This document shows, piece after piece, positions 1 through 64,000 of a stretch of 64,000 nt of DNA (positions are counted from its first letter, which is position 1; the number at the start of each line of letters is the position of its first letter). The translations under genes and the position numbers were made by a program. Under the pieces are notes generated by a model, which was not told the DNA's origin, made no database searches, and saw only the letters and a program-made list of their open reading frames with translations. The DNA comes from Pseudomonadota bacterium (GTDB lineage: Bacteria > Desulfobacterota > Syntrophia > Syntrophales > UBA8958): positions 1 to 64,000 of the forward strand of contig JASGUC010000014.1 of NCBI GenBank assembly GCA_030057915.1. Reading direction: 5' to 3'.

Positions 1-124
1 AGGCCAGACAATAAAAGCGACCATCTGAGCCCCCTCCCAAAAATATGTAGTACCCAAACGACCGTTTCGCCGCTCGTAAGCACTCGATAATGCTAATAAT
101 ATTTTTTACGATCATGAACTTGGG

Positions 125-808
125 TTAGGAATGTTGACGGAGACAGCGGCGGATGTATCTTTCCACGGCCCCGCGGGGCTGAAATATCCCCAGGTGGCCC
201 TCGCAGAGGATATCGGCTTCGAGTTCGAGGAGAGCTTCCATGGACGCCCGCCAGCGCCGCAAATCGGAACGAAAGGACGGCAGGAAAGGTCCGTGAATAT
301 CTTGTCCGAAGAGGATGCGTTTCCCCGCCAGATCCAAGTACAGAGAAATGGAGCCGGGGGTATGCCCGGGGGTATGGAGCCAGTGCAGTTCGTGGGGGCC
401 ACACCGGAACGTCCCCCCGGCGCCGGTCAATCTTTCGTCCACCGCCAGGGGCGGAAAATCCGTTTCATACCAGTTGGCCGCCGTCAGGACGGGATCCCCG
501 GTCTCCACGGCGGCGGCGTCGTCGGCGTGGATAGCGATGCGACACGCATATTCGCGTCGGAAGTAGGCGGCGGCGCCAATGTGGTCGATGTGGCAGTGAG
601 TGAGGATCAGCAGCCGTATCTTCCGGGGATCCAGGCCGGCCCCGAGGATGTTGTTTTCCAGGGTCCGGGCGCTCCGACCGGCGCCGGCGTCGATCATCGC
701 CAGCTCTTCGCCGCCGTCGATGACAAAGACCGTGGCGTCTTCCGCTCGGGAGATGTTGGGACCTCCGACCAGGTACACCCCCGGGACAACAACCTCCGCC
801 GCACCCAT
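125..808 (-). CDS. MBL-fold metallo-hydrolase
   Basis: A 227-residue metallo-beta-lactamase-fold hydrolase. The metal site is complete: T70-H-C-H-I-D-H76 (HxHxDH), H149 in TPGHTPGS, D170 in GQDIHG and H205 in EGH. This pattern fits the glyoxalase II/RNase Z-like superfamily, probably with two metals; the substrate cannot be told from sequence. It has no signal peptide, so it is probably cytoplasmic. It lies 15 bp after pyrD and is the last gene of the PTS-rimI-pyrK-pyrD operon; nothing links it to pyrimidine synthesis beyond position. Confidence 0.85.
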   Translation of the reverse strand: MGAAEVVVPGVYLVGGPNISRAEDATVFVIDGGEELAMIDAGAGRSARTLENNILGAGLDPRKIRLLILTHCHIDHIGAAAYFRREYACRIAIHADDAAAVETGDPVLTAANWYETDFPPLAVDERLTGAGGTFRCGPHELHWLHTPGHTPGSISLYLDLAGKRILFGQDIHGPFLPSFRSDLRRWRASMEALLELEADILCEGHLGIFQPRGAVERYIRRCLRQHS

Positions 809-823
809 GAATAGTTCCTCCTT

Positions 824-1780
824 TCAAGTAGTTAGAGAGCCCACAAGTTCCTTGATACTGCCCACGCCGTGGCGGTTCATATAAGCGCCGAGGCCTGATA
901 GGATCTCCAGGGTCGCCTTCGGGTTCACAAAGTTGGCCGTCCCCACCTGCACGGCGGTGGCGCCGGCGATGATGAATTCCAGGGCATCGGCGGCGGTCAT
1001 GATGCCGCCGATGCCGATTACGGGTATCTTAACGGTCCGCGCCGCCTCCCAGACCATCCTCACGGCCACCGGTTTGATGGCCGGTCCGGACAGCCCGCCG
1101 GTGATGTTCTTCAGATGGGGAACGCGTCTTTCCACATCCACGGACATGCCGGTGAGGGTGTTGATGAGGCAAATGCCGTCCGCCCCGCCGGACTCCGCCG
1201 CCGCCGCCATGGCGGTGATATCCGTCACGTTGGGGCTGAGCTTCACCAGGAGTGGCAGGTCGGTGACACCCCGCGCCCGACCCGTCACTTCGGCTATCAT
1301 CTCCGGGTCGGTCCCGAAGGCGACGCCCCCCTTTTTCACGTTGGGGCAGGACACATTGATCTCGAGGGCGTGAATTCCCGACGTCGCGGTCAAGAGTTCA
1401 CAGACCCGGAGGTATTCCTCCACCGTTTCCCCATAGACATTGGCGACGACGGCGACATCGAAGTTCCGCAAAAAAGGCAGCTTCCCGGAGATAAAGGCCT
1501 TCACGCCGATATTCTGCAGGCCGATGGCATTGAGCATTCCGGCGGGGGTCTCCATGATCCGGGGGGGCGGATTCCCCAGGCGGGGCTTCCAGGACAATCC
1601 CTTGACGACGATGGCCCCCAGGCGATTCAGATCCACGTAGGGGGCGTACTCCTCGCCATAGCCGAAAGTACCCGAGGCGGTCATCACTGGATTCTTGAGG
1701 CGGAGCGAGCCGATTTCCACCCCCATGCCGCTTCCCGCCGCCAGCGCCGGCGTCTGAGCTTGATTTGACGTTGTCTTCAC
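824..1780 (-). CDS. pyrD: Dihydroorotate dehydrogenase, class 1B catalytic subunit
   Basis: FMN-dependent oxidation of dihydroorotate to orotate in pyrimidine synthesis. The protein is 318 residues from a GTG start that overlaps the pyrK stop in a GTGA arrangement; an internal ATG at 1726 (Met19) is the alternative. The sequence NVSCPN places the class 1 catalytic cysteine at C145. A Gly-rich PVIGIGGI segment near 253-260 and AVQVGTANF near 276-284 form the FMN phosphate site. The NVKKGG stretch and the adjacent pyrK both point to the NAD-linked class 1B heterotetramer. An open frame continues upstream inside pyrK, but that part overlaps pyrK coding sequence and is not used here. Confidence 0.93.
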   Translation of the reverse strand: MKTTSNQAQTPALAAGSGMGVEIGSLRLKNPVMTASGTFGYGEEYAPYVDLNRLGAIVVKGLSWKPRLGNPPPRIMETPAGMLNAIGLQNIGVKAFISGKLPFLRNFDVAVVANVYGETVEEYLRVCELLTATSGIHALEINVSCPNVKKGGVAFGTDPEMIAEVTGRARGVTDLPLLVKLSPNVTDITAMAAAAESGGADGICLINTLTGMSVDVERRVPHLKNITGGLSGPAIKPVAVRMVWEAARTVKIPVIGIGGIMTAADALEFIIAGATAVQVGTANFVNPKATLEILSGLGAYMNRHGVGSIKELVGSLTT

Positions 1781-2592
1781 GTTATTACGATCTCGTCCCA
1801 GCATATCTCCCGCAGATCGAATACCGGTCCGTCCCGGCATACGGACTTCCTTACGACCCCCTTCCCGTCCGTCCGCATCGTCATGGCGCAGCCAAGGCAG
1901 GCCCCCACCCCGCAGGCCATCCTGGCCTCGAGCGACGCCTGGCAGGAAAAATCCCCGGGGAGGGAGGAGGCCAGCGATTTCAGCATGCCCGGGGGACCGC
2001 ATGCGTAAAGCTCCACCGCCTCGGGTTCCCGGCCGCCGAGAATGCCCGGCAGCAGCTCCGCGACGGTCCCGCAGGTTCCCATCGTGCCGTCATCGGTGGA
2101 TATATGAAGCCGGCCGCCCATCGTTTCGAGGCGTTCCAGGCCGATCAATTCTCCCTGACTTTTCGCCCCCAGACAAAAGATCATCCGCTGGCCGCCGAGG
2201 TTGCGGCCGCGGAGGCAATCGGCGAGATAGCCCATCGGGGCGACGCCCATTCCTCCGGCAATCAGGATGTGTTCTTGCTTCTTTCCATCGATGCGGAAGC
2301 CGTTTCCCAGGGGGCCCAGGACCAGGGCTTCCGTCCCCGACGACCACCGGGAAAACATTGCCGTTCCCCGTCCGACGACCCGATAGAGGAGCCCCAGGAC
2401 CACATGGTCATGAAGGCGGGTGAAACGATGGACGCTCAAGGGACGGGAAAGCAGCGGTCCTTCCGGCGCCGCCGGCCTCAACATCACGAATTGTCCCGGC
2501 CGGGGATCGACAAACTCCTTGGGCAGGCGCAGGGCCATATGAAAGTCCCGGTCATTAAGGCGGCGGTTGTAGATGACGTTGGCTCGGCACAC
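1777..2592 (-). CDS. pyrK: Dihydroorotate dehydrogenase electron transfer subunit
   Basis: The FAD and 2Fe-2S subunit that passes electrons from PyrD to NAD. It has 271 residues with a GTG start. A ferredoxin-reductase-like N-terminal barrel carries the FAD motif R50-P-L-S53; the NAD-binding half contains GGMGVAPM (113-120) and ACGPPGM. The C-terminal cluster is C227, C232, C235 and C252 (CX4CX2CX16C), as expected for PyrK. It starts 6 bp after rimI-like and overlaps pyrD by 4 bp, so the two subunits are probably translationally coupled. Confidence 0.93.
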   Translation of the reverse strand: MCRANVIYNRRLNDRDFHMALRLPKEFVDPRPGQFVMLRPAAPEGPLLSRPLSVHRFTRLHDHVVLGLLYRVVGRGTAMFSRWSSGTEALVLGPLGNGFRIDGKKQEHILIAGGMGVAPMGYLADCLRGRNLGGQRMIFCLGAKSQGELIGLERLETMGGRLHISTDDGTMGTCGTVAELLPGILGGREPEAVELYACGPPGMLKSLASSLPGDFSCQASLEARMACGVGACLGCAMTMRTDGKGVVRKSVCRDGPVFDLREICWDEIVIT

Positions 2593-2598
2593 GATCGA

Positions 2599-3099
2599 TC
2601 AGCGACGACTTTCCCCGTTGCGGGCATTCAGGATATCGTTCACGACGCCGGTCAACAACAGGGCATCCTCGCCCGTCTCCTCGTAGTAGCCGCGCCGGCG
2701 GCCTTGCATCGCGAAGCCCATCCTTTCATATAACCTTACGGCATGGATATTCCTCTGCCGCACCTCCAGTTGTACCGTCGCGACGGCGCGCTCCGCGAGA
2801 TAGCGGAGCATGTGCCGGATGAGTTCCATGGCGACGCCGCGTCGGCGGAAACCCTCGTCCACCGCCAGACGGTGGAGCTGCGCCTCATCGACAACGATCC
2901 AGAAATTGATATACCCCACCAGATCGGCCATCCCCGCATCCCCGCCGGGGAATGCCACAAAGGTCCGCGAAAGGGAATTCCGTCGCTCCCTCATCCATGT
3001 CCAGGCGGTATAGGGCGTTGGGAAAAAGCGCCGTTCCATGGCCTCCAGTTGCGCTATGTCCCCCTTGCGCAGGGAACGGATGGAGATCTCAAAAGCCAT
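2599..3099 (-). CDS. GNAT N-acetyltransferase, RimI-like
   Basis: A 166-residue GNAT acetyltransferase. The acetyl-CoA loop appears as RRRGVAMELI, and the C-terminal LEVRQRNIHAVRLYERMGF block is the RimI-type signature (Asn-x-x-Ala-x-x-Leu-Tyr-x-x-x-Gly-Phe), followed by GYY. By family it acetylates protein N-termini, classically ribosomal protein S18, but the substrate cannot be confirmed. It overlaps the 3' end of the IIC gene by 11 bp and precedes pyrK by 6 bp, so it lies inside the operon. Confidence 0.82.
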   Translation of the reverse strand: MAFEISIRSLRKGDIAQLEAMERRFFPTPYTAWTWMRERRNSLSRTFVAFPGGDAGMADLVGYINFWIVVDEAQLHRLAVDEGFRRRGVAMELIRHMLRYLAERAVATVQLEVRQRNIHAVRLYERMGFAMQGRRRGYYEETGEDALLLTGVVNDILNARNGESRR

Positions 3100-3784
3100 T
3101 GATGAGTTCGATAACGATCACGGTCGTTAGGGCCAGGGCGCAGAATATGGGCCCCAGCCGGCGAAAGTTGATGGTGTTGAGGCATACCGCAACGAGCGCC
3201 AGGGGTATTATCCCGTACATGAACCTCAGGACCCGGAGGAAATGGTCGGACAAGAGCGGGAAAATCGTCCTCAGGAGCAGGATCCCGACCCCCGAGGCGA
3301 GGAAGAGGAAGATGGCATAACTGGCCAGGGTCCGGTAAATTGCCCGGCGATGTTCCCGGCCGATCGTGCCCATATCTCCCCGGGACGAAGCCTGCAGGGC
3401 CCTGTCCGCCAGGGCTTCGTTGCCCCGAATCAGGGCGGCGTCCATTCTTTTGGTCAAATAACTCAGCGGCGTCAGCGCCAGAAAGGCGAAGGCGGCCAGT
3501 TCCCGACGAAGCTCGGGAAGCCGGGGAAAGGCCAACAGGATCGCGGTGACAATGACCACGGCAAGGAGCGAGTCGTTGGGCGGCACATAGATGCCGATTT
3601 GCTGCTTGTCCACCCACAGAAGTTCCAAAAAGGCCCCGATGGCGAGTCCGGTGAGCGGATCCCCCAAGGCCCAGCCGCAGAGCGGGGCGATGACCACCGG
3701 ACGGGAAACCATGATTTGCAGGCAGGTCCGGTCCAGGCATAGAATTCCGCCCAGGATGGAAACCGCCGCCATTTCCAACAGCAT
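3089..3784 (-). CDS. PTS mannose/fructose/sorbose-family IIC component
   Basis: An integral membrane protein of 231 residues with about six hydrophobic segments. It is of the EIIC type of the mannose PTS family; typical features are the GWALGDPLTGLAIGAFLELLWV region and the following IGIYVPPNDS. In this family IIC and IID form the sugar channel together, but no IID gene is present here. It sits directly after IIB and IIA in the same transcription unit. In delta-proteobacteria such short PTS sets are often suspected to be regulatory rather than transporting; that is an inference for this locus. Confidence 0.85.
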   Translation of the reverse strand: MLLEMAAVSILGGILCLDRTCLQIMVSRPVVIAPLCGWALGDPLTGLAIGAFLELLWVDKQQIGIYVPPNDSLLAVVIVTAILLAFPRLPELRRELAAFAFLALTPLSYLTKRMDAALIRGNEALADRALQASSRGDMGTIGREHRRAIYRTLASYAIFLFLASGVGILLLRTIFPLLSDHFLRVLRFMYGIIPLALVAVCLNTINFRRLGPIFCALALTTVIVIELINGF

Positions 3785-3805
3785 TTGACGGCCCCCCGAT
3801 CGTCG

Positions 3806-4291
3806 CTATAAAATCCCCTTCAGAGCCTCCGTGATATTGACGGGTCGTTCCCTGGGAACCCTCCGGACCTCGATATTCACCCCCCGCTGGAGCAGACTCC
3901 GGATGCTGTCCAGATCCTCGTCGCTCAGCAAGACGCAGGCCGAAAGCCTATGGCGGCAATCGTCATTGTAGATATTGCCGATATTGAGCTTTTGGAAAAC
4001 GAATCCCAAGGCGTAGGCCCGCAAGGCATCCCAGATCCGGGAGAAGAGGACGAGGGAACGGGCCCCGCCCGGCGCCTCCCCAAGCGCTTCGCGGACGAAA
4101 TCCTCGACGCTTCTTATCTCCACCGTCATTTCGCTGGGCACCGCCATCTTGATGACCGTGGCCCGGAAAAAGTCATTCGCCGCCTCGTCATCGACCACGA
4201 TGATCCGGGCGATTTTCAGATAAGGCGCCCAGGCCTCGATGATCTGTCCGTGGACGAGACGATTGTCCACCCTGACGAGGACGCAATTCAT
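3806..4291 (-). CDS. PTS mannose-family IIB component
   Basis: A 161-residue phosphocarrier. The N-terminal VRVDNRLVHGQ motif carries the phosphorylated histidine (H14), the hallmark of mannose-class IIB proteins, which receive phosphate from IIA. The full length matches the family. It lies 4 bp downstream of IIA and 21 bp upstream of IIC. Mannose-class IIB is structurally unrelated to other PTS IIB types, so the assignment is secure, but the sugar is unknown. Confidence 0.9.
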   Translation of the reverse strand: MNCVLVRVDNRLVHGQIIEAWAPYLKIARIIVVDDEAANDFFRATVIKMAVPSEMTVEIRSVEDFVREALGEAPGGARSLVLFSRIWDALRAYALGFVFQKLNIGNIYNDDCRHRLSACVLLSDEDLDSIRSLLQRGVNIEVRRVPRERPVNITEALKGIL

Positions 4292-4295
4292 GGAA

Positions 4296-4706
4296 TCAGG
4301 CGCCGATCTTTTTATTTAGAATCTCGCTCGCCAGATATATGTTCTTTACCCCGTATTCCTTGATGAAATTTGCGAATTCCCGGAGATTCATATTGCTTCT
4401 CCCATCGGAGAGTTTCAGTAGCATGGGTAGGTTGACGCCGGTGATGACCTCCACCTTCCCCTCTTTCAGAAAGGAAAGGGAGATATTGGAGGGAGTGCCG
4501 CCGAACAGGTCCGTCAGGATGATCACGCCCTTCCCCTGGTCGAGCTTCTTGATGGCGGCGCTGATTTCACTTTTTATATCCTCCATGCCCTTGGTCTGAT
4601 CGACAGAGATGTGGGCGACCCCTTTCAGGCTGCCCTTGATAAGTTCCGCCGCCTTGATCAGCTCGTGCCCCAGTTCGCCATGGGTGGTAATCAGTACGCC
4701 AATCAT
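4296..4706 (-). CDS. PTS mannose-family IIA component
   Basis: A 136-residue cytoplasmic phosphocarrier. TTHGELG near the N-terminus supplies the phospho-accepting H9, and TDLFGGTPSN (residues 66-75) is the conserved second block of mannose-class IIA. It would accept phosphate from HPr; genes for HPr and Enzyme I are not in the window. First gene of the operon that continues through IIB, IIC, rimI-like, pyrK, pyrD and the MBL hydrolase. A ribosome binding site AAAGG precedes the ATG. Confidence 0.92.
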   Translation of the reverse strand: MIGVLITTHGELGHELIKAAELIKGSLKGVAHISVDQTKGMEDIKSEISAAIKKLDQGKGVIILTDLFGGTPSNISLSFLKEGKVEVITGVNLPMLLKLSDGRSNMNLREFANFIKEYGVKNIYLASEILNKKIGA

Positions 4707-4741
4707 GATCCCTTTGTCCTCGATTGTCGTTATTTTGCGTC

Positions 4742-4770
4742 ACGCTAAAGGATTGCCCGGCAATTGTCAA
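4742..4770 (-). promoter_or_regulatory. Putative promoter of the PTS-pyr operon with internal palindrome
   Basis: On the minus strand TTGACA (4770-4765) is followed, after 17 bp, by TAGCGT (4747-4742), 36 bp before the IIA start codon. The spacer contains the inverted repeat ATTGCC-C-GGCAAT (4752-4764), placed where a repressor would block polymerase. The -35 box is perfect and the -10 box weak (3 of 6). Confidence 0.4.
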
Positions 4771-4810
4771 GGTCTTATCGGCCCGCTCATGGCCGGCGCC
4801 CCGGCCGTCC

Positions 4811-4888
4811 CACCCGGTCAAACCACCAGGGGAAACCACCCGGTCAAACCACCCGGTCAAACCACCAGGGCAAACCACCAGGGCAAAC
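4811..4888. repeat. Six tandem copies of a 13-bp unit
   Basis: Units begin at 4811, 4824, 4837, 4850, 4863 and 4876. Three read CACCCGGTCAAAC, two CACCAGGGCAAAC and one CACCAGGGGAAAC. The period is not a multiple of three and the array lies outside any gene, so it is a noncoding minisatellite. The two main variants alternate in blocks, as expected from slippage or unequal exchange. Confidence 0.95.
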
Positions 4889-5106
4889 CCTCTACTATTG
4901 TCAGCCCCCCCGCGGGCAAGCCGCATCCTAGGCAAGACGCCCGCGGGCAAGACGCCTCCCCGTAGAGACGCCCGGGCCTGGGTCAATTCATTCTTCCCGC
5001 AAGCGCTCGATTCCATCTGGCAGCAACACATGGGAAACCCGTTTTTTCGGATGATTTCGAACAGGAACAAGCCGCCCCGCCGCCCGGTGAAGTCGTTCGC
5101 ACTCCT

Positions 5107-5230
5107 TCTGAAAAACGCCGTTGCCACTCCCCTGCCGTCATTTCGGTGTCAGACAATTGCCGTGTTTCCAGATGTTCTGGAAGCCGGTTTTGGCCGGGGC
5201 CAGGGAAAAGCGTGGATTTTCAAAGCTCTC
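5107..5230. repeat. GAGACC-family element, core type 1
   Basis: A 124 bp element running from CTGAAAAACGCC to TTTTCAAAGCTCTC. Its core (GTCATTTCGG-, CCGTGTTTCCAG-, GGTTTTGG-, AAAAGCGTGGAT-) is the reverse complement of the element at 7590-7719 with scattered differences. It is flanked by a 21-bp imperfect direct repeat at 5079-5099 and 5241-5261. Confidence 0.8.
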
Positions 5231-5286
5231 GCTCGGCGAAGCCGCCCGGTCAAGTCGTTCGGTCGCTTCGCTTTGGTCAAGCCCCC

Positions 5287-5315
5287 TTGACAATTTCCGC
5301 GGGAACGTTTATAGT
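5287..5315 (+). promoter_or_regulatory. Strong sigma-70-type promoter upstream of EamA gene
   Basis: TTGACA (5287-5292) and TATAGT (5310-5315) are separated by exactly 17 bp: a perfect -35 box and a 5-of-6 -10 box. Transcription would start near 5322, leaving a leader of about 210 nt before the next good start codon at 5534. It could serve the transporter and the aminotransferase behind it. Confidence 0.6.
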
Positions 5316-5533
5316 ATCTTCAAACGAGGCATCTGCGATGTTCGTTGCGAGTTGCGTTGCTGGAATCGAACACGATAAGCTTGACAGGGTCTTAGTGGTG
5401 ATTGTCACTCAAAGAAGACCAACCAAATGGAAACGTGACTCCAGCCAAAAACCGGACGGCATAGGCGGACCTCGTTTTCTTTTGTCTTTTTAAAGCCGCC
5501 AGAGGTGAGCGTGACCGCCGGAAATCCTTCCTC

Positions 5534-6454
5534 ATGACACCCCCCTCAGGGAATCCGAGCAAATATTCAATGATAGCCGTCATTGTCCTCTCGGGGATAT
5601 GGGGTTACAACTGGGTGGTGATGAAGGCTTGCCTCGACTACGCCCCTCCCTTCGTTTTTGCCGCCCTGCGCACATCCATCGGCGCCGCAAGTCTCTTCCT
5701 GGTCATGTTCGTTCAAGGAAAATCCTTGCGTCCTCGGGAATTCGCCCCCACCTTGGCCCTCGGCCTGCTTTCCACCACCGGATGCATCGGCCTCGTGACC
5801 TTGGCACTCTACTTGGGCGCCGTCGGCAAGACCGCCATTCTCGTCTATATCATGCCCTTCTGGGTGCTGGTCCTGGCCTGGCCCCTCCTGGGGGAGCGTC
5901 TCGTCGGAGGTCAATGGATGGCGGTGACCATGGCCTGGGCCGGCCTGATGATCATTCTCGAGCCCTGGAACCTTCATTCCGGAATGCTGGGCAACCTTCT
6001 GGCCGTGGCGTCGGGGATGGCCTGGGCCGGCAGCGCCGTGCTCGCGAAGATTATGTGGAAAAGGCGCCCCCTGGAACTGATCTCCCTATCGGCGTGGCAG
6101 ATGCTCCTCGGTTCCCTGCCCCTGATCGTCATGGCCATGGCGATCCCCGGCCCCCCGGTCCGTTGGACGCCTTACTTCATCGCCGGGCTCTCCTTCAGTT
6201 CCGTGATCAGTCAGGCCCTGGCCCTGATGCTGTGGTTCTACCTATTGAAGACGCTGCCCGCCGGCATGGCCAGCATGGCCACCCTGGCCACCCCTGTGAT
6301 CGGCATGATCGCCGCCGCGATCGAACTTGGGGAGAGGCCGTCTCTCCTCGAGGGAATCGGCATGGTCCTGGTCCTCGCGGGCTTGGCCATTCTGGCCTTG
6401 CAGGGTGTCATCCGGGCGCGGGAACTGAAGGCGGTAATCGCCGTAAAAGAATAA
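5534..6454 (+). CDS. EamA/DMT-family transporter
   Basis: A 306-residue inner-membrane protein with about ten hydrophobic segments arranged as two EamA repeats (roughly 15-145 and 155-298). Typical EamA features are the N-terminal GYNWVVMKACL, the LGAVGKTAILVYIMPFWVLVLAWPLLGERL segment and, in the second half, the TLATPVIGMIAAAIELGERPS segment. The family exports or imports small metabolites such as amino acids; the substrate cannot be deduced. The first ATG at 5534 is used; Met13 (5570) is a possible shorter start. An aminotransferase gene follows 24 bp later and may share a substrate. Confidence 0.88.
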   Translation: MTPPSGNPSKYSMIAVIVLSGIWGYNWVVMKACLDYAPPFVFAALRTSIGAASLFLVMFVQGKSLRPREFAPTLALGLLSTTGCIGLVTLALYLGAVGKTAILVYIMPFWVLVLAWPLLGERLVGGQWMAVTMAWAGLMIILEPWNLHSGMLGNLLAVASGMAWAGSAVLAKIMWKRRPLELISLSAWQMLLGSLPLIVMAMAIPGPPVRWTPYFIAGLSFSSVISQALALMLWFYLLKTLPAGMASMATLATPVIGMIAAAIELGERPSLLEGIGMVLVLAGLAILALQGVIRARELKAVIAVKE

Positions 6455-6478
6455 ACATGAACTCAAGGAGGCAGGGAC

Positions 6479-7588
6479 ATGGAAAGAAACCTTCTCGACA
6501 ACATTGAAGAAATACTCTTGATGGGGCCGGGCCCCTCCTGCGTCCCCCCGGAGGTTTACCGCGCCTTGGCTCGACCGACCCTGGGGCACCTGGACGCTTA
6601 CTTCCTCACGATCATGGATGAGCTGAAGATCCTGATGCGGCGGATCATGAACACGGAAAACGATCTTGCCGTCCCCGTGTCGGGAACCGGCTCCGCCGGC
6701 ATGGAGGCCTGCTTCGTCAATCTCCTGGAACCGGGAGACCGGGTGCTCGTTTTGATAAACGGGGTGTTCGGCGCACGGATGCGGGAGGTCGCCAGTCGTC
6801 TGGGAGCGGAGGTCGAGGTCATGGATTTTCCCTGGGGGACGCCGGTGATCCCCTCCCTGGTGGGGGAAAAACTTCAGGATGGCGATTACCGCCTCCTGGC
6901 AGTGGTCCATGGGGAGACCTCCACCGGGGTGGCCAATCCGGTGGCGGAGATCGGCGCCCTGCCCCGGCAGGATGATTGCCTGTACCTGGTCGATGCGGTG
7001 ACCAGCCTGGGCGGCATGGAGGTCAAAATGGACGCCTGGGGGATCGACGCCCTGTACAGCGGGACTCAAAAGTGCCTCTCCTGCCCTCCCGGCCTGGCCC
7101 CTCTTTCCTTTTCCCCTCGGGCGACGGCCCGACTCAATAGTCGCCGAGGCAAGGTCCCCAACTGGTATCTGGATCTCTCCATGATTGTTGACTATTGGGG
7201 GAAGAAGCGGGTTTATCACCACACCGCCCCGGTAAACATGCTCTATGGTCTGTACCAGGCCCTTGAGATCATCTTTGCGGAAGGTATCGAGGAGGTTTTC
7301 GCCCGTCACCGACGCTGTCATGCCCTGCTGGTCCGGGGCCTCGAGGAACTGGGGCTGCGAATGGTGGTTGACGAGCCCTTCCGCCTACCGATGCTCAATA
7401 CGGTCTATTGTCCCACGGGGGTTGACGAGGCGGCGGTGCGGAGACGCCTCCGCACGGAGCATCGGATTGAAATCGGCGGTGGGCTGGGCCCCTTGGCTGG
7501 AAAGATCTGGCGCATCGGCCTCATGGGCCATGGCGCTGTCGAGGAGAACGTAGGGCGCTTTCTCTCGGCGCTGAGAGCGACGCTTTGA
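6479..7588 (+). CDS. Class V PLP aminotransferase (alanine/serine-glyoxylate type)
   Basis: A 369-residue PLP enzyme of the alanine:glyoxylate/serine:glyoxylate aminotransferase family. Visible features are the N-terminal MGPGPS substrate loop, SGTGSAGMEA (68-77) around the cofactor phosphate, D172 (LVDAVTS) for the pyridine nitrogen, the Schiff-base lysine K198 in YSGTQKCLSCPPG, and the YHHTAPVN motif. A good ribosome binding site (AAGGAGG) precedes the ATG. It probably interconverts glyoxylate or another oxo acid with glycine or another amino acid. The gene follows the EamA transporter and ends just before a repeat. Confidence 0.9.
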   Translation: MERNLLDNIEEILLMGPGPSCVPPEVYRALARPTLGHLDAYFLTIMDELKILMRRIMNTENDLAVPVSGTGSAGMEACFVNLLEPGDRVLVLINGVFGARMREVASRLGAEVEVMDFPWGTPVIPSLVGEKLQDGDYRLLAVVHGETSTGVANPVAEIGALPRQDDCLYLVDAVTSLGGMEVKMDAWGIDALYSGTQKCLSCPPGLAPLSFSPRATARLNSRRGKVPNWYLDLSMIVDYWGKKRVYHHTAPVNMLYGLYQALEIIFAEGIEEVFARHRRCHALLVRGLEELGLRMVVDEPFRLPMLNTVYCPTGVDEAAVRRRLRTEHRIEIGGGLGPLAGKIWRIGLMGHGAVEENVGRFLSALRATL

Positions 7589-7589
7589 G

Positions 7590-7719
7590 GGCTTTGGAAA
7601 TCCACGCTTTTCCGTGGCCCCGACCAAAACCCGCTTCCAGGACATCCTGGAAACACGGCATTTGCCTGCCGCCGAAATGACGACAGGGGGTCGGCGCCGG
7701 CATTTTTCAAAGGTCTCAC
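7590..7719. repeat. GAGACC-family element, core type 1
   Basis: A 130 bp element from GGGCTTTGGAAA to TTTTTCAAAGGTCTC, between the convergent aminotransferase and ATPase genes. It is an inverted relative of the copy at 5107-5230, sharing the AAAAGCGTGGA, TTCCAG and GCCGTGTTTCC words. The inner TTCCAGGACATCCTGGAA is a palindrome able to form a hairpin, so it may also end transcription from both sides. Confidence 0.85.
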
Positions 7720-7728
7720 TTTAGGAAT

Positions 7729-8442
7729 TCAAGAGGCTACGGCCACGTTCTCCTTGATGAGCATCGTAGCGGGATCCAGGATCAGCACCGGATGCAGCGA
7801 GGGCGTCCGTCCGCTTTTGAGGTCCCGGATGTGCATCTCGTTGCCCTCGGTTACCAGCAGCATCGCCATATCGAAGAGATCGTCGGCAGGCAAAAGCGGT
7901 TTGGGGATCCCGTCGGCGTCGGCCTGCACCTGACGGTGGACGTGTACGGTAAACCAGGTCCGCAGCGAAAGATCCTCGCTCATGGATTTAAGGTCCGCCA
8001 GCACGGATGGCGAGGCGTCATCGAAGACCAGCCCGTCCAGGATGATCGTGTCCGGACGGAATATGTTCTGGGCCATAAGGTCGTGCAACCGCTCCCGGAG
8101 CCTGGGCGCGCTGAAACCCTCCACCTTGAAGGTCATGATGAACCTGAGCGGCAGGATCTCTTCCCAAAGCGTCCGTATCTGACCCACCTGATACTGAACG
8201 GCAAGATGGCGGAACAACTCCCGGTACCAAAGATCGACCTTGGCGACGGGATCCTGGAGGCTGACATGGAGCACCCGCCTGCCACGTAGCATCGTGTTGA
8301 GGGCAAATTGAACCAGCAGCGCCGTCTTCCCCACCCCGGCCCGGGCAAGGACGGCGCCAAATCCACCCACCGGGATGATGTCGTCGTCCTCATACCCGAG
8401 CTGGCGCAGGGGGTTCCTTAAAATCAGATTCTGTTTCAACAT
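7729..8442 (-). CDS. P-loop ATPase, RecA/KaiC-like, function unknown
   Basis: 237 residues from the chosen start. The Walker A motif is ARAGVGKT (33-40) and a Walker B-like IILDGL lies near residue 138. The fold around LLVQFALNTMLRGRRVLHVSLQD resembles RecA/KaiC-type NTPases, but other domains are absent. ATG at 8442 is preceded at 7 nt by AGGAG; an upstream in-frame ATG at 8481 is possible but adds residues outside the domain. It follows EF-G by 55 bp on the same strand and may be cotranscribed with it. I do not recognise a specific role. Confidence 0.65.
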   Translation of the reverse strand: MLKQNLILRNPLRQLGYEDDDIIPVGGFGAVLARAGVGKTALLVQFALNTMLRGRRVLHVSLQDPVAKVDLWYRELFRHLAVQYQVGQIRTLWEEILPLRFIMTFKVEGFSAPRLRERLHDLMAQNIFRPDTIILDGLVFDDASPSVLADLKSMSEDLSLRTWFTVHVHRQVQADADGIPKPLLPADDLFDMAMLLVTEGNEMHIRDLKSGRTPSLHPVLILDPATMLIKENVAVAS

Positions 8443-8496
8443 CGTCATGCTCCTGTCCTTCAAATCGATAATAGCCGCCATTTCCCGCCTATCCGC

Positions 8497-10584
8497 TCAC
8501 GCGGCGTTTCTTTTTCTGGCCGCTGCCTCCTCGGCAATCTTTTCGGCAATGGAATTAGGCACCTGCCGGTAAAGGGAGAACTCCATGGTGAACTGCCCCT
8601 TGCCCTGCGTCGCGGAACGTAGGACCGTGGAAAAACCGAACATCTCGGCCAGGGGAACCTGGGCTTCCACGAAGCACATCCTCCCTTCGTCCTGGGCGCC
8701 CACGATCATGCCCCGTCGTTGATTGAGAAGGGCCATGACCGGGCCCTGAAATTCCGTGGGCGCCTCGACCACCACCTTCATGATCGGCTCATGCACCACC
8801 GGCCTCGCCCTTTGATAGGCCTCCCGAAAGGCGCCTCGGGCGGCGGCCTGAAAGGCCATGTCGGAAGAATCGACGGCATGATAGGCCCCGTCGTTTATCA
8901 CCACCTTGATGCCGGTAATGGGAAATTCGAATTTGGGGCCCTTCTCCAGAGACTGACGGAAGCCCTTTTCGCACGCCGGGATGTACTGCGTTGGGATGGC
9001 GCCGCCGACAATCTCGTTTTCGAAGATGAAATCGCCTTCCGACGTAGGCTCGATGTAGCCGGCAATCCGGCCGTACTGACCAGCGCCGCCGGTCTGTTTT
9101 TTGTGGATGTAGTTGAAATCGGCGCGCTGGGTGATCGTTTCTCGATAGGCGACCCGGGGGTTGCCGGTGGCGACCTCGGCTCCGTATTCCCTTCGCATGC
9201 GCTCTACATACACGTCGAGATGGAGTTCTCCCATGCCGGCAATGATCGTCTCGTTGGTCTCCCGGTCAACGTGGCATTTGAAGGTCGGGTCCTCCTTGGT
9301 GAACCGGGACAGGGCCTTGGACATGTTGATCTGGGCCTTGTTGTCCTTGGGAACGACGGCCAGGGAAATAACCGGCGCGGGGACATACATGGAGGTCATG
9401 GCCAGGTTCAGGCCCGGAGATACAAAAGTGTCGCCGCTGGCGCACTCGACGCCGAACAGGGCCCCGATATATCCCGCCGAGATGGCGTCGATGTCCTCCA
9501 TCTGATCGGCATGCATCCGGGCAAGCCTGCCGACCTTGATCTTTCTTCCCGAGCGAACGTTCACGATGGTCGTTCCCTTGGCGATGGTTCCCTGATAGAC
9601 CCGGATGTAGGTCAACTGCCCGAACGGCCCGTCCTCGAGTTTGAACGCCAGGGCGACTACCGGCTCGCTCGGGGTGCTTTTCAGGATTATCGGCGCCTCG
9701 TTTTCGTCGAGTTTCAAGGCGGTGTTTTCCACATCCGCCGGGCAGGGCAGCAGAGACGTCACGGCATCCAGCAGTTTCTGCACCCCCTTGTTCTTGTACG
9801 CCGACCCCATGAGTACGGGGGTTATCCGTCTCTTCAGGACGCCGTTGCGGAGCCCGGCAACGATAAGGTCAGGCGTGATTTCCTTTTCCGCGAGGATCGC
9901 CTCGGTGAGGGCATCGGAATACAGGGAGGCCTGATCGATCAGCTCCTCGCGCAGACGCAGCACCTCCGCGAGCAGTCCGTCGGGGATATCCTCATGGCGC
10001 AGTTCCTCTCCGTGGGGGCCGTCGAAATATACGGCCCGCATCTCGATGAGGTCGATCACGCCCGCGAAGTTCGATTCGAGGCCAATGGGGGCCTGAAGGA
10101 GAACGGCGTTGTGCCCCAGTTTACTCCGCAACTGCTCGACCACCCGCTTGGGGTTCGCCCCGCTGCGATCGCATTTGTTGATAAAGGCCATGCAGGGGAC
10201 GCGATAGCGTTTCATCTGCTGATCCACGGTGATGGACTGGGACTGCACCCCGCCGACGGAGCATAGAACCAGGATGGCGCCGTCCAGAACCCGGAGCGAT
10301 CTTTCCACCTCGATGGTGAAATCCACATGGCCGGGGGTGTCGATGATATTGATCTCGTGTCCGTTCCATTCGCAATAGGTGGCCGCCGAGGCGATGGTTA
10401 TCCCCCTTTCCCTTTCCAGCTCCATGGAATCCATGGTGGCCCCCACCCCATCCTTGCCCTTTACCTCGTGAATGGCGTGTATGCGTTTGGTGTAAAACAG
10501 GATCCGCTCCGTGAGCGTCGTCTTGCCGGAATCGATGTGGGCGCTGATCCCGATATTCCTTACTTTTGCCAAGTCCTTTTTCAT
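8497..10584 (-). CDS. fusA: Elongation factor G, spirochaete/planctomycete/delta (mitochondrial-like) type
   Basis: A ribosomal translocase GTPase of 695 residues. The G1 motif AHIDSGKT (15-22), DTPGH (G3) and NKCD (G4) are intact, followed by the usual EF-G domains II-V. The switch region reads [33 protein letters not shown] rather than AHIDAGKT, together with this block, is typical of mitochondrial EFG1 and the related bacterial spdEFG1 group. The ATG at 10584 has AGGA four bases upstream and matches the family N-terminus ([13 protein letters not shown]); the longer frame to 10653 overlaps the promoter. It stands alone, not in a str operon. Confidence 0.94.
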
Positions 10585-10624
10585 ATGTCCTATCCCATGC
10601 CTCATGTGCGATGAAAAAACGAGC

Positions 10625-10653
10625 CTTTTAGTCGAGGAAGGGACGCTTGTCAA
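10625..10653 (-). promoter_or_regulatory. Putative fusA promoter
   Basis: On the minus strand TTGACA (10653-10648), a 17 bp spacer and TAAAAG (10630-10625) lie 41 bp upstream of the chosen EF-G start codon. The perfect -35 box and spacing support it; the -10 box matches 4 of 6. Its position argues against the longer EF-G frame that would begin at 10653. Confidence 0.5.
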
Positions 10654-10799
10654 GCATTATTTGCCGTTTCCATGAATTGCCCTGATGATCCAAATTTCCG
10701 CGCCGGAGGGAAGATGACCGAGGGGGAACGCGGGAACGTCTGTTCAGGGAAGCTTCAGGAAATCCTTGACAGCCGCCGCAAAAGAAAGTTTGATGCCCC

Positions 10800-12107
10800 A
10801 TGATCTCTTCAAGGCCGACCATGAACTTCACCTTACATTCCACAACCGATTACCACCGCCGGGAACTGACGAGCCTGGGCTGGGAGACGACCCTCTGCAA
10901 CGCCCTTGCCGACCCCCGGAGTCCCTGCCGCGCCATCCTGGGCATCGACGCCCCTTACGGCCAGTTGCTTGGCCGCTGGCTCCGGCGCCATGTCCCCTTC
11001 CCGGCCGTCTCCCATCTCGTGGAGGTCGGCGGCGGCTACGGCTGGCTCATGGGGGACCTTCTTCGCCAGCATCCCTTCCCCCACGTGACGATGATCGACA
11101 TCTCTCCCAAGCTCCTGAACGTCCAGAAAGATACCTTGGGGAGAATCAGGGCCGACATCGCCTATCGTGAGGAGGACTTCCTGGATACCCCCCACGACTT
11201 GCTCCGCGGGGCCGATCTGGTGATCCTGAACGAGAACCTGGGCGATTTTCCGACTATTACGGACCTGACCAGGGAAGACCTGGAGAACCCTCCGGGGACA
11301 GCCTCGCCGGAGCTGCGGGCGGCGGGCGCCTTGTTCCGCGGGCACGACCTGCCGATTCCAGAGCGGGCAAGCTTTCATGTGAACAGCGGGGCCCTCATGG
11401 CCCTGGAAAAGCTCTGCCGCGCCGAGGTCCCCTACATCTTTCTTAGCGAGCACAGTTGCGAGGCCGTCGTCTCCATCCCCTACCGGGATCTGATCCGCGT
11501 CCCCGCATCGGGAAATCCCGAATGCATCGTCCTGAAGGGTCATAAGGAGTTCACCATCCGCTTTTCCCATCTGGAAAAGCTGGCTCAAGCCCGCGGCTAT
11601 CGCACGGTCCGGGGGCCCGTGGCCGATTACATCCCTTTCCGCCTCACCCCCCGGGTCCGGGCGATCCTCAAGGCGCCCTCCCCCTGGCGGGACGAAGACG
11701 AAATAGTCCGTTATTTCCTCGAGGACCTATTCAAATACGAATATCTCCTCCTGGTCAAGGAGAGAGAAACCGGACCCGCCCAAGACGGGGCGACCCCCGC
11801 CTGCCGTCGTTGCGGCAAGTGCTGCCTGGCCGACTTCGCGGCGTATATCCGGGACGAGGACCTGGCAAGGTGGCAAAGGGAAGGAAGACGGGACATCCTG
11901 GCGGTGGTGGCGCGCGAGGACGCCGTCTGGGCGGGGGACCATCTCGTTTCCGCCGCCGACGGCCGCTATCTCCGCGGGTGCCCCTTTCTCATGTGGGAGG
12001 GGGATCATGCGGGTTGCGCCATTTATGAGACCCGACCGGCGACATGCCGCAACTTTCAGCCCGCGTCGTCGGAAATCTGCCCCCTGTGGCGCCCGTCATG
12101 GCCTTAG
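10800..12107 (+). CDS. Class I methyltransferase-like domain fused to YkgJ-type CxxCxxCC domain
   Basis: A 435-residue two-domain protein. The first 310 residues hold a Rossmann-like motif I, VEVGGGYG (74-81), and LNENLGDFP near 145, resembling SAM-dependent methyltransferases of the MidA/COG1565 kind. The last 100 residues form a YkgJ/UPF0153 zinc- or iron-chelating domain: C335-RR-C-GK-CC342, then GCPFL, C-x-IYETRPATCRNFQP. YkgJ proteins are normally free-standing, so the fusion is unusual. A metal-dependent modification activity is possible but unproven. The start could also be ATG 10821, which has AAGG six bases upstream. Confidence 0.7.
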   Translation: MISSRPTMNFTLHSTTDYHRRELTSLGWETTLCNALADPRSPCRAILGIDAPYGQLLGRWLRRHVPFPAVSHLVEVGGGYGWLMGDLLRQHPFPHVTMIDISPKLLNVQKDTLGRIRADIAYREEDFLDTPHDLLRGADLVILNENLGDFPTITDLTREDLENPPGTASPELRAAGALFRGHDLPIPERASFHVNSGALMALEKLCRAEVPYIFLSEHSCEAVVSIPYRDLIRVPASGNPECIVLKGHKEFTIRFSHLEKLAQARGYRTVRGPVADYIPFRLTPRVRAILKAPSPWRDEDEIVRYFLEDLFKYEYLLLVKERETGPAQDGATPACRRCGKCCLADFAAYIRDEDLARWQREGRRDILAVVAREDAVWAGDHLVSAADGRYLRGCPFLMWEGDHAGCAIYETRPATCRNFQPASSEICPLWRPSWP

Positions 12108-12190
12108 GCCTTTTTTATTGAAATCGTTTTGGGATTGTATTAAAAACCACCGGGAGACAGAAGGTAATCAAGCAGCGAAAAGGAGGCGTC

Positions 12191-12484
12191 ATGCTGAGAC
12201 ATATCGTCTTGATGAAGCTCAAGGAAGGGGTCGGGGTGGGACAAATCGACGAAATGTCCACGGCCCTGCACGCCCTGCCGGCAAAAATAGCCGTCATCAA
12301 GGGTTTTGAGTTCGGACCCGACATCCTCGGAACCGATCGTTCCTACGATTTTGCCCTGGCGGCGAGTTTCGAGAGCGTGGAGGATCTGAAGACATACCAG
12401 CTCCACCCGGATCACGTCCCGGTGCTGCAACTGGTGAGGAGTCTGTGCGATTCCCTCATCGTGGTCGATTTCAACTGGCCGTAA
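12191..12484 (+). CDS. Dabb-family (stress-responsive A/B barrel) protein
   Basis: A 97-residue single-domain protein. The N-terminal MLRHIVLMKLKEG and the YDFALAASFESVEDLKTYQLHPDH block are characteristic of the Dabb ferredoxin-like barrel, which forms dimers; most members have no assigned reaction. A strong AAAAGGAGG ribosome binding site precedes the ATG. It is first in a run with glutaredoxin, FTR, a hydroxyacid dehydrogenase and RmlC, but functional coupling is not evident. Confidence 0.85.
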   Translation: MLRHIVLMKLKEGVGVGQIDEMSTALHALPAKIAVIKGFEFGPDILGTDRSYDFALAASFESVEDLKTYQLHPDHVPVLQLVRSLCDSLIVVDFNWP

Positions 12485-12510
12485 ACCATTTCCCCTGGAG
12501 GCAATCCGTC

Positions 12511-12762
12511 ATGTCCGTATCGCTAAAGCTGTTTTCCCTTAGCACTTGCAGTCACTGCAAGGCGACGAAGAAGTTCCTCGCCGATTGCAACATCGCCTAC
12601 GATCACACCGATGTGGATCTCTTGAGCGGCGAGGAGAGACAACAGGCCATCGACGAGGTGGTCAAGTACAACCCCCAACGCTCCTTCCCGACGATCATCA
12701 TCGGCGACAGGGTGATTGTCGGGTTCAACGAAAAGGCTATCCGGGAGGCCCTGGGAATCTGA
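12511..12762 (+). CDS. Glutaredoxin-family protein
   Basis: An 83-residue glutaredoxin-like thiol oxidoreductase. The redox motif is C13-S-H-C16 and the cis-proline lies in SFPTIII; the C-terminal GFNEKAIREALG matches the glutathione/substrate-facing end. TGGAGG lies upstream of the ATG at 12511; the frame extends further 5' but into the preceding intergenic sequence. The stop overlaps the FTR start (TGATG), so a ferredoxin-driven reductase is translated with its probable disulfide partner. Confidence 0.88.
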   Translation: MSVSLKLFSLSTCSHCKATKKFLADCNIAYDHTDVDLLSGEERQQAIDEVVKYNPQRSFPTIIIGDRVIVGFNEKAIREALGI

Positions 12763-13100
12763 TGGACGCCGCGGGACTCTACGAAACGCTAAAGAAGATT
12801 CAGGAACCCAAGGGCTTCTTCTTCAACCGCGACCAGGATTGGGTCATGGGAATCATGAACGATCTGTTGGTGAACAAGAAACGTTACGGCTACATGTCCT
12901 GTCCCTGCCGACTGGCTTCGGGCAACCGGGAACTGGACCGGGACATCGTCTGCCCCTGCGCATACCGCGAGGCGGATGTGAGGGAATACGGCAGTTGCTT
13001 TTGCAGCCTCTACGTTTCCCGGGAATGGAACGAGGGGCGCATCGAACACCGCTATGTCCCGGAACGACGTCCACCAGAGAAGATGGGCATCGGACCATGA
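12762..13100 (+). CDS. Ferredoxin:thioredoxin reductase catalytic subunit-like protein
   Basis: 112 residues with the six-cysteine FTR pattern: C47-P-C49, C64-P-C66 and C79-F-C81. In this family these ligate a 4Fe-4S cluster beside a redox disulfide and let reduced ferredoxin reduce a thioredoxin-like protein. No variable subunit is seen, which is usual in anaerobes. It overlaps the glutaredoxin gene by one base and the following dehydrogenase by four (ATGA), so all three are likely co-translated. The glutaredoxin just upstream is the obvious candidate substrate. Confidence 0.88.
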   Translation: MDAAGLYETLKKIQEPKGFFFNRDQDWVMGIMNDLLVNKKRYGYMSCPCRLASGNRELDRDIVCPCAYREADVREYGSCFCSLYVSREWNEGRIEHRYVPERRPPEKMGIGP

Positions 13101-14095
13101 GCGCCAAGAAGGCCATCCTCGTCTCGGGCAATCTCCCGGCGGCGGTGCTGGACTTCCTCCGGGAGGATTTCCACGTCGTGGCCCATGCCGAGGACCGGCC
13201 CATACCCCGGCGTAGGCTCCTGCGCCTCCTGGCCGACAAGGCGGGACTGCTGTCCATGATCACCGACCGGGTGGACGAGGAACTCTTCGAGCAGGCGCCC
13301 CGTCTATCCGTCGTGGCCAACATGGCCGTGGGTTACAACAATATCGACGTGACGGGGGCCACCCGGCGGGGCATACTGGTCTGCAACACCCCCGGGGTCC
13401 TGACGGAAACCACGGCGGACCTCGCCTTCTCTCTTGTCCTGGCCACGGCCCGCAGGATTGTGGAGGGCGACCGGATGGTCCGTTCCGGCCGCTTCAAATT
13501 CTGGGCGCCCTTTCACTTTCTGGGCCGGGAGGTCACGGGCAAGACCCTGGGGATCGTCGGCATGGGAAGAATCGGCCAGGCCGTGGCCCGTCGCGCCCGG
13601 GGTTTCGATATGCCGGTACTTTATCACAGCCGTTCGCGGTGCCGGAGGTCCCTGGAAAGGAAACTCGGTGCCACTTTTCTCCCCTTGCCCTCCCTTCTGA
13701 GAGAGGCCGATTTCGTCACCCTCCACGTCCCCCTCTCCGAGGAGACGACCCATCTCATCGCCAGGGAAGAGCTGGCCCTGATGAAGCCCACCGCCTTTCT
13801 CATCAATACCTCCCGCGGTCCCGTGGTTGACGAGCAGGCCCTCCTTGACGCCCTCCGGGAAGGGGTCATCGCCGGCGCCGGCCTCGATGTCTATGAACGC
13901 GAACCGGCCGTTACCGCCGGTCTGGAGAAGATCGACCGGGTCGTCCTCCTCCCCCATGTGGGGAGCGCCACGTTGGAGACGAGGACCCGGATGGCCTGGA
14001 TGGCGGCGGAAAACCTCCGGATGGGCCTCCGGGGGGAAAGGCCGCCGCATCTTGTCAACCCGCAACTCATGAAGAAAAGGAAGAAGGACGCATAA
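13097..14095 (+). CDS. D-2-hydroxyacid dehydrogenase
   Basis: 332 residues of the NAD-dependent D-isomer 2-hydroxyacid dehydrogenase family (glyoxylate/hydroxypyruvate reductase-like). Catalytic residues R240 (INTSRGP), E269 (YEREP) and H287 (LLPHVGSAT) are present with the nucleotide motif GMGRIG (155-160). The ATG at 13097 overlaps the FTR stop; the open frame runs further upstream but only through the FTR gene in another frame. Its stop overlaps the rfbC start (TAATG). The substrate is open; glyoxylate would fit the aminotransferase at 6479, but that is speculation. Confidence 0.88.
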   Translation: MSAKKAILVSGNLPAAVLDFLREDFHVVAHAEDRPIPRRRLLRLLADKAGLLSMITDRVDEELFEQAPRLSVVANMAVGYNNIDVTGATRRGILVCNTPGVLTETTADLAFSLVLATARRIVEGDRMVRSGRFKFWAPFHFLGREVTGKTLGIVGMGRIGQAVARRARGFDMPVLYHSRSRCRRSLERKLGATFLPLPSLLREADFVTLHVPLSEETTHLIAREELALMKPTAFLINTSRGPVVDEQALLDALREGVIAGAGLDVYEREPAVTAGLEKIDRVVLLPHVGSATLETRTRMAWMAAENLRMGLRGERPPHLVNPQLMKKRKKDA

Positions 14096-14655
14096 TGCCC
14101 TTCCGTTTTTATCCCCTGGAGATCCCCGAGGTCATCGGCATCGAGTATCGATCCTTCGCCGACAAGCGGGGGTTTTTTGCCGAAACCTACAAGCGGTCGG
14201 ATTTCGTCGCCGCCGGCATCGCGGAAGATTTCGTTCAGGACAATCTATCCTTTTCGAGCCGGGGCGCGGTCCGGGGGCTGCACTATCAAAAAAACCCCAT
14301 GGCCCAGGGAAAACTGGTCATGGTGGCGGCGGGAAGGATCTTCGACGTTGCCCTGGACATCCGCCGCGGTTCGCCCACTTTCGGCCGTTGGGTAGGGAAG
14401 GAACTCTCGGCGCGCAACGGCGTCATGCTCTATATCCCACCGGGATTCGCCCACGGCTTCTCCGTCTTGAGCGACGAGGCCGTCGTCATGTATAAAGTGA
14501 CAAAGGAATATGCCCCGGAACTCGATCGGGGGATCATCTTCAACGACCCGGAACTGGGCATTCCCTGGTCGGCGCCGGACCCCCTGGTTTCCCCCAAGGA
14601 TGCCGCCTGGCCGCCCCTGGCGGAGGCGGACATAAATTATCATTACGGGCGTTGA
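14095..14655 (+). CDS. rfbC: dTDP-4-dehydrorhamnose 3,5-epimerase
   Basis: 186 residues of the RmlC cupin family, which epimerises dTDP-4-keto-6-deoxyglucose at C3 and C5 on the way to dTDP-rhamnose. The RGLHYQ motif gives the catalytic H63, and VMYKVTKEY (131-139) the catalytic tyrosine; IPPGFAHGF is the cupin motif. It overlaps the preceding dehydrogenase by one base. No rfbA, rfbB or rfbD is nearby; the other dTDP-sugar genes must be elsewhere. The product may feed the polysaccharide locus at 33-63 kb. Confidence 0.9.
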   Translation: MPFRFYPLEIPEVIGIEYRSFADKRGFFAETYKRSDFVAAGIAEDFVQDNLSFSSRGAVRGLHYQKNPMAQGKLVMVAAGRIFDVALDIRRGSPTFGRWVGKELSARNGVMLYIPPGFAHGFSVLSDEAVVMYKVTKEYAPELDRGIIFNDPELGIPWSAPDPLVSPKDAAWPPLAEADINYHYGR

Positions 14656-14661
14656 CGCCCG
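14646..14661 (+). terminator. Hairpin overlapping the rfbC stop codon
   Basis: CGGGCG-TTGA-CGCCCG, a perfect 6-bp stem with a 4-nt loop containing the TGA stop. No T-run follows, so if it ends transcription it is not a classical intrinsic terminator. Confidence 0.3.
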
Positions 14662-14804
14662 CCTCGGGACGAATTGCCGGTGAAACCTTCATGACGGCAT
14701 CCCGTCACAAAGGGGGATGAAAGCGAAGCTTAATGTTCACAAAATGATCTCTGAAAAGAACCACAATAAATCGATCAGTTACCATCGAATTTTCAGGTGA
14801 AGGC

Positions 14805-15587
14805 ATGGAAAATCGCATTCAGGGCAAGAGGATACTCGTCACCGGGGCCAGCGCTGGCATCGGCAGGGCCTGCGCAGAACGTTTCGCCGCCGCCGGCGCG
14901 CATCTCCTGCTCGTCGCCCGGCGTTTCGACCGTATCGAGGACCTGCGGGCGCGGCTTTCGAGAGAAAAATCCGTACCCATCGCTTGTTTCCCCCTCGATG
15001 TCCGGGACCGCGAGGCGGTGGGGGCCTTTGCGGGGGAACTCGCAGGCAGGCAACTGACGCCGGATATCCTCATCAACAACGCCGGGCTGGCTTCCGGGCT
15101 GGATCCCTTCCAGGAAGGCGACTGGGATGACTGGGACCGGATGATCGACACGAACGTCAAGGGGCTGCTGAACGTGTCCCGCGCCCTCGTCCCCCTGATG
15201 ATCGCCGCCGGCCGGGGACACATCGTCAACGTGGGCAGCCTCGCGGGCTATCAGGTGTACCCCAAGGGGAATGTCTATAACGCCACCAAGTTTGCCGTCC
15301 GCGCCCTATCCGAGGGAATGAACATCGACCTCGCCGGGACGGGTATCCGGGTCTCCATGATCTCTCCGGGCGCCGTAAACACGGAATTCTCCGAGGTGCG
15401 CTTCCACGGCGACCGGGAAGCGGCCGCCCGGGTCTATGAGGGCTACACCCCACTGTACGCCGAGGATGTGGCCGAGGCCGTTTTTTTTATCGTCAACGCC
15501 CCGCCCCATGTCAATGTCCAGAACATGCTCATCACCCCCGCGGCCCAGCGGAATGTCTATTGCGTGGAGCGGGCCGGACAAGCCTGA
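14805..15587 (+). CDS. Short-chain dehydrogenase, YdfG-like
   Basis: A 260-residue classical SDR. The cofactor motif is TGASAGIG (13-20), then NNAG (91-94), catalytic S145, Y158 and K162 (YNATK). The C-terminal part (NVQNMLITPAAQ) resembles the 3-hydroxy acid dehydrogenase/malonic semialdehyde reductase YdfG. The reaction is NAD(P)-dependent oxidation of a hydroxy acid; the true substrate is not known. It is preceded by about 150 bp of noncoding DNA and followed by a small inverted-repeat element. Confidence 0.87.
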   Translation: MENRIQGKRILVTGASAGIGRACAERFAAAGAHLLLVARRFDRIEDLRARLSREKSVPIACFPLDVRDREAVGAFAGELAGRQLTPDILINNAGLASGLDPFQEGDWDDWDRMIDTNVKGLLNVSRALVPLMIAAGRGHIVNVGSLAGYQVYPKGNVYNATKFAVRALSEGMNIDLAGTGIRVSMISPGAVNTEFSEVRFHGDREAAARVYEGYTPLYAEDVAEAVFFIVNAPPHVNVQNMLITPAAQRNVYCVERAGQA

Positions 15588-15592
15588 ACGGG

Positions 15593-15709
15593 GGCCACCC
15601 AGGGCAAATTTGTTCTCGATGTAAGTAGTTGATCTTGAATGAGCTACTAAACTGAGGCACGTCCTGTTTTCAGCCACTTGGAGATAGAACAAATTTACCG
15701 TGGGGGGCC
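15593..15709. repeat. 117-bp MITE-like element with 24-bp inverted ends
   Basis: The 24-bp ends match at 21 positions when one is reverse-complemented; the invariant inner part is AAATTTGTTCT, and the outer part is GGCC followed by a C-rich run. The 69-bp interior has no open frame of note. No obvious target duplication flanks it. It is unrelated to the GAGACC family and lies between the convergent SDR and iron alcohol dehydrogenase genes. Confidence 0.75.
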
Positions 15710-15748
15710 ATCCCCGTAGGCGGCCCTGCCGCGGCGCCCGTCGCCGAC

Positions 15749-16915
15749 TCAGACACACCATGCCAGCACCGCGCCGATCTCCCGGCGGGTATAATCCTTG
15801 AGGCCCCAGATCTGGGCCAGCTCCTCGGCATTTTCGGCGATGCGATCGATGTCGTCGGCGGGGATACCGGCCTCGGCCAGGGTCACGGGGGCGCCTATGG
15901 AGGCGAACCAACGCTTTAGCGCAACGATTGCCCTCCGGGCGGCCTCGTCGTCATCGGTCGTTTCGACCCCGAATACCTCCCTGGCCAACCGGGCGAAACG
16001 CCCCGCCTTTTCCCCCTGCCGGCGGCTCATCCAGCCGGGCAGGACGACGGAGAGTCCGGCGCCATGGGGGATGTCGTAAAGGGCGCTCAGGGAATGCTCG
16101 ATCATATGGACCGGCAGGGAAACCTGTCCCATGCCCGCCGTCGTCAGGCCGTTGAAGGCCAGGATGGATGCCCACATCATCTCGGCCCGAGCCCGGTAAT
16201 CGTCCGGAGTCGCGAGGATCCTCTCCGTGGCCTCCATGACGGTCTTCATCAACCCCTCCACAAGACGGTCCTGCAACGGGCTGGCCTCCGGCTCGGTATT
16301 GTTGAAATAGCCCTCGAGCATATGGGTGATGACGTCCACGGCGCTGTAGGCGCTGTATCTTCCGTCCAGTCCGAAGAGGACGGACGGATCGAGGATGGAG
16401 ACCTTTGGCTGTACATGGAGGGAGCGGATGCTGTACTTCCGGCATCCCTCTTCGTTGGTGATCACCGCCGCGGCATTCATCTCCGAGGCGCTGGCGGACA
16501 CCGTGGCCACGGTGAGAACCGGAAGCGCCGCCCGGATGGTCTGTCGGTAAACGAAGAAATCCCAAACGTCATGGTCGGCGCGGGCGCCGGCGGCAATGGT
16601 CTTGGCGGTGTCGATAACGCTGCCGCCGCCCACGGCCAACACCGCCTCGATCCCCTCCCGCTTGGCGATCGCAATCCCCTCCACGGCATGGGAAAGCACC
16701 GGATTGGGGCGGACCCCGGGAAATTCCACCACGGCGAGGCCGGCCTCCCCCAAGGACGCCATGACCTGATCGTAAACACCGTTTTTCTTGATGCTCCCCT
16801 GCCCGTAAACCAGAAGGATCTTCCCGCCGAACCTCGCCGTCTCGGCGCCGATGCGTCTGATTTGACCTCTGCCGAAGATGATCTTCGTGGGATTCTCGAA
16901 AATAAAATTCTGCAT
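15749..16915 (-). CDS. Iron-containing alcohol dehydrogenase
   Basis: 388 residues of the group III (Fe-dependent) alcohol dehydrogenase family, closest in style to butanol dehydrogenases/YqhD. GGGSVIDTAK is the nucleotide loop; the metal site is built from SAVDVITHMLE and PVHMIEHSLSALYDIPHGAGLSVV. The ATG at 16915 has AGGA eight bases upstream; a GTG six codons earlier is possible. It would reduce aldehydes or oxidise alcohols with NAD(P)H, fitting a fermentative or syntrophic lifestyle. Confidence 0.9.
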   Translation of the reverse strand: MQNFIFENPTKIIFGRGQIRRIGAETARFGGKILLVYGQGSIKKNGVYDQVMASLGEAGLAVVEFPGVRPNPVLSHAVEGIAIAKREGIEAVLAVGGGSVIDTAKTIAAGARADHDVWDFFVYRQTIRAALPVLTVATVSASASEMNAAAVITNEEGCRKYSIRSLHVQPKVSILDPSVLFGLDGRYSAYSAVDVITHMLEGYFNNTEPEASPLQDRLVEGLMKTVMEATERILATPDDYRARAEMMWASILAFNGLTTAGMGQVSLPVHMIEHSLSALYDIPHGAGLSVVLPGWMSRRQGEKAGRFARLAREVFGVETTDDDEAARRAIVALKRWFASIGAPVTLAEAGIPADDIDRIAENAEELAQIWGLKDYTRREIGAVLAWCV

Positions 16916-17075
16916 CCTGATTTTCCTTTCCACAATATTTTTTTGAATATAAGAAGATACTCTGGTATTGTCAACATCCGTTGTCCTGCCGGCGGCTTCC
17001 GTTCACTCGTCGCCATCCGGCTATTTTGTCAATCTAATCGGCTATTTTGACTTAAATGCAAAGAGGAGGGAAGGT

Positions 17076-19103
17076 ATGAAGGTCAAAAATCACCTGGATG
17101 CATTGTTCAAACCGTGCAGCGTTGCCCTGATCGGCGCCTCTGGCGCCCCCGGAAAGCTTGGCTACGACATTCTCTACAACCTCATCCACGCCGGTTTCCA
17201 AGGGCCGATCTATCCCATCAACCCCAAGGCGGATGAATTGCAGGGACTGAAGGCTTATCCGGAAATCGAGGCGACGCCGGCCCCCGCCGACTTGGCCGTG
17301 ATCGTCATCCCCTCCCGGATGGTGGTCGGCGCGCTGGAAAGGTGTGGTCGAAGCGGGGTCCGGGCGGCGGTGATCATTACCGGCGGCTTTGCCGAGGCCG
17401 GCCCGGAGGGGGAAACACTTCAGGAAGAGCTGGCGGCAACCGCCGCCCGTCACGGCATCCGGGTGGTGGGCCCCAATTGCCAGGGGATCAATTACCCTCA
17501 CCACCAACTCTGCGCCTCCTGGCCCCTGCTGACCAACAAGGGGGGCATGGCCTTCATATCCCAGAGCGGCACCGTCGGCGCCGCCCTTATGGACTGGGCC
17601 AGCGAGGAGAATCTCGGCGTCAGCGTCTTCGTCAGCCTGGGAAACCGCGCCGACGTCGATGAGGCGGACTGCATCCGCTATTTTGACAAGGATCCTCACA
17701 CCCGGGTGATCGCCGTCTATATGGAAGGGGTCAAGCGGCCCCAGTCTTTTCTGGATTCCCTCGCCAAGGCGGAAAAGCCCGTCGTCATCCTCAAGTCCGG
17801 CAGGACCGCCCGGGGAAAAGTCGCCGCGGAAAGCCACACGAAGTCCCTGGCGGGCAGTGACGAGATATATAACGCCATCTTCAATAAGCACCGGGTTCAC
17901 CGGGCGGACAACCTGGAGGAACTGTACGATTACGCGAAGGCCCTGGCCTACATGAAAAAACCAAAAGGCCGAAGGCTGCTCAACATCTCCAGTTCCGGAG
18001 GGGCGGCCATTCTCGCCATCGATGAAGCCGAGAAGCTGGGATTCGAGAATCCCGCTCCCGGCAAGGCCCTGAAGGAAAAACTCCGTTCCTTCCTCCCCCC
18101 CCATTGCGGGGTTAGCAATCCCATCGACCTCACCGGCGACGCCATCACCGATCCCAGCCTCTATTCCCGGGTTATCGAGGCGGCCAAGAAGGACTTCGAC
18201 ACCAGCGTGGTGATCTTCGGCGATCCCATCAAGGGGGCCGCAGACATCGTCACTGGCGAGGGCGAATTGATCGTCTTCTGCGGCGGCGCCGAGGTGGAAC
18301 GGGAGGAATCCCGAAGGATGCACGCCAAGGGCATCCCGGTCTTTCCCACCCCGGAGCGGGGCATTCGGGCCCTCCACCGGCTCGTATGCTTCGATCCCCC
18401 CCGGAAAAGCAAGAAGGGAGATAAGGCGACAGCGGGACATGACGCCCCCGGGCCCCTGCCCACGGAGACGGCCGCCGCGCTCTTGGAGAAATACGGCCTG
18501 CCGTTCGCCGCGACGCGGATGGCCGCCACGGCCGCGGAAGCCGTCGCCCTGGCCAAGGACATGGGAGGGGCGGTGGCCTTGAAGGTGTCCTCGCCCGATG
18601 CGACGCATAAAACGGACGTCGGCGGGGTAAAACTGAACGTCAGCGGCGGCGTCGCGATTCGGAAGGCCTTCGAGGAAATCGTGACAAACGTTCGGGCGGC
18701 CATGCCTGAGGCCCGCATCGACGGCGTCACCGTCTCGCCCATGGCCGCCCCGGGCGGCCTGGAGACCATCGTCGGCGCAATCCGGGATCCCCAGTACGGC
18801 CACGCCCTGATGTTCGGCCTGGGCGGGATCTTCACGGAGATCTATCGCGACGTCCGTTTCTGCCTGCTGCCGGCCACCGATCGGGAATTGCTGGCGGCGA
18901 TCCGGGGCATCGCAGGCTACCCCCTCCTGGCCGGGGCGCGGGGGCAACAACCCCGGGACGAGAAGGCCCTGGTCGCCCTGATGCGATCCCTGGCCCGCAT
19001 GGTCCAGGATCACAAGGGCATCGACCAGATCGACCTCAATCCGGTGCTGGTTTACGAACAAGGCGCCTTGGCGGTGGATTTCCGCATCTACGGCTCGATA
19101 TGA
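17076..19103 (+). CDS. ADP-forming acyl-CoA synthetase (acetate--CoA ligase family), alpha-beta fusion
   Basis: 675 residues joining both subunits of the nucleotide-diphosphate-forming acyl-CoA synthetases. An N-terminal CoA-binding domain (IGASGAPGKLGYD, from 19), two flavodoxin-like ligase domains with ISQSGTVGAA (161-170) and the phospho-histidine H254 in ESHTKSLAGSDE, and a C-terminal ATP-grasp domain (LKVSSPDATHKTDVGGVKLNV region) follow in order. It would make ATP from an acyl-CoA. An AGAGGAGGG ribosome binding site supports the start; the frame extends upstream without need. Confidence 0.9.
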   Translation: MKVKNHLDALFKPCSVALIGASGAPGKLGYDILYNLIHAGFQGPIYPINPKADELQGLKAYPEIEATPAPADLAVIVIPSRMVVGALERCGRSGVRAAVIITGGFAEAGPEGETLQEELAATAARHGIRVVGPNCQGINYPHHQLCASWPLLTNKGGMAFISQSGTVGAALMDWASEENLGVSVFVSLGNRADVDEADCIRYFDKDPHTRVIAVYMEGVKRPQSFLDSLAKAEKPVVILKSGRTARGKVAAESHTKSLAGSDEIYNAIFNKHRVHRADNLEELYDYAKALAYMKKPKGRRLLNISSSGGAAILAIDEAEKLGFENPAPGKALKEKLRSFLPPHCGVSNPIDLTGDAITDPSLYSRVIEAAKKDFDTSVVIFGDPIKGAADIVTGEGELIVFCGGAEVEREESRRMHAKGIPVFPTPERGIRALHRLVCFDPPRKSKKGDKATAGHDAPGPLPTETAAALLEKYGLPFAATRMAATAAEAVALAKDMGGAVALKVSSPDATHKTDVGGVKLNVSGGVAIRKAFEEIVTNVRAAMPEARIDGVTVSPMAAPGGLETIVGAIRDPQYGHALMFGLGGIFTEIYRDVRFCLLPATDRELLAAIRGIAGYPLLAGARGQQPRDEKALVALMRSLARMVQDHKGIDQIDLNPVLVYEQGALAVDFRIYGSI

Positions 19104-19112
19104 TCTCAGCGA

Positions 19113-19152
19113 CGGCATGAGGGGCGGAGGCATCCCCTCGCCCCTCATGCCG
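19113..19152 (+). terminator. 14-bp perfect stem-loop between synthetase and MBL genes
   Basis: CGGCATGAGGGGCG (19113-19126) pairs perfectly with 19139-19152 around a 12-nt loop, GAGGCATCCCCT. It starts 9 bp after the synthetase stop and is followed by AACAATAAAGG, not a T-run. It may act as an mRNA 3' stabiliser, a Rho-independent-like terminator without U tract, or a structure controlling the following MBL gene, whose ribosome binding site lies 10 bp downstream. Confidence 0.65.
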
Positions 19153-19170
19153 AACAATAAAGGAAAACTC

Positions 19171-19836
19171 ATGAGAATAGACGACGATTTGTACGGCTAC
19201 GAATGGACCGATTATTTCGAGAACAACTGCAACAGCTTCTTCATCGGCGGCAACGTCGGCGCCCTCATAGATCCGGGCTTGAAGAGCCACGTTCCCGATC
19301 TCCTGCGGCGGATGGCCGCCGACGGCATCGACGACAAGGAGATAAGGTATGTCATCAACACCCATTCTCATCCGGATCATTTCGAGGGATCGGAATGCTT
19401 CAACGGACGAGACGTGCGCATCGGCCTTCATGAAGAGGAACTCTCCTTTCTGGCCGGCGCCGGAGGAGAGTTGTATGGTTTGTTCGGCCTGCCGCGGCCA
19501 AAGGTCGCCGTGGATTTGACGCTCTCGGAAGGAAAGATCGAATTAGGCGGCGAGGAATTCGAGCTGTTCCATGTCCCGGGACATTCGCCCGGCTCGATCG
19601 CTCTCTACTGGCCAAGGGCGAAGGCCCTGTTTGCCGGCGATGTCATCTTCGATCGGAATGTGGGCCGGACAGATTTTCCCGGCGGCAACGGCGCGCTTCT
19701 CAAGCAGAGCATCAGGACCCTCGGCGAGCTGGACGTGGAATGGCTTCTGCCGGGTCACATGGAGATAATCGCCGGGACCGACAAGGTCCAAAAGAATTTC
19801 CAGACCGTGATCCGGCACATCTTCCCCTATATCTGA
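19171..19836 (+). CDS. MBL-fold metallo-hydrolase
   Basis: 221 residues. All metal ligands are visible: H65, H67, D69 and H70 (THSHPDH), H138 (VPGHSPGS), D157 (AGDVIFD) and H196 (LPGH). It resembles glyoxalase II/YcbL-type hydrolases. An AAAGGA site precedes ATG 19171. It is separated from the upstream synthetase by a strong hairpin and from ppsR by 14 bp. The GRTDFPGG block near 165-172 is also common in the glyoxalase II/persulfide-dioxygenase branch. Confidence 0.87.
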   Translation: MRIDDDLYGYEWTDYFENNCNSFFIGGNVGALIDPGLKSHVPDLLRRMAADGIDDKEIRYVINTHSHPDHFEGSECFNGRDVRIGLHEEELSFLAGAGGELYGLFGLPRPKVAVDLTLSEGKIELGGEEFELFHVPGHSPGSIALYWPRAKALFAGDVIFDRNVGRTDFPGGNGALLKQSIRTLGELDVEWLLPGHMEIIAGTDKVQKNFQTVIRHIFPYI

Positions 19837-19850
19837 ACGCTCGGGAAACC

Positions 19851-20684
19851 ATGCTTACCTCGAGAAGGACGGTCTTCTTCATTTCGGACAGCACGGCCAT
19901 CACCGCCGAGACCTTGGGTCAGAGCCTGCTCACCCAGTTCGACCATGTCCTCTTCGAACAAATCACCCTGCCCTTCATCGACACCCCCGCCAAGGCGGAG
20001 CGCGTGGTCAGGCAGATCGACAATGTGGAACGGCAATCGGGCCTCCCGCCGCTGGTCTTCAGCACCCTGATCAACCGCGAAATCCGCGCCATCGTAATGA
20101 GTAGCCGGGGCAGTTTTTTCGATCTTTTCGAGACCTTCATCGGCCGGCTGGAGAGGGAATTGAGCATGGAATCGTCCGATGCCATCGGTCGCTATCACGG
20201 CTTTACCGCCAACAGCATCTACGACGTGCGCATCGATGCGGTCAATTACGCCCTGGGCAACGACGACGGGATCTCCACGAAGAATTACGACAAGGCCGAT
20301 ATCATCGTCGTCGGGGTATCGCGGACGGGAAAGACTCCCACCTGCCTCTACCTCGGGATGCAGTTCGGAATCTACGCGGCCAACTACCCCCTTACCGATG
20401 AGGATCTTTTCGGGAGATATGACGAACTGCCCGGGGTGCTGGCCCACTTCCGGAAGAAACTCTACGGGTTGACCATCAATCCGGAACGTTTGCACCGGAT
20501 TCGTTCGGAAAGACGTCCCGCCAGCCCCTATTCCTCCCTGGAGAAGTGCCGGACGGAGATCATTGCGGCGGAATCGCTCTTTCTCTCCGAACATATCCCC
20601 TATATCAACATCACCACGGTGTCGGTGGAGGAAATCGCCGCCACGATCCTCCATGAATGCGGTCTGCAACGGAGGGTGTTGTGA
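19851..20684 (+). CDS. Pyruvate,phosphate dikinase/PEP synthase regulatory protein (kinase-pyrophosphorylase)
   Basis: 277 residues of the DUF299 family. Members switch PEP synthase or pyruvate phosphate dikinase off and on by ADP-dependent threonine phosphorylation and phosphate-dependent dephosphorylation. The P-loop is GVSRTGKT (155-162) and the N-terminal FFISDSTAITAETLG is the family signature. Full length. The target enzyme (PpsA or PpdK) is not in this window. It begins 14 bp after the MBL gene, so they may be cotranscribed. Confidence 0.92.
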   Translation: MLTSRRTVFFISDSTAITAETLGQSLLTQFDHVLFEQITLPFIDTPAKAERVVRQIDNVERQSGLPPLVFSTLINREIRAIVMSSRGSFFDLFETFIGRLERELSMESSDAIGRYHGFTANSIYDVRIDAVNYALGNDDGISTKNYDKADIIVVGVSRTGKTPTCLYLGMQFGIYAANYPLTDEDLFGRYDELPGVLAHFRKKLYGLTINPERLHRIRSERRPASPYSSLEKCRTEIIAAESLFLSEHIPYINITTVSVEEIAATILHECGLQRRVL

Positions 20685-20753
20685 GTTTTCGCCTGCCTTC
20701 TTATCTTTATCGATATAACGGCCAAGTCATACGGCGGAGGCTCTCCGGATAAC

Positions 20754-22592
20754 ATGACCCTGCGAAAGAAAATCTACCTGGTGGTCATCCTGACCTTCCT
20801 TGCCTTGACGACGGTCTTGGCGCTTTCCTCTTACCGGATTCTAATCAATGGCTTCGAGGAGGTAGAGAGAGAGGACGTGCGCAGCGATCTGCGGGGCGCC
20901 CTGTCGATGCTCGAGGGGAAACTCGCGTGCATGGACGCCTCCGCCCGGGACTATTCCTCGTGGGACGACATGTACGATTTTGTCGTCTCCCGCAAGCCAT
21001 CCTTCGTCGTCTCCAATTTTTCCCCCTCCGCCTTCATCAACCTGCGCATCAATTTCCTGATCGTCACCGACCTTCGGGGGAACATCGTCTATAGCAGGGG
21101 CTTCGACCTGGAAACCGGCCAACACGCGCCGACATTCAAGGGCATCCTCGCACGCCGTCATCTCATCCTCGGCTCGGTCTTCTCGGGAGGCGGCGTCAGA
21201 CCTCTCTCCGGGGTCCTATGGCTTCCGGAGCGATTGACCCTTGTCTCCGCCTGGCCGATCTTGAAAACCTCCGGCAAGGGCGCACCCCGGGGCCTATACA
21301 TCATCGGCCGTTACCTCGACGCACGGGAGACCGCCCTGCTGGGGGCCCCCCTGAAATCGGAGTTGTCGTTTTACCACGAAGAACAAGGGAATCTGCCGGA
21401 GGATGTCGCCGCGGCGAGGCAAGCGTTATCCCCGGAGCGTCGGGAACTCGTCAGGGCCATAAACGACGATGCCGTTTCCGGATACGCCCTGTTTCGCGAC
21501 GCCTTCGGGAAGGACTCGCTCATAGTCAAGATTCAAGACAGGCGCACGATCTTCAGGCAGGGGATGAAGACCATCGTTTATGTGATTGTTTTTGTTCTCC
21601 TTGCGGCCCTGATCTTCGCCGCGGTCATGGTGGCGCTGTTGGAAAAATCCGTCCTCCGCCGGGTGTTGCACATCAGCCATGACATCCGGGCCATCGAAGC
21701 GAACGGCATCATGGGCCGTCGCATCGATCTCGAGGGGGCGGATGAAATCGCCAGCCTCGGCCGGGACATAAACAATATGCTCGGCAAGCTCGAAGAGTCG
21801 GAGGCGATGATCCGCGGCGAATCGGAGAGATACCGTGCGGTGATAGAGGATCAAACGGAATTTATCTGCAGATTCGGCGCCGATGGCATCTTGAGCTTCG
21901 TCAACGACGCCTATCGCCGCTTTTTCAGCCATCGGCGCCAGACGATGATCGGCAGGCATTTCCTTTCCTTCATTCCGGACGATGATCGACGCCTGATCCA
22001 TGCCCTTCTGGACAACCTCACCCCCTCTTCCTCGACCGCGACCTTCGACGCCCGGGTCGTCTTTCCCGACGGGCAGGAGTTCTGGCAGAACTGGACCTAT
22101 CGAGCCCTTTATGACGACGCCGGCCTTCTCAAGGAGTACCAGGCGGTAGGCCGGGATATCACCGATCGCAAGCATGTGGAGGAAAAGCTTTCCAGTCTCA
22201 ACAGGCAGCTCGAGGAGGCCAACACGCAGTTGGCCCAGGCATACGCGAACATGAAACAGAACCTGGACGTCTTGAGAAAACACCTATTCAAGGAGGAAAT
22301 CGCCTTCCTCCTGGACCGGGATGGACGTATCTTCGGGATCACCGAACGGGTTCTGGAGTACTTGAAGGTCTCTCGAAACCAGTTGATCGGTGCCAGCGTG
22401 GCCGATTACCTCACGGCGCACGACCGCTCGCTATTCGACGAGGCCCTTCATGACGCCTGGATCGGCATCGCCGGACAGGTCAAACTCAAGCTTGTTCGCC
22501 CCCAGAACGAATCGCCTTCACAGGAATTCGAGATCAAATTTGCCCGCATGACCCTGGAGGGGAAGAGGCTGCTCCTGCTCACCCTCAGATGA
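20754..22592 (+). CDS. Membrane sensor with CHASE4, HAMP and PAS domains, no recognisable output
   Basis: 612 residues. A first transmembrane helix (about 7-29), a periplasmic CHASE4-like domain with the ARDYSSWDDMYDFV signature (63-76), a second helix (about 272-294), a HAMP-like linker, a PAS domain (about 360-475), a coiled coil (about 480-510) and a second PAS-like domain to the end. No histidine kinase, GGDEF, EAL or methyl-accepting segment follows; the stop is at the end of the last PAS beta-strand (LLLLTLR), so it does not look like a frameshift. It may signal through protein contacts. The next genes are a tyrosine phosphatase and an ATPase. Confidence 0.8.
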   Translation: MTLRKKIYLVVILTFLALTTVLALSSYRILINGFEEVEREDVRSDLRGALSMLEGKLACMDASARDYSSWDDMYDFVVSRKPSFVVSNFSPSAFINLRINFLIVTDLRGNIVYSRGFDLETGQHAPTFKGILARRHLILGSVFSGGGVRPLSGVLWLPERLTLVSAWPILKTSGKGAPRGLYIIGRYLDARETALLGAPLKSELSFYHEEQGNLPEDVAAARQALSPERRELVRAINDDAVSGYALFRDAFGKDSLIVKIQDRRTIFRQGMKTIVYVIVFVLLAALIFAAVMVALLEKSVLRRVLHISHDIRAIEANGIMGRRIDLEGADEIASLGRDINNMLGKLEESEAMIRGESERYRAVIEDQTEFICRFGADGILSFVNDAYRRFFSHRRQTMIGRHFLSFIPDDDRRLIHALLDNLTPSSSTATFDARVVFPDGQEFWQNWTYRALYDDAGLLKEYQAVGRDITDRKHVEEKLSSLNRQLEEANTQLAQAYANMKQNLDVLRKHLFKEEIAFLLDRDGRIFGITERVLEYLKVSRNQLIGASVADYLTAHDRSLFDEALHDAWIGIAGQVKLKLVRPQNESPSQEFEIKFARMTLEGKRLLLLTLR

Positions 22593-22649
22593 TTGGCCAA
22601 GAGGGCCTTGAGTATTGTCCCGCTTTTGTTGTAAGGTTATCCCCGGACC

Positions 22650-23102
22650 ATGACCATCCTGTTTGTTTGCACGGCCAATATCGTCAGAAGCTTCATGGCG
22701 GAACGGATTCTGAAAGGGATGCTGGCGAAGGCCAAGCGCCGGGATATCATCGTCGCCTCCGCAGGCCTGCTGGACATGGGCGGCGCGCCCGGCGACCCCA
22801 CGGCGGCGAAAATCCTCGCCGAGCATAACTTCGACGGCGGCGGTCATCTGTCGAGGCCCTATTCGGAGTCTCTGCTGTCCCGGGCGGATTTGATCGTGGT
22901 CATGGAAAAGGCGCAGGAGGAGCGATTGCGGGCGGACTATCCCCAGCATGGGGAGAAATTGCGGCTGTTGAAGGCCTTCTCCCCGGAATATGACGGGGTC
23001 GCGGGCGACATCCGGGATCCCTACCGGCTCTCCTCTTATCATTATCGACTTTGTTTCGCCGAAATTTATACGGCGATTGCGGGGTTGTTGAAATGTATTT
23101 AG
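22650..23102 (+). CDS. Low-molecular-weight protein-tyrosine-phosphatase-like protein
   Basis: 150 residues. The active-site loop is C7-TANIV-R13-S (CX5RS) and the general-acid aspartate is D123 in RDPYRLS, as in LMW-PTPs. Such phosphatases commonly oppose Wzc-type tyrosine autokinases; a Wzc gene is 12 kb downstream. It overlaps the ExeA-like ATPase gene by 10 bp. Arsenate reductase is the main alternative but the DP motif favours phosphatase. Confidence 0.85.
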   Translation: MTILFVCTANIVRSFMAERILKGMLAKAKRRDIIVASAGLLDMGGAPGDPTAAKILAEHNFDGGGHLSRPYSESLLSRADLIVVMEKAQEERLRADYPQHGEKLRLLKAFSPEYDGVAGDIRDPYRLSSYHYRLCFAEIYTAIAGLLKCI

Positions 23103-23887
23103 ATTACTGGGGGCTCGACGCCTTTCCCTTCGAAAACGTGCCCGATCCCGATTTCATGTACTATTCGACGGAACATGAAGAGGCCCTGGTCCGGCTCATG
23201 TACGCGGTGAAGCGGATGAAGGGGGCGGCCCTTCTAACCGGGGAGATCGGAAGCGGCAAAACCACCCTGAGCCGCGTTTTCATTCAGCAGCTTCCGGACA
23301 GCGAATTCGACATCGGCCTCATCACCAACCCCTCCCTCAACGCCCTGGACTTCATCAAGGAGGTCCATTACCAGTTGGGCCTGGAATCCAAATCCAATTC
23401 CAAGTCCGAACTCCTGGTCATCCTCAACAACCGTCTGCTGGAAAACATAAACAATGGCCGCAGCACCCTCCTGATCATCGACGAGGCGCAGCTCATCTTC
23501 GGGGAGACCTTCGAGGAGATCAGGCTGCTGCTCAATTTTCAGATGAACGATCGTTTTCTCATGACCTTTCTCCTCATCGGCCAGCCGGAGCTGCGGGAGA
23601 TGATCCGAGGACACAAACAACTCGACCAGAGGATCGCCATCAGGTATCATCTCAATCCTCTGCCCGAGGAAGAGACGAGGAATTACATTCGCTTCCGCCT
23701 CGAAAAGGTGGGCGGCCGGGGCGAGACGTTCCAGGATGGGGCCTATCGGGCCATTTTCGACTATTCCGGCGGCATCCCCCGGAAGATCAACAATGTCTGC
23801 GATCTGTCGTTGCTCATCGGTTTCAGCATGAAGGTCAAGGAGATCGACGCGGCTCTGGTGCGGAAGGTGGTCAGGGATTCCCTGTAG
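23093..23887 (+). CDS. ExeA/GspA-like AAA ATPase
   Basis: 264 residues. The N-terminal MYLDYWGLDAFPFENVPDPDFMYYS is typical of ExeA-like ATPases, followed by Walker A GEIGSGKT (50-57) and Walker B LLIIDEAQ (126-133). This family includes ATPases of type II secretion and of exopolysaccharide/exosortase loci. There is no peptidoglycan-binding C-terminal domain, so it is the short form. The start overlaps the phosphatase gene; the two are probably co-translated. Confidence 0.85.
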   Translation: MYLDYWGLDAFPFENVPDPDFMYYSTEHEEALVRLMYAVKRMKGAALLTGEIGSGKTTLSRVFIQQLPDSEFDIGLITNPSLNALDFIKEVHYQLGLESKSNSKSELLVILNNRLLENINNGRSTLLIIDEAQLIFGETFEEIRLLLNFQMNDRFLMTFLLIGQPELREMIRGHKQLDQRIAIRYHLNPLPEEETRNYIRFRLEKVGGRGETFQDGAYRAIFDYSGGIPRKINNVCDLSLLIGFSMKVKEIDAALVRKVVRDSL

Positions 23888-24000
23888 CCTCATCCGATCC
23901 GCATTCCGGACGCGGCCCTCTCAATGGCCGCCGGGGGCGCGTCACGAACCGTTCACAACCGTCCCAGGGACATCGGCCCGCCATCGGCGTTGACCGATCC

Positions 24001-24130
24001 GAGACCTTTGAAAAATGCCGCCCACGCCCTATCGGGCTTGACCCGGCATCCAGAAAGCAGTTGGAGAACTGGATTCCCTTTTTCCCGGCATGGACCATAT
24101 GGAGGACACAACGGGTTTTGCCAAGCTCTC
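24001..24130. repeat. GAGACC-family element, core type 3
   Basis: 130 bp from GAGACCTTTGAAAAATGCC to GGGTTTTGCCAAGCTCTC. Its core carries GGGCTTGACCCGGCATCCAG and CCATATGGAGGACACAACGG; the same words recur at 61328-61384 and 61518-61602. It fills the gap between the ATPase gene and the first PqqD-like gene, leaving 30 bp to the start codon. Confidence 0.85.
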
Positions 24131-24160
24131 GATCCCTGTTTTTCCGGTAACCGCAGCGAC

Positions 24161-24448
24161 ATGAAAACAACAATCCACGACTGCCTCCTTGCCAACCCCG
24201 AGGTGGTGCTGCGGGAGGAGTTCGACAATGCCCACATCCTCTTCAATGCCGCAACGGGGGAAATGTTCGGCATCAACAACGTCGGCGCGCTCCTCTGGAA
24301 TCATCTCGACGGGCGGCACAGCCTCGATGACCTGGTGGAAATAGTCGCCGCGCATTGCGAAGCGCCTCCTCCCGAGGCCAAGAGCCATATCGAGGCGTTT
24401 ATACGCACCGTCCTGGAGTTCGGGCTGGCAGGCCATGCCGCCGCATGA
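24161..24448 (+). CDS. PqqD-like peptide-recognition protein (RRE)
   Basis: 95 residues. The winged-helix RiPP recognition element pattern is clear: VVLREEFDNAHILFNAATGEMFGINNVGALLWNHLDG, then a helix-turn-helix with LDDLVEIVAA and a C-terminal helix. In known systems PqqD-like proteins bind the leader of a ribosomal peptide and present it to a radical SAM enzyme. The radical SAM gene follows after 7 bp. There is no strong ribosome binding site, and the start lies just behind a repeat element. Confidence 0.85.
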   Translation: MKTTIHDCLLANPEVVLREEFDNAHILFNAATGEMFGINNVGALLWNHLDGRHSLDDLVEIVAAHCEAPPPEAKSHIEAFIRTVLEFGLAGHAAA

Positions 24449-24455
24449 GGGAATC

Positions 24456-25604
24456 ATGAATGTCCCGTTGATGAAAACCCCCCGCAATGTGAATATCGAC
24501 ATCACCTCCCGCTGCAATCTCCGGTGCGCCTATTGCAGCTTTTTCTCCGGACCGGGGGATGTGAACGACGACCTGCCGTTGGATTCCTGGCTGCCCTTCA
24601 TCGACGCGCTGGGACGCCACCGGGTGCTGAACGTCATCCTTTCCGGCGGGGAGCCATTCTGCCGTCCGGACCTGCGGGAGATCATCTCCGCCATCACGGC
24701 CAATAACATGCGATTTTCCGTGCTTAGCAACGGCGTCCTCATCGACGAGGAAACGGCCTCCTTCCTGGCCTCAACCCGGCGTTGCGATCATGTCCAGGTA
24801 TCCATCGACGGGGCAATCGATACCACCCACGACGCCTTTCGCGGGGAAGGAAATTTTCTCAAGGCCCTGCGGGGCGTCAAGGCCCTGCAATCACATCAGG
24901 TCCCCGTGACGGTACGGGTCACCATCCATCGGAAAAATGTCATGGAGCTGCCGGACATCGCCCGGTTTCTCCTGGAAGACCTCGGCCTCCCCTCCTTTTC
25001 CACCAATTCGGCCTCCCACATGGGCTTGTGCCGGAGAAACGCCGCCCAGACCCAGCTCACCGTCGCCGAACAGTCCCTGGCCATGGCGACCCTCCTGACG
25101 CTCCAGGCCAAATACCACAACCGGATCAGCGCCACGGCAGGCCCCCTGGCCAATGCGCGGCAATGGCTGGAGATGGAGCGGTCCCGGCGGGAGAGGCGGG
25201 AGCAGCCCCGGGACCGGGGCTTCCTCACGGGGTGCGGCGGACCCATGGAAACCCTTTCCATCCGTTCCGACGGCGCCATCGTTCCCTGCTCCCAGTTGCC
25301 CCACATGATCCTGGGCAGGATCGACCGGGACGATCTTGGCGAGGTATGGCGAGGGCATCCGACCCTGCAAAGCTTCCGACGACGCTTCGAGATCCCCCTG
25401 ACCTCCTTCGCCTTTTGCCGGGATTGCCCCTATCTTCCCTACTGCACGGGCAATTGTCCGGCCATCGCCTACAACCTCACCGGCCGGGTCCATCATCCCT
25501 CCCCCGATTCTTGCCTAAGAGATTTCCTCGCCCAGGGAGGGCGGCTGCCCGAGGACAACGCCCGCATCGTCGCCCAGGAAGATTTTCCCCTTGACCGAAC
25601 TTGA
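24456..25604 (+). CDS. Radical SAM/SPASM peptide-modifying enzyme
   Basis: 382 residues from ATG 24456 (GAGGG just upstream; ATG 24435 is in frame but overlaps the PqqD-like gene). The AdoMet 4Fe-4S motif is C20-NLR-C24-AY-C27. Then ILSGGEPF (SAM contact) and a C-terminal SPASM region with GCGGP, VPCSQ, CRDCPYLPYCTGNCP and a last Cys in DSCL, enough for auxiliary clusters. SPASM proteins modify ribosomal peptides (thioether or C-C links). Neighbouring PqqD-like and Cys-rich precursor genes make these peptides its probable substrates. Confidence 0.88.
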   Translation: MNVPLMKTPRNVNIDITSRCNLRCAYCSFFSGPGDVNDDLPLDSWLPFIDALGRHRVLNVILSGGEPFCRPDLREIISAITANNMRFSVLSNGVLIDEETASFLASTRRCDHVQVSIDGAIDTTHDAFRGEGNFLKALRGVKALQSHQVPVTVRVTIHRKNVMELPDIARFLLEDLGLPSFSTNSASHMGLCRRNAAQTQLTVAEQSLAMATLLTLQAKYHNRISATAGPLANARQWLEMERSRRERREQPRDRGFLTGCGGPMETLSIRSDGAIVPCSQLPHMILGRIDRDDLGEVWRGHPTLQSFRRRFEIPLTSFAFCRDCPYLPYCTGNCPAIAYNLTGRVHHPSPDSCLRDFLAQGGRLPEDNARIVAQEDFPLDRT

Positions 25605-25647
25605 ACCACGGATTATTAATCTTCCAGCAAGAAGACAATTATGGCTT

Positions 25648-25689
25648 GAGACCTTTGAAAAACGACCTGCCTTGTCAGGCCGGGCAGGT
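25648..25689. repeat. GAGACC-family fragment
   Basis: One end only: GAGACCTTTGAAAAACGACC followed by a short CCTTGTCAGGCCGGG core. It lies between the radical SAM gene and the Tat-like PqqD gene. Confidence 0.6.
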
Positions 25690-25711
25690 TAGCCTCGAGG
25701 GGGGATGGATC

Positions 25712-26107
25712 ATGAACATCCAGAGAAGATCGCTTTTCAAGGTTGCGGCGGGGGTAGCGCTGGGCGTCGTCGGCCTCTCCTTTTCAAGGAATGATACCGG
25801 TATCCCAAGGGATCTCTGGCGGGAAATGCGCCATGGCCTCTGGATGCACGCCGCCCCGACCAGAAATCCGGATATCGTGTCGGAAAACATCGGCGGAGAG
25901 ACGATCCTCCATTCCCGATCCCAGGGTGCGGCCATCCTGAAACTCAACGCCACCGCCGGGTTCATCTGGGCCCGGTGCGACGGCAGGCGCGACTTTCAGG
26001 CTATCGTTCGAGACGTAAGCGGCCGCTTCGATGTCGCCCCCGCCCGCTGCGGCCGGGACGTCCTCATGGCGGTATTGAACATGCGGCGCCGGGGCCTGTT
26101 GCTGTAG
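25712..26107 (+). CDS. PqqD-like protein with Tat-like N-terminus
   Basis: 131 residues. The N-terminus MNIQRRSLFKVAAGVALGVVG has a twin-arginine-like RRSLFK (5-10) followed by a hydrophobic stretch (11-23). The rest is a PqqD/RRE-like fold: IVSENIGGETILHSRSQGAAILKLNATAGFIWARCDG, then a helical tail. A recognition domain behind a possible export or anchor signal is unusual, since precursor binding normally happens in the cytoplasm. It may tether the maturation machinery to the membrane. GAGGGGGGATGG precedes the ATG. It stands directly before the two precursor genes. Confidence 0.72.
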   Translation: MNIQRRSLFKVAAGVALGVVGLSFSRNDTGIPRDLWREMRHGLWMHAAPTRNPDIVSENIGGETILHSRSQGAAILKLNATAGFIWARCDGRRDFQAIVRDVSGRFDVAPARCGRDVLMAVLNMRRRGLLL

Positions 26108-26137
26108 CGAACCTTCAATCCCGGGAGACCAGGGAAA

Positions 26138-26286
26138 AAGGCGGCGGTATGGATCGGTGAGATCTTCCAGATCAGTCACGCCTCAAAGGAGAGAGGATAT
26201 GGGCGCGGACGACGATTCAAAAACCAAACTTCCCTATGAGCCACCACGGATCTTCGACCTTTTCTCCTCCCCGGCCTATGCCCAGC
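26138..26286 (+). repeat. 149-bp direct repeat, first copy (5' leader and leader-peptide codons)
   Basis: Covers the upstream hairpin, ribosome binding site and first 29 codons of the first Cys-rich peptide gene. The second copy at 26533-26681 differs at only two positions (26180 and 26215), while the sequences following the repeats diverge strongly. Confidence 0.95.
26157..26179 (+). promoter_or_regulatory. Hairpin upstream of first precursor gene
   Basis: GTGA-GATCT-TCC-AGATC-AG-TCAC forms a stem of 5 plus 4 pairs with a two-base bulge. It lies just before CCTCAAAGGAGAGAGG, the ribosome binding site, and is repeated unchanged upstream of the second gene. Confidence 0.45.
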
Positions 26287-26531
26287 AGACCGCTGATGTG
26301 AAGAGGACGTGTAATACGGGCGGCTCTCCGGGCGGGGAATGCCGCGCCGGCGGGGCGGCTGCCGACGGCAATTGTCAAAATGGCGCCACCGCATCCGATC
26401 AATGCAGAACCGGCCAAGCGCCGGCCGTGCCAACATGCTCGGTGGGAAGCTTCCCCAACAAGGCCTGTCAGACTGGATTCCTGGCCTTCGGCGTGCGGTG
26501 CACTGTGGGAGCCTTCCCAAGAATCTTTTGA
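26199..26531 (+). CDS. Cys-rich repeat peptide 1, predicted RiPP precursor
   Basis: 110 residues. A 30-residue leader with KLPYEPPRIFDL and SSPAYAQ is followed by a core with seven cysteines at 38, 48, 59, 69, 80, 90 and 101, so spacing alternates 10 and 11. Every cysteine has Gly at +3 (CxxG). The core is rich in Gly, Ala, Ser and Asn. There is no signal peptide. It sits behind radical SAM and PqqD-like genes and has an AAAGGAGAGAGG ribosome binding site. Inference: the leader is bound by a PqqD-like protein and cysteines are cross-linked by radical chemistry. A frame open upstream (from 26157) is not supported by a ribosome binding site. Confidence 0.82.
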   Translation: MGADDDSKTKLPYEPPRIFDLFSSPAYAQQTADVKRTCNTGGSPGGECRAGGAAADGNCQNGATASDQCRTGQAPAVPTCSVGSFPNKACQTGFLAFGVRCTVGAFPRIF

Positions 26532-26532
26532 C

Positions 26533-26681
26533 AAGGCGGCGGTATGGATCGGTGAGATCTTCCAGATCAGTCACACCTCAAAGGAGAGAGGATATGGGCG
26601 CGGACGACAATTCAAAAACCAAACTTCCCTATGAGCCACCACGGATCTTCGACCTTTTCTCCTCCCCGGCCTATGCCCAGC
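26533..26681 (+). repeat. 149-bp direct repeat, second copy
   Basis: Second copy of 26138-26286, offset by 395 bp, with the same hairpin, ribosome binding site and leader codons. It starts directly after the stop codon of peptide 1. Confidence 0.95.
26552..26574 (+). promoter_or_regulatory. Hairpin upstream of second precursor gene
   Basis: Identical copy of the hairpin at 26157-26179, here in the short gap between the two precursor genes; it could attenuate or insulate expression of the second gene. Confidence 0.45.
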
Positions 26682-27016
26682 CGAGTGATGTTCTCGATCC
26701 TACGTTGAAGAAATGCGCTGCTGGCGGAAGTGTAGCCTCTCTCTGTTCCACCGGCGGCTCGCCGGCCCAGGAATGCCAATCCGGCGGGGCGGCCACAGGA
26801 GGCAAATGCCAAAGCGGCAGCACCGCTTCCCAGCAATGCAATCCCGGCAGCGCCCCCACCGGGGGGAAATGCCAGGGGGGAAGCTTTCCCGTCGGGGTGT
26901 GCCGGCCGGGAAGCGCCGCCGCGGGGGGGCAGTGCCAGGAAGGAAGCGCCGCGGGGGGCCAGTGCAAGAAGGGCAGCGCCGTCTTCAAGTCCTCCCTAAC
27001 GGATGCGGACAGTTGA
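26594..27016 (+). CDS. Cys-rich repeat peptide 2, predicted RiPP precursor
   Basis: 140 residues. The leader is identical to peptide 1 over 29 residues except D6 to N. The core has nine cysteines at 41, 51, 61, 72, 82, 93, 103, 114 and 124 (spacing 10 or 11), each followed by Gly at +3, giving a unit such as CQSGSTASQQ. Cores of the two peptides are alike in pattern but not in sequence, and differ in repeat number. No signal peptide or membrane segment. The regular 21-residue double unit suggests a solenoid-like or laddered product after modification; that is inference. Confidence 0.82.
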   Translation: MGADDNSKTKLPYEPPRIFDLFSSPAYAQPSDVLDPTLKKCAAGGSVASLCSTGGSPAQECQSGGAATGGKCQSGSTASQQCNPGSAPTGGKCQGGSFPVGVCRPGSAAAGGQCQEGSAAGGQCKKGSAVFKSSLTDADS

Positions 27017-27215
27017 GTTCCGAGGACGGATGACGTCCCCACCGCCTCTTGGTCCGTCCGGGACGGGATCGTAAAAAACCGCGAATCGCCCCCCTTGGAA
27101 GGGGCGCCTCAATGGGGATCACCTGCGGGCTCGGCGTCCCCCAGCAGAAGGTTTTGCCTGAGTGGTTAATTGAGACGGATCGCCTGCGGGCTTGGCGTCC
27201 CCCAGCCGTCCCCTG
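27017..27215. other. Convergent intergenic region with 30-bp direct repeat and hairpin
   Basis: Between the precursor genes (plus) and the HprK-like gene (minus). CGCCCCCCTTGGAAGGGGCG at 27087-27106 is an inverted repeat that may end transcription. A 30-bp word including CCTGCGGGCTCGGCGTCCCC occurs at 27116-27145 and 27177-27206 with two differences. No gene is evident. Confidence 0.6.
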
Positions 27216-28211
27216 TCATGCCGCCACGAACTCCCAGAAACCGCCGTCCCGGCGGAAATAGAGATCGGCGGCGGGAACCGCCCCACAGAGCGCATGACAG
27301 AACTCGAAGGCCCGCCTCTTCAACGACGCCTCCATCAATCCGTAACCGTGCACATGATCGGCCAGAAGCTCCATGCAGGCGTAGCGCCGGTCCCGGGGCG
27401 TCATCCGGGTCCGGGCGGCCTGGTGGAGAAAGACGATCCGCCGCAATTGCTCCCGCTGGAGACGCCACCGCCTGGGTCTTTCCCGGGCTATGCCCACCTG
27501 GGTGAACGGAGTGGCATGGATGATGAACCCGTCCTCTCCCGCCTCGATCAAGGTGGCATCGTCGGACAGCACGGTCTCCCCTGGAGACAGGGCAGCGATC
27601 GTGGACTTCCCCGCCCCCGAGCGACCGAGAAACAGATAGCCCCCCCCGCCCCGGCGCCTCTTGATGCCGGCCCCATGGGCCAGGAGGCGGTTTTTACCGA
27701 CCATGGCCAGGCAGACAAACACGAAAGCAAGCTTCCATATCGTCGCCGGTACATGAAGCGCCGCTTTCGCGTGGAAGATGTAAATCACCCCCCGGTTGGC
27801 GGGTCCGTCGAGGATCAGACAGCCGTTCAAGAAGCCCACCGCCGTCGCGGCGGTGTCCATGACGCCGGGAAAGACCTCTTCCATCCGGTCTCCAAGGGCC
27901 GCCGCCCAAGGGGAGGCCTGCCGCTCGAAAAGCGCGGGTTCGCTGCCGAAGCGCCGCGGGTAGCTCCGTTCGCAATCGTAATGGACGCGACACTCCAGCA
28001 TGGCCTTGCTTCTGGGGGAGACAAGAAATCCGCTCCAGAGCGGTTCGATTTCAGCGAGGATATGCTCCGCGGCCTCGCCGTGGGCAACAAGATCGATGCG
28101 GACCCCGGCGATGGCGACGGCGATCCTTACATGATTAGGATTTCTCAGTCGCTTCGCTCCTTCGAAATGACATCCGGGTAGGCTCGCGCTCCTCGAAATG
28201 ACATTTTTCAA
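27216..28211 (-). CDS. HPr kinase-like P-loop protein of the RiPP locus
   Basis: 331 residues if TTG 28211 is the start. The P-loop is GRSGAGKS (196-203) within LFLGRSGAGKSTIAALSPG, followed by LSDDATLI, as in HprK/Ser kinase-like ATPases found beside PqqD and radical SAM genes. The N-terminal 26 or so codons read through a repeat element; between 28211 and Met71 there is no in-frame ATG or GTG, so the original start may have been replaced by the repeat. It overlaps the upstream radical SAM gene by 77 bp within that repeat. Family resemblance to SynChlorMet-type ScmC proteins is recalled, not tested. Confidence 0.75.
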   Translation of the reverse strand: MKNVISRSASLPGCHFEGAKRLRNPNHVRIAVAIAGVRIDLVAHGEAAEHILAEIEPLWSGFLVSPRSKAMLECRVHYDCERSYPRRFGSEPALFERQASPWAAALGDRMEEVFPGVMDTAATAVGFLNGCLILDGPANRGVIYIFHAKAALHVPATIWKLAFVFVCLAMVGKNRLLAHGAGIKRRRGGGGYLFLGRSGAGKSTIAALSPGETVLSDDATLIEAGEDGFIIHATPFTQVGIARERPRRWRLQREQLRRIVFLHQAARTRMTPRDRRYACMELLADHVHGYGLMEASLKRRAFEFCHALCGAVPAADLYFRRDGGFWEFVAA

Positions 28212-29328
28212 TACCGGGTGCGTCGTAGAGGCGTGACGGGGGGAAGAGATTTTTATGCTCGGCCTCCCGGCACATGAAAAACGGGCTCCCGAGGTCGCCG
28301 TCGGCGGCGTAGGCGCAGGCCCGGCAGGCCCCCAGGCATCGGTACTTGAAGATGCACCGCCCGCAGACCCCGGCGAGCCGGGAAGGGATGTCCTCCCTTA
28401 GCCGCCGCAAAATGGGGTGTCGGCGCCAGATCTCCCGGATGTCGTCCGTGGCGATATTGCCCATGTTGAGTTCCGTCTCCGTCTGCCCGATGCCGCAGAG
28501 CGACACCGTCCCGTCGGCGAGGATTCCCAGGATATTGAGGATGTGGCATTCGTAGAGGGGGGCGCCGGTGATCCTTTCCAGGGACTTCAGGCCGATGGGC
28601 ATGCTTAGGGAAATGTCCGTTTTGTATTCGCCGTTCAGCTCCCCATCGATCCAGCGATCGATGCGGATGAGTTCCTCGATCGCCACGTTTTCCCCGCGCT
28701 GGAAGACCATCTTCCCCCGTCCCGTGGGCATGATGGGATTGATTTTCAGCGAGGGCACCCCAAGATCGTCGCAGAGGGCCGCCAACGGTTCGATCTCCGC
28801 GACGTTTTCCTCATACAGGCTCATGATGACCTGCCTGGCAACCCCCTCCGCCCCGAGGAGGCGCAGGGCCTCCACGGCCAGGGCATGGGCGCCCGGAGAA
28901 CCGCGGAGCCGGTCGTGCTGGTCCGCCCGGGCCGCGTCCAGGCTGATCGACACCTGGCGGACCCCGCATTCCCCGATGACCCGCGCCATATCCGCATCGA
29001 TCATCGTCCCGTTGCTCTCGATATCGACGATCAGGTCCTCCAGTTGGAGAAACCTTAGCAGGGCGAGGATGTCGCCGCGGAGGAAGGGCTCGCCGCCGGT
29101 GAGCTTCACCGTCCCCAGGCCCAGTTCCTTCGCCCGAATCACGGCCTCCGTAAGGACGGCGAAATCCACCAGTTTCTCCGTCCCGGCCCCCGGCGGGGGC
29201 GGGGCGACCCAGCAATGCCGGCACCGGAGATTGCAACGTTCGGAAAGATATAGATAAAGACTGCCCAGGAGGGGTGCATCAGGCGTAGCTTGTAGCTGAT
29301 AGCTGGTGGCTCGTGGGATTTTGCACAT
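28135..29328 (-). CDS. Radical SAM/SPASM peptide-modifying enzyme, second
   Basis: 397 residues. The AdoMet cluster motif is C32-NLR-C36-RH-C39, then VKLTGGEPFLRGD and a SPASM region with YECHIL, SLCGIG, CGRCIFKYRCLGACRACAY and FMCREAEH. It differs clearly from the first enzyme. ATG 29328 has AGGAG seven bases upstream. Codons 1-17 lie inside a 100-bp direct repeat, and the last 22 residues (CHFEEREPTRMSFRRSEATEKS, read as two blocks) derive from another repeat, so both ends appear remodelled. It faces the precursor genes from the opposite strand. Confidence 0.85.
   Translation of the reverse strand: MCKIPRATSYQLQATPDAPLLGSLYLYLSERCNLRCRHCWVAPPPPGAGTEKLVDFAVLTEAVIRAKELGLGTVKLTGGEPFLRGDILALLRFLQLEDLIVDIESNGTMIDADMARVIGECGVRQVSISLDAARADQHDRLRGSPGAHALAVEALRLLGAEGVARQVIMSLYEENVAEIEPLAALCDDLGVPSLKINPIMPTGRGKMVFQRGENVAIEELIRIDRWIDGELNGEYKTDISLSMPIGLKSLERITGAPLYECHILNILGILADGTVSLCGIGQTETELNMGNIATDDIREIWRRHPILRRLREDIPSRLAGVCGRCIFKYRCLGACRACAYAADGDLGSPFFMCREAEHKNLFPPSRLYDAPGIEKCHFEEREPTRMSFRRSEATEKS
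28137..28214. repeat. GAGACC-family fragment, core type 2 (GTCATTTCGA), at a gene junction
   Basis: Two copies of the half-unit ending CTCCTTCGAAATGACAT and CTCCTCGAAATGACATTTTTCA. Both the last 22 codons of the radical SAM gene (28135-29328) and the first codons of the HprK-like gene are made of this repeat, each in its own frame. Confidence 0.85.
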
Positions 29329-29382
29329 ATATGTTCTCCTATGAGCTATGACCTATGAGCTATGACCTATGACCTAATTCAT
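29277..29382. repeat. 100-bp direct repeat, first copy, rich in AGCTATGACCT
   Basis: Contains the start region of the second radical SAM gene and the 3' end of the PqqD-like gene. Words CATCAGGCGTAGCTTG, GTGGCTCGTGGGATTTTGC and tandem CTATGAGCTATGACCTATGA are shared with the copy at 30062-30153. Confidence 0.85.
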
Positions 29383-29683
29383 TGGCCTCGTCTTTCCGCA
29401 AAAACCCCAGGGCCGCCAGTTCCCGCAGGAATGCCGTCGCATCTGCGGTGACCGCTTCCCCATCCGCATCGGGATACAGAACCTTCAAGGCCGTCACGAT
29501 CTCCTCCCTGGTTTTCCCGCCGTCGCAGAGTTCGTAGATCCGCACGCCGGTCCCGTTTATGTACCTGAGGTTGCCGGAGTGAGGATCGAAGAGGAAGGCC
29601 CCGTCTTCCTCCTTTCTGAACACCGCCTCCGGGTTGGGACTCAGAAAATCCATGTAGTCGTTCGGTTTTCCTTCTTCGTTCAT
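29360..29683 (-). CDS. PqqD-like peptide-recognition protein, third
   Basis: 107 residues. The RRE pattern is visible in AVFRKEEDGAFLFDPHSGNLRYINGTGVRIYELCDGG, then KTREEIVTALKVLYPD and a C-terminal helix. The last residues (NELGHRS) fall in the flanking direct repeat. It is just upstream of the second radical SAM gene on the same strand and probably its leader-binding partner. GGGAG lies before the ATG. Confidence 0.83.
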   Translation of the reverse strand: MNEEGKPNDYMDFLSPNPEAVFRKEEDGAFLFDPHSGNLRYINGTGVRIYELCDGGKTREEIVTALKVLYPDADGEAVTADATAFLRELAALGFLRKDEANELGHRS

Positions 29684-29785
29684 CGCGACTCCCCGCCTCG
29701 GACAACCCAGAAAACGACGCCCCGTCCATTACGGCGCGCCGCTGCCTCGGGACCTCCGGAAATCTCGCTTATCCATCCCTCGCCC

Positions 29786-29945
29786 GAGAGCTTTGAATAA
29801 CGGCCATTTTTGTCATTTCGACCCAAGGGATAAATCCATATCCCGAATGCCATGAGAGACCTTAGGATTTCTCAGTCGCTTCGCTCCTTCGCAATGACAT
29901 CTGGGTAGGCTCGCGCTCCTCGAAATGACATTTTTCAAAGGTCTC
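29786..29945. repeat. GAGACC-family element, core type 2, full length
   Basis: 160 bp from GAGAGCTTTGAATAA to TTTTTCAAAGGTCTC. Inner units read TGTCATTTCGACCCAAGGG and CTCGAAATGACA, able to pair with each other. It is the longest complete copy in the window. Confidence 0.9.
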
Positions 29946-29956
29946 CGCCCGCCGTG

Positions 29957-30030
29957 GGGCCTTTGAAAATCTTCGCTCTGCCATGCTTAGGATTTCTCGT
30001 CGCTCGCGCTCCTCGAAATGACATTTTTGG
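29957..30030. repeat. GAGACC-family fragment, core type 2
   Basis: Begins GGGGCCTTTGAAAATC and ends CTCCTCGAAATGACATTTTTGG, lacking the intact far end. It follows the previous copy by 11 bp. Confidence 0.75.
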
Positions 30031-30061
30031 AGGAAAATGCCTGCCGCCGTCGGGTGATCTT

Positions 30062-30153
30062 CATCAGGCGTAGCTTGGAGCTGATAGCCGGTGGCTCGTG
30101 GGATTTTGCACATATATTTTTTCCTATGAGCTATGAGCTATGACCTAATTCAT
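30062..30153. repeat. 100-bp direct repeat, second copy
   Basis: Near-identical to 29277-29382, slightly shorter in the CTATGAGCTATGACC part. It carries a duplicate of the radical SAM start codon region with a weaker upstream site (AGGAAAAAATAT). The two copies flank the PqqD-like gene. Confidence 0.85.
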
Positions 30154-30242
30154 CGTTCGTTGGGCCTGCCACAGGCGTCGGGGGTTAGTCAAGATATATT
30201 TCCCTTTTTCCCGCGCCCCTGCTATCATGCGCCACCAACAGC

Positions 30243-30370
30243 TTCGCAGGAGCGCGAGCCTACCCTCATGTCATTTCGAAGGAGCGAAGCGACGAGAAAT
30301 CCTAAGATCCCTCATTGCCTTCGGGGCATGGATTTCTCCCTTCGGCCGAAATGACAAAAAAGGAGTCGAA
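30243..30370. repeat. Core-type-2 repeat unit preceding a start codon
   Basis: Contains GTCATTTCGAAGGAGCGAAG and the inverted CCCTTCGGCCGAAATGAC. Its last words, AAGGAGTCGAAATGACAAAA, give the ribosome binding site and ATG of the next gene. Confidence 0.75.
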
Positions 30371-31573
30371 ATGACAAAAGTGGAAGGCGCCATCGAACGG
30401 ACCCTGTTTTCCCTGTTGAACCAGGCCCCGGCGCTCGACCTCCCGGAGGTGCTCGCGGCCCCGGAATTGCTTCCCTTTCTGGATAAAAACGGCGTCGCCG
30501 GGACGTTTTACCACGCGCTGCGAAAGTCCGGATGGAAAGAACCACTCCCGGGGGGCGTTTATGAGGCCCTCCGGGGACGATTCAACTCTCAGATCGCCCG
30601 GAACATGGCCTGCGCCGCGGCGGCCAGGGAGACGTTCCGACTGCTGCATCGGGAGGGCATCCCCTTCTTGGTCCTGAAGGGTCTCGCCCTGGCGGAGAAT
30701 GTTTACCCCCACTTCGGCATGCGCACAACCTCGGACCTGGATGTCCTCATCCGCCGGGAAGACCTGTTGCGGGCCGACGCGGCCCTCGGCGGGGCCGGCT
30801 ATCATGCCCGGGACAGCACCCCCCGGCGGGCGCTGCTCAACCCCCCGGGGTATCTGGCCAGCCTCGAATTCCACCGTCCCGGCAGCGTCTTTTCCTACCT
30901 CCACCTGCACTGGCATCTCGTCAACACCTCGGTCCCCGCCTTCGGTTTCATCGAAAACATCGACATGGAGAGGATCTGGAATCGATCCCGGACGGGCTTG
31001 GTCGCGTGTGCCGAAGCGCGCCTGCTGGGTCCGGAACATCTGATCATCTACCTGTGCGAACATGGGCTGCGGGTCGGTCACTCCTTCGACCGCCTGAATC
31101 TGATCTGCGATCTCTACTACGCCATCAAGAACCCGGGTGCCCCCCTCGACTGGGACCTGGCGGCCGCCGAGGCCAAGGAACTGGGGCTCCGGAATTTCGT
31201 TTATCTCGGCCTGAGGATCGTCCAGGCATACGGAGGAAAGGCGCTACTCGACGACGCGACCATGGAGAAATTCGCCCCCCCTTCCCTCTCCGTCTGGGAG
31301 CGCCTTTTCCTGGCCATGCAGTTACATGGCCTCCGGTTGCGGGGGAGCAGCTTTCTCGTTTACCTGGCCGCGAGCAAAGGGGCCTTCGGCAAGGGCCGTC
31401 TCATCCTCCGCACCCTCTTTCCTCCCCGCCCGATCCTGGCTCAGCGGTCTTGGCGATGGGCGGACGCCCATCCGACGACTCTGTATTTCCGGAGGATAGG
31501 GGAGACAATGACGGTGCTGATCCGGCTGGCCAGACGCCTCGCCCGGCAGCCGGCCCGGAGGAGCAATCTTTAA
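30371..31573 (+). CDS. Nucleotidyltransferase-fold family protein (NTP_transf_5-like)
   Basis: 400 residues. LVLKGLALAENVYPHFGMRTTSDLDVLI contains the conserved KG (103-104) and the metal-binding D122 and D124 of the uncharacterised nucleotidyltransferase family often found in capsule and RiPP loci. The reaction is unknown. ATG 30371 sits in repeat-like sequence (AAGGAGTCGAAATGAC), with a good ribosome binding site; the frame extends upstream to 30227 but only through the repeat. It could belong to the RiPP locus or to the polysaccharide locus. Confidence 0.78.
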   Translation: MTKVEGAIERTLFSLLNQAPALDLPEVLAAPELLPFLDKNGVAGTFYHALRKSGWKEPLPGGVYEALRGRFNSQIARNMACAAAARETFRLLHREGIPFLVLKGLALAENVYPHFGMRTTSDLDVLIRREDLLRADAALGGAGYHARDSTPRRALLNPPGYLASLEFHRPGSVFSYLHLHWHLVNTSVPAFGFIENIDMERIWNRSRTGLVACAEARLLGPEHLIIYLCEHGLRVGHSFDRLNLICDLYYAIKNPGAPLDWDLAAAEAKELGLRNFVYLGLRIVQAYGGKALLDDATMEKFAPPSLSVWERLFLAMQLHGLRLRGSSFLVYLAASKGAFGKGRLILRTLFPPRPILAQRSWRWADAHPTTLYFRRIGETMTVLIRLARRLARQPARRSNL

Positions 31574-31582
31574 CAAACTGCC

Positions 31583-31632
31583 ATGATTAGGATTTCTCGT
31601 TGCTCGCGCTCCTCGAAATGACATCTTTCAGA
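31583..31632. repeat. Core-type-2 repeat fragment
   Basis: CCATGATTAGGATTTCTCG to CTCGAAATGACATCTTTCAG, the right half of a GAGACC-family element, directly after the nucleotidyltransferase gene. A further unit (GATTTCTCCCTTCGGTCGAAATGAC-like) is at 31705-31732. Confidence 0.75.
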
Positions 31633-31732
31633 TGACGGCGTCCTCCGGACGGCTCAGGGGACGGCCGGGGCCGACGGCCTCGTTACGGGGTGATCTCGTC
31701 GAAAGATTTCTCCCTTCGGTCGAAATGACAAA

Positions 31733-31802
31733 TTGGACCTTGGACTTTGGACCTTGGACTTTGGACCTTGGACTTTGGATTTTGGACCTCGGACTTTGGA
31801 CT
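31733..31802. repeat. Five tandem copies of a 14-bp unit
   Basis: TTGGACCTTGGACT three times (31733, 31747, 31761), then TTGGATTTTGGACC and TCGGACTTTGGACT. A 7-bp sub-period TTGGACY is evident. It lies between core-type-2 repeat units and downstream of the HD-GYP gene. Confidence 0.95.
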
Positions 31803-31840
31803 CCCTTCGGTCGAAATGACAATAAAGGAGACGCTCCGTG

Positions 31841-33052
31841 TTACGGGGCGGTCTCGTCGAAGGAGACGCTCCGTTCGATGTTGAGAATGGGATGGTTCCG
31901 CAAATCCAGCATCCGGCCCGGTTCGATGGGCCTTCCCTTTTCGTCGCTCACGAGCCTGAGCACCGGCTTCATGGGATTGCCCCGATTCGTGGCCACGACC
32001 CGGCCGATATTGCGGTTGTTGAGCCGGACATAGGCGCCTACGGGGAAGATGGAGATCTCGTCCAGGAAGGCCTTGATGATTCGGGGATCAAAGAGATTGC
32101 TCCGGGATCCGATCAACTCCTTGATGGATTCCGTTTGCAGCAGGGGTTTTTTGTGAGGGCGGTGGTGGGTCATGGCCTCATAGGAGTCGCAAATGCCGAT
32201 AATCTGAGCATATTCACATATCTCCCCACCTTTGAGGCCCCGGGGATAGCCCTGGCCGTTCGCCCGTTCCTGATGCTCGTAGATCGCCCGGAGCATCTTC
32301 GGATAGACATCCCGGTGGGCCGCTAGGATCTCCACCGCCGTTTCCGGATGCCTGCGGATCAGATTCATCTCCTCTTCCGTGAGCCTCCCCTCCTTCTTGA
32401 GGACGGCGTCGGGGACCAGGAACATTCCCACATCGTGGAGCAGCGCCGCCAGTCCAAGCTCGATGAGGCGGGTCTTCTCGTAGCCCATGCCCTGGGCCAC
32501 CTTCAACCCGTAAACCATGACGTTGACGGGGGAAGAGAGGTAATAATCGTCTTCCCGCTCATAATCGACCGTCAGTTGGTAGATCTGGGAGGTGACATCC
32601 ACCGAGGAGTTCAGGATATTGTTGACATAGACCAGCGCGGGCTCCAGGGGGAAGCTCTCGCGGGCCAGCACGCTCCGGCGGATCAGGGCCATGTATTCTT
32701 TCGCCGCCAGGTAGATCTTCCTCACGGCCGCTCCCTCATGGGCCGGCAAGGACGATTCGTGATCCGGCGGCAACGCCCGGCCTCTGCCGTCCGGGCCTAA
32801 AATTCTCTCGAAGAGGCCCGGCCCCGACCCTTCATCGTAACCCCCGGACGACACCATGTCGGCGGCGGCCGAGGTCGTTCTCGCGCCTTTTCCCGTTGGG
32901 GATTGGAGGCTCGGGATATCGATGTCTCTCATTCTCAAGAGACCCCTTTCTCCGTTGACGATCTTTCCCTGGGGAATGAGCAGCGGCTGCTTGTCGCCGT
33001 TGCCATTTACCAAGGGCTTGATTTTGCCCTTGACGATATCCGAGGCTCGCAT
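31841..33052 (-). CDS. HD-GYP domain protein
   Basis: 403 residues. An N-terminal segment of about 150 residues has no known domain. The HD-GYP domain shows H206-D207 (LLHDVG), H235 (IRRHPE), H260 and GYP (268-270) in EHQERANGQGYP. HD-GYP proteins usually hydrolyse cyclic di-GMP. The position where most members have the first histidine (HSxNVA-like) reads SSPVNVM around 173-179, so one metal ligand may be missing. It is divergent from the wza operon and may regulate it. A partial duplicate of its 3' end (word GTTACGGGGTGATCTCGTCG) is at 31682-31701. Confidence 0.87.
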   Translation of the reverse strand: MRASDIVKGKIKPLVNGNGDKQPLLIPQGKIVNGERGLLRMRDIDIPSLQSPTGKGARTTSAAADMVSSGGYDEGSGPGLFERILGPDGRGRALPPDHESSLPAHEGAAVRKIYLAAKEYMALIRRSVLARESFPLEPALVYVNNILNSSVDVTSQIYQLTVDYEREDDYYLSSPVNVMVYGLKVAQGMGYEKTRLIELGLAALLHDVGMFLVPDAVLKKEGRLTEEEMNLIRRHPETAVEILAAHRDVYPKMLRAIYEHQERANGQGYPRGLKGGEICEYAQIIGICDSYEAMTHHRPHKKPLLQTESIKELIGSRSNLFDPRIIKAFLDEISIFPVGAYVRLNNRNIGRVVATNRGNPMKPVLRLVSDEKGRPIEPGRMLDLRNHPILNIERSVSFDETAP

Positions 33053-33413
33053 ATCTGTATATCCTTAAATATCAATAAGTTAATGTCCAATGAGCGCCGT
33101 CGGGCGCCCCTCCTGGAGCATGGACCATGGTCTCTTTTGTGCTTCAATTACCCCATTTCAGAGGCGTGTTCAACTGATTTCTTCAATAATCAATAGTTAG
33201 TTAATCCCCTGGGGAAGATTCTTGGTTGACACCCCCTTCTGGGACCCTCGAGCTTTGCCGCCGCCGGCGATCCTTTGTCTCTATTTACGAGGGACTCATG
33301 GGAGAAAAGCCGCCGGCGCCGTCGTTATCTATTTTTGGCCCCAATAATACTTGACTTTCAAGGGTTTTTATCTCAATATCCATGGCATCGGCAAAGGCCA
33401 CGGCGGAGGTTGA
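33053..33413. other. Divergent regulatory region before wza
   Basis: 361 bp between the HD-GYP gene and wza, more AT-rich than its surroundings at 33060-33200. It includes a small inverted repeat GCGCC-GTCG-GGCGC and the proposed wza promoter. No small gene is convincing. Confidence 0.5.
33351..33379 (+). promoter_or_regulatory. Putative promoter of the polysaccharide export operon
   Basis: TTGACT (33351-33356), 17 bp spacer, CAATAT (33374-33379), 35 bp upstream of the wza ATG. Both boxes are near-consensus. It would serve wza-wzc-small membrane gene-ligase. Confidence 0.5.
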
Positions 33414-34634
33414 ATGGAGAATAATATCAAGCGGATATGTGCGGCAATCCTGATCGCCCTGCTTGGATGCTCCCTTACGGCCTGCTTTCCTTTCCTGGAA
33501 GACACCGGTACCCCCATCAAGGAATACGAGGCAAAAAAGGCCGGACCTCTGGATGAGGCCCGTCTTCAGAAGGAACATCTGGAGCGCCTCGAAGAACTTT
33601 CCCGGCTCTCCCGGGTGAAGGGCAACAGCGTCTTTACGGAAAAACGGGGCGTGGCGGACTACATTGTCGGCCCGGGCGACGTCCTCGCCGTCAATTTCTG
33701 GACGATCGCCGTCGCCGGCGCCCAGACCTTCGAAGGATTCAAGCAGATCACCTACAATGTCGAGGTGCGGCCGGACGGCAAGATCTCCTACATGTACGGC
33801 GACGACATCCCGGTTAGCGGCCGGACGGTTCATGAGATCCAGGAACTGCTCCGGAACGATCTGAAAAAATACTTCCGCAATCCCCGCCTCGAGGTCCTGG
33901 TCAAGGAATACAAGAGCAAGAGCGCCACCCTCTTTGGTCAGATCAACGTCCTGCCCACCGGGACTTCCGGACCCGGACGCTATCCCCTCACCGGGAAGAT
34001 GACGATGATCGATCTCATCTCCAAGGCCGGCGGGGCCATCACCGGCCGGAGCGACTACACATCATTGCCCGGGGCGGCGGCGGCGGGTCAGCAGAACGTC
34101 GCCAACGCGGACCTCAAGAACGTGGAGCTGGTGCGCAAGGGTAAGAAATACACCGTCAACCTCTACAGCGCCATGTTTTACGGCGACGAGAAGCAAAACC
34201 CGGTAATCGACGACGGCGACATCATTACTGTCCCGGCCCTGCCATTCTTCGCCGATCGCGTCTATGTCATGGGACAGGTGGCCAGCGTGGGCATCTACCG
34301 CCTCCAGGACGCCCCGGATCTCCTTGCCGCCCTGGCCCTGGCCGGCAGTGTCACTCCCCTGGCGGTGAAATCGGACATCAAGGTGATCCGGGAATTCCGG
34401 GAGCGGAAGGGCAAACCGATCATCCTCTCCGCCAATTACAACGATATCCTCAAACGGGGCGACCTGGCCCAAAACATCAAGCTTCAGAGCGGCGACGTCG
34501 TCTATGTCCCCCGGATGTTCATCGGGGACATCAACGAATTCATCGCCAATACCACGCCGCTTCTCAATTATCTGCTGATCCCGGCTTCCTATCGCAATGA
34601 ATATGTCAAGGATCAGAACATCATGAGATGGTAA
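33414..34634 (+). CDS. Wza-like polysaccharide export lipoprotein
   Basis: 406 residues. The signal peptide ends at a lipobox LTAC with C24, so it is an outer-membrane lipoprotein. A Poly_export domain (VADYIVGPGDVLAVNFW to VEVLVKEYKSKSATLFGQ, about 80-180) is followed by SLBB-type segments, including DRVYVMGQVASVGIYRL. It forms the export channel partner of Wzc. GGAGG precedes the ATG. First gene of the operon, 18 bp before wzc. Confidence 0.9.
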   Translation: MENNIKRICAAILIALLGCSLTACFPFLEDTGTPIKEYEAKKAGPLDEARLQKEHLERLEELSRLSRVKGNSVFTEKRGVADYIVGPGDVLAVNFWTIAVAGAQTFEGFKQITYNVEVRPDGKISYMYGDDIPVSGRTVHEIQELLRNDLKKYFRNPRLEVLVKEYKSKSATLFGQINVLPTGTSGPGRYPLTGKMTMIDLISKAGGAITGRSDYTSLPGAAAAGQQNVANADLKNVELVRKGKKYTVNLYSAMFYGDEKQNPVIDDGDIITVPALPFFADRVYVMGQVASVGIYRLQDAPDLLAALALAGSVTPLAVKSDIKVIREFRERKGKPIILSANYNDILKRGDLAQNIKLQSGDVVYVPRMFIGDINEFIANTTPLLNYLLIPASYRNEYVKDQNIMRW

Positions 34635-34652
34635 CCCCGGAGCGGCCGGCGC

Positions 34653-37466
34653 ATGCTGAAATACGACCTCAACCTCAGGGAATACTGGCGGATCATCAAG
34701 CGCCGCAGATTCATCATCCTGTTCACCTGCATAATCATGGGGGTTTTCAGCCTGGTCTCGGCGATCCTCAACAAACCCGTTCCCATCTACAGAACCTCCG
34801 CCGCCGTCAAGGTGGAAAAGACCCAGTCCCTGATGGGCTTTGGCGCCCCAAGCTACGGAAGCGCCAATCTGGAAACCCAGACCATCATGATCAGGAGTTA
34901 TTACATCCTGGAGCTGACGGCCAAAAAGATGGGCTTGATTCCGGATAACCTCTCCTCCGAGGACATCCGGAACAATCCCAAATACATCGGCGTCATTCTC
35001 GATCTCAAGGACAAGGTAAGGGCGGAACAGGAGGGAGGAAGCGACCTGATCAATATCGAGGTTACCGCCAACGACGGCAAATTCGCCGCCCGTTTCGCCA
35101 ACGACCTGGCAGAGGTCTATCAGCGACAGCACACCCTGGATCTGAACCGCCGCACCATCGAGGGCAAGAGGTTCGTGGAAGGACAGTTCGCCGCCGCCAG
35201 GGAGAAGATGGTCAAATCGGAGGAGGCGATAAAGAAATTCCGGGAAGACAACAAGTGGACCTCCGTGGACTCGGAATCCACCTATACCTTAAACGAGGTG
35301 AAGCGCCTCAGGTCCCAATACAGTCAGGATCAAATCGTTCTGCAGAAGCTCCTTATCGCCGAACGGTCGTTGAGCGGCGCGGAGGACCAGCCCCTGACCT
35401 CGAGGATCAGCTTCTATTTCGAGGAGGCCTCCCCTCCCTACAAGGCCCTCAACGACAAGCTCGTGGGCTATATGACGGATCGGGATACGCTGCTGCTCAC
35501 CTATACGGACAATTTCCCCCAGATTCAGGCCATTCGCAGCCAGATCAACGACACCGTCGCCCGGATGCGGGTCCAGTTGAACCTTCAGAAAAACAGCCTG
35601 GCCGACAACCAGCAGATCCTCAGACGCCAAATCGCCGCCTTGGAGGAACAGTTCAAACGACTGCCGGAAAAAGGCCTGGAGCTGGCCAAGCTGGAACGGG
35701 AGATGGCCATCAACCGGGAGATTTACACCCTCCTGGAAAAGAAATATCATGAAATTCTCATCGCCGAGGCGGAAAAGCTCGAGGAGGTGAAGATCGTCAA
35801 ACCGGCCCTGGAACCCGGAGGACCGATCAATCCGCCGAAGATAGGCAACAATGCCGCCATCGGGACGCTTATGGGCCTCATCCTCGGGGTGGTCTTCGCC
35901 TTTCTCATCGAGACCTTCGACACCTCCATCGGGGCCATTGAAGAGGTGGAGGAATTCCTGGGCGTTCATGTCCTCGGGGTCATTCCCTTTGTCAGCCCGG
36001 AGGAGGTGCGCCTGCTCCTGAGCGATGACCAGGGACGGTTGACGGTGGAAGAAAGCAAACTTCCCCGCTACACCCGGATGGCGTCCCATTTCGTCCCTAC
36101 CTCCACCCTCGCGGAGAGCTATAAGGCCTTTCGCACCAGTCTCAACTTCGCCTGCATGGAAAACCATTACAAGACCCTGGCCCTGACCAGCTCCTCCCCC
36201 AGCGAGGGCAAAACCTCGACCATCGTCAATCTGGCCCTGACCATGGCCCAGACGGGCCACAAGGTCCTCCTCATCGACGGCGACCTGCGCCGCCCGGTAA
36301 TCGCCGGCCTGTTCGGGATCGAGCAAGCCCCGGGATTGACGGACGTGATCATGGGCAATTATGAGTGGCGAAACGTGGTCCGGAATATCTCCGACTTCAT
36401 GATGGGCCAGATGTCCGTGGAGGAGGTCATGCTCACCCCTGGCCTGGACAACCTCAACATCATCACCAGCGGCGTCCACACCCCCAATCCCGCCGAGATC
36501 ATCGGCTCCAAGGGCATCGCCGAGTTCATGCGCCAGGTGCGGGCGGAATACGACATGGTGCTGGTGGACGCCCCGCCCGTCCTGTCCGCCACGGATGCGG
36601 CCCTGTGGAGTTCCCAGGTCGATGCCACCGTCCTGGTCTATCAGGTCGGCAAGATCGCCCGGGGAGCGCTGAAACGGGCCAAGATGCAGTTGGATGCCAT
36701 CAAGACCAATATCGTCGGGGTGGTCCTCAACGGCATCCGCGCCGAGATCAGCGCCGATTTCACGTATCATGATTATTACTACCACTATCGCTACGGCGAC
36801 GACAGAGGAAAGAAACGCCCCTGGTACAAACCCATCCTCGAGAAGCTTGGTTTCGACCGGATCATGAATTACGGCTTTGCCCACAAGAAAGGCAACCAAC
36901 AGCGGCGAACAAGGAAGGGTAGCGGCATGAAGAACGGATCGGGGTCGGCGACCGCGGCGTCGGTTTCCGGCGCTCAAGGCGCGGAGACATGGGCGCGGCT
37001 GTCGTCCGCGGCCCCGCTGCCCCCGGATGAAAAGAACGGGACCGTGGAAGAGGCCAAGGCGGGCGGGGGCTGGAAAAGATTCCTGCCGCTGATAAAGATC
37101 GTCGTCGCGGTCCTCGCGCTCCTCTTTCTCGTCCTGGGGATCCTCTACCAGGGAGGCTTCCTGAAGGCCTTTTGGCCCGGCGGCAAAGGCGCGGCCGCTC
37201 CTAAATCTTCGTTGCGGCCCGCGGCGAATTACGTTGTCGTCGCCGCGCCCCTGCCGGCAAGCCCGTCGTCCGCCCCTCTCGCCGTGGGCGTCAGGGAGGC
37301 GGCAACAACCCTCCCCGCTCCGACGGGCGCCGTCAGGGAGGCGGCAACAACCCTCCCCGCTCCGACGGGCGCCGTCAAAAACGCCTCCAGGGAAACGGGG
37401 CGAATCCTTACGGAGGCGCGAAACCTCGACGAGACCCGGCGCGAGGCATTCGCGGCAGGCAGATGA
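34653..37466 (+). CDS. Wzc-like chain-length determinant/tyrosine autokinase with C-terminal membrane extension
   Basis: 937 residues. Wzz domain with a first membrane helix (about 20-40), a long coiled-coil periplasmic part, a second helix (about 410-430), then a BY-kinase: Walker A SSSPSEGKTS (512-521), LLIDGDLRRP, and VLVDAPP, plus a tyrosine cluster (YHDYYYHYRY, about 707-716). Normal proteins of this family end here; this one continues 200 residues with a third hydrophobic helix (about 812-833) and two copies of VREAATTLPAPTGA. It controls export and chain length and would be reversed by the LMW phosphatase. Confidence 0.9.
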   Translation: MLKYDLNLREYWRIIKRRRFIILFTCIIMGVFSLVSAILNKPVPIYRTSAAVKVEKTQSLMGFGAPSYGSANLETQTIMIRSYYILELTAKKMGLIPDNLSSEDIRNNPKYIGVILDLKDKVRAEQEGGSDLINIEVTANDGKFAARFANDLAEVYQRQHTLDLNRRTIEGKRFVEGQFAAAREKMVKSEEAIKKFREDNKWTSVDSESTYTLNEVKRLRSQYSQDQIVLQKLLIAERSLSGAEDQPLTSRISFYFEEASPPYKALNDKLVGYMTDRDTLLLTYTDNFPQIQAIRSQINDTVARMRVQLNLQKNSLADNQQILRRQIAALEEQFKRLPEKGLELAKLEREMAINREIYTLLEKKYHEILIAEAEKLEEVKIVKPALEPGGPINPPKIGNNAAIGTLMGLILGVVFAFLIETFDTSIGAIEEVEEFLGVHVLGVIPFVSPEEVRLLLSDDQGRLTVEESKLPRYTRMASHFVPTSTLAESYKAFRTSLNFACMENHYKTLALTSSSPSEGKTSTIVNLALTMAQTGHKVLLIDGDLRRPVIAGLFGIEQAPGLTDVIMGNYEWRNVVRNISDFMMGQMSVEEVMLTPGLDNLNIITSGVHTPNPAEIIGSKGIAEFMRQVRAEYDMVLVDAPPVLSATDAALWSSQVDATVLVYQVGKIARGALKRAKMQLDAIKTNIVGVVLNGIRAEISADFTYHDYYYHYRYGDDRGKKRPWYKPILEKLGFDRIMNYGFAHKKGNQQRRTRKGSGMKNGSGSATAASVSGAQGAETWARLSSAAPLPPDEKNGTVEEAKAGGGWKRFLPLIKIVVAVLALLFLVLGILYQGGFLKAFWPGGKGAAAPKSSLRPAANYVVVAAPLPASPSSAPLAVGVREAATTLPAPTGAVREAATTLPAPTGAVKNASRETGRILTEARNLDETRREAFAAGR
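37290..37373 (+). repeat. Two tandem 42-bp units in the wzc tail
   Basis: Two identical 42-bp copies (37290-37331 and 37332-37373) in frame, encoding the doubled 14-residue segment near the Wzc C-terminus. Identity suggests a recent duplication. Confidence 0.95.
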
Positions 37467-37744
37467 ACGGCAATCCCCGAGAGATGCTAAGAAAGGCGGA
37501 ACATACGCGTCGGCTTGTCCAACGTCGTGCCCAAAGGCGTCGGGCGATAATCTGGATGGCCTTCATCGCCCTCTTTTCCCTCCTCATCATCGGCCTGGTC
37601 CACTTCGCCCCCATTATCATCGAAAAATTCACCATCGTCGATGAGTATCTCCCCCGGGATATCGAACGTCAATATAGGGAATTGCAGGACACCCGGGGGA
37701 GGCAACCGGGGCAGCCCGACATCGCCACCCCCCAGGCAAAATGA
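37463..37744 (+). CDS. Small single-span membrane protein
   Basis: 93 residues: a strongly basic N-terminus (RRLVQRRAQRRR), one hydrophobic helix (about 29-53) and a polar C-terminus. No known domain. It overlaps wzc by four bases (ATGA) and the ligase gene likewise, so it is firmly inside the operon; it may assist the Wzc-ligase complex. The topology (basic side in) suggests the tail faces the periplasm. Confidence 0.75.
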   Translation: MNGNPREMLRKAEHTRRLVQRRAQRRRAIIWMAFIALFSLLIIGLVHFAPIIIEKFTIVDEYLPRDIERQYRELQDTRGRQPGQPDIATPQAK

Positions 37745-39165
37745 TCGCCTCCGGAAATAAAAACTTCGTGTTGATGCTCTGGATTGGCGCCCTGACCCTG
37801 GCCGCCGCCCTGATCATGGCCAAGGCCCCCACTTTCCTCGCCGTCACGATCATCATCTCCCTCATCATCGGGGCACTCACCTTCATCAACACCGAATTCG
37901 CCCTGTATATACTCATCGCCGCCATGCTCCTGGGCCCTCAGTTCGGCATGGAGGGGGCCGCCGGCGAAGGAGTCCGGAGCCGGGGGGTGACGCTCCGGGT
38001 GGATGATTTTCTCCTGGTGATCATCGGCCTGAGCTGGTTTCTGAAAACCGCCGTCCAGAAAGAAATTGGCCTGTTCCTCCGGACCCCCCTGAACAAACCC
38101 ATCGCCTACTATTTCCTGGCCTGCCTATTCGCCACCCTGTTCGGCTACATGATGGGGCGAGTCAAGGGGACGGCGGGCATGTTTTTTCTTGTCAAGTACT
38201 TTGAATACTACGTCGTCTATTTCATGGCGGTAAATCATTTGAAGGACGAGGCGCAGATCCGCCGTTTCACCTATTTCATGCTGATCGTCTGCTTTCTGGT
38301 CTGCCTGTTCGCCTTCAGCCAGATCCCACAGGGACACCGGCCCTCGGCGCCTTTCGAGGGGCCCCAGGGCGAGCCCAACACCCTGGGCGGCTATCTGGTC
38401 CTCATGCTCTCCATCACCTTCGGTCTCCTTTTGACTTTAAAAAACAGAAAACCCAAGAAGTATTTATGGACGCTCGTTTTTTTCATCGTGATCGCCCTGG
38501 CCGCCACCCTTTCCCGAAGCTCCTGGGTTTCCCTTCTCCCGATGGGCCTGGCCCTCCTGTACTACAGCGAAAAAAGGAAGACCATTCTGACGGTGATGCT
38601 ATTCCTAGTCATCGCCGGCCCCATGATCCTGCCGCCTACCGTCCGGGAACGGGCGCTCTACACCTTCACGCAAGCCAAGGAGGAGGGGCAGATCCAGGTC
38701 GGTGGCACTCGGATCGACACCTCCACCTCCGCACGTCTCCTGTCGTGGAAGGTCATTCTGACCAGAGATTTTATCCAACAGCCTCTTTTGGGATACGGCG
38801 TAACCGGTTATCCTTTTGTCGATGCCCAATACCCCCGGGTCCTGGCGGAAACGGGATTGATCGGACTTGTTTTTTTCATTATGCTTCTCTATACGATTTA
38901 TCGAAATGCCTACCTGACTTTCCGCCAGACAAAAAACGATTTCTTTCGCGGACTTTCCCTGGGCTACCTGGCCGGGTTCTTCGCCATGCTGGCCCACGGA
39001 ATCGGGGCCAACACCTTCATCATCGTCCGGATCATGGAGCCTTTCTGGTTTCTCACCGCCATGATCATCATGATTCCCGTCGTTGAATCCTCTCCGGCAT
39101 CGATAGCCGCCGACGACGGCAGGATCGGCAATCAACCGCTGGCAATCAAACATCGAAGCGGATGA
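37741..39165 (+). CDS. O-antigen ligase/polymerase-like membrane protein
   Basis: 474 residues with about 10-12 hydrophobic segments. The periplasmic loop and following region (STSARLLSWKVILTRDFIQQPLLGYGVTGYPFVDAQYPRVLAETGLIGLVFF) are typical of the Wzy_C/WaaL-like O-antigen ligase domain. It would polymerise or transfer glycan units in the periplasm; polymerase and ligase cannot be told apart by sequence. The ATG overlaps the preceding stop. A terminator-like hairpin follows. Confidence 0.85.
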   Translation: MIASGNKNFVLMLWIGALTLAAALIMAKAPTFLAVTIIISLIIGALTFINTEFALYILIAAMLLGPQFGMEGAAGEGVRSRGVTLRVDDFLLVIIGLSWFLKTAVQKEIGLFLRTPLNKPIAYYFLACLFATLFGYMMGRVKGTAGMFFLVKYFEYYVVYFMAVNHLKDEAQIRRFTYFMLIVCFLVCLFAFSQIPQGHRPSAPFEGPQGEPNTLGGYLVLMLSITFGLLLTLKNRKPKKYLWTLVFFIVIALAATLSRSSWVSLLPMGLALLYYSEKRKTILTVMLFLVIAGPMILPPTVRERALYTFTQAKEEGQIQVGGTRIDTSTSARLLSWKVILTRDFIQQPLLGYGVTGYPFVDAQYPRVLAETGLIGLVFFIMLLYTIYRNAYLTFRQTKNDFFRGLSLGYLAGFFAMLAHGIGANTFIIVRIMEPFWFLTAMIIMIPVVESSPASIAADDGRIGNQPLAIKHRSG

Positions 39166-39178
39166 ATGAACCATACAT

Positions 39179-39198
39179 GGCCATTCAAAAGAATGGCC
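39179..39198 (+). terminator. Intrinsic terminator-like hairpin after the ligase gene
   Basis: GGCCATTC-AAAA-GAATGGCC, a perfect 8-bp stem with a 4-nt loop, followed by TTGATTTTGCGCTTATTTTTT. It starts 13 bp after the ligase stop and plausibly ends the wza operon. Confidence 0.6.
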
Positions 39199-39349
39199 TT
39201 GATTTTGCGCTTATTTTTTGAACTTGCATCCCTGGAGCCGATATGACATCTAACTCCGGGTGGGCATTCCATTTGCCAATAATTACGGGGTTTTCTTTGT
39301 CTGGATTGCCAAGTCGGGGATTGAGGGGGCGGAGCTGTATATAATGATT

Positions 39350-39407
39350 GAGAGCTTTGAATAACCGCCATTTTTTTATCATTTCGATCGAAGGGAGAAA
39401 TCCATTT
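39350..39407. repeat. GAGACC-family fragment, core type 2
   Basis: GAGAGCTTTGAATAACCGCC then TATCATTTCGATCGAAGGGAG; only one end is present. It stands immediately before the wzm gene. Confidence 0.8.
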
Positions 39408-39423
39408 AACTATAATCGGCCCA

Positions 39424-40284
39424 GTGACGAATACGTTGAATAAATCGACAATCGGGGCATCCGAAGCAATACTGGTCATCGAACCGGGAAGGACGGAAAA
39501 GAACTACTGGAGCGATCTCTGGCGTTACCGGGAGCTGTTTGTCATCCTCGCCTGGCGGGACGTCTCCGTCCGGTACAAACAGACGATCATCGGGATTCTC
39601 TGGGCCGTGATCCGTCCCCTTCTCACCATGGTGGTTTTTACCGTGATCTTTGGCCGGATCGCCAAGCTCCCCAGCGACGGCCAGGCCCCCTACGCGCTTC
39701 TGGTCTTTGCCGCCATGCTGCCCTGGACGCTCTTCGCCAACGCCCTCTCCGAGTCCTCCAACAGCCTGATCAACAACGCCAACCTCATCGGCAAGGTCTA
39801 TTTCCCCCGACTGATCATCCCGACGGCCACCCTCGTCACGGCCTTTATAGACTTTCTCATCAGTTTCGTCATCCTTCTGGGGATGATGCTCTGGTATAAA
39901 TTCATCCCCGGCTGGCAGTTCCTCTATCTCCCCGGATTCATCCTCCTCGCGCTGCTGGCCAGCCTTGGCCCGGGGCTCTGGATCACCGCCCTGAACGTCA
40001 AATACCGTGATTTCCGTTATGTCATCCCCTTTGTCGTCCAGTTCGGCCTCTATGTCTCCCCCGTGGGCTTCAGCAGCAATGTCATCCCGGAGCAATGGCG
40101 CCTCCTCTACAGCCTCAACCCCATGGTGGGGGTCATCGACGGCTTCCGATGGTGTCTCCTGGGCGGGAACAGTCCCCTCTATCTCCCCGGATTTCTACTG
40201 AGTCTCGGCATCATCGCCGCCTTCCTCTACCTGGGCGTCACCCACTTCCGGAAGACGGAAAAGACCTTCGCCGATCTGATTTAG
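39424..40284 (+). CDS. wzm: ABC-2 polysaccharide export permease (Wzm-like)
   Basis: 286 residues with six hydrophobic helices. The N-terminal cytoplasmic part (YWSDLWRYRELFVILAWRDVSVRYKQTIIGILWAVIRP) is the hallmark of the TagG/Wzm O-polysaccharide exporters. With the ATPase gene 6 bp downstream it moves a lipid-linked glycan across the inner membrane. The start is GTG 39424, without a strong ribosome binding site. Presence of both ABC-type and Wza/ligase genes suggests two pathways or a mixed one. Confidence 0.9.
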   Translation: MTNTLNKSTIGASEAILVIEPGRTEKNYWSDLWRYRELFVILAWRDVSVRYKQTIIGILWAVIRPLLTMVVFTVIFGRIAKLPSDGQAPYALLVFAAMLPWTLFANALSESSNSLINNANLIGKVYFPRLIIPTATLVTAFIDFLISFVILLGMMLWYKFIPGWQFLYLPGFILLALLASLGPGLWITALNVKYRDFRYVIPFVVQFGLYVSPVGFSSNVIPEQWRLLYSLNPMVGVIDGFRWCLLGGNSPLYLPGFLLSLGIIAAFLYLGVTHFRKTEKTFADLI

Positions 40285-40290
40285 AGAATC

Positions 40291-41592
40291 ATGTCCGATA
40301 CGGTCATCAAAGCGGAAAATCTCGGGAAAAGATACACCATTGGCCACCAGCGCGGTCGCGGCGACCAGACGACCTTCCGGGAGGTTCTCGTCCAAAACGC
40401 CCGGAATCTTTGGAACAAGAGCAGGGATTTGGTTGCAGGGAGACCGGTGATTGTCGGTGACACCCTGGAGGAGGTCTGGGCGCTCAAGGACGTGAGCTTC
40501 GAGATCAAGCGGGGCGAGGCCGTGGGGATCATCGGCCGGAACGGCGCCGGGAAGAGCACCCTTTTAAAGATCCTAAGCCGCATCACGGAACCGACGGAGG
40601 GCCGCGTTACGATCCGCGGTCGCGTCGCCAGTCTTTTAGAGGTGGGCACCGGCTTCCACTCCGAGTTGACGGGGCGGGAAAACATCTATCTCAACGGGAC
40701 GATCCTCGGGATGACCCGGACGGAGATCAAGAAGAAATTTGATGAAATCGTGGCCTTCTCCGAGGTGGAGCGATACCTCGACACCCCGGTGAAACGCTAC
40801 TCCAGCGGCATGTATGTCCGCCTCGCCTTCGCCGTCGCTGCCCACCTGGAGCCGGAAATACTTGTCGTTGATGAGGTTCTGGCTGTGGGGGATGCTGAAT
40901 TTCAGAAGAAGTGCCTGGGGAAGATGGGCGATGTGACACAAGAAGGAAGAACGGTGCTGTTTGTAAGCCACAATATGGGGGCTGTCAGCACGTTATGTTC
41001 GTCGGCAATCCTCTTGAATTCCGGACGACTGACAAGACAAGGTACTACCCAGCAGGTCATCGACGAATATGAGAGACTCGAAGCGCTGGAAGTTAGATCT
41101 GAGTGGACCGCGCCTTATAACGATGATGCTGAAGCGGAAGCCCATTTGAAAAAAATTGAAATTCTTGACTGTTTTGACCAGAAAAGACACATTTTTAAGA
41201 GCAGTGAACCTATCTTCATCAAATTTACAATCGATATAGACAAGCCGAACAAAAATCTCAAAATCGGATTCGACTTAACACGAAATGGACTGATCCTGTT
41301 CCGATCCGAGCAGACGGATAGCTTGCCACCTGGATCACTCATCAAAAAGGGGACGAACATCCTGGTTTGCAGAATTCCTCCCGACATTCTTCGAGAAGGG
41401 GATTATTTCCTAAGACCGATGGTTTCCATACATATGGTACACTGGATACAAAACGATATTGCTCCAGCCGTGCTTTTCACGGTACGTTTTGACGCTAGTC
41501 GATCTTCTTACCACATGTCAATTACAGAAAGTAATCACCCAGGAATAATCTTTCCGCAATTAATATGGACAGTAGAATTAACAACATCTTGA
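40291..41592 (+). CDS. wzt: ABC polysaccharide export ATPase with glycan-binding C-terminal domain (Wzt-like)
   Basis: 433 residues. The ABC domain has Walker A GRNGAGKST (82-90), signature YSSGMYVRL, and Walker B ILVVDEVLAVGD. The C-terminal half (about 280-433) is a Wzt_C-type beta-sandwich that recognises the glycan end. Base composition changes inside the gene: up to about 40,900 it is GC-rich like its surroundings, afterwards visibly AT-rich, as are the next three genes. This suggests replacement of the glycan-binding domain together with the linked transferase genes. Confidence 0.92.
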   Translation: MSDTVIKAENLGKRYTIGHQRGRGDQTTFREVLVQNARNLWNKSRDLVAGRPVIVGDTLEEVWALKDVSFEIKRGEAVGIIGRNGAGKSTLLKILSRITEPTEGRVTIRGRVASLLEVGTGFHSELTGRENIYLNGTILGMTRTEIKKKFDEIVAFSEVERYLDTPVKRYSSGMYVRLAFAVAAHLEPEILVVDEVLAVGDAEFQKKCLGKMGDVTQEGRTVLFVSHNMGAVSTLCSSAILLNSGRLTRQGTTQQVIDEYERLEALEVRSEWTAPYNDDAEAEAHLKKIEILDCFDQKRHIFKSSEPIFIKFTIDIDKPNKNLKIGFDLTRNGLILFRSEQTDSLPPGSLIKKGTNILVCRIPPDILREGDYFLRPMVSIHMVHWIQNDIAPAVLFTVRFDASRSSYHMSITESNHPGIIFPQLIWTVELTTS

Positions 41593-41897
41593 ATTATTGC
41601 ATCCATTCGCTCACCCATCTTATCTATTACCGCCTCTAAAAGTTTATATCCGCACCACTTCAAGGGAAAATGCAGAAAAAAACGGCTCTTCCGTTTTTCA
41701 ATGCCAATATGCTCCCTCGTAAACCTCGGCAAGCCAACCACTCGCACGAAATCAACCAGTTGCGAACCCATGGCGGAAAAGGTCATGCTCTCATCCGTGG
41801 CTTCATAGGTGAAGCCCGATAGCTCTAATCGCTTGGCGAGCTTTTTATCATCCTTCTCCTGTTTTCGTTCTTTCGCTCTCCTGACCTGGCGGCTTTT
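41535..41897 (-). pseudogene. Unrecognised open frame, possibly a remnant
   Basis: An open frame of 120 codons on the minus strand; the first ATG is only at 41786, leaving 83 residues. It reads RLELSGFTYEATDES, then MTFSAMGSQLVDFVRVVGL and ends beyond the convergent wzt stop. The residues look protein-like, but I recognise no domain; it could be a transposase or other gene fragment left at the edge of the AT-rich island. The rest of 41593-42061 shows no gene. Confidence 0.3.
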
Positions 41898-42061
41898 TCA
41901 CAGCAACGAACTCCTCTCGGTAGAATATGGATTTGTATTAAGTACTTATACACTCTAAGCAACCCGTTACCAACAAAATGTTTTCAATTATTTAATATTA
42001 TCTACCGCTTTCCTCGGTCAAGAGGGATTAAGGATTAATTATTACGGAAGCTTTGAAACTA

Positions 42062-42889
42062 ATGCCGGTCATGAATCTCAAAATTCTTTTCAAAAAAATA
42101 TTAGAACACTATGGATTCGTGTTAAAGAAATATAATTCATACGACCCCGCATTGAGATGCAATTTAAAAAGTTCACTTACAATTGCCCGCAAAATCGGCT
42201 TTAAACCAGCAACGATAATTGATGTCGGGGCGGCGCGTGGCTGCTGGTCGGAGGAGATTTTTGACGTTTGGCCCTCGGCTCGATATATTCTCATTGATCC
42301 CCTCGAAGAAAATGAAAGTAGCCTCAGGTTCGTCTGTGGAAAAATCAAAAATTCTAATTATATAATTGCTGCGCTTACGGATTTGTCCGGGAAAATACAA
42401 ATCAATGTACACCCCGATCTGGAAGGTTCATCAATATTCCTGGAGCGGGAAGATAATATCAACGGCATTCCAAGGACAATTGAATCTTTAACGTTAGATG
42501 ATCTGTTATTACGAATGCCTCATGAAAAACCGATTCTTTTAAAGGCTGATGTACAAGGTTCCGAAATGAAAGTTTTACAGGGAGCAGTTGCATCAATGCC
42601 TAAAATAGAAATGATTATACTTGAGGTACTTTTTTTCGACATCTACCAGGGTAAGGCCCCGCAGTTTTCGGATGTAATAGGTTATCTCAACACGAAAGGC
42701 TTCGTTCCATGGGATATCTTCGGCATGGGTTACCGAATGCTCGATGAAGCACTTTGTCAAGCTGATATTGTTTTTGTTCAAGAAAATAGCATCTTTCGCA
42801 AGCTCCATCAATTTGCGTCTTTAGAACAGAGAATTCAGCAATTGTCAGACATTCAAAAAAATAATCCTCAACGCTTTAAACAATCATGA
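42062..42889 (+). CDS. FkbM-family methyltransferase
   Basis: 275 residues from ATG 42062 (a TTG three codons earlier and ATG 42071 are alternatives). Motif I is IIDVGAARGCWS, and LLKADVQGSEMKVLQGA is the FkbM signature; DIYQGKAPQF follows. Such enzymes O-methylate sugars of surface glycans, sometimes capping the chain. It is in the AT-rich island and overlaps the next gene by four bases. Confidence 0.87.
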   Translation: MPVMNLKILFKKILEHYGFVLKKYNSYDPALRCNLKSSLTIARKIGFKPATIIDVGAARGCWSEEIFDVWPSARYILIDPLEENESSLRFVCGKIKNSNYIIAALTDLSGKIQINVHPDLEGSSIFLEREDNINGIPRTIESLTLDDLLLRMPHEKPILLKADVQGSEMKVLQGAVASMPKIEMIILEVLFFDIYQGKAPQFSDVIGYLNTKGFVPWDIFGMGYRMLDEALCQADIVFVQENSIFRKLHQFASLEQRIQQLSDIQKNNPQRFKQS

Positions 42890-43740
42890 TGCACGAAGCA
42901 AAAATAAGTATCGTTACTCCTTCTTACAATCAATCAGAATTGCTCGAAAATACGATCCGATCCGTCATAGACCCATATTATGAAGGATTAGAATATGTAA
43001 TCATCGATGGAGGATCAAACGATGGAAGTCTTGATATTATTAAAAAATATTCCAAATACATCCATTTCTGGATTAGTGAGCCTGATAACGGACACGCAGA
43101 TGCGCTTAACAAGGGCTTTGCTCAGACTAACGCGGAGATCATGGGATGGATCAACAGCTCGGATATATACTATCCGTGGACATTAAAGACGGTAGTTAAG
43201 ATTTTTACCGATCTTCCTGAAGTTCAGTGGATTTCGGGTATCCCGACGATCATATCCCATGAAGGTCTGCCGGTTAAAATCAGACCGGATTTTCGAAATA
43301 AATATGATTTCCTTTCCGGCTACTATAATTGGCTTCAACAGGAATCCGTATTTTGGCGAAGACGTTTATGGGACAGCGCGGGCGGTAAACTCGACACAGA
43401 ACTTAAGTTGGCATGTGATTTTGAATTGTGGTTGAGATTCTTTAAAGAATCTCCTTTATCATATGTAAATACGATCCTTGCAGGATTTAGAATCCATGAA
43501 AATCAGCGTGGCAGCGTTGCCAGTAATATTTACCATATGGAAGCCAAGCAAGCATTTAAGGCGTTTCGAGATAGCTTTTGCTATCATGAACTTTTTCGTG
43601 CATTTCTGATTAGATTAACGAACAACCGACGAGGACGACTGCTTCGTGAGCTGTTGAAGTCATTAGGTTGTTTAAATTGGTACTCACACCCGCAGATCAC
43701 CTATAATACCGACAAACAAAGGTGGGAACAATTTTTATAG
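42886..43740 (+). CDS. Family 2 glycosyltransferase
   Basis: 284 residues of GT-A fold. ISIVTPSYNQSELLENTIRSV (8-28) and EYVIIDGGSNDGS are the nucleotide-sugar region; the DXD position reads NSSD (INSSDIYYPW), seen in this subgroup. QQESVFWRRRLWDSAGGKLDTELKLACDFELWLRF is the acceptor side. The donor sugar is unknown. Start overlaps the FkbM stop (ATGA). AT-rich codon use unlike the flanking genes. Confidence 0.9.
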   Translation: MMHEAKISIVTPSYNQSELLENTIRSVIDPYYEGLEYVIIDGGSNDGSLDIIKKYSKYIHFWISEPDNGHADALNKGFAQTNAEIMGWINSSDIYYPWTLKTVVKIFTDLPEVQWISGIPTIISHEGLPVKIRPDFRNKYDFLSGYYNWLQQESVFWRRRLWDSAGGKLDTELKLACDFELWLRFFKESPLSYVNTILAGFRIHENQRGSVASNIYHMEAKQAFKAFRDSFCYHELFRAFLIRLTNNRRGRLLRELLKSLGCLNWYSHPQITYNTDKQRWEQFL

Positions 43741-43795
43741 AAACATAATAATTAATACACCTTCCACCTTCCTCGCCCATAGCAGTCCACATTGT

Positions 43796-44821
43796 ATGTC
43801 ATCTTATCCAGCGGAAAAGATATTCATTGTAACCATTCGTTATAAACGCGGGCAACATACAGATGTCTATGTTGACTTCGAAGAGGATATACTTAAACAT
43901 ACCGGGTGGAAATTTATTAAGGCTTCCAACAATATCATCGAACGAATATTTGAGAAATTCTTTCTTCCTTACCTTGGTTTTCGCACCTTTTTTTTCAATT
44001 TACCGGCATTGAATCGTAATCGCATCTTATTTTCCACTTTATCCGGAATTGAATATACAAAAATCATTCAGCATTATATATTTCAAACGAAGCTGAAGGT
44101 TATATATCAATTTGATACCTGGACACATGATAATGCGATTAATGAAAATGCCTTCCGATCTTTTCGCATCAACGTAGCATTTATCTCCATACGTAAGGCC
44201 GCTGACTATTTTAACTCGCTTGGGATTCCAGAATTTGAGGCTCATTGGGTTCCGGAGGCCGTATCCATAGGCAAATATCTTCATGTCGATTTCACGAAAA
44301 GAGACATTGACTTACTGCAATTTGGCAGACGCTGGGATTGGTTGCATGATAACCTTGCACCGTATTGCAGATCAAACGCCATCAATTATCAATATCCGGA
44401 AGATGATGATATTTCAAAACGGCAATTTTTGACCCGCAATGACTTAATATGCGCCCTTTCACGAACAAAGATTGCCGTTTGTGTTCCGAAAACAATAACA
44501 CATCCGAAAATTTATGATTTAGATACCATCACCAGCCGTTATTTCGAGTGTATGGCCTCAAAGTGTCTCATACTCGGGCATGCTCCGGATGATCTTGTTT
44601 CATTATTCGGATACAATCCCGTTATCGAAATTGATAAGTTTAACACAACAAATCAATTAAAATACCTCCTTGATCATTATTATGAATTCATCCCCTTGAT
44701 CGAAAAAAACTATCAGCATGTGAAGGATAATCATCAATGGTCAAATCGAATTGCGGATATGCAAAAGATTATCTCTCGGAGGTTGATGAGTTTTGGAAAC
44801 AATTTGCAATCAACCGTATAA
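43796..44821 (+). CDS. Glycosyltransferase, GT1-like (Glyco_trans_1_2 type)
   Basis: 341 residues. The C-terminal half has the pattern of GT-B transferases related to CgeB/Glyco_trans_1_2: DLLQFGRRWDWLH, then TSRYFECMASKCLILGHAPDD. N-terminal motifs are weak. Last gene of the AT-rich island, 55 bp after the GT2 gene, followed by 324 bp of noncoding DNA. Confidence 0.75.
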   Translation: MSSYPAEKIFIVTIRYKRGQHTDVYVDFEEDILKHTGWKFIKASNNIIERIFEKFFLPYLGFRTFFFNLPALNRNRILFSTLSGIEYTKIIQHYIFQTKLKVIYQFDTWTHDNAINENAFRSFRINVAFISIRKAADYFNSLGIPEFEAHWVPEAVSIGKYLHVDFTKRDIDLLQFGRRWDWLHDNLAPYCRSNAINYQYPEDDDISKRQFLTRNDLICALSRTKIAVCVPKTITHPKIYDLDTITSRYFECMASKCLILGHAPDDLVSLFGYNPVIEIDKFNTTNQLKYLLDHYYEFIPLIEKNYQHVKDNHQWSNRIADMQKIISRRLMSFGNNLQSTV

Positions 44822-45145
44822 TTTAGGAAATTTTGAATTGGCCGTTTAACCAGGATTAAAAGAATGTCCTGGCTGGACGGTTGTTCGCTTCTTAAAATGG
44901 CACGCGGTTTGCAGTCGGCTCCTGGAAGCCCACGGCGAGGGACCATACACTCATCTCTCACACCGCTTGCGGCGGCGCACCTATGCCGGCGCGCCGGCAT
45001 AGGTAAAGTATTTGAAATTATAGGTGGAATCAACGACGGTCAAAAAGTTTTCATCTAAAATTTTCTGCCGCCATCGGGAGGCCTTCATCCTTCATTCACG
45101 CCTGTCACAGGCAATCAGTTGCGAATATTTTCATAAAAACAGCCC
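44822..45145. other. Intergenic boundary of the AT-rich island
   Basis: 324 bp without a gene, returning from AT-rich to GC-rich sequence. It contains a perfect 26-bp palindrome (44979-45004) and a small inverted repeat GCCTG-TCA-CAGGC (45100-45112). Short open frames here are not convincing. Confidence 0.5.
44979..45004. repeat. Perfect 26-bp palindrome
   Basis: ACCTATGCCGGCG joined directly to its reverse complement, no spacer. It contains the nested sites GCCGGC and GGCGCGCC. A T-run is absent. It could be a protein-binding site or a recombination scar at the island edge. Confidence 0.9.
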
Positions 45146-46168
45146 ATGAGAATCTTGTTGAGCGGATACCACAACCCCCACTATCCGACGATAACTGAAT
45201 ATATGGAACGGGCGGTGGTCGCCCTGGGGCATGAACTCGTCATCTTCGACGACCGGCGGCATATCGTCCCCGGGCGGATCAGAAGACGCTTCCCGTGGCT
45301 TCAAAGAATCGACCTGGCCCACATCAACAAGACACTGATCGATCTGGCCGCCCGATCAAAGCCCGATATTGCCGTCATTACCGGAGGTCACCGCATATCT
45401 CCGCAAAGTGTCGATACATTGAAAAGAGGGGGGATGAAGACGGTTCTTTGGACCATCGACGCTCCCCGGACTTTCCAACCCCTGCTCCGGGCCGCCCCTC
45501 ACTACGATCACATCTTTTGCCAAGGCACGGAGGCCCTGGAGTTATTCAATCAGGCGGACATTCACAACGCCCGCTGGCTGCCTATGGCCTGCGATCCCGA
45601 ATTGCACCGCCCAACGCCGCTTTCCCCGGCGGATCGAAGCCTTTACGAAAGCGATATCGTTTTTGTCGGTTCCCACTATCCGGAACGGGCGGAACTATTC
45701 ACACCCTTGGCGGCCCTGCCCTCGCGGAGCTTTTCTATCTGGGGTCCCGGGTGGGAGGTCCTGCCCGCTTCATCGCCGCTTAAAAACCATATAAAGGGCG
45801 CCCATACCCGTCCCGAGGAGTGGCTGAAAATCTACAGCGCCGCCCGGATTGTCCTCTCCAGCCATTACCGTGATCCTTTGGAGAGATTCCCCGTTTATCA
45901 GGCGAGCCCCCGGGTATTCGAGATCCTGGCCTGTGGGGCCTTTCAGCTCTGCGATGATCAGCGCGATATGTTTGCCCTTTTCCAAGACGCGCACGATCTC
46001 GTCATATTTACTAATGCGGAAGACATGGTTGCCAAGGTGAAATATTACCTCGAACATCCAGAAGAACGGAATGCGATCGCGGCGCAGGGCCGCAAGACGG
46101 TGCTTTCCCGTCATACCTATCAGGATCGGATCAAGGAATTGCTGACAAAGATCGGCCATGACAATTGA
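45146..46168 (+). CDS. Glycosyltransferase, CgeB-like
   Basis: 340 residues of GT-B fold. The N-terminal MRILLSGYHNPHYPTITEYMERA and the C-terminal block YQASPRVFEILACGAFQLCDDQRDMFALFQD are typical of CgeB/YkvP-like transferases with a Glyco_trans_1_2 domain. GC-rich again, so outside the AT-rich island. It overlaps the next transferase by 11 bp. Confidence 0.85.
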   Translation: MRILLSGYHNPHYPTITEYMERAVVALGHELVIFDDRRHIVPGRIRRRFPWLQRIDLAHINKTLIDLAARSKPDIAVITGGHRISPQSVDTLKRGGMKTVLWTIDAPRTFQPLLRAAPHYDHIFCQGTEALELFNQADIHNARWLPMACDPELHRPTPLSPADRSLYESDIVFVGSHYPERAELFTPLAALPSRSFSIWGPGWEVLPASSPLKNHIKGAHTRPEEWLKIYSAARIVLSSHYRDPLERFPVYQASPRVFEILACGAFQLCDDQRDMFALFQDAHDLVIFTNAEDMVAKVKYYLEHPEERNAIAAQGRKTVLSRHTYQDRIKELLTKIGHDN

Positions 46169-47324
46169 GACGTGCAAAGCCGGCCCACCGATGACCGTTC
46201 TTCATACCGTGGAAGATCTCAAGATCGGCGGCATGGAACGGGTGATCGCTTCGATCATTATCGGGCTCGATCCGGTACGCTATGCCTCCCGGGTCCTTTG
46301 CGTGACCCGGGGCGGAGCGGTGGCCGATGAACTGAGCCGGAGGGGAGTTCCCGTCACCGTTCTGGGGCTCGATAACTATCACCGCCCCGGTCAGTTGTTT
46401 TCCCTGTACCGCTGGCTCCGAAAGAATCCTTGCCACATCCTTCATGCCCACGGCTATTTTGCCGGAGCTTTCACGAGGCTCGTCGGTCTCCGGGCAGGGA
46501 TTCCCCATTTTGTCACCCACGTCCACAGCGCCTACATCGACTACAAAATGAGGCATCGGTGCATGGAAAAGCTCCTTTCGCTCCACACCGACCGGATCAT
46601 CTGCGTCTCACGCTCGGTGCAGGACTGGGTCGTGGATGCCGTGGGGATCGACAGAGGAAAGACCGTCGTCGTTTACAATGGCCCCGGCTTTGATCCCGAG
46701 GGCCGACCCGATGAATCCGTTTCCTTGACGCGGCGGCGTGCGCACGGCATTCCGGATGGAGACACGGTCTTCACGGTTGTCGCCTCCCTCACCCCCAACA
46801 AGGGCCACCATGTCCTGTTGGAATCGTTTAGTGGCCTGCTGGCAGTATATCCCGGTGCAACGCTTCTGGTGATCGGCGACGGGCCTCTACGTTCGGAACT
46901 CGAGGCCCGGGCGCGACTACTGGCCATCGACCGAAAAGTCATCTTTACAGGTCTGCAAAACGACGTCGAGGCATGGCTGGGGATATCGGACGTATGCCTC
47001 CTGCCTTCACAATTCAGAGAAGGGCTTGGTTTGGCGCTGATCGAGGCGATGGCGGCAGGCCTTCCCGTCATCGGGACACGGATCGGAGGCATTCCCGAGG
47101 TGATCACGGACAATGAAAACGGTCTCCTCGTCCCGCCCGGAAACACCGAAGCGCTGACCCACGCCATGATGCGGATGGCACGGGACCGGGATTCAAGAAT
47201 CCGCATGGGGAGAAGGGGTAGAGAGATCTATGAGGAGAAGTTCTCTCTATCCGGGATGATCCGAAATATTGAAGCCATTTATGAAGGTTTGCAGGAAATA
47301 AGCGACCGTGTCGTCAGATCCTAA
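46158..47324 (+). CDS. Family 4 glycosyltransferase
   Basis: 388 residues of GT-B fold. LHTVEDLKIGGMERVIASI is the N-terminal signature and FREGLGLALIEAMAAGLPVIGTRIGGIPEVI the nucleotide-sugar EX7E region. Donor unknown. It overlaps the genes on both sides (11 and 17 bp), so the three transferases are a translational unit. Confidence 0.9.
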   Translation: MTIETCKAGPPMTVLHTVEDLKIGGMERVIASIIIGLDPVRYASRVLCVTRGGAVADELSRRGVPVTVLGLDNYHRPGQLFSLYRWLRKNPCHILHAHGYFAGAFTRLVGLRAGIPHFVTHVHSAYIDYKMRHRCMEKLLSLHTDRIICVSRSVQDWVVDAVGIDRGKTVVVYNGPGFDPEGRPDESVSLTRRRAHGIPDGDTVFTVVASLTPNKGHHVLLESFSGLLAVYPGATLLVIGDGPLRSELEARARLLAIDRKVIFTGLQNDVEAWLGISDVCLLPSQFREGLGLALIEAMAAGLPVIGTRIGGIPEVITDNENGLLVPPGNTEALTHAMMRMARDRDSRIRMGRRGREIYEEKFSLSGMIRNIEAIYEGLQEISDRVVRS

Positions 47325-48510
47325 AAACATCCTCTTCTTCTCGAGCTTCGGCAACCTCCGCTGGGGAGGACAGAGAAGCCTCTACCATCTGGTCACCCGC
47401 CTGGATCGGGGGGATCGATACCGGCCGATTGTATTGCTGCCGACGGACGAAGATCTCGCGGATGCGTTGCGGGCACGGGGTGTGGAGGTCGTGATCCATG
47501 AGCTGCCCCCGCTCCGATTGATAAATCACTGGGCATTCCTGTCGTCTGTCCGCTATCTGTCGAGGCTGGTGGCCACACGCAACATCTCTCTGATGCACAC
47601 AGACGGTCCCCGGAACACGCTTTATGCGGGTTTCGTTGCTCGAAAATCGACGGCCGCGCCGCCTGCCGGCCCTGGCTTCACCGGGAATCCCCCCTCCGAA
47701 AACAGCATTTGCCGCCGGAAGTCCATTCCCGTGGTTTTCCACGTGCGCGCCTCCGACCGGGACCGCTATGATCGGATCATTTACGGCTGCGCGACCCGGA
47801 TCATTCTGGTTGCCGAGTCACTGCGGAGCCGTTTCGATTGGGTCAGGGACGACAGCAAGTTCAGAACGATCTATAACGGCGTGGATCTGGAGCAGTTCGA
47901 TGCGGAGGCTTCCGCGCCTCCCACCATCGAAGCCCGCCTCCTTTCAGACAAAGAGGTAATGATTGTCTGCACCGGCCGGGTGGAACCTCAGAAGGGACAG
48001 CATGATCTCGTCGAGGCCTGCGCAAGCCTGAAGGCCGCAGGGGTTGCTTTTCGCCTGCTGCTGGCGGGAGAGACAACGGATAAAGCCTATCTGGAAAAAT
48101 GCAGATGCAGGGCTCAGGAGCTGCAGATTGACGACCAGGTCGCTTTTGTCGGCCACATCGACAACATGCCCGGCTTGCTGAGGAGTGCGGACATATTTGT
48201 GCTGCCGTCTCACGGCGAGGCCTTTTCCCGGGCCATCCTCGAGGCCATGGCCGCGGGCAAGCCTGTGGTGGCCACCGATGTGGGCGGCGCTCGGGAGGCA
48301 ATCGAGGAGGGCGTATGCGGCTTCCTCGTACCTCCGGGGGATACGGCGGCGCTGGGAGATCGGCTCCTCTTGCTGGCCAAGAACGTATCGATGCGGCAAC
48401 GGTTCGGCGCGGCGGCAAGACGGCGCTTGGAGGAGCGCTTCACGATCGAGCTGAACATCCTGGAAACGGAGAAGCTGTATGCGGAACTCCTGGAGGGCAC
48501 CCCGTCATGA
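47308..48510 (+). CDS. Family 4 glycosyltransferase
   Basis: 400 residues; start GTG 47308. The nucleotide-sugar region is SHGEAFSRAILEAMAAGKPVVATDVGGAREAI. An insertion of about 20 residues around 115-130 (TAAPPAGPGFTGNPPSENSI) looks like an added loop and is Pro/Gly-rich. It overlaps the preceding transferase by 17 bp and is followed, with ATGA overlap, by a truncated gene. Confidence 0.88.
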   Translation: MSSDPKNILFFSSFGNLRWGGQRSLYHLVTRLDRGDRYRPIVLLPTDEDLADALRARGVEVVIHELPPLRLINHWAFLSSVRYLSRLVATRNISLMHTDGPRNTLYAGFVARKSTAAPPAGPGFTGNPPSENSICRRKSIPVVFHVRASDRDRYDRIIYGCATRIILVAESLRSRFDWVRDDSKFRTIYNGVDLEQFDAEASAPPTIEARLLSDKEVMIVCTGRVEPQKGQHDLVEACASLKAAGVAFRLLLAGETTDKAYLEKCRCRAQELQIDDQVAFVGHIDNMPGLLRSADIFVLPSHGEAFSRAILEAMAAGKPVVATDVGGAREAIEEGVCGFLVPPGDTAALGDRLLLLAKNVSMRQRFGAAARRRLEERFTIELNILETEKLYAELLEGTPS

Positions 48511-48605
48511 AGGATGGGAAGGTCGTGTGCAACCTCTGCGGTAGGGACCGCTTCAGCGTTCTCGAGGAGGCTGAAAAGCCGATTTATGTCCTGAAGTGTG
48601 TGTAA
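48507..48605 (+). pseudogene. Truncated methyltransferase-like gene start, cut by a repeat
   Basis: 32 codons beginning MKDGKVVCNLCGRDRFSVLE and ending VLKCV-stop. The CxxC zinc-ribbon start and the following block match the N-terminus of class I methyltransferases common in glycan loci (usually 270-300 residues, continuing NCG after LKC). The stop is two bases before a GAGACC-family element, so the rest of the gene appears lost by insertion or deletion at the element. The start overlaps the previous stop by ATGA. Confidence 0.6.
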
Positions 48606-48606
48606 T

Positions 48607-48727
48607 GAGAGCTTTGAATAACCGCCATTTTTGTCATTTCGACCCAAGGGAGAAATCTTTAACAAACTGCCATGATTAGGATTTCTCGTCGCTCGCGCTC
48701 CCCGAAATGACATTTTTCAAAGGTCCC
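48607..48727. repeat. GAGACC-family element, core type 2, full length
   Basis: 121 bp from GAGAGCTTTGAATAACCGCC to TTTTTCAAAGGTCCC. It matches, in inverted orientation, the copy at 52623-52743 along its whole length, including AACAAACTGCCATGATTAGG. Confidence 0.93.
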
Positions 48728-48871
48728 GGGACATGGACGGGCGAAGAGGACAATTAGCGTAATTTTTCGCATTAAAAAATCGGTTCACTCGACGAAAAGA
48801 CAAGCCCAAAGGCATGTCCGCCGAACCAATTCAATGCGCCTTATGAATGCGTCCATGATGTTTGATGGACT

Positions 48872-50029
48872 TTGAATCAAAACCCTCGTCCTTTTTCCTC
48901 CGTGCCACTGCGACCCGTTATAAAAAAGACCTATCTTCGCTTCCGCGCCCCGGCATTGCGCCTTCTTTCCCCGCTTTTGCGGCGCGCTTCGCAAGGCGCC
49001 AAGCCCCATCTTGGCGGCATAAAAAGGATTCTTTTTGTCCGCATCGATCGCATCGGCGACATGGTCCTCTCCACGCCGGCCTTCCGCGCAATCAAGAAGC
49101 ACCTGCCCGCCGCCCGGCTGACCGTCCTTGCCGGCCCCGCCAATGCGGCGATCATCCTCAACAATCCGCACGTGGACGAGATTATCGTTTATGACCGGAA
49201 CAGGTCTCTGCTCTCCAAGCGGCGGTTTGTCAATGCCTCGCTGCGAGATGCCCGTTGGGACGTCGCCATCGATGGATTGGCGGACTACTCCCTCGAATCG
49301 CCGTTGCTGTGCCTCCTTAGCAAGGCGCCTTGCCGGATCGGCTATCCCGAGGCGGGCCGGGATGTTTTCTTCAATGTCCCCATGAATCCACCGGCAAAGG
49401 TTCACATGGCGCAACTGATGATCGATCTGCTTTCCCCCCTTGGCATCGGCGAGGACGGGCATCTCACTCCAGAGGCGTTTCTTGCCGACCAGGAAAAGCA
49501 TTGGGCGGAAGCATGGCTGAGTGGGAATTCGATCCATAAAAAGGACATCATCGCCATCCACCCTGGCGCCTATTACGAAACACAGAAATGGCCGCGTTCA
49601 CATTACCGGGATCTCGTGCGGCGCTTGATTGCGTTGCGGGATGTCCCGGTAATCGTTTTCGGTGGCCAGGACGACCAGGACGCCGTCGCGGAGATAATCT
49701 CCGGCGTGAACAGCGAGAAGGTGAGCACATTTGTCGGTGATAACTTGAGGCAATTCATGGCCCTCCTGTCTTATTGCCGACTGCTGATTTGCAACAACTC
49801 CGGTCCCCTGCATCTGGCCTCCGCCCTTGGCATTCCTACAATTTCATTCATGGGCCCCACCGATAAAATACGCTGGCACCCCCTTGGCGAACATAATTTC
49901 GTCTTCAGAATGGATCACCTTGATTGCATCGGCTGCGAGTCCGCCTTCTGCCACATACAATCCCATCTCTGCATGAACGGCATTTCCGCGGAGAGTGTTT
50001 ACGAAAAAATCTCAAATGATTTTCTATGA
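48872..50029 (+). CDS. Family 9 glycosyltransferase (heptosyltransferase-like)
   Basis: 385 residues from TTG 48872; GTG 48902 is another option, neither with a good ribosome binding site. ILFVRIDRIGDMVLSTPAFRAIK is the ADP-heptose transferase N-terminus, and CNNSGPLHLASALGIPTISFMGPTD the sugar-nucleotide site. Full length. Possibly adds heptose or another sugar to LPS or capsule core. It is in the segment bounded by two inverted repeats. Confidence 0.87.
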   Translation: MNQNPRPFSSVPLRPVIKKTYLRFRAPALRLLSPLLRRASQGAKPHLGGIKRILFVRIDRIGDMVLSTPAFRAIKKHLPAARLTVLAGPANAAIILNNPHVDEIIVYDRNRSLLSKRRFVNASLRDARWDVAIDGLADYSLESPLLCLLSKAPCRIGYPEAGRDVFFNVPMNPPAKVHMAQLMIDLLSPLGIGEDGHLTPEAFLADQEKHWAEAWLSGNSIHKKDIIAIHPGAYYETQKWPRSHYRDLVRRLIALRDVPVIVFGGQDDQDAVAEIISGVNSEKVSTFVGDNLRQFMALLSYCRLLICNNSGPLHLASALGIPTISFMGPTDKIRWHPLGEHNFVFRMDHLDCIGCESAFCHIQSHLCMNGISAESVYEKISNDFL

Positions 50030-50181
50030 TCCATGGACAGGGAATGTTCCGCAAGATCGCAGAATCCGGCTTCTTTATTCGTTGCCGCCGTTGTCAGAGC
50101 TGACATATGCGGCGGCTGAATCGTAAGATGGGAGCATCTTCGCGCACATGGGTCCCTCTTCGCGCATGAGGACGTGTCGTC

Positions 50182-51312
50182 GTGGGCGCTAAGAGACGGT
50201 TTTCTGATCCCTGCCGCAACGACCCGGCCTCCCCCTTGCCCCAACTGGCCGTCATCATCGCCGGGATCGGCGATCTGGTGTTGGCTTCCCCGGCGCTCCG
50301 GGCGCTGAAGCGAGGCCTTCCCGCCGCCCCGCTGCATCTGCTCACCAGCCGAGAGGCGGCGGAGTTGGCCCGGAACTACCCCTATATCGACCGGATCTGG
50401 GAATTTCCCGTCCGCCAGTTGCGTCGGAGAAAGACAACCCTGTTGGCAATCATGAGGCTGCTGACGGATCTGCGGCGGGTCCGTTTTGATCGGGCCGTCA
50501 ATCTCTATCATGTCGATTCCTGGGCCGGGGCGCTAAAAATGGGGGCCGTTTTTCAGTTTATCAACGCCCAGGTGAAAATCGGTCATGGGCGGTGTGGATT
50601 CGGCTTTTTTCTCGACCATGAAACCCCGGAGGATTTCTTTGCCAATCGCCACCTTACGGAGGCGATGACGGAAATGGCGGTCCTCGCCGGCGGCAGGGGC
50701 GATGAAAAGGGGCTGGAGCTTTTTTGGGAAAGGGAATCGGAGCGACGGTGTCAATACCTGTTCAATGAGGCTCCTGAAGAATCTCTTGGATCGCTTGGCG
50801 ACCAAAGGGGCCGTCCATTATTCGTCGGCGTCAACCCCGGTGGCGATCGGGCCAACCGGCGATGGGCGCCGGAACGTTACGCGACCGTGGCTGACCGGAT
50901 CGCCGCGGCGCTGTCCGCACGGATCTTCATTTTCGGCGGCCCGGGCGAAGAGGCAATCGCCCAGTGCATACAGGGGCAAGTGAAATCCGCGGTGGTCAAT
51001 CTGGCGGGCAAACTCTCCATCTCCGACCTGGCCTATGTCATCAGCAGGCTGGATCTACTCGTTACCAACGACAGCGGACCCATGCACATGGCCGCCGCGG
51101 CTGGAACTCCGGTTGTGGCGATTTTCGGCCCGGAAGACCCGACGTTGATGGGGCCATACACCAGCCCCGAACTTTATAGAACCATCCATAAACCTCTGCC
51201 CTGCCGCCCATGCCAAAAAGATCGTTGCCAGCGCCCTCTCTGCCTGGAAGCAATCACCGCCGATGAGGTATTCGCGGCGGCAATGGAACTGATCGAGGAA
51301 CGAAGAGCATGA
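50182..51312 (+). CDS. Family 9 glycosyltransferase (heptosyltransferase-like), second
   Basis: 376 residues; GTG start 50182. VIIAGIGDLVLASPALRALK and VTNDSGPMHMAAAAGTPVVAIFGPEDP carry the GT9 motifs. Only about 150 bp separates it from the previous GT9 gene; the two are not close copies. A Cys cluster (CRPCQKDRCQRPLC) near the end is common in this family. Confidence 0.87.
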   Translation: MGAKRRFSDPCRNDPASPLPQLAVIIAGIGDLVLASPALRALKRGLPAAPLHLLTSREAAELARNYPYIDRIWEFPVRQLRRRKTTLLAIMRLLTDLRRVRFDRAVNLYHVDSWAGALKMGAVFQFINAQVKIGHGRCGFGFFLDHETPEDFFANRHLTEAMTEMAVLAGGRGDEKGLELFWERESERRCQYLFNEAPEESLGSLGDQRGRPLFVGVNPGGDRANRRWAPERYATVADRIAAALSARIFIFGGPGEEAIAQCIQGQVKSAVVNLAGKLSISDLAYVISRLDLLVTNDSGPMHMAAAAGTPVVAIFGPEDPTLMGPYTSPELYRTIHKPLPCRPCQKDRCQRPLCLEAITADEVFAAAMELIEERRA

Positions 51313-51862
51313 GGCTCCTGTGCCACATCTGCGGCATACTGATCTGAGAGGACGGCGAAGCCAAGGAAGAGACGATGCGGAGGATGGTGGCCGTCCTGGT
51401 GCCCTGAGTCCTCGACGAAGAAGGGAAACAGGGATTGATATCAATTAGCCTAGAAACAGAATATTTTTATAATGACAATATTTATTAAAAATAAAAACAT
51501 ACGGGAATTCCTGTGATGCCCAACTCATTGTCAAAGAGGATTCTGTGGTGCCAAGAACTTTTTCAAGGCACCCATCTATCTAAAATAGCACAACTATTTT
51601 TGGGCTACTGTAGAAGATGAGTTGGAGTTCTCAAAAGGAATGACATCGATATCCCACGCCGCCAGATCGCCCTTGCAGGTGAATACCGTTCCAATGCCCG
51701 GCGCCGTCTCACGGAGCGATCGCGCCGACTCCTCCTCGAGGATCCAATCAAAGGACCCGTCGGCCACATCCAGCCTCTGAACGAGGGTTGGACTGGAAGG
51801 ACATTGACCAACGCCAAGGCTATGATTGAAAAAGGGATCATCCCCGAAATGCCTTATTTTCT
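51313..51862. other. Intergenic region with degenerate coding sequence
   Basis: From 51309 (overlapping the GT9 stop by ATGA) a plus-strand frame reads MRLLCHICGILI-stop-EDGEAKEETMRRMVAVLVP-stop, as a decayed zinc-ribbon gene might. It is followed by an AT-rich, featureless stretch (about 51,440-51,600) and then a minus-strand remnant. Confidence 0.35.
51594..51860 (-). pseudogene. Probable gene remnant, unrecognised
   Basis: An 88-codon frame without start codon, bounded by stops: it contains FDWILEEESARSLRET, GIGTVFTCKGDLAAW and DIDVIPFENSN, protein-like in composition with GC-rich third positions. I recognise no family. It lies against a repeat fragment, which may have removed its 5' end. 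Confidence 0.35.
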
Positions 51863-51863
51863 A

Positions 51864-51936
51864 GATGCCGGCTCGGGCCTGCCCCGTACCATGATACGGG
51901 GCCCGGCATGACATGTGAGGCAGTTTTTCAGGTCTC
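51864..51936. repeat. GAGACC-family fragment, core type 4
   Basis: Right half of the element: GATGCCGGCTCGGGCC, GGGGCCCGGCATGACATG, then CAGTTTTTCAGGTCTC. Same arrangement as the right half of 61385-61517. It ends 3 bp before the mazEF -35 box. Confidence 0.75.
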
Positions 51937-51939
51937 CCC

Positions 51940-51968
51940 TTGACATCGCCGACAAAGATAACTACAAT
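51940..51968 (+). promoter_or_regulatory. mazEF promoter
   Basis: TTGACA (51940-51945), 17 bp spacer, TACAAT (51963-51968): a near-perfect sigma-70 promoter 30 bp before the antitoxin start. Confidence 0.75.
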
Positions 51969-51980
51969 GTAATAACATTG
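51965..51980 (+). promoter_or_regulatory. Candidate autoregulatory operator
   Basis: CAATGT-AATA-ACATTG, an inverted repeat with perfect 6-bp arms overlapping the -10 box, where AbrB-type antitoxins bind to repress their own operon. Confidence 0.5.
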
Positions 51981-51997
51981 TTCGTAGGAGAGGAAAA

Positions 51998-52255
51998 ATG
52001 AGGGCACAGATTATAAGAATCGGTAATTCTCGAGGCATACGCATTCCAAAGCCATTGCTGGAACAAACGGGTATCAAAGACGAAGTTGATATGATGGTCG
52101 AAAAGGATAGGATAATTATCAGTCCGATCACCGACCCAAGAGCGGGTTGGGACAAGGCATTCCAAGCCATGAACCAAAATAGCGACGACATGATGATCGA
52201 TGGCACCGATAGCATTTCACATCCCTGGGATGACGAGGAATGGGAATGGTCGTAA
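51998..52255 (+). CDS. mazE: MazE/AbrB-family antitoxin
   Basis: 85 residues. The N-terminal swapped-hairpin AbrB domain is clear (IIRIGNSRGIRIPKPLLEQTGI, then VEKDRIIISPI), and the acidic C-terminal tail (SDDMMIDGTD, DDEEWEW) would wrap around the toxin. GGAGAGG precedes the ATG. It overlaps the toxin gene by 16 bp, ensuring coupled synthesis. Confidence 0.92.
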   Translation: MRAQIIRIGNSRGIRIPKPLLEQTGIKDEVDMMVEKDRIIISPITDPRAGWDKAFQAMNQNSDDMMIDGTDSISHPWDDEEWEWS

Positions 52256-52569
52256 ATCGTTTCGATGTCTATTTGATCAATCTTGATCCCACCGTCGGTT
52301 CAGAGATAAAGAAGACTCGACCCTGCCTGATCATTTCTCCCGACGAGATGAATCGATATATTCGTACGGTAATCGTTGCACCCCTTACGACCGCAGGGAA
52401 AGAATACCCCACCCGCATAAAATGCATATTCAAAAAGAAAATCGCATATATTGTCCTCGATCAGATACGTGCCATAGACAAAACCAGACTTATAAAGAAC
52501 ATCGGCGTCATCGACGAGGAAACCATGTTCAAGGTCACATCCGCGCTACAGAGCTTATTCGCTTTATAA
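52240..52569 (+). CDS. mazF: MazF/PemK-family mRNA interferase toxin
   Basis: 109 residues. NRFDVYLINLDPTVGSEIKKTRPCLIISPD is the family N-terminus with the conserved Arg-Pro; TVIVAPLTTAG carries the catalytic threonine-serine-like region, and DQIRAIDKTRL the third motif. A sequence-specific endoribonuclease. ATG 52240 or 52246. A stabilising addiction module inside a repeat-bounded segment. Confidence 0.92.
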   Translation: MGMVVNRFDVYLINLDPTVGSEIKKTRPCLIISPDEMNRYIRTVIVAPLTTAGKEYPTRIKCIFKKKIAYIVLDQIRAIDKTRLIKNIGVIDEETMFKVTSALQSLFAL

Positions 52570-52622
52570 TCACCCATTCATTCGGCTATAGTGGATACCG
52601 TCAAGGAATACATCGGCTATTC

Positions 52623-52743
52623 GAGACCTTTGAAAAATGTCATTTCTAGGAACGGGAGCGACGAGAAATCCTAATCATGGCAGTTTGTTCAAGATTTCTA
52701 CCTTCGGTCGAAATGACAAAAATGGCGGTTATTCAAAGCTCTC
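52623..52743. repeat. GAGACC-family element, core type 2, full length (inverted)
   Basis: 121 bp, GAGACCTTTGAAAAATGTC to GGTTATTCAAAGCTCTC. Reverse-complement partner of 48607-48727. The pair encloses two heptosyltransferase genes and mazEF. Confidence 0.93.
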
Positions 52744-52796
52744 TATTTTGAGATGGCTTTTCTCCTTAATTACACCTTTGCCAACGAATAAGCCAT

Positions 52797-55049
52797 ATGT
52801 GCGGGATCTGCGGTAAACTGACCTATGACGGCCGGGGGGAAATCAGCGAAAAGCTGTTGCGGGGCATGCTCGCCAGCCTGATCCACCGCGGCCCCGACGA
52901 TGAAGGCCTTTATATCAAGCGGAGCGGAGAAACGAGCATTGCCCTGGGCCATCGCCGTCTCGGCATCATCGATTTGTCGGCGGCGGGCCGCCAGCCTTTG
53001 GCCAACGAAGACGGTTCCGTCCGGATCGCCTGCAACGGCGAGATATACAACCACCAGGAGTTGCGTGAGGAACTGCGGCAACGGGGTCACCTGTTTCGCT
53101 CCCGGTCGGACACGGAAGTGATCCCCCATCTCTACGAGGAGGAAGGGATAGCCTGCGTGGGGAAACTCGTCGGGATGTTCGCCTTCGCCCTCTGGGATGA
53201 AAAGGGACAAACGCTCCATCTTGTCCGTGACCACGCCGGAATCAAGCCCCTGGTCTATCACTGGGACGGGCGCGCCCTTACCTTCGCCTCGGAACTCAAG
53301 GCCCTCGCGGCGGATCCGACCATCCCCCGGGAATTGGATCGCCGGTCCCTGGAGATCTACCTCACCCTCAACTATATTCCCGCCCCGCTGACTATCTACC
53401 GGAATATCCGCAAGCTTCCGCCCGGCGCCTGCCTCACCGTGCGAGACAGGCAGATACGGGAATGGCGCTACTGGGATGTGGCGGGGGCCGGGGCCGCCGG
53501 GTTTACGTTCGGGAAGGCGAAGTCGGGCGGTCGGAGATCGTCGGGCGATATTGCCGGCGGCGGCGCAGAAGCGGCGGCGGGCGGTGAGACGACCACCAGA
53601 ACAGGGGCGGCGGCCGCAACAGGCGAGTCCGCCGGGGCGGGGGCGGCAGCGGGGGCACCCGTGACAGGAGCGCCCGCCCCGCCTCTCCATTATCGCTGGG
53701 GGGGCAGGGCCGCCACCCCCCCGGAAAGCCGCTTTTCTCCCAACTGCCCCGAAACCGCAACGCCGGAAGAATGCTTTCCCCCCGGCGATCGCGAGGCCGC
53801 CCGGCGGTCCCTTGCCGCCGCCCTCGAGCGGGCCGTGCAAAGCCAGATGATCGCCGACGTGCCCCTGGGGGCCTTTCTGAGCGGCGGCATCGATTCCGGC
53901 ATCGTCGTCGCCCTCCTGGCCAGAAACTCCCCCCGGCCGGTCCAGACCTTCACCATCGGCTATACCGACCTGCCCAGGTACGATGAGCGGGCCCACGCCC
54001 GGTCCGTGGCGATGATGTACGGAACGGAGCATCACGAAATCCCCCTTTCCTCCCGGGAGATGATCTCCGCGGCCCCGGAGGTCCTGGCAAGCCTGGACGA
54101 GCCCTTCGGCGACTCCTCCGCCATTCCCGCCTACGCGGTGTCCCGGGAAACCCGTAAGCACGTCAAAGTAGCCCTCTCCGGAGACGGGGGCGACGAGCTT
54201 TTCGCCGGTTACCGGATGTATCGCGGCGAAGAGCTTTACCGTCGCTACCGCCGCATCCCTTTCCTTTTGAGAAAGCTTCTGTTCGAACCGCTTGTCGCCG
54301 CCCTCCCCTCCTCCCGCGAGGCCGCCCTGCCCGAACGGGTCCGGCGGGCGAAGAAGTTCCTCAGAGGCGCCCGGGGCGGGACGCCGGCCGAACGCTTTTT
54401 GCTGTGGAACGAACTTTTTCCGGCCGATGAGCGCAAGAGGCTCCTGAACCGCGACGGTTTTGCCATCGCCGGCGACGACCCCGCCGGGATGGACCACGGG
54501 GAGGAGGGGGGGGCCGCGGAACTCTTCGCCGCGGCCTTCGCACGTTTTCCCGGGGGCGATGGAGAAGACGATTGCCTGAACCGGATGCTCTACGCCGATT
54601 TCAGCGTCTCGCTCCCCGGCGACATGCTCCGCAAGGTGGACGCCATGAGCATGGCCCACTCCCTGGAGGTCCGGACGCCCCTCCTGGACCATCGGGTCTG
54701 CGAGCTGGCCTTCGCCATGCCCGGCGACTGGAAGCTCCGGGACGGCCGCGGCAAGGCAATCCTTATCGATGCCTGCGGCGGGCTCCTGCCACCGGAGGTC
54801 CCGCGCCTTCCCAAACGGGGCTTCGAGGTCCCCATCGGCAACTGGCTCAAGGGAGAATGGCGCTTCCTTCTGGACGAATACCTCTCCCGGGAATCCATCA
54901 AGAGACAGGGCCTATTCCGCCCCGACTTCATCGCCGAACTCACCGCCGGGCTGTTTTCCGGCCGCGCCGATACCTCCTGGCAACTCTGGAATCTGATTTG
55001 TTTTCAGGCCTGGTTCTATAACCATCTCGAGCGGAGGCCGGATCTCTGA
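52797..55049 (+). CDS. asnB: Asparagine synthase (glutamine-hydrolysing)-like amidotransferase with a long insertion
   Basis: 750 residues; typical members of this surface-glycan subfamily are about 620-640. The glutaminase half starts with C2 (MCGICG) and contains NGEIYNH; the synthetase half has the PP-loop LSGGIDSG (about 361-368) and LSGDGGDELFAGY. Between them about 115 residues (roughly 228-343) form a Gly/Ala-rich segment with TTTRTGAAAATGE and PAPPLHYRW. In polysaccharide loci such enzymes probably amidate uronic acids, not make asparagine. The gene follows a repeat element. Confidence 0.9.
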   Translation: MCGICGKLTYDGRGEISEKLLRGMLASLIHRGPDDEGLYIKRSGETSIALGHRRLGIIDLSAAGRQPLANEDGSVRIACNGEIYNHQELREELRQRGHLFRSRSDTEVIPHLYEEEGIACVGKLVGMFAFALWDEKGQTLHLVRDHAGIKPLVYHWDGRALTFASELKALAADPTIPRELDRRSLEIYLTLNYIPAPLTIYRNIRKLPPGACLTVRDRQIREWRYWDVAGAGAAGFTFGKAKSGGRRSSGDIAGGGAEAAAGGETTTRTGAAAATGESAGAGAAAGAPVTGAPAPPLHYRWGGRAATPPESRFSPNCPETATPEECFPPGDREAARRSLAAALERAVQSQMIADVPLGAFLSGGIDSGIVVALLARNSPRPVQTFTIGYTDLPRYDERAHARSVAMMYGTEHHEIPLSSREMISAAPEVLASLDEPFGDSSAIPAYAVSRETRKHVKVALSGDGGDELFAGYRMYRGEELYRRYRRIPFLLRKLLFEPLVAALPSSREAALPERVRRAKKFLRGARGGTPAERFLLWNELFPADERKRLLNRDGFAIAGDDPAGMDHGEEGGAAELFAAAFARFPGGDGEDDCLNRMLYADFSVSLPGDMLRKVDAMSMAHSLEVRTPLLDHRVCELAFAMPGDWKLRDGRGKAILIDACGGLLPPEVPRLPKRGFEVPIGNWLKGEWRFLLDEYLSRESIKRQGLFRPDFIAELTAGLFSGRADTSWQLWNLICFQAWFYNHLERRPDL

Positions 55050-55091
55050 ATATGGCGCCCCCCGTGGAAGATCCCGCCCCCTCCCCTCCCC

Positions 55092-55205
55092 GACGCCGAG
55101 AACCCCACGCGGGTCCGCAACCTGACGCAGGGCAAAACCGACACCTCCTGGCAGCTCTGGAACCTGATCGCCTTTCAAGCCTGGCATGAATCGCACCTCG
55201 GATAG
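55092..55205 (+). pseudogene. 3' remnant of a second asparagine synthase gene
   Basis: 38 codons ending in TAG: TDTSWQLWNLIAFQAWHESH parallels the last residues of the complete upstream enzyme (DTSWQLWNLICFQAWFYNH). Nucleotide identity is partial, so it is not a simple recent duplication but the tail of a related gene, the rest being deleted. The start codon of the next transferase lies inside it. Confidence 0.75.
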
Positions 55206-56706
55206 GATCAAGGTCCTCCACGTCATCACCCGTTTCGATAAGGGGGGCTCGGCGGAAAACACCTTCCTCACGGTGTCCGGCCTCGATCCGCGCCGCTATG
55301 AAACCTTTCTCATCGCCGGCGGCGGCGCCCAAGACCCCCCGCCTCCGCCGGGATCCGGCTCTTCCGCTCCACGGCGACGGGCAACGCCGGCCAAGAGACC
55401 TTTGGAAAACGACCTATCTTTTCATGGCGTGGTTGACCCGGGATCCAGAAGCAACTTGAACACACGGGATTCCCGCCTTCACGGTAATGACGAAGGAGGG
55501 TTGCGGAATTCACGCCTGTGGGGGAATGACGAAGGGGGGTTGCGGAATTCACGTTCTTGCGGGATTGACGAAGGGGAGCATTCGAGGCAAATCCCCCAAG
55601 GTCTCGCCACGGGAAGCCGATGCCGGGGATTTTCCGAGGGCGCCAGCACCGACGTTGACCCCGAGAGCGCCGCGGCGGAGGACAATTACCAGGCGTTGCG
55701 GGTCTCCGGGGTAAAGACATTCATCGTTTCCGAGCTGGTGCGGCGCGTCGATCCGCTCCGGGACCTGCGGGCCTTCTTCCGCGTAAGACGTATCATCCGC
55801 CGTCTGGGGCCTCACATCGTCCATACCCATACCTCCAAGGCGGGGATCATCGGCCGCCTGGCCGCCCTTTCCGCCCGGGTCCCCATCGTCGTCCACACCC
55901 CTCACGGCCATATCTTCTGGGGCTATTTCGGGACGGTCGTCTCCCGCTTCTTTATCTGCCTGGAAACAATCGCCGCCCGTTCCACCGACCGACTGATCAT
56001 GCTCACGGAGCAGGAAAAGGCCGATCATCTTCACCATCGCATCGCCCCGCCGGACAAGTTCGTCGTCATCCACAGCGGCGTGCGCCTGGAAGCCTTTTCC
56101 GTTCCCGGGGGGGATGAAGGCCATCCCGAAGACAAACCGCCGGCCTTTCCCCCCGGGGCCTTCGTCATCGGCGCCGTGGGCCGCCTGACCGCCATCAAGG
56201 GGCAGCGCTATCTCCTGACGGCGGCGGCCGAACTGGCCCGGGAGATACCGGAGCTGATCTGCCTCATCGTGGGGGAGGGAGAGATGCGGCGGGAGCTGGA
56301 GGAGGAGGCGGCGGTCCTGGGCATGGGCGGGCGGGTTGTCTTCCCAGGCTGGCGGCGGGATGTGGGGGCCTATATCTCGGCCCTGGATGTCTTTGTGATG
56401 CCCTCCCTGAACGAAGGGATGGGGCGGGTGGTCGTCGAGGCCATGGCGTCCGGGCGGCCCGTCGTCGCGAGCGACGTCGGCGGCCTGAGAAACCTTGTCA
56501 TCCAAGGACAAAACGGCCTTCTGGTCCCGCCCGGAGATGCGGCGGCCCTGGCCGCGGCGATCCGGATGCTGTATAGAGACCCGGCGCGGCGCCGGGCCAT
56601 GGGCGAGGAGGGGCGGAGAAGGGCCCCGGCCTTCTCCGCCGGGGCCATGATCGAAAAGATTGACGATTTATACAGGGAGCTGTTAAGAGAAAGGCATGTT
56701 TGTTGA
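55186..56706 (+). CDS. Family 4 glycosyltransferase with repeat-derived insertion
   Basis: 506 residues, where related proteins have about 380-400. IKVLHVITRFDKGGSAENTFLTVSGL opens the protein; after residue 47 about 110 residues (to about 162) come from a GAGACC-family element and 39-bp repeats translated in frame (RLHGNDEGGLRNS, RLWGNDEGGLRNS). Then VSGVKTFIVSELVRRVDPLRDLRAFF resumes the family sequence, and NEGMGRVVVEAMASGRPVVASDVGG is the donor site. The frame is intact, so the protein may still work with an added loop. Confidence 0.85.
   Translation: MNRTSDRIKVLHVITRFDKGGSAENTFLTVSGLDPRRYETFLIAGGGAQDPPPPPGSGSSAPRRRATPAKRPLENDLSFHGVVDPGSRSNLNTRDSRLHGNDEGGLRNSRLWGNDEGGLRNSRSCGIDEGEHSRQIPQGLATGSRCRGFSEGASTDVDPESAAAEDNYQALRVSGVKTFIVSELVRRVDPLRDLRAFFRVRRIIRRLGPHIVHTHTSKAGIIGRLAALSARVPIVVHTPHGHIFWGYFGTVVSRFFICLETIAARSTDRLIMLTEQEKADHLHHRIAPPDKFVVIHSGVRLEAFSVPGGDEGHPEDKPPAFPPGAFVIGAVGRLTAIKGQRYLLTAAAELAREIPELICLIVGEGEMRRELEEEAAVLGMGGRVVFPGWRRDVGAYISALDVFVMPSLNEGMGRVVVEAMASGRPVVASDVGGLRNLVIQGQNGLLVPPGDAAALAAAIRMLYRDPARRRAMGEEGRRRAPAFSAGAMIEKIDDLYRELLRERHVC
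55395..55576. repeat. GAGACC-family element plus 39-bp repeats inside a coding sequence
   Basis: Begins GAGACCTTTGGAAAACGACC and is followed by two full 39-bp units (55474-55512, 55513-55551) and a partial third (55552-55576), each with GAATGACGAAGG-like words and TTGCGGAATTCAC. All lengths keep the reading frame. Confidence 0.85.
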
Positions 56707-58708
56707 CGCAACCGCAGGAAGAATCCCGACCCTTTGTCCCCCCGACGCCATCCCGAGACCTTTGAAAAACCACCCTTTCCTGTCGTCCCGGCAAAAGCCC
56801 GGGGGCCACAACTCTTTGCAAACGCCGCATTCCAGCTTCGGTCGGAGCGACGATGGAGGGTCCCCAACGGCGTTTTTCAAGACTCTCGCCCCGGCGACGC
56901 CGCCGAGGACGCCACGCCGTCGGAGGACTGCCGCTCCACCCGGGGGCATTGACCGTGCGTTTCTTTCCACGTCCCCCGTCCTTTTCGCGTTTTTCATGTT
57001 TTTCTTTTTGATTTCCTCCCCTCCCGCCAGTGCCGCCGGGGTCGAGGGGGCCGCCGCGACAACGGAGCGCCGGCAGTTGGCCGGTGTCCTCGACACCCGA
57101 ACCCAGTTCAGCGACGGCGCCTACAGCATCGACGGCCTCGCCAAAATGGCCAAGGAGAGGGGCATCCAGGTTCTGTTCATCAACGACCACGATAAGATGG
57201 CCCTCTCGTACGGCCTCCCGCCGTTTCCCAACCTGATCAACAAGACCGTGGAGATGAATTCCATCCTCAAGGCGAAGCCGGCGACCTATCTTCAGGCGAT
57301 CGGGCAGGCCCGGGAAAGATACAGGGGGGTCATCATCATCCCCGGATCGGAATCCACGCCGTTCTATTACTGGACGGGGAGTCCCTTCGGGAAGAACCTC
57401 ACCGCTCACGATCACGAACGGCGCATCCTCACCGTGGGCCTTACGAAGGCCGATGACTACCGCCATCTCCCGGTAATCCACAATGCCGGCCCCCTCAATG
57501 GGGAGTTGCTACCGAAGGTGGTCCCCTTCCTCGCCGCCTTCGTTCTCTCCATCGTCATGATCGTCTGGCGGGGATGGATGCGGATCGCCGGGATCGCCCT
57601 GACGGTCGTCTCCTTCCTGTTCCTCCTGGACAATCATCCCTTCCGGGCCTCCCCCTTCGATCCCTTTCACGGCTATCAGGGGGCGCGCCCCTACCAACGG
57701 CTCATAGATTACGTATCCTCCCGGGACGGGCTGACCTTCTGGAACTATCCCGAGACCCAGTCCGGAGTCCGCCGGCTGGGCCCTATTCATGTGAGCACCA
57801 AGCCCTACCCGGAGATGCTGCTGGCCACTCAAGGCTATACGGGCTTTTCCGCCCTTTATGGCGACAACAGCACGATCACGGCGCCCGGCAATATCTGGGA
57901 CGCGGCGCTCAAGGAGCATTGCCGGGGCTATCGAACCCATCCTCCCTGGGGGGTGGGGACCGCCGACTATCACAAGGAAGGGGAGTCCGGCGAGAAATTC
58001 GGGAACTACCAAACGGTCTTTTTCGTCGAGGAGAATACCGCCGCCGCGGTCCTCAAGGCCATGCGGAACGGCCGGATGTACGCCCGGCAGGGAAATTTCC
58101 CCAGGCTGCCCCGGCTCGACGAGTTCTCCGTGAGTGATGCCGCCGGCAAACAACGGGGGCACATGGGCGACACCATACCGATGAGCGGCAATCCCCACAT
58201 CCGCATCGGCATTTCCGCGGCGTCACCGGCGGCGGCGGCGGAGGCGGAGACGGCGGCAGCGTCGCCGGCGGCGGAGGCGGCGGCCAGGCCCGCAACGGCC
58301 GCCCCGCCGGGATCGTCTTCCCCAACGGAATCTTCACCCCCAACGGGGGCGCCTTCACCAACGGGGGCGCCTTCACCAACGGGGACGCCTTCACCAACGG
58401 GGACGCCTTCACCGGCGGGATATTCATCCCATAAGGGGGCGCCTTCACCGCCGGGATCGTCTTCCCCGACGGACTCTTCACCCCCGACGGGGGCGCCTTC
58501 GCCGGCGGAGACGCCCATCGTCAAGGTGCGGCTGATCCGGAACGGTTCCCTGATCGCGGAGGCCAACGGCCCGCTGCCGCTGAGGTTCGATTACGAGGAC
58601 AAATATTTCCAACCGGGGGAAAAGATCTATTACCGCATGGATATGGAGGGGATGGGCAAGATCGTCGCCAACCCCATATTCGTCGTCTTCACCGGAGCAA
58701 AGCCATGA
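56696..58708 (+). CDS. PHP-domain-like exported membrane protein, start unclear
   Basis: Up to 670 residues from ATG 56696, which overlaps the transferase stop; the first 95 or so codons include a repeat element. A hydrophobic signal-like segment (FAFFMFFFLISSPPASAA, about 98-115) is probably the real N-terminus. Then a PHP-like domain: LDTRTQFSDGAYSIDGLAKMAKERGI and LFINDHDK; the usual HxH is replaced by DTRT. A hydrophobic region (about 270-320) interrupts, followed by ALYGDNSTITAPG and GVGTADYH. The C-terminus has a run of PSPTGA/PSPTGT repeats (about 540-605) before a beta-domain. Function unknown; related proteins sit in glycan loci. Confidence 0.7.
   Translation: MFVDATAGRIPTLCPPDAIPRPLKNHPFLSSRQKPGGHNSLQTPHSSFGRSDDGGSPTAFFKTLAPATPPRTPRRRRTAAPPGGIDRAFLSTSPVLFAFFMFFFLISSPPASAAGVEGAAATTERRQLAGVLDTRTQFSDGAYSIDGLAKMAKERGIQVLFINDHDKMALSYGLPPFPNLINKTVEMNSILKAKPATYLQAIGQARERYRGVIIIPGSESTPFYYWTGSPFGKNLTAHDHERRILTVGLTKADDYRHLPVIHNAGPLNGELLPKVVPFLAAFVLSIVMIVWRGWMRIAGIALTVVSFLFLLDNHPFRASPFDPFHGYQGARPYQRLIDYVSSRDGLTFWNYPETQSGVRRLGPIHVSTKPYPEMLLATQGYTGFSALYGDNSTITAPGNIWDAALKEHCRGYRTHPPWGVGTADYHKEGESGEKFGNYQTVFFVEENTAAAVLKAMRNGRMYARQGNFPRLPRLDEFSVSDAAGKQRGHMGDTIPMSGNPHIRIGISAASPAAAAEAETAAASPAAEAAARPATAAPPGSSSPTESSPPTGAPSPTGAPSPTGTPSPTGTPSPAGYSSHKGAPSPPGSSSPTDSSPPTGAPSPAETPIVKVRLIRNGSLIAEANGPLPLRFDYEDKYFQPGEKIYYRMDMEGMGKIVANPIFVVFTGAKP
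56755..56887. repeat. GAGACC-family element at a gene start
   Basis: 133 bp, GAGACCTTTGAAAAACCACC to GGCGTTTTTCAAGACTCTC, with CGTCCCGGCAAAAGCCCGGG as a core. It is read through in frame by the PHP-like gene and separates it from its transferase neighbour. Confidence 0.85.
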
Positions 58709-59388
58709 TCGTTTCCGTCCATCAGCCCCAGTATCTGCCCTGGCTCGGCTATTTCGACAAGATCGACCGCGCCGACGTCTTTGTCCTGCTGGACAATGTC
58801 CAGTTCAAGAAAAACGAGTGGCAGAACCGCAACCGGATCAAGACCCCCCGGGGACCCCAGTGGCTCACCGTCCCCGTGCTCTATAAATTCCCTCAATTGA
58901 TAAGCGAGGTGGGGATCAACGACCGGGAACGCTGGCAGCACAAGCAGCGGCAGGCAATCCTGTCCAATTACCGAAAGGCGCCGCACTGGACCCTCCTGGA
59001 GAGCTTTTTCTCAGAAATCTTCTCCCGGACCTGGGCCACCATCGCCGAACTCAATATCCACGTCGTCCGGGAGCTGGCGACGATAATGGGCATAACGACG
59101 CCCCTCCAGGTCGCCTCGGAATTGCCCCCCCTGCCCGACGACCCGGACGAGCGCCTCATCGCCATCACCCATCATTACGGGGGCGACGTCTATCTCGCCG
59201 GCAGCGGCGGCCACGATTACATGGACCTGGCCAAATACGAACGGGCGGGCGTGGAAGTGGTCTTCCAGGATTACCGTCATCCCTCTTACCCACAATTGTG
59301 GGGGGATTTCGAACCTTTTATGTCCGTGGTGGACCTAATATACAATCAGGGTCGGGAGGCCCTGGAGATCATACGGAGGGGAAGATGA
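58705..59388 (+). CDS. WbqC-family protein
   Basis: 227 residues. MIVSVHQPQYLPWLGYFDKIDRADVFVLLDNVQFKKNEWQNRNRIK is the WbqC-like signature (H6, Q7, P8), and VYLAGSGGHDYMD is near the end. WbqC proteins accompany O-antigen loci, probably adding amino acid or acyl groups to sugars, but the reaction is not settled. It is coupled by ATGA overlaps to genes on both sides. Confidence 0.88.
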   Translation: MIVSVHQPQYLPWLGYFDKIDRADVFVLLDNVQFKKNEWQNRNRIKTPRGPQWLTVPVLYKFPQLISEVGINDRERWQHKQRQAILSNYRKAPHWTLLESFFSEIFSRTWATIAELNIHVVRELATIMGITTPLQVASELPPLPDDPDERLIAITHHYGGDVYLAGSGGHDYMDLAKYERAGVEVVFQDYRHPSYPQLWGDFEPFMSVVDLIYNQGREALEIIRRGR

Positions 59389-60011
59389 ACATTCTGGCTA
59401 TCGGCGCCCATCCCGACGATATCGAATTCGGCTGCGGCGGGACGCTGCTGAAGTACATCCGCAACGGTCACGACGTCTATCTGCTGATCATGACGGATGG
59501 GCACAAGGGCGGCCCGGCCCGCTCGCGCCGTTCGGAACAGCAGCGGGCGGCCCGGATTCTCAAGCCCAGGGACGTGATCTGGGGGACCTTCCGGGACACG
59601 GAACTCTCTCCGAAGATGAACGAAATGGTGCAGGATATCGAGGGTATTCTCAACCGCATCGACCCTCATTTTACCTTCGTCCATTTTGGCGAGGACACCC
59701 ATCAGGACCACCGCGCCCTGGCCAAGGCGACCGTTTCGGCCACCCGGTATGTGAAAAACGTCCTGTTCTATGAGGGGCCGACAACGCAGAACTTCGTCCC
59801 AACCGTCTTCGTGGATGTCAAGGACACCCTGGAGGACAAGCTCCAACTTCTCAAGGCCCACAAGTCCCAGGTAACCAAGACGAATATCGAGGGTCTCTCC
59901 ATCCTCGACATCGCCCGCTCCACGGCGGTCTTCCGGGGCATCGCCGGTCGGGTCCAGTATGCGGAAGGCTTCATGCCCCTGCGGATGTTCATCAATATCC
60001 GGATGTTTTAG
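59385..60011 (+). CDS. PIG-L/LmbE-family deacetylase
   Basis: 208 residues. AIGAHPDDIEFGCGGT carries the zinc-binding H-P-D-D motif, and HFGEDTHQDHRALAKA the second histidine pair. It would remove an N-acetyl group from a GlcNAc-type sugar. The ATG overlaps the WbqC stop (ATGA). A WbqC, PIG-L and DegT set suggests formation and acylation of amino sugars. Confidence 0.9.
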   Translation: MNILAIGAHPDDIEFGCGGTLLKYIRNGHDVYLLIMTDGHKGGPARSRRSEQQRAARILKPRDVIWGTFRDTELSPKMNEMVQDIEGILNRIDPHFTFVHFGEDTHQDHRALAKATVSATRYVKNVLFYEGPTTQNFVPTVFVDVKDTLEDKLQLLKAHKSQVTKTNIEGLSILDIARSTAVFRGIAGRVQYAEGFMPLRMFINIRMF

Positions 60012-60054
60012 CCGGGAAGGCGGGAAGCCAGTATATTTGATCGGTTCTCGAGGC

Positions 60055-60080
60055 CGAGATCTTTGAAAAGCTTTGAGGGC
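60055..60080. repeat. GAGACC-family end fragment
   Basis: GAGATCTTTGAAAAGCTTTG, one degenerate end only, between the PIG-L and DegT genes. Confidence 0.45.
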
Positions 60081-60132
60081 TTTATCTTGCAATTGATCCA
60101 AGGGTTTTGACCGGAATCGCGAGGGCGAACAC

Positions 60133-61320
60133 ATGATCCCCCACTCCCGTCCCTGTCTCGGCGCCGATGACGCCGCTGCCGTCCTGAAGGTCCTGGAATC
60201 CGGACATCTGGTCCAGGGGGAGATGGTCGCGGCCCTGGAGTCCGCCATGGCCCGGTGGCTGACGAAGGGGGAAACCAGCCCCGTCACCCCGGACCCGGAG
60301 GGAGGAAAACCGAGCCTGAATTCGGCTTTACACAATAATAACAATGAAATACATTTCTCAAAAGATGATTCCCCAGGCCCTCCCGGCCCCTTGCGGGCGG
60401 CGGCTGTAAGCTCCGGGACGACGGCCCTCCATCTTGCCCTGCTGGCCCTCGGGATCGGCGAGGGCGACGAGGTCATCATTCCGAGCTACGTCTGCGCCGC
60501 CCTCTGGCACGCCGTCCGCGCCGTCGGCGCCACGGCGGTGCTTGCGGAATGTGACGGAGACACCTTCAACATTGCCGCCGCCGGGGCGGAGAGACTCATC
60601 ACGGACCGCACCCGGGCCATCATCGTCCCCCACCTCTTCGGTCAGGCCGCCGATCTCGAGGACCTCCTCGGCCTTGACGTTCCGGTAATCGAAGATTGTG
60701 CCCAGTCCCTGGGAAGCGGCTACCGAAATCGACCGACCGGGGGCTTCGGCGTCGCCGCCGTATTTTCCTTTTACGCCACCAAGGTTATCGCGGCAGGCGA
60801 AGGCGGCATGGTCGTCTCCCGGGACGAGCGGCTCATCGACCGGATCAGGGAACTCCGGGCATACGACGAGAAGGACGACCTGACGTTGCGCTTCAACGGC
60901 AAGCTCACGGAGTTCCAGGCCGCCCTGGCGCTGAGTCAGTTGGGCAAACTGCCGGCCTTTATCGCCCGGCGCCGGGTCATCGCCGGGCGTTACGACCGGG
61001 CGCTTGAACGGCTCGGGTTGAAGGCGCCGCTGCGCTGGGCTGACCGCGACCATATCTTCTTCCGTTATGTCATCCTGGCGGAGGAGGCGGAGGCGTTCAT
61101 CACGGCCATGGGGAAACGGGGCGTTACATGCCGCCGGCCGGTTTATCGCCCCCTGCATCGCTATCTGGGGCTGCCGGGGTTCGAAACGACGGAAGCGATC
61201 TGGCGTCGCGCCGTTTCCATTCCCCTTTATCCCGATCTTTCCGACGCCGAGGTCGCCGTCGTGGAAAGGGCGCTGGAAGAGACTTGCCGGGAGATGGGGC
61301 GGCCCTCCGAAGGCGGATAG
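60133..61320 (+). CDS. DegT/DnrJ/EryC1-family sugar aminotransferase
   Basis: 395 residues. The PLP lysine is K217 in FSFYATKVIAAGEGGMV, with D188 in EDCAQS and SSGTTALHLAL around the cofactor. It would transfer an amino group to a keto sugar nucleotide. Between residues 44 and 88 there is a 45-residue segment (TPDPEGGKPSLNSALHNNNN region) where relatives have a few residues; part of it is AT-rich. The frame is intact. A repeat cluster follows. Confidence 0.88.
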   Translation: MIPHSRPCLGADDAAAVLKVLESGHLVQGEMVAALESAMARWLTKGETSPVTPDPEGGKPSLNSALHNNNNEIHFSKDDSPGPPGPLRAAAVSSGTTALHLALLALGIGEGDEVIIPSYVCAALWHAVRAVGATAVLAECDGDTFNIAAAGAERLITDRTRAIIVPHLFGQAADLEDLLGLDVPVIEDCAQSLGSGYRNRPTGGFGVAAVFSFYATKVIAAGEGGMVVSRDERLIDRIRELRAYDEKDDLTLRFNGKLTEFQAALALSQLGKLPAFIARRRVIAGRYDRALERLGLKAPLRWADRDHIFFRYVILAEEAEAFITAMGKRGVTCRRPVYRPLHRYLGLPGFETTEAIWRRAVSIPLYPDLSDAEVAVVERALEETCREMGRPSEGG

Positions 61321-61327
61321 CGAAGAC

Positions 61328-61384
61328 GAGACCTTTGAAAAACCGCCGCCCATGCCCTGTCGGGCTCGACTCGGCATCCAGAAG
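61328..61384. repeat. GAGACC-family fragment, core type 3
   Basis: GAGACCTTTGAAAAACCGCC, then TCGGGCTCGACTCGGCATCC; resembles the left half of 24001-24130. The next element starts at the following base, as if inserted into it. Confidence 0.8.
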
Positions 61385-61517
61385 GAGACCTTTGAAAAAC
61401 TCCGTTCCAGCCTCAATATTGTCATTCCCGCGCAAGCGGGAATCCCGTGTTTTCAGCTATTTTCCGGATGCCGGGTCAAGCCCGGCATGACGTGCGAGAC
61501 AGTTTTTCAAAGGTCTC
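61385..61517. repeat. GAGACC-family element, core type 4, full length
   Basis: 133 bp, GAGACCTTTGAAAAACTCCG to GTTTTTCAAAGGTCTC. The core contains GTCATTCCCGCGCAAGCGGG with AATCC and CCGGGTCAAGCCCGGCATGA, two strong inverted repeats resembling the ATTCCC-N8-GGGAAT repeats known in other bacteria. Confidence 0.92.
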
Positions 61518-61602
61518 AGAAGGTAGTTGAAGCAACCGGATTCCCATTTTCCCGGGAAGGGCCATATGGAGGACGCAACGGGGTTTTGCAAAGATCTCGT
61601 TC
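61518..61602. repeat. GAGACC-family fragment, core type 3, right half
   Basis: GGATTCCCATTTTCCCGGG, CCATATGGAGGACGCAACGG and GGTTTTGCAAAGATCTC, closely like the right half of 24001-24130. Together with 61328-61384 it makes one type-3 element split by the type-4 element. Confidence 0.85.
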
Positions 61603-61792
61603 TCAATAGGTCACGGGCCGAGAACGGCGCCGGGGCAACAGGTAAATATGGATTTGCAAGGAACACCGAAATGAGACCTTTACAAAACCGGCCTTTACTG
61701 ACCCGCGGGCGCCGCCAGTCGTTGCCTTCAGCATGCGCCGCCCCGGGAAAGGCGGGCTCTTCGCGGGCCGCGCCGCGACCCGGGAGGACCGC

Positions 61793-62914
61793 ATGATCTT
61801 CCATATCTCCTATGCCGTGGCGCTGACCGTCTTCTTCACCCTCCTGCTGCCGGATATCCGGGGGCATTTCTTCTCGCAAGTGGGGCGCTGGCTCTATATC
61901 TTCCTCTTCGCCCTGTCCCTGTCCTATCTCGTCACCCCCCTGATGCGCCGGTTGGCGCAGCGGCTTGCGATCCTCGACATCCCCGAAGGGCGAAAGATCC
62001 ATGACCAGGCCACGCCGCTGTTGGGCGGCGGGGCGATCATCATCGCCTTCACCGCGGCGCTCCTGGCCAATATGATCCTGGAAAGGGAGATCGTGATCGT
62101 CCTTTGCGCCGGCGGCGCGGTGGCCGTCATTAGCCTGATTGACGACTGGCGGGGGTTGAGGGCCCGGGCCAAACTCGTCATTCAGCTCCTTGCCGTTGCG
62201 TTTCTTGTCTGCAACGACATCGTCCTGCATCTCTTTCCCGAAGCCGTCTGGTGGGGCCACGGCCTGAACATTATCTTGACCTTCCTGTGGATCGTCGGCA
62301 TCGCCAACGCCATGAATTTCATCGACGGCATGGACGGCCTCGCCGCCGGCCTGGGGGGCATCATCTCCCTCTTTTTGGCCATCGTGGCCTTTCAAACCAA
62401 TCAGCACATCCTGGGCTGGATCGCCCTGGCGATGCTGGGGGGCTGTCTCGGCTTCCTGCCGTACAACTTTCATCCCAACCGTCCCGCCCTCATCTTCCTG
62501 GGCGATACGGGCAGCATCTTCCTGGGCTTCATCCTGGCCAGCCTGGCCATTGTGGGCGACTGGTCGGACGACAACCCTATCGTCTCCTTTGCCGCGCCGT
62601 TATTGATCTTTTGGGTCCTGATCTTCGATATGACCTACATCACCGTGGAGAGGATTCTCACGGGGAAGGTAAAAAGCGTCCGGCAGTGGCTGGAATACGT
62701 GGGCAAGGATCACCTCCACCATCGGACCTACGCCTTGCTGGGCGACCGGAGGAAGGCCGTGCTGTTCATCTACCTGCTGTCCATCACCCTCGGGCTGAGC
62801 GCCATAGCCCTTCGCCATGCCCGGCCGGTCGACGGCGTCCTTCTGGTCATCCAGGCCTTCCTCATCACGGTCATTGTCTCCATTCTGGATTATTCGGGGC
62901 GAAAACGGCCCTAA
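61793..62914 (+). CDS. WecA/MraY-family undecaprenyl-phosphate sugar-1-phosphate transferase
   Basis: 373 residues with about 11 hydrophobic helices. LIDDWRG (115-121), NAMNFIDGMDGLAAG (172-186) and DHLHHR near 304 are the catalytic signatures of polyprenyl-phosphate GlcNAc-1-phosphate transferases. It would start lipid-linked glycan synthesis for this locus. GGGAGG precedes ATG 61793; the open frame upstream is not needed. Confidence 0.92.
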   Translation: MIFHISYAVALTVFFTLLLPDIRGHFFSQVGRWLYIFLFALSLSYLVTPLMRRLAQRLAILDIPEGRKIHDQATPLLGGGAIIIAFTAALLANMILEREIVIVLCAGGAVAVISLIDDWRGLRARAKLVIQLLAVAFLVCNDIVLHLFPEAVWWGHGLNIILTFLWIVGIANAMNFIDGMDGLAAGLGGIISLFLAIVAFQTNQHILGWIALAMLGGCLGFLPYNFHPNRPALIFLGDTGSIFLGFILASLAIVGDWSDDNPIVSFAAPLLIFWVLIFDMTYITVERILTGKVKSVRQWLEYVGKDHLHHRTYALLGDRRKAVLFIYLLSITLGLSAIALRHARPVDGVLLVIQAFLITVIVSILDYSGRKRP

Positions 62915-62929
62915 ATCACGGAATACCGC

Positions 62930-62958
62930 TTGACAAACCCGTTGTTCGTTAATAGTTT
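62930..62958 (+). promoter_or_regulatory. Putative promoter before the small sigma-like gene
   Basis: TTGACA (62930-62935), 17 bp spacer, TAGTTT (62953-62958). A repeat element lies between it and the next gene, so the repeat would be part of the 5' leader. Confidence 0.45.
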
Positions 62959-62989
62959 AGGCAGCATTTTAAGCCGAAGTCGATAGCAA

Positions 62990-63121
62990 GAGACCTTTGA
63001 AAATCGCCAATTACCCACCGCCCCGGCATAATCAGGGCTCGGGAATGCCCCGGAAACAAAGCCTTCCGGCTTCCACCGGCATGACGACGGGAACTCGGAA
63101 ACGGCGCTTTTCAAAAGTCTC
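62990..63121. repeat. GAGACC-family element
   Basis: 132 bp, GAGACCTTTGAAAATCGCC to GCGCTTTTCAAAAGTCTC, with a divergent core containing GCCTTCCGGCTTCCACCGGC. It forms the leader of the next gene. Confidence 0.85.
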
Positions 63122-63142
63122 GGAAAAAGGAGCGTTCACCCC

Positions 63143-63424
63143 TTGAGCAATACCTACCGCTGCAAGAAAAAAGGAAACCTTATCACCGAGGTCTGCAACG
63201 ATCAGACCTGCGAGTGGCGCCTGAAGAACGAGGCCTTCTTCAACTGCACCTGGGTGGCCTGTAATTTCGGACCCTTCACCCTGGAAGAGGTGGGGGAGAT
63301 GATGGGGGTAACCAGGGAAAGAATCAGGCAGATCGAGGCCAAGGCCCTGAAGAAATTGCAGCACAAAAAGAGACGCGATCAGTTGCGGGATTTCGCTTCT
63401 CCCGACAGTGAATGGGATTTTTGA
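63143..63424 (+). CDS. Small Cys-rich protein with sigma-70 region 4-like helix-turn-helix
   Basis: 93 residues. The N-terminal 40 residues carry five cysteines (7, 18, 23, 35, 40), as in a small metal-binding module. The C-terminal part [28 protein letters not shown] (46-73) is a clear sigma-70 region 4 helix-turn-helix. No region 2 is present, so it cannot be a full sigma factor; it may bind -35-like DNA or RNA polymerase in response to redox or metal. The start is TTG 63143 with AAGGAG upstream. Confidence 0.78.
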
Positions 63425-63442
63425 GGGGTCCCCTCGGGTCTT

Positions 63443-64000
63443 TCAACCCTTTTTCATCTTGGCGAGAAATTCCCTGGTCATAAACTCGGTCATGCGCATC
63501 TTCCGCTCCGGGCTGGAGAAGAGGTGGACCATGACCTCGATCTCCATCTCCAGGGACGATGGCGTGTCGAGTTTTTCCGCCATGGCCGAAATCTTCTTGA
63601 CGGCGGCGATTACTCGGCTGGAGCGGGCCGCCAGACTTTCCGCCATGGCGACGGCTTCTTCCATGAACCTCTCCGGCGTGGCCACCTTGTTGACCAGGCC
63701 GATCCGCAAGGCCTCGCGGGCCCCGATGGGCTCGCCCAGCATACTTATCTCCTTCGCCTTGGCCATGCCGACGAGGTTTCTCAGGGGGCTGAAGAGGGGA
63801 TTCAGGCCGAAACGCAACTCCGGATGCCCGAAGATGGCGCTTTCCGAGGCGACGATCAGATCGCAGACGGCGGCGATATTGAAGCCGCCCCCGAGGGCGA
63901 TGCCTCCCACCGCGGCGATCACCGGCTTTTCATAGGTGTAGATCTTACCGAGATACCTTAGGATGGACTGGAAGTAGTCGGCGATCTCGGCATCGGCGAG
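63443..64000 (-). CDS. Enoyl-CoA hydratase/isomerase family protein, partial
   Basis: The frame continues past the right edge; 185 residues of the C-terminal part are visible. KPVIAAVGGIALGGGFNIAAVCDLIVASESAIFGHPELRFGL contains the oxyanion-hole Gly-Gly and the crotonase glutamate region; EALRIGLVNKVA follows. Whether it hydrates enoyl-CoA or cleaves another acyl-CoA cannot be decided. It converges with the sigma-like gene, 18 bp apart. Confidence 0.9.
   Translation of the reverse strand, partial: LADAEIADYFQSILRYLGKIYTYEKPVIAAVGGIALGGGFNIAAVCDLIVASESAIFGHPELRFGLNPLFSPLRNLVGMAKAKEISMLGEPIGAREALRIGLVNKVATPERFMEEAVAMAESLAARSSRVIAAVKKISAMAEKLDTPSSLEMEIEVMVHLFSSPERKMRMTEFMTREFLAKMKKG

Follow-up and report, generated by a model that had tools for sequence, protein, structure and literature searches.

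A divergent SynChlorMet-type radical-SAM RiPP locus with a proposed export arm centred on a twin-arginine PqqD protein

The stretch of DNA analysed here (64,000 nucleotides, hereafter the window) carries a locus that, judged from family models and gene order, belongs as a divergent representative to the SynChlorMet (Scm) kind of radical-SAM RiPP system. What is new relative to the known Scm kind is a variant with a Tat-PqqD/AxA export arm, in which one PqqD-family protein bears a twin-arginine signal and the precursor leader ends in a signal-peptidase-like AxA motif. A divergent SynChlorMet-type RiPP system with such an added export arm is the best explanation of the whole, to which we assign a probability of about 0.55; that the locus is an Scm-type RiPP system is held to be nearly certain. 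A more far-reaching version, in which the RiPP would be exported by its own recognition element, with the Tat-targeted PqqD dragging out the folded, cross-linked precursor, signal peptidase cutting an AxA motif that consists of a c-region only, and a beads-on-a-string polythioether joining the surface polysaccharide layer, is rather doubtful.

The cassette (24161-31573) begins with an ScmD-like PqqD protein (24161..24448, + strand), ScmE, a radical SAM/SPASM peptide maturase (24456..25604, +), and the Tat-PqqD, whose twin-arginine signal (MNIQRRSLFKVAAGVALGVVGLSF) is followed by a PqqD/RRE domain (25712..26107, +). Two precursor peptides come next: precursor 1 of 110 aa (26199..26531, +), with the leader KLPYEPPRIFDLFSSPAYAQ and a core of seven CxxG units, and precursor 2 of 140 aa (26594..27016, +), with the same leader and nine CxxG units. 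On the opposite strand lie a putative HprK/ScmC-like kinase (27216..28208, -), the start codon of which is uncertain and the 5' end of which is overlapped by a repeat, an ScmF-like radical SAM/SPASM maturase (28135..29328, -; PF04055, PF13186), both ends of whose ORF lie inside interspersed repeats, and a third PqqD-like protein paired with the latter enzyme (29360..29683, -). A PF14907 nucleotidyltransferase (30371..31573, +; 157.6 bits), which recurs in homologous loci, closes the cassette; Rfam models have no matches within the window. Pfam and NCBIfam searches thus agree with the initial annotation, which had seen here two radical SAM enzymes with SPASM domains, three PqqD-like proteins (PF05402: 53.5, 50.7 and 54.4 bits in the order given), an HPr-kinase-like ATPase, now recognised as an HprK/ScmC-like P-loop protein, and a nucleotidyltransferase-fold protein. 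Features that it did not contain are the Tat signal on one PqqD, AxA in the leader, a YxxPxL lasso-type leader motif, a precursor-kinase motif and a link to polysaccharide export. The host is a bacterium from anoxic settings.

The likeness to the Scm cassette, which that annotation had pointed out, is upheld by a search with the Scm family models (TIGR04248-TIGR04252), even though ScmE alone exceeds its curated cut-off (TIGR04250, 558.4 versus 400 bits). The ScmF-like protein does not pass TIGR04251 (316.9 versus 400 bits) and forms a separate branch of the ScmF tree, but ScmF is nonetheless its best family; ScmD and ScmC are likewise the best families of the proteins that fall short of TIGR04248 (83.8 versus 100 bits) and TIGR04249 (25.7 versus 125 bits). 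The two precursors also stay below the ScmA cut-off (TIGR04252, 30.8 and 11.7 versus 35 bits); this model is narrow, as precursors from loci with a passing ScmE score below it too. All of these sub-cut-off matches sit at the right places in the cassette. A single-sequence search of genome contigs with the window ScmE returned no matches, and 80 related loci were collected from the contigs by alignment query. TIGRFAMs/NCBIfam give the Scm cassette its name; no paper describing it turned up in a literature search that covered few subscription journals.

The most regular element of the locus is the precursor core. The cysteines of precursor 1 are spaced by 10, 11, 10, 11, 10 and 11 residues and those of precursor 2 by 10, 10, 11, 10, 11, 10, 11 and 10, so that, as first noticed, the two peptides have seven and nine cysteines with all 14 spacings being 10 or 11 and with Gly at +3 of all 16 core cysteines. 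In 200,000 shuffles of each core, none equalled the observed Gly+3 count and none the spacing count. In a set of 25 precursors of this sub-type, counting the two from the window, Gly occupies +3 of 206 out of 208 cysteines and the spacing is 10 or 11 in 170 of 182 cases; no core position other than Cys itself comes near the invariance of Gly+3. The initial annotation knew of no described precursor with this rhythm; given the likeness to Scm, the rhythm characterises a family of Scm-type precursors, which is present in many loci, including those of archaea and of several bacterial phyla.

What chemistry would act on these units? In the mechanism that we propose, two PqqD (RRE) proteins would bring the YxxPxI leader to the two SPASM enzymes, the ScmD-like PqqD likely being the leader-binding partner (RRE) of ScmE; the third PqqD is found next to ScmF in relatives as well. 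ScmE has the radical-SAM motif CNLRCAYC and SPASM cysteines (C260, C278, C321, C324, C330, C334 and C353) that are invariant in 12 aligned sequences, and the cassette contains the SPASM radical-SAM maturase expected for a sactipeptide. These enzymes would most likely join the sulfur of every core cysteine to the alpha carbon of the glycine at +3; the outcome would be a row of 7-9 four-residue thioether rings, none nested within another, with one -2 Da ring predicted per CxxG unit. The precedent is streptosactin, in which a SPASM enzyme makes a Cys31-Gly34 thioether and the CxxG/CxxS units carry unnested four-residue alpha-thioethers (PMC8172795).

This Cys-S-Calpha(Gly) assignment is tentative, somewhat short of even odds. 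With regard to the multi-thioether, ladder-like product suggested at first, multiple thioethers are plausible, but the ladder is not what the precedent favours. Other chemistry, such as ranthipeptide-type links from Cys to side chains, crosslinks between repeats or epimerisation, with Gly+3 serving as a turn or recognition residue, is a serious contender, though we would not bet on it. SPASM maturases are capable of several of these reactions, core position +6 is conserved too (Ala 62%, Pro 25%), and sequence does not fix chemistry; against it stand the invariance of Gly+3, the streptosactin precedent and the finding that the PDB sequence nearest to ScmE, albeit distant, is that of the sactisynthase SkfB. 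Both enzymes are not always needed, since one related locus (G003) keeps nine CxxG units with no ScmD or ScmE in the locus. The idea that the two radical-SAM enzymes serve the alternating 10- and 11-residue spacings was dropped, because G003 alternates without ScmE.

The export arm rests on a pairing of motifs. YxxPx[LIVMF] fits 69 of 73 unique leaders, and YxxPxL is the conserved leader motif of lasso peptides (PMC10368454). AxA is present in all 28 unique leaders from genomes that also encode a Tat-PqqD and in none of the 45 others. This pairing also applied to four loci that came to light once the motif had been defined (L191, L206, L213 and L253), and it is seen alongside ScmE and ScmF enzymes of separate lineages; one genome (G526) has a locus of each type. 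The pairing needs three label changes on the ScmE tree and two on the ScmF tree; the co-occurrence stems partly from shared ancestry, and the Fisher p-values for it ignore phylogeny. The Tat-PqqD itself has the PqqD fold, and the closest matches of its modelled RRE are lasso B1 proteins in crystal structures with their leaders (the TbiB1/TfuB1-leader complexes). An RR pair, replaced by KR in a few cases, plus an uncharged hydrophobic stretch was found in every one of the 22 homologues whose N-terminus is intact, and none of the other cassette PqqDs has this combination.

It is proposed from these motifs that the Tat-PqqD is a candidate export chaperone: it would bind the same leader motif of the modified precursor and carry it as a hitchhiker through the Tat pore, after which the leader would be cut at AxA|Q by signal peptidase I or another protease like it. 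The genome encodes both TatC and signal peptidase I. The precursor has no hydrophobic signal region; signal peptidase I normally needs one in its substrate. Hitchhiking with AxA cleavage is given just under an even chance. If true, it would be a new way out of the cell for such a peptide, releasing a bulky cross-linked product from a cassette without a dedicated transporter; a literature search covering few subscription journals found no description of a PqqD/RRE with a twin-arginine export route. The locus could instead be an ordinary Scm system, in which the Tat-like N-terminus is a membrane anchor, AxA is cut by an unlinked protease and nothing hitchhikes, a reading that we consider on the improbable side. 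The Scm family matches suit it, as do the low confidence of the modelled Tat-PqqD N-terminus and the fact that no clear cleavage site follows the hydrophobic stretch in the window's own Tat-PqqD; several Tat-PqqDs have no clear site of their own and may therefore stay membrane-anchored. It leaves the RR/KR motif and its perfect pairing with AxA unaccounted for, however, and an RRE anchored via Tat or N-in would face outward, away from the enzymes.

The kinase has the motif H178...G195xxG198xG200-K201-S202...D216-D217, as in the lasso precursor kinase BsfK, and H178, G195, G198, G200, K201, D216 and D217 are invariant in 15 kinase homologues. By analogy, it may, together with the nucleotidyltransferase, phosphorylate the precursor or tailor it in another way. 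The surrounding genes form a polysaccharide-export locus, which gives a link between a RiPP cassette and polysaccharide export. Its neighbours, which recur in relatives, are an XrtA-type (TIGR03015-like) ATPase that adjoins the cassette there too (23081..23887, +; 253.6 bits, cut-off 324.5), an HD/HD-GYP-type protein (31841..33052, -; PF13487), a Wza-like polysaccharide export protein (33414..34634, +; PF02563, SLBB) and a Wzc-like chain-length/tyrosine autokinase (34653..37466, +; TIGR01007 173.1 bits, cut-off 108). The genome has no exosortase, so the XrtA-type ATPase is no evidence of PEP-CTERM sorting. The product may act on the surface of the cell, along with the polysaccharide made by the flanking locus, a role that this setting suggests and that we put forward tentatively, at rather less than even odds.

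It is very improbable that the two peptides stay unmodified and serve as structural repeat or metal-binding proteins, the enzymes acting on another substrate. Regular 10/11 repeats rich in Gly, Ser and Ala would fit such proteins. Against this reading, the precursors have no Pfam match and their profile no credible PDB match, AlphaFold gives a disordered core (pLDDT about 35) with only the leader scoring better, the leader has an RRE motif, and precursors adjoin the enzymes in most homologous loci with a recognised precursor. A lasso-like product, suggested by the RRE, kinase and nucleotidyltransferase set and by the B1, K and N genes and leader motif of the bsf cluster, is rejected with hardly any probability left, being contradicted by the absence of a cyclase and a B2 protease gene from the cassette, by the repeated core Cys and two radical-SAM enzymes, and by an Asn-synthase-like gene at 52797 that is closest to an XrtA-type amidotransferase.

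Compared with known systems, the locus resembles the HPr-rel-A system in having an HprK-related protein with a PqqD-like protein, but its proteins are not members (TIGR04352, 15.9 bits, cut-off 200; TIGR04353, 29 bits, cut-off 35). With the phosphorylated lasso clusters (bsf: B1, K, N) it shares a separate PqqD-family RRE, the YxxPxL leader, the HprK-like precursor kinase motif and a nucleotidyltransferase gene (PMC10368454), and it differs from them in its two SPASM enzymes and Cys-repeat core and in lacking both a lasso cyclase and a B2 protease. Streptosactin (GggA/GggB) has in common with it a SPASM radical-SAM enzyme and CxxG units; it has two rings in a 14-mer, as against 7-9 predicted rings and a different leader here, and, unlike the window cassette, it is without RRE, kinase or Tat parts. 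Closest is the Scm cassette, with ScmE over the cut-off, ScmF-, ScmD-, ScmC- and ScmA-like proteins and a Cys-rich precursor with CxxG units. From it the present locus departs in that only ScmE passes its curated cut-off, in the arrangement of the genes in two arms, in the additional Tat-PqqD, AxA leader, third PqqD and PF14907 protein, and in the constancy of Gly+3, which reaches 99% in the sub-type found here versus 72% in classic Scm loci.

The locus at 24161-31573, described in the initial annotation as a set of radical SAM, PqqD and HprK-like genes, is borne out by gene calls and family models. In order of content it comprises a ScmD-like PqqD, ScmE, a second PqqD, two precursors, a HprK-like protein, a ScmF-like protein, a third PqqD (PqqD3) and a PF14907 nucleotidyltransferase; gene calls, NCBIfam and Pfam place no transporter or peptidase gene within the cassette itself. 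Its kinship is with the SynChlorMet (Scm) families: ScmE scores well above its NCBIfam cut-off (558 vs 400 bits), and the ScmF-like (317/400), ScmD-like (84/100) and HprK-like (26/125, against ScmC) proteins and the precursor (31/35, against ScmA) all fall under theirs, each with that family still as its best. Above-cut-off ScmE occurs in 16 of 60 relatives and in 18 of 395 genomes of the phylum, and an alignment-query search returned 80 loci in records titled deltaproteobacteria, Nitrospirae, Aminicenantes, Omnitrophota, Chlorobiaceae, methanogenic archaea and others.

The precursors (26199-26531 and 26594-27016) carry 7 and 9 core cysteines, spaced 10 or 11 residues apart with Gly at +3 every time, exactly as first claimed; among 200,000 shuffled cores, none equalled either the spacing or the Gly+3 regularity. 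Many of the 80 loci have an adjoining precursor that combines a Yxx[PS] leader with CxxG units, so this rhythm is a trait of the Scm family; the sub-type in the window follows it most strictly, with Gly at +3 of 206 of 208 cysteines (vs 147 of 205 in classic loci). Precursors were called by a fixed rule (Yxx[PS] leader plus at least three CxxG), which gave none in about half of the loci from a wider contig search. One classic locus (L059, genome G057) has no fewer than six distinct ORFs for Cys-rich precursors, and one precursor branch (L061-L063, L227, L230, L231, L238), with the same enzymes alongside, has 14-18 irregularly spaced cysteines, in several cases including adjacent pairs. The two genes in the window are nearly identical in upstream region and leader (segments 26130-26310 and 26520-26705) and strongly divergent in their cores, suggesting that the leader was duplicated while the core diversified.

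The second PqqD (25712-26107) begins with the twin-arginine signal MNIQRRSLFKVAAGVALGVVGLSF and is hereafter Tat-PqqD. All 22 homologues with an intact N-terminus, some sharing as little as 16-28% identity with the window protein, have [RK]RxF/L/M and, after it, an uncharged run of hydrophobic residues (the weakest match, from G009, reads MSNISRRSLLTASLALGAASIFPSLKLSEA); the two together occur in none of the ScmD and PqqD3 proteins of the same loci. The genome encodes TatC and signal peptidase I. In loci with Tat-PqqD the leader varies little (YEPPxI[FI]DL...A[YHFQ]A[QDAG]) and ends in the signal-peptidase-like AxA motif, whereas classic leaders share YxxPx[LIV] and have other endings, frequently Gly-rich ones such as AKGSG. 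Of 73 unique leaders, 28 come from genomes that also encode Tat-PqqD (adjacent in 26 cases), and all 28 have AxA; none of the other 45 does. The motif was defined on a first set of loci, and four loci found later fit the pairing, including one (G129) retrieved by the Tat-PqqD profile alone and another (L253) in which AYAG shows that the position after AxA can vary. Among the genomes of the order survey, Tat-PqqD is encoded in 21 of 21 genomes with AxA-type precursors and 0 of 9 with classic precursors only (Fisher 7e-8, a test that ignores phylogeny; many genomes are MAGs). Tat-PqqD lies at a contig end in G025, where no precursor is assembled, and a contig end truncates the precursor in G004. 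One genome (G526) holds both an AxA/Tat and a classic locus, and in a congener (G003, 82% complete) the locus L073, at 8925-9224, has neither ScmD nor ScmE but retains Tat-PqqD, ScmF and a precursor with nine CxxG units. On trees the Tat label requires three changes for ScmE and two for ScmF. This movement of the Tat-PqqD/AxA pair with different radical-SAM lineages speaks for a functional link of Tat-PqqD to the leader.

Short interspersed repeats in both orientations, e.g. TTAGGATTTCTCAGTCGCTTCGCTCCTTCGAAATGACA, lie at 28135-28211, 29862-30028, 30248-30368 and 31578-31833. In the ScmF ORF they make up the 3' end, and in the HprK and nucleotidyltransferase ORFs the 5' extensions, where start codons are uncertain. 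An 86-nt direct repeat (29277-29362 and 30062-30147, 93% identical) overlaps the annotated ScmF start, and a tandem 14-nt repeat, TTGGACCTTGGACT, lies downstream of the nucleotidyltransferase (31733-31815).

What role might the product have? The cassette is flanked by a low-molecular-weight phosphatase, an XrtA-type ATPase, an HD-GYP protein, Wza and Wzc, the last four recurring as neighbours in relatives from several families; two complete congeners without the cassette have no close ATPase orthologue, only paralogues of 36-39% identity. The likeliest reading is that the product may act at the surface or in the matrix. No exosortase was found in the genome, which encodes an XrtA-type amidotransferase at 52797-55049 (TIGR03108, 545.6 bits; cut-off 816.9).

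As to chemistry, Gly+3 is the only near-invariant core position besides Cys (at +6, 87% of residues are Ala or Pro), and the SPASM enzyme GggB makes the Cys31-Gly34 and Cys25-Ser28 alpha-thioethers of streptosactin (PMC8172795). Given both, the favoured product is a chain of four-residue rings, in which each core Cys would be joined to the Calpha of Gly+3; the unmodified core has no fold in its AlphaFold model (mean pLDDT 42).

Lasso peptide systems offer a further comparison. The RRE (RiPP recognition element) part of Tat-PqqD gives a high-confidence structure model, best matched by the lasso RREs TbiB1 and TfuB1, each complexed with its leader. In the HprK-like protein, H178, G195, G198, G200, K201, D216 and D217 are invariant across 15 homologues and resemble the motif reported for BsfK, a kinase of lasso precursors (PMC10368454). 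The cluster of BsfK likewise combines an RRE (B1) and a nucleotidyltransferase (N) with a YxxPxL leader (PMC10368454). BsfK phosphorylates its own precursor, a reaction accelerated by BsfB1 (PMC10368454), and by analogy we infer that the HprK-like protein may carry out a similar precursor tailoring step.

Follow-up and report, generated by a model that had tools for sequence, protein, structure and literature searches.

Two neighbouring genes in the window (the whole 64,000-nucleotide stretch of DNA that was analysed) encode short peptides, P1 and P2, whose cores are arrays of regularly spaced CxxG modules. The locus is apparently a divergent variant of SynChlorMet (SCM), a radical-enzyme system of numerous anaerobes that is named in NCBIfam but little studied, and it represents a subtype with an apparently exported PqqD protein. 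We consider P1 and P2 to be probable RiPP precursors of the SCM type, in which every CxxG module is the site of one modification. The work defines a precursor code, a YxxP leader followed by CxxG every 9-12 residues, for peptides that the curated ScmA model mostly misses.

Two probable precursors with a regular CxxG array

P1 is encoded on the forward strand at 26199..26531 (ATG at 26199, stop codon ending at 26531; 110 amino acids) and P2 on the same strand at 26594..27016 (140 amino acids), with a Shine-Dalgarno-like AAAGGAGAGAGG ahead of the ATG in both cases. P1 has a YEPP leader ending in AYAQ and seven CxxG modules with 10/11 spacing, its cysteines being residues 38, 48, 59, 69, 80, 90 and 101 (intervals of 10, 11, 10, 11, 10 and 11). 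The nine modules of P2 place cysteines at residues 41, 51, 61, 72, 82, 93, 103, 114 and 124 (intervals of 10, 10, 11, 10, 11, 10, 11 and 10). These coordinates and intervals are exactly as the initial annotation gave them. When equal numbers of cysteines were placed at random, all intervals fell within one residue in 9 of 400,000 trials for P1 and in none of 400,000 for P2; chance is thus ruled out and the regular spacing is real. Glycine occupies the third position after cysteine (+3) in 7/7 modules of P1 and 9/9 modules of P2 (16/16 in total), against a glycine background of 18-22%. The non-cysteine positions had been described as freely variable, which proved incorrect, as Gly+3 is invariant in both peptides and Ala or Pro is strongly favoured at +6.

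The two genes share a block of 152 nt (26138..26289 and 26533..26684, both on the forward strand) that is 98% identical and consists of 61 nt of upstream sequence plus the leader; the match stops at the leader/core boundary. Between the two leaders there are no synonymous changes over 20 sites. Identity between the cores outside C, G+3 and +6 is 29% (dS 0.65, dN 0.81), and C and G+3 are kept at 100%. This pattern points either to recent copying of the leader from one gene to the other or to an exchange of the cores. Precursors in three genomes of the same genus have the nine-unit layout of P2, from which they differ with pS 0.6-0.8 and with C and G+3 unchanged.

Regular spacing could also be left behind by recent tandem duplication, the array being a low-complexity repeat expansion with no function, and short tandem repeats (30-33 nt) are indeed found near the 3' end of P2. 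We give this explanation almost no credence, because a neutral repeat array is in the main ruled out by the fixation of C and G+3 while the remaining core codons diverged, and because such arrays are retained across several phyla as well as among archaea. Separately, a 30-nt direct repeat (27116-27145 and 27177-27206, 61 nt apart) lies between P2 and the ScmC-like gene described below.

The SCM cassette and its relatives

The cassette has the same gene set as SCM (TIGR04248-TIGR04252): ScmE scores over the cut-off, and other Scm models are the best matches for its neighbours and for P1. It differs from SCM in possessing an extra Tat-like PqqD2 and a PqqD3, in its longer and more regular CxxG arrays, and in the scores of ScmA, ScmC, ScmD and ScmF, which are below cut-off. 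Ahead of the precursors on the forward strand are a ScmD-like PqqD chaperone (24161..24448; TIGR04248 81.5 bits, cut-off 100; Pfam PqqD 1.4e-13), the ScmE radical SAM/SPASM enzyme (24435..25604; TIGR04250 558.3 bits, cut-off 400) and, directly upstream of P1, PqqD2 with its Tat-like N-terminus (25712..26107; Pfam PqqD 2.4e-13). Beyond them, on the reverse strand, are a ScmC-like HprK-type P-loop protein bearing GRSGAGKS (27216..28211; TIGR04249 25.7 bits, cut-off 125), a ScmF-like radical SAM/SPASM enzyme (28135..29328; TIGR04251 316.9 bits, cut-off 400) and the third PqqD protein, PqqD3 (29360..29683; Pfam PqqD 1.6e-14), followed on the forward strand by an NTP_transf_5 nucleotidyltransferase (30227..31573; PF14907 7.7e-46). 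A dispersed repeat (GTCGCTTCGCTCCTTCGAAATGACAT...) has direct and inverted copies at 28135-28211, 29862-29938, 30002-30028 and 30248-30363. The 3' end of the ScmF frame derives from it, as do the 5' ends of the ScmC and NTP_transf_5 frames, which makes these annotated ends unreliable; the true start of the ScmC-like protein is probably inside its frame, and the start of the nucleotidyltransferase is uncertain.

By the curated cut-offs ScmE alone is an SCM member, and it is the sole TIGR04250 match over the cut-off in the genome; ScmA, ScmC, ScmD and ScmF are divergent relatives. TIGR04251, TIGR04248 and TIGR04249 are the best families of the ScmF-, ScmD- and ScmC-like proteins even though the scores are below the cut-offs. 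The ScmA model (TIGR04252, cut-off 35) gave 30.8 bits for P1 and 11.7 bits for P2, both below, and in whole-genome searches its cut-off was reached in none of the 33 genomes with an ScmE locus. Radical_SAM and SPASM domains are present in both ScmE and the ScmF-like enzyme. The ScmC-like protein is conserved beside precursors in relatives, and the gene order is shared with loci L031, L218, L233 and L234 of related genomes. Neither a leader protease nor a dedicated exporter was identified within the cassette. At one end the cassette is flanked by an XrtA-type ATPase gene and a gene for a low-molecular-weight phosphatase, and at the opposite end by a gene for polysaccharide export. The ATPase gene (23051-23887) lies within an exopolysaccharide (EPS) locus. 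A link to exosortase was considered and rejected: the XrtA-type ATPase gene adjoins the cassette, but the genome contains no exosortase (PF09721).

A scan with a ScmE alignment identified some 25 genuine ScmE loci, at 41-72% identity, to which genome searches added more. They are distributed among Deltaproteobacteria, Nitrospirae, Aminicenantes, Omnitrophota, Chlorobi, Chloroflexi, Brocadiaceae, Lentisphaeria and methanogens, and most contain one to three short genes whose products have a Y-x-x-P leader followed by a core rich in CxxG. A viral origin was rejected, as scanning viral contigs for ScmE turned up weak relatives only (20-35% identity). We collected 76 similar precursors from bacteria and archaea, nearly all of them adjoining SCM genes; the collection required at least two CxxG per precursor, so the share of CxxG in it is somewhat inflated. 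Among genomes of the order, 23/30 with ScmE had CxxG precursors, versus 5/125 without it (Fisher P 9e-17, uncorrected for shared ancestry). In the four of these five ScmE-less genomes that were inspected, ScmF and ScmC lie beside the precursor, and in three of the four so does a more divergent ScmE-like protein. The seven ScmE genomes that gave no profile match belong to one family whose precursors are Cys-dense; visual inspection recognised several of these. Cys-dense SCM precursors (L025, L221, L225-L228; mostly one family within the window's order) have up to 17 cysteines, CC pairs and irregular spacing. One CxxG precursor (L269:7346-7543) has no SCM gene within 7 kb and is a possible orphan.

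Cysteine intervals of 10 or 11 make up 94% of those in the window's subtype (n=26), 74% in other regular precursors (n=36) and 23% in Cys-dense ones (n=14). Glycine is found at +3 in 99%, 87% and 56% of modules, respectively, against a background of about 20%; whether the precursor is regular or Cys-dense, no position except the invariant cysteine is nearly as well conserved as G+3. Ala and Pro are favoured at +6, where Ala is the commonest residue, and in units of 11 residues the extra residue falls between +6 and the next cysteine. Switches between 10 and 11 numbered 108 in the window's AYA-leader subtype versus 76.4 after shuffling (sd 5.4), a comparison in which related sequences overstate independence; elsewhere they numbered 37 versus 30.0 (sd 3.2), a slight excess, again among related sequences. 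Shared ancestry accounts for part of this alternation. In the wider family cysteine spacing ranges from 1 to 18 residues and is mostly 9-12, and the family-wide signal is a YxxP leader plus a CxxG module every 9-12 residues.

The initial annotation had proposed a 21-residue super-period in both precursors, with homologues expected to keep the spacing while other positions vary. Module spacing of about ten residues held up in the homologues, and 10/11 alternation does characterise the window's subtype, although P2 itself opens with 10, 10. Irregular spacing in homologues had been named as the refuting observation, and by this measure the strict 21-residue period fails outside the subtype. A universal 21-residue period was rejected: strong alternation is restricted to the AYA-leader subtype, which makes the super-period the trait of one branch.

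Proposed modification of the CxxG modules

Based on homology, we propose that the ScmD-like PqqD chaperone would bind the YEPP leader and present the core to ScmE and the ScmF-like enzyme, a radical SAM/SPASM pair that would work along the CxxG array. The likeliest product in each module would be a four-residue ring closed by a thioether from the cysteine to the alpha-carbon of Gly+3. The rings would be unnested, with linkers of 6-7 residues between them, so that the whole forms an open ladder. The homologies of the ScmC-like protein and the NTP_transf_5 protein suggest that the former, an HprK-like protein, probably phosphorylates serine and that the latter then glycosylates it. For the thioether to Gly+3, a proposal made by analogy, we see an even chance. 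It draws on G+3 being the most conserved partner of the cysteine, on SkfB being the nearest solved relative of ScmE (6efn, the best match at 7e-28; PqqE and the radical SAM protein 5wgg are the other closest ones) and on the geometry of the Cys31-Gly34 link in streptosactin.

Streptosactin has Cys31-Gly34 and Cys25-Ser28 links that are unnested (PMC8172795). As a type II unnested sactipeptide system, GggA/GggB resembles the window's cassette in its SPASM enzyme, and its Cys-x-x-acceptor arrangement, with the acceptor at +3 (PMC8172795), is the one that the CxxG modules of P1 and P2 would have if Gly+3 takes the thioether. It has two links, versus the seven to nine possible in P1 and P2, and unlike the window's cassette it lacks both another radical SAM enzyme and an array of free-standing PqqD proteins.

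P1 and P2 might instead be SCM RiPP precursors from which ScmE and ScmF make something else: carbon-carbon or ether crosslinks, epimerised residues, or a thioether whose acceptor is not Gly+3. Alternatively, the cysteines might remain free for metal binding or disulfides. SPASM enzymes catalyse many reactions, the NirJ, AhbD and PqqE families also score with ScmE, and Ala or Pro is favoured at +6 as well. Two radical SAM enzymes are conserved, moreover, and they imply a second reaction beyond the proposed thioether step. Gly+3 could also act as a turn residue or a recognition element, as opposed to an acceptor. We regard a different product as possible but the less probable outcome, given that conservation of G+3 is second to that of cysteine alone and that, of the proteins with solved structures, the one closest to ScmE is a sactisynthase.

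The PapA/PapB (freyrasin) and TvgA/TvgB systems are similar to the proposed reaction in that each repeat of a motif along an extended core offers one site to a radical SAM enzyme; they differ in their motifs and products and in having one radical SAM enzyme each. The PapA motif is CxxxD. That of TvgA is TVGG, and the repeats of this precursor have been proposed as the source of several small products (PMC9062424). The identical CxxG in every module of P1 and P2 would suit a similar fate, with the array cut into many short, alike products, one per module or module pair. We find this rather improbable, as no conserved cleavage motif is apparent between modules, the linkers vary and the cassette has yielded no protease for such cuts.

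A further likeness is to lasso peptide systems of the paeninodin/pseudomycoidin kind, which combine a YxxP leader, a PqqD-like RRE, and an HprK-like kinase with a nucleotidyltransferase. Lasso-peptide RREs recognise a YxxP motif in the leader (PMC12710340), and an HprK-like kinase and a nucleotidyltransferase phosphorylate and glycosylate a lasso peptide (PMC8498205). The YxxP leader and the PqqD-like RRE are both present in the window. Lasso systems depend on a cyclase and a B2 protease, whereas the window's cassette has radical SAM enzymes instead; a scan of the cassette proteins (23.0-31.6 kb) revealed no Asn-synthetase-like cyclase or B2 protease.

Strict phasing in a Gly/Ala/Ser-rich sequence had been read as typical of either a solenoid or a modified substrate. 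Precursors with repeated modification sites fit the cassette; the beta-solenoid, for which structure prediction had been put forward as a check, received no support from AlphaFold2. The core of P2 was predicted with pLDDT 32-38, about alike from an 11-sequence alignment and from the single sequence, and neither run gave repeating strands or any secondary-structure element of at least 3 residues. The YEPP region was the only one to reach pLDDT 78 (in the run with the alignment). Ten-residue solenoids with cysteines do exist, as in the midge antifreeze protein, and the 10/11 regularity would suit a regularly folded structural protein with stacked cysteines, beta-solenoid or other, that is not a RiPP. 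Such a protein seems very unlikely here, considering the AlphaFold2 results, the adjoining PqqD and two maturases, the YxxP leader, and the spacing in the wider family, which drifts between 1 and 18 residues. Low AlphaFold2 confidence may be compatible with a fold that arises only after modification.

The RiPP precursor reading that we favour leads to a testable prediction, that ScmE and ScmF make one modification per CxxG. If there is a thioether ring at every module, the product would be a long natural ring array and would serve well as a model for studying how radical SAM enzymes act iteratively. The literature searched contained nothing on SynChlorMet, its TIGR accessions, SCM chemistry, or CxxG in connection with radical SAM enzymes; as far as we found, the chemistry of the SCM product has not been described, nor did that literature describe the code of CxxG modules, how widely the precursors are distributed or the Tat-like PqqD subtype.

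PqqD2 and the A[YHF]A leader

PqqD proteins are leader-binding chaperones that work with cytoplasmic maturases, and a Tat-like PqqD is unexpected given this role. PqqD2 of the window has QRRSLFK and a hydrophobic stretch at its N-terminus; 'Tat-like' is a motif call, the Pfam TAT_signal model scoring 10.7, below its threshold of 22.7. The last residues of the leader are A-[YHF]-A (AYA, AHA or AFA) in the window and in many of its relatives. The second PqqD protein of this subtype, often encoded directly upstream of the precursor, has an N-terminal RRxF or RRSL (KRNF in 2/13) followed by a hydrophobic stretch with hydropathy of 1.5-2.3.

Across a phylum sample of 297 genomes, a match to PqqD2 that runs through its N-terminal part was found in 5/5 genomes with an A[YHF]A-type leader (G000, G157, where the leader ends in AQA, G291, G033 and G072) and in 0/292 others, counts that are uncorrected for shared ancestry; the remaining matches span the PqqD domain only. 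Within the order, the association also holds in G457, G389, G390 and G427. The precursor and PqqD2 of G157 are together, apart from ScmE and ScmF, and those of G291 are on different contigs. PqqD2 is missing for one of the three L054 precursors (AYA) and at L267 and L269 (VQA/AQA), and at L033 PqqD2 is present and no precursor was found on the contig. The PqqD2 loci form two groups in the ScmE and ScmF trees, and these groups disagree between the trees, indicating a reshuffling of ScmE and ScmF during which the pairing of PqqD2 with the leader end was kept.

The association of PqqD2 with the leader end suggests export of the peptide with its chaperone, and a TatC gene is present in the genome. 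In this subtype PqqD2, by way of its Tat-like signal, might carry the modified peptide across the membrane; such Tat co-export is a tentative suggestion from the sequences. Cleavage of the leader near AYA|Q beyond the membrane is speculative, and a signal peptidase I cut at AYA would be unusual, as the leader has no hydrophobic segment. We consider doubtful the fuller scheme in which a fully crosslinked multi-ring peptide would hitch-hike on the Tat-signalled PqqD and be cut outside at A[YHF]A, yielding a phosphorylated and glycosylated thioether ladder from an exopolysaccharide locus. One genome (G445, loci L235 and L237) has three ScmE matches and contains both subtypes, with and without PqqD2.
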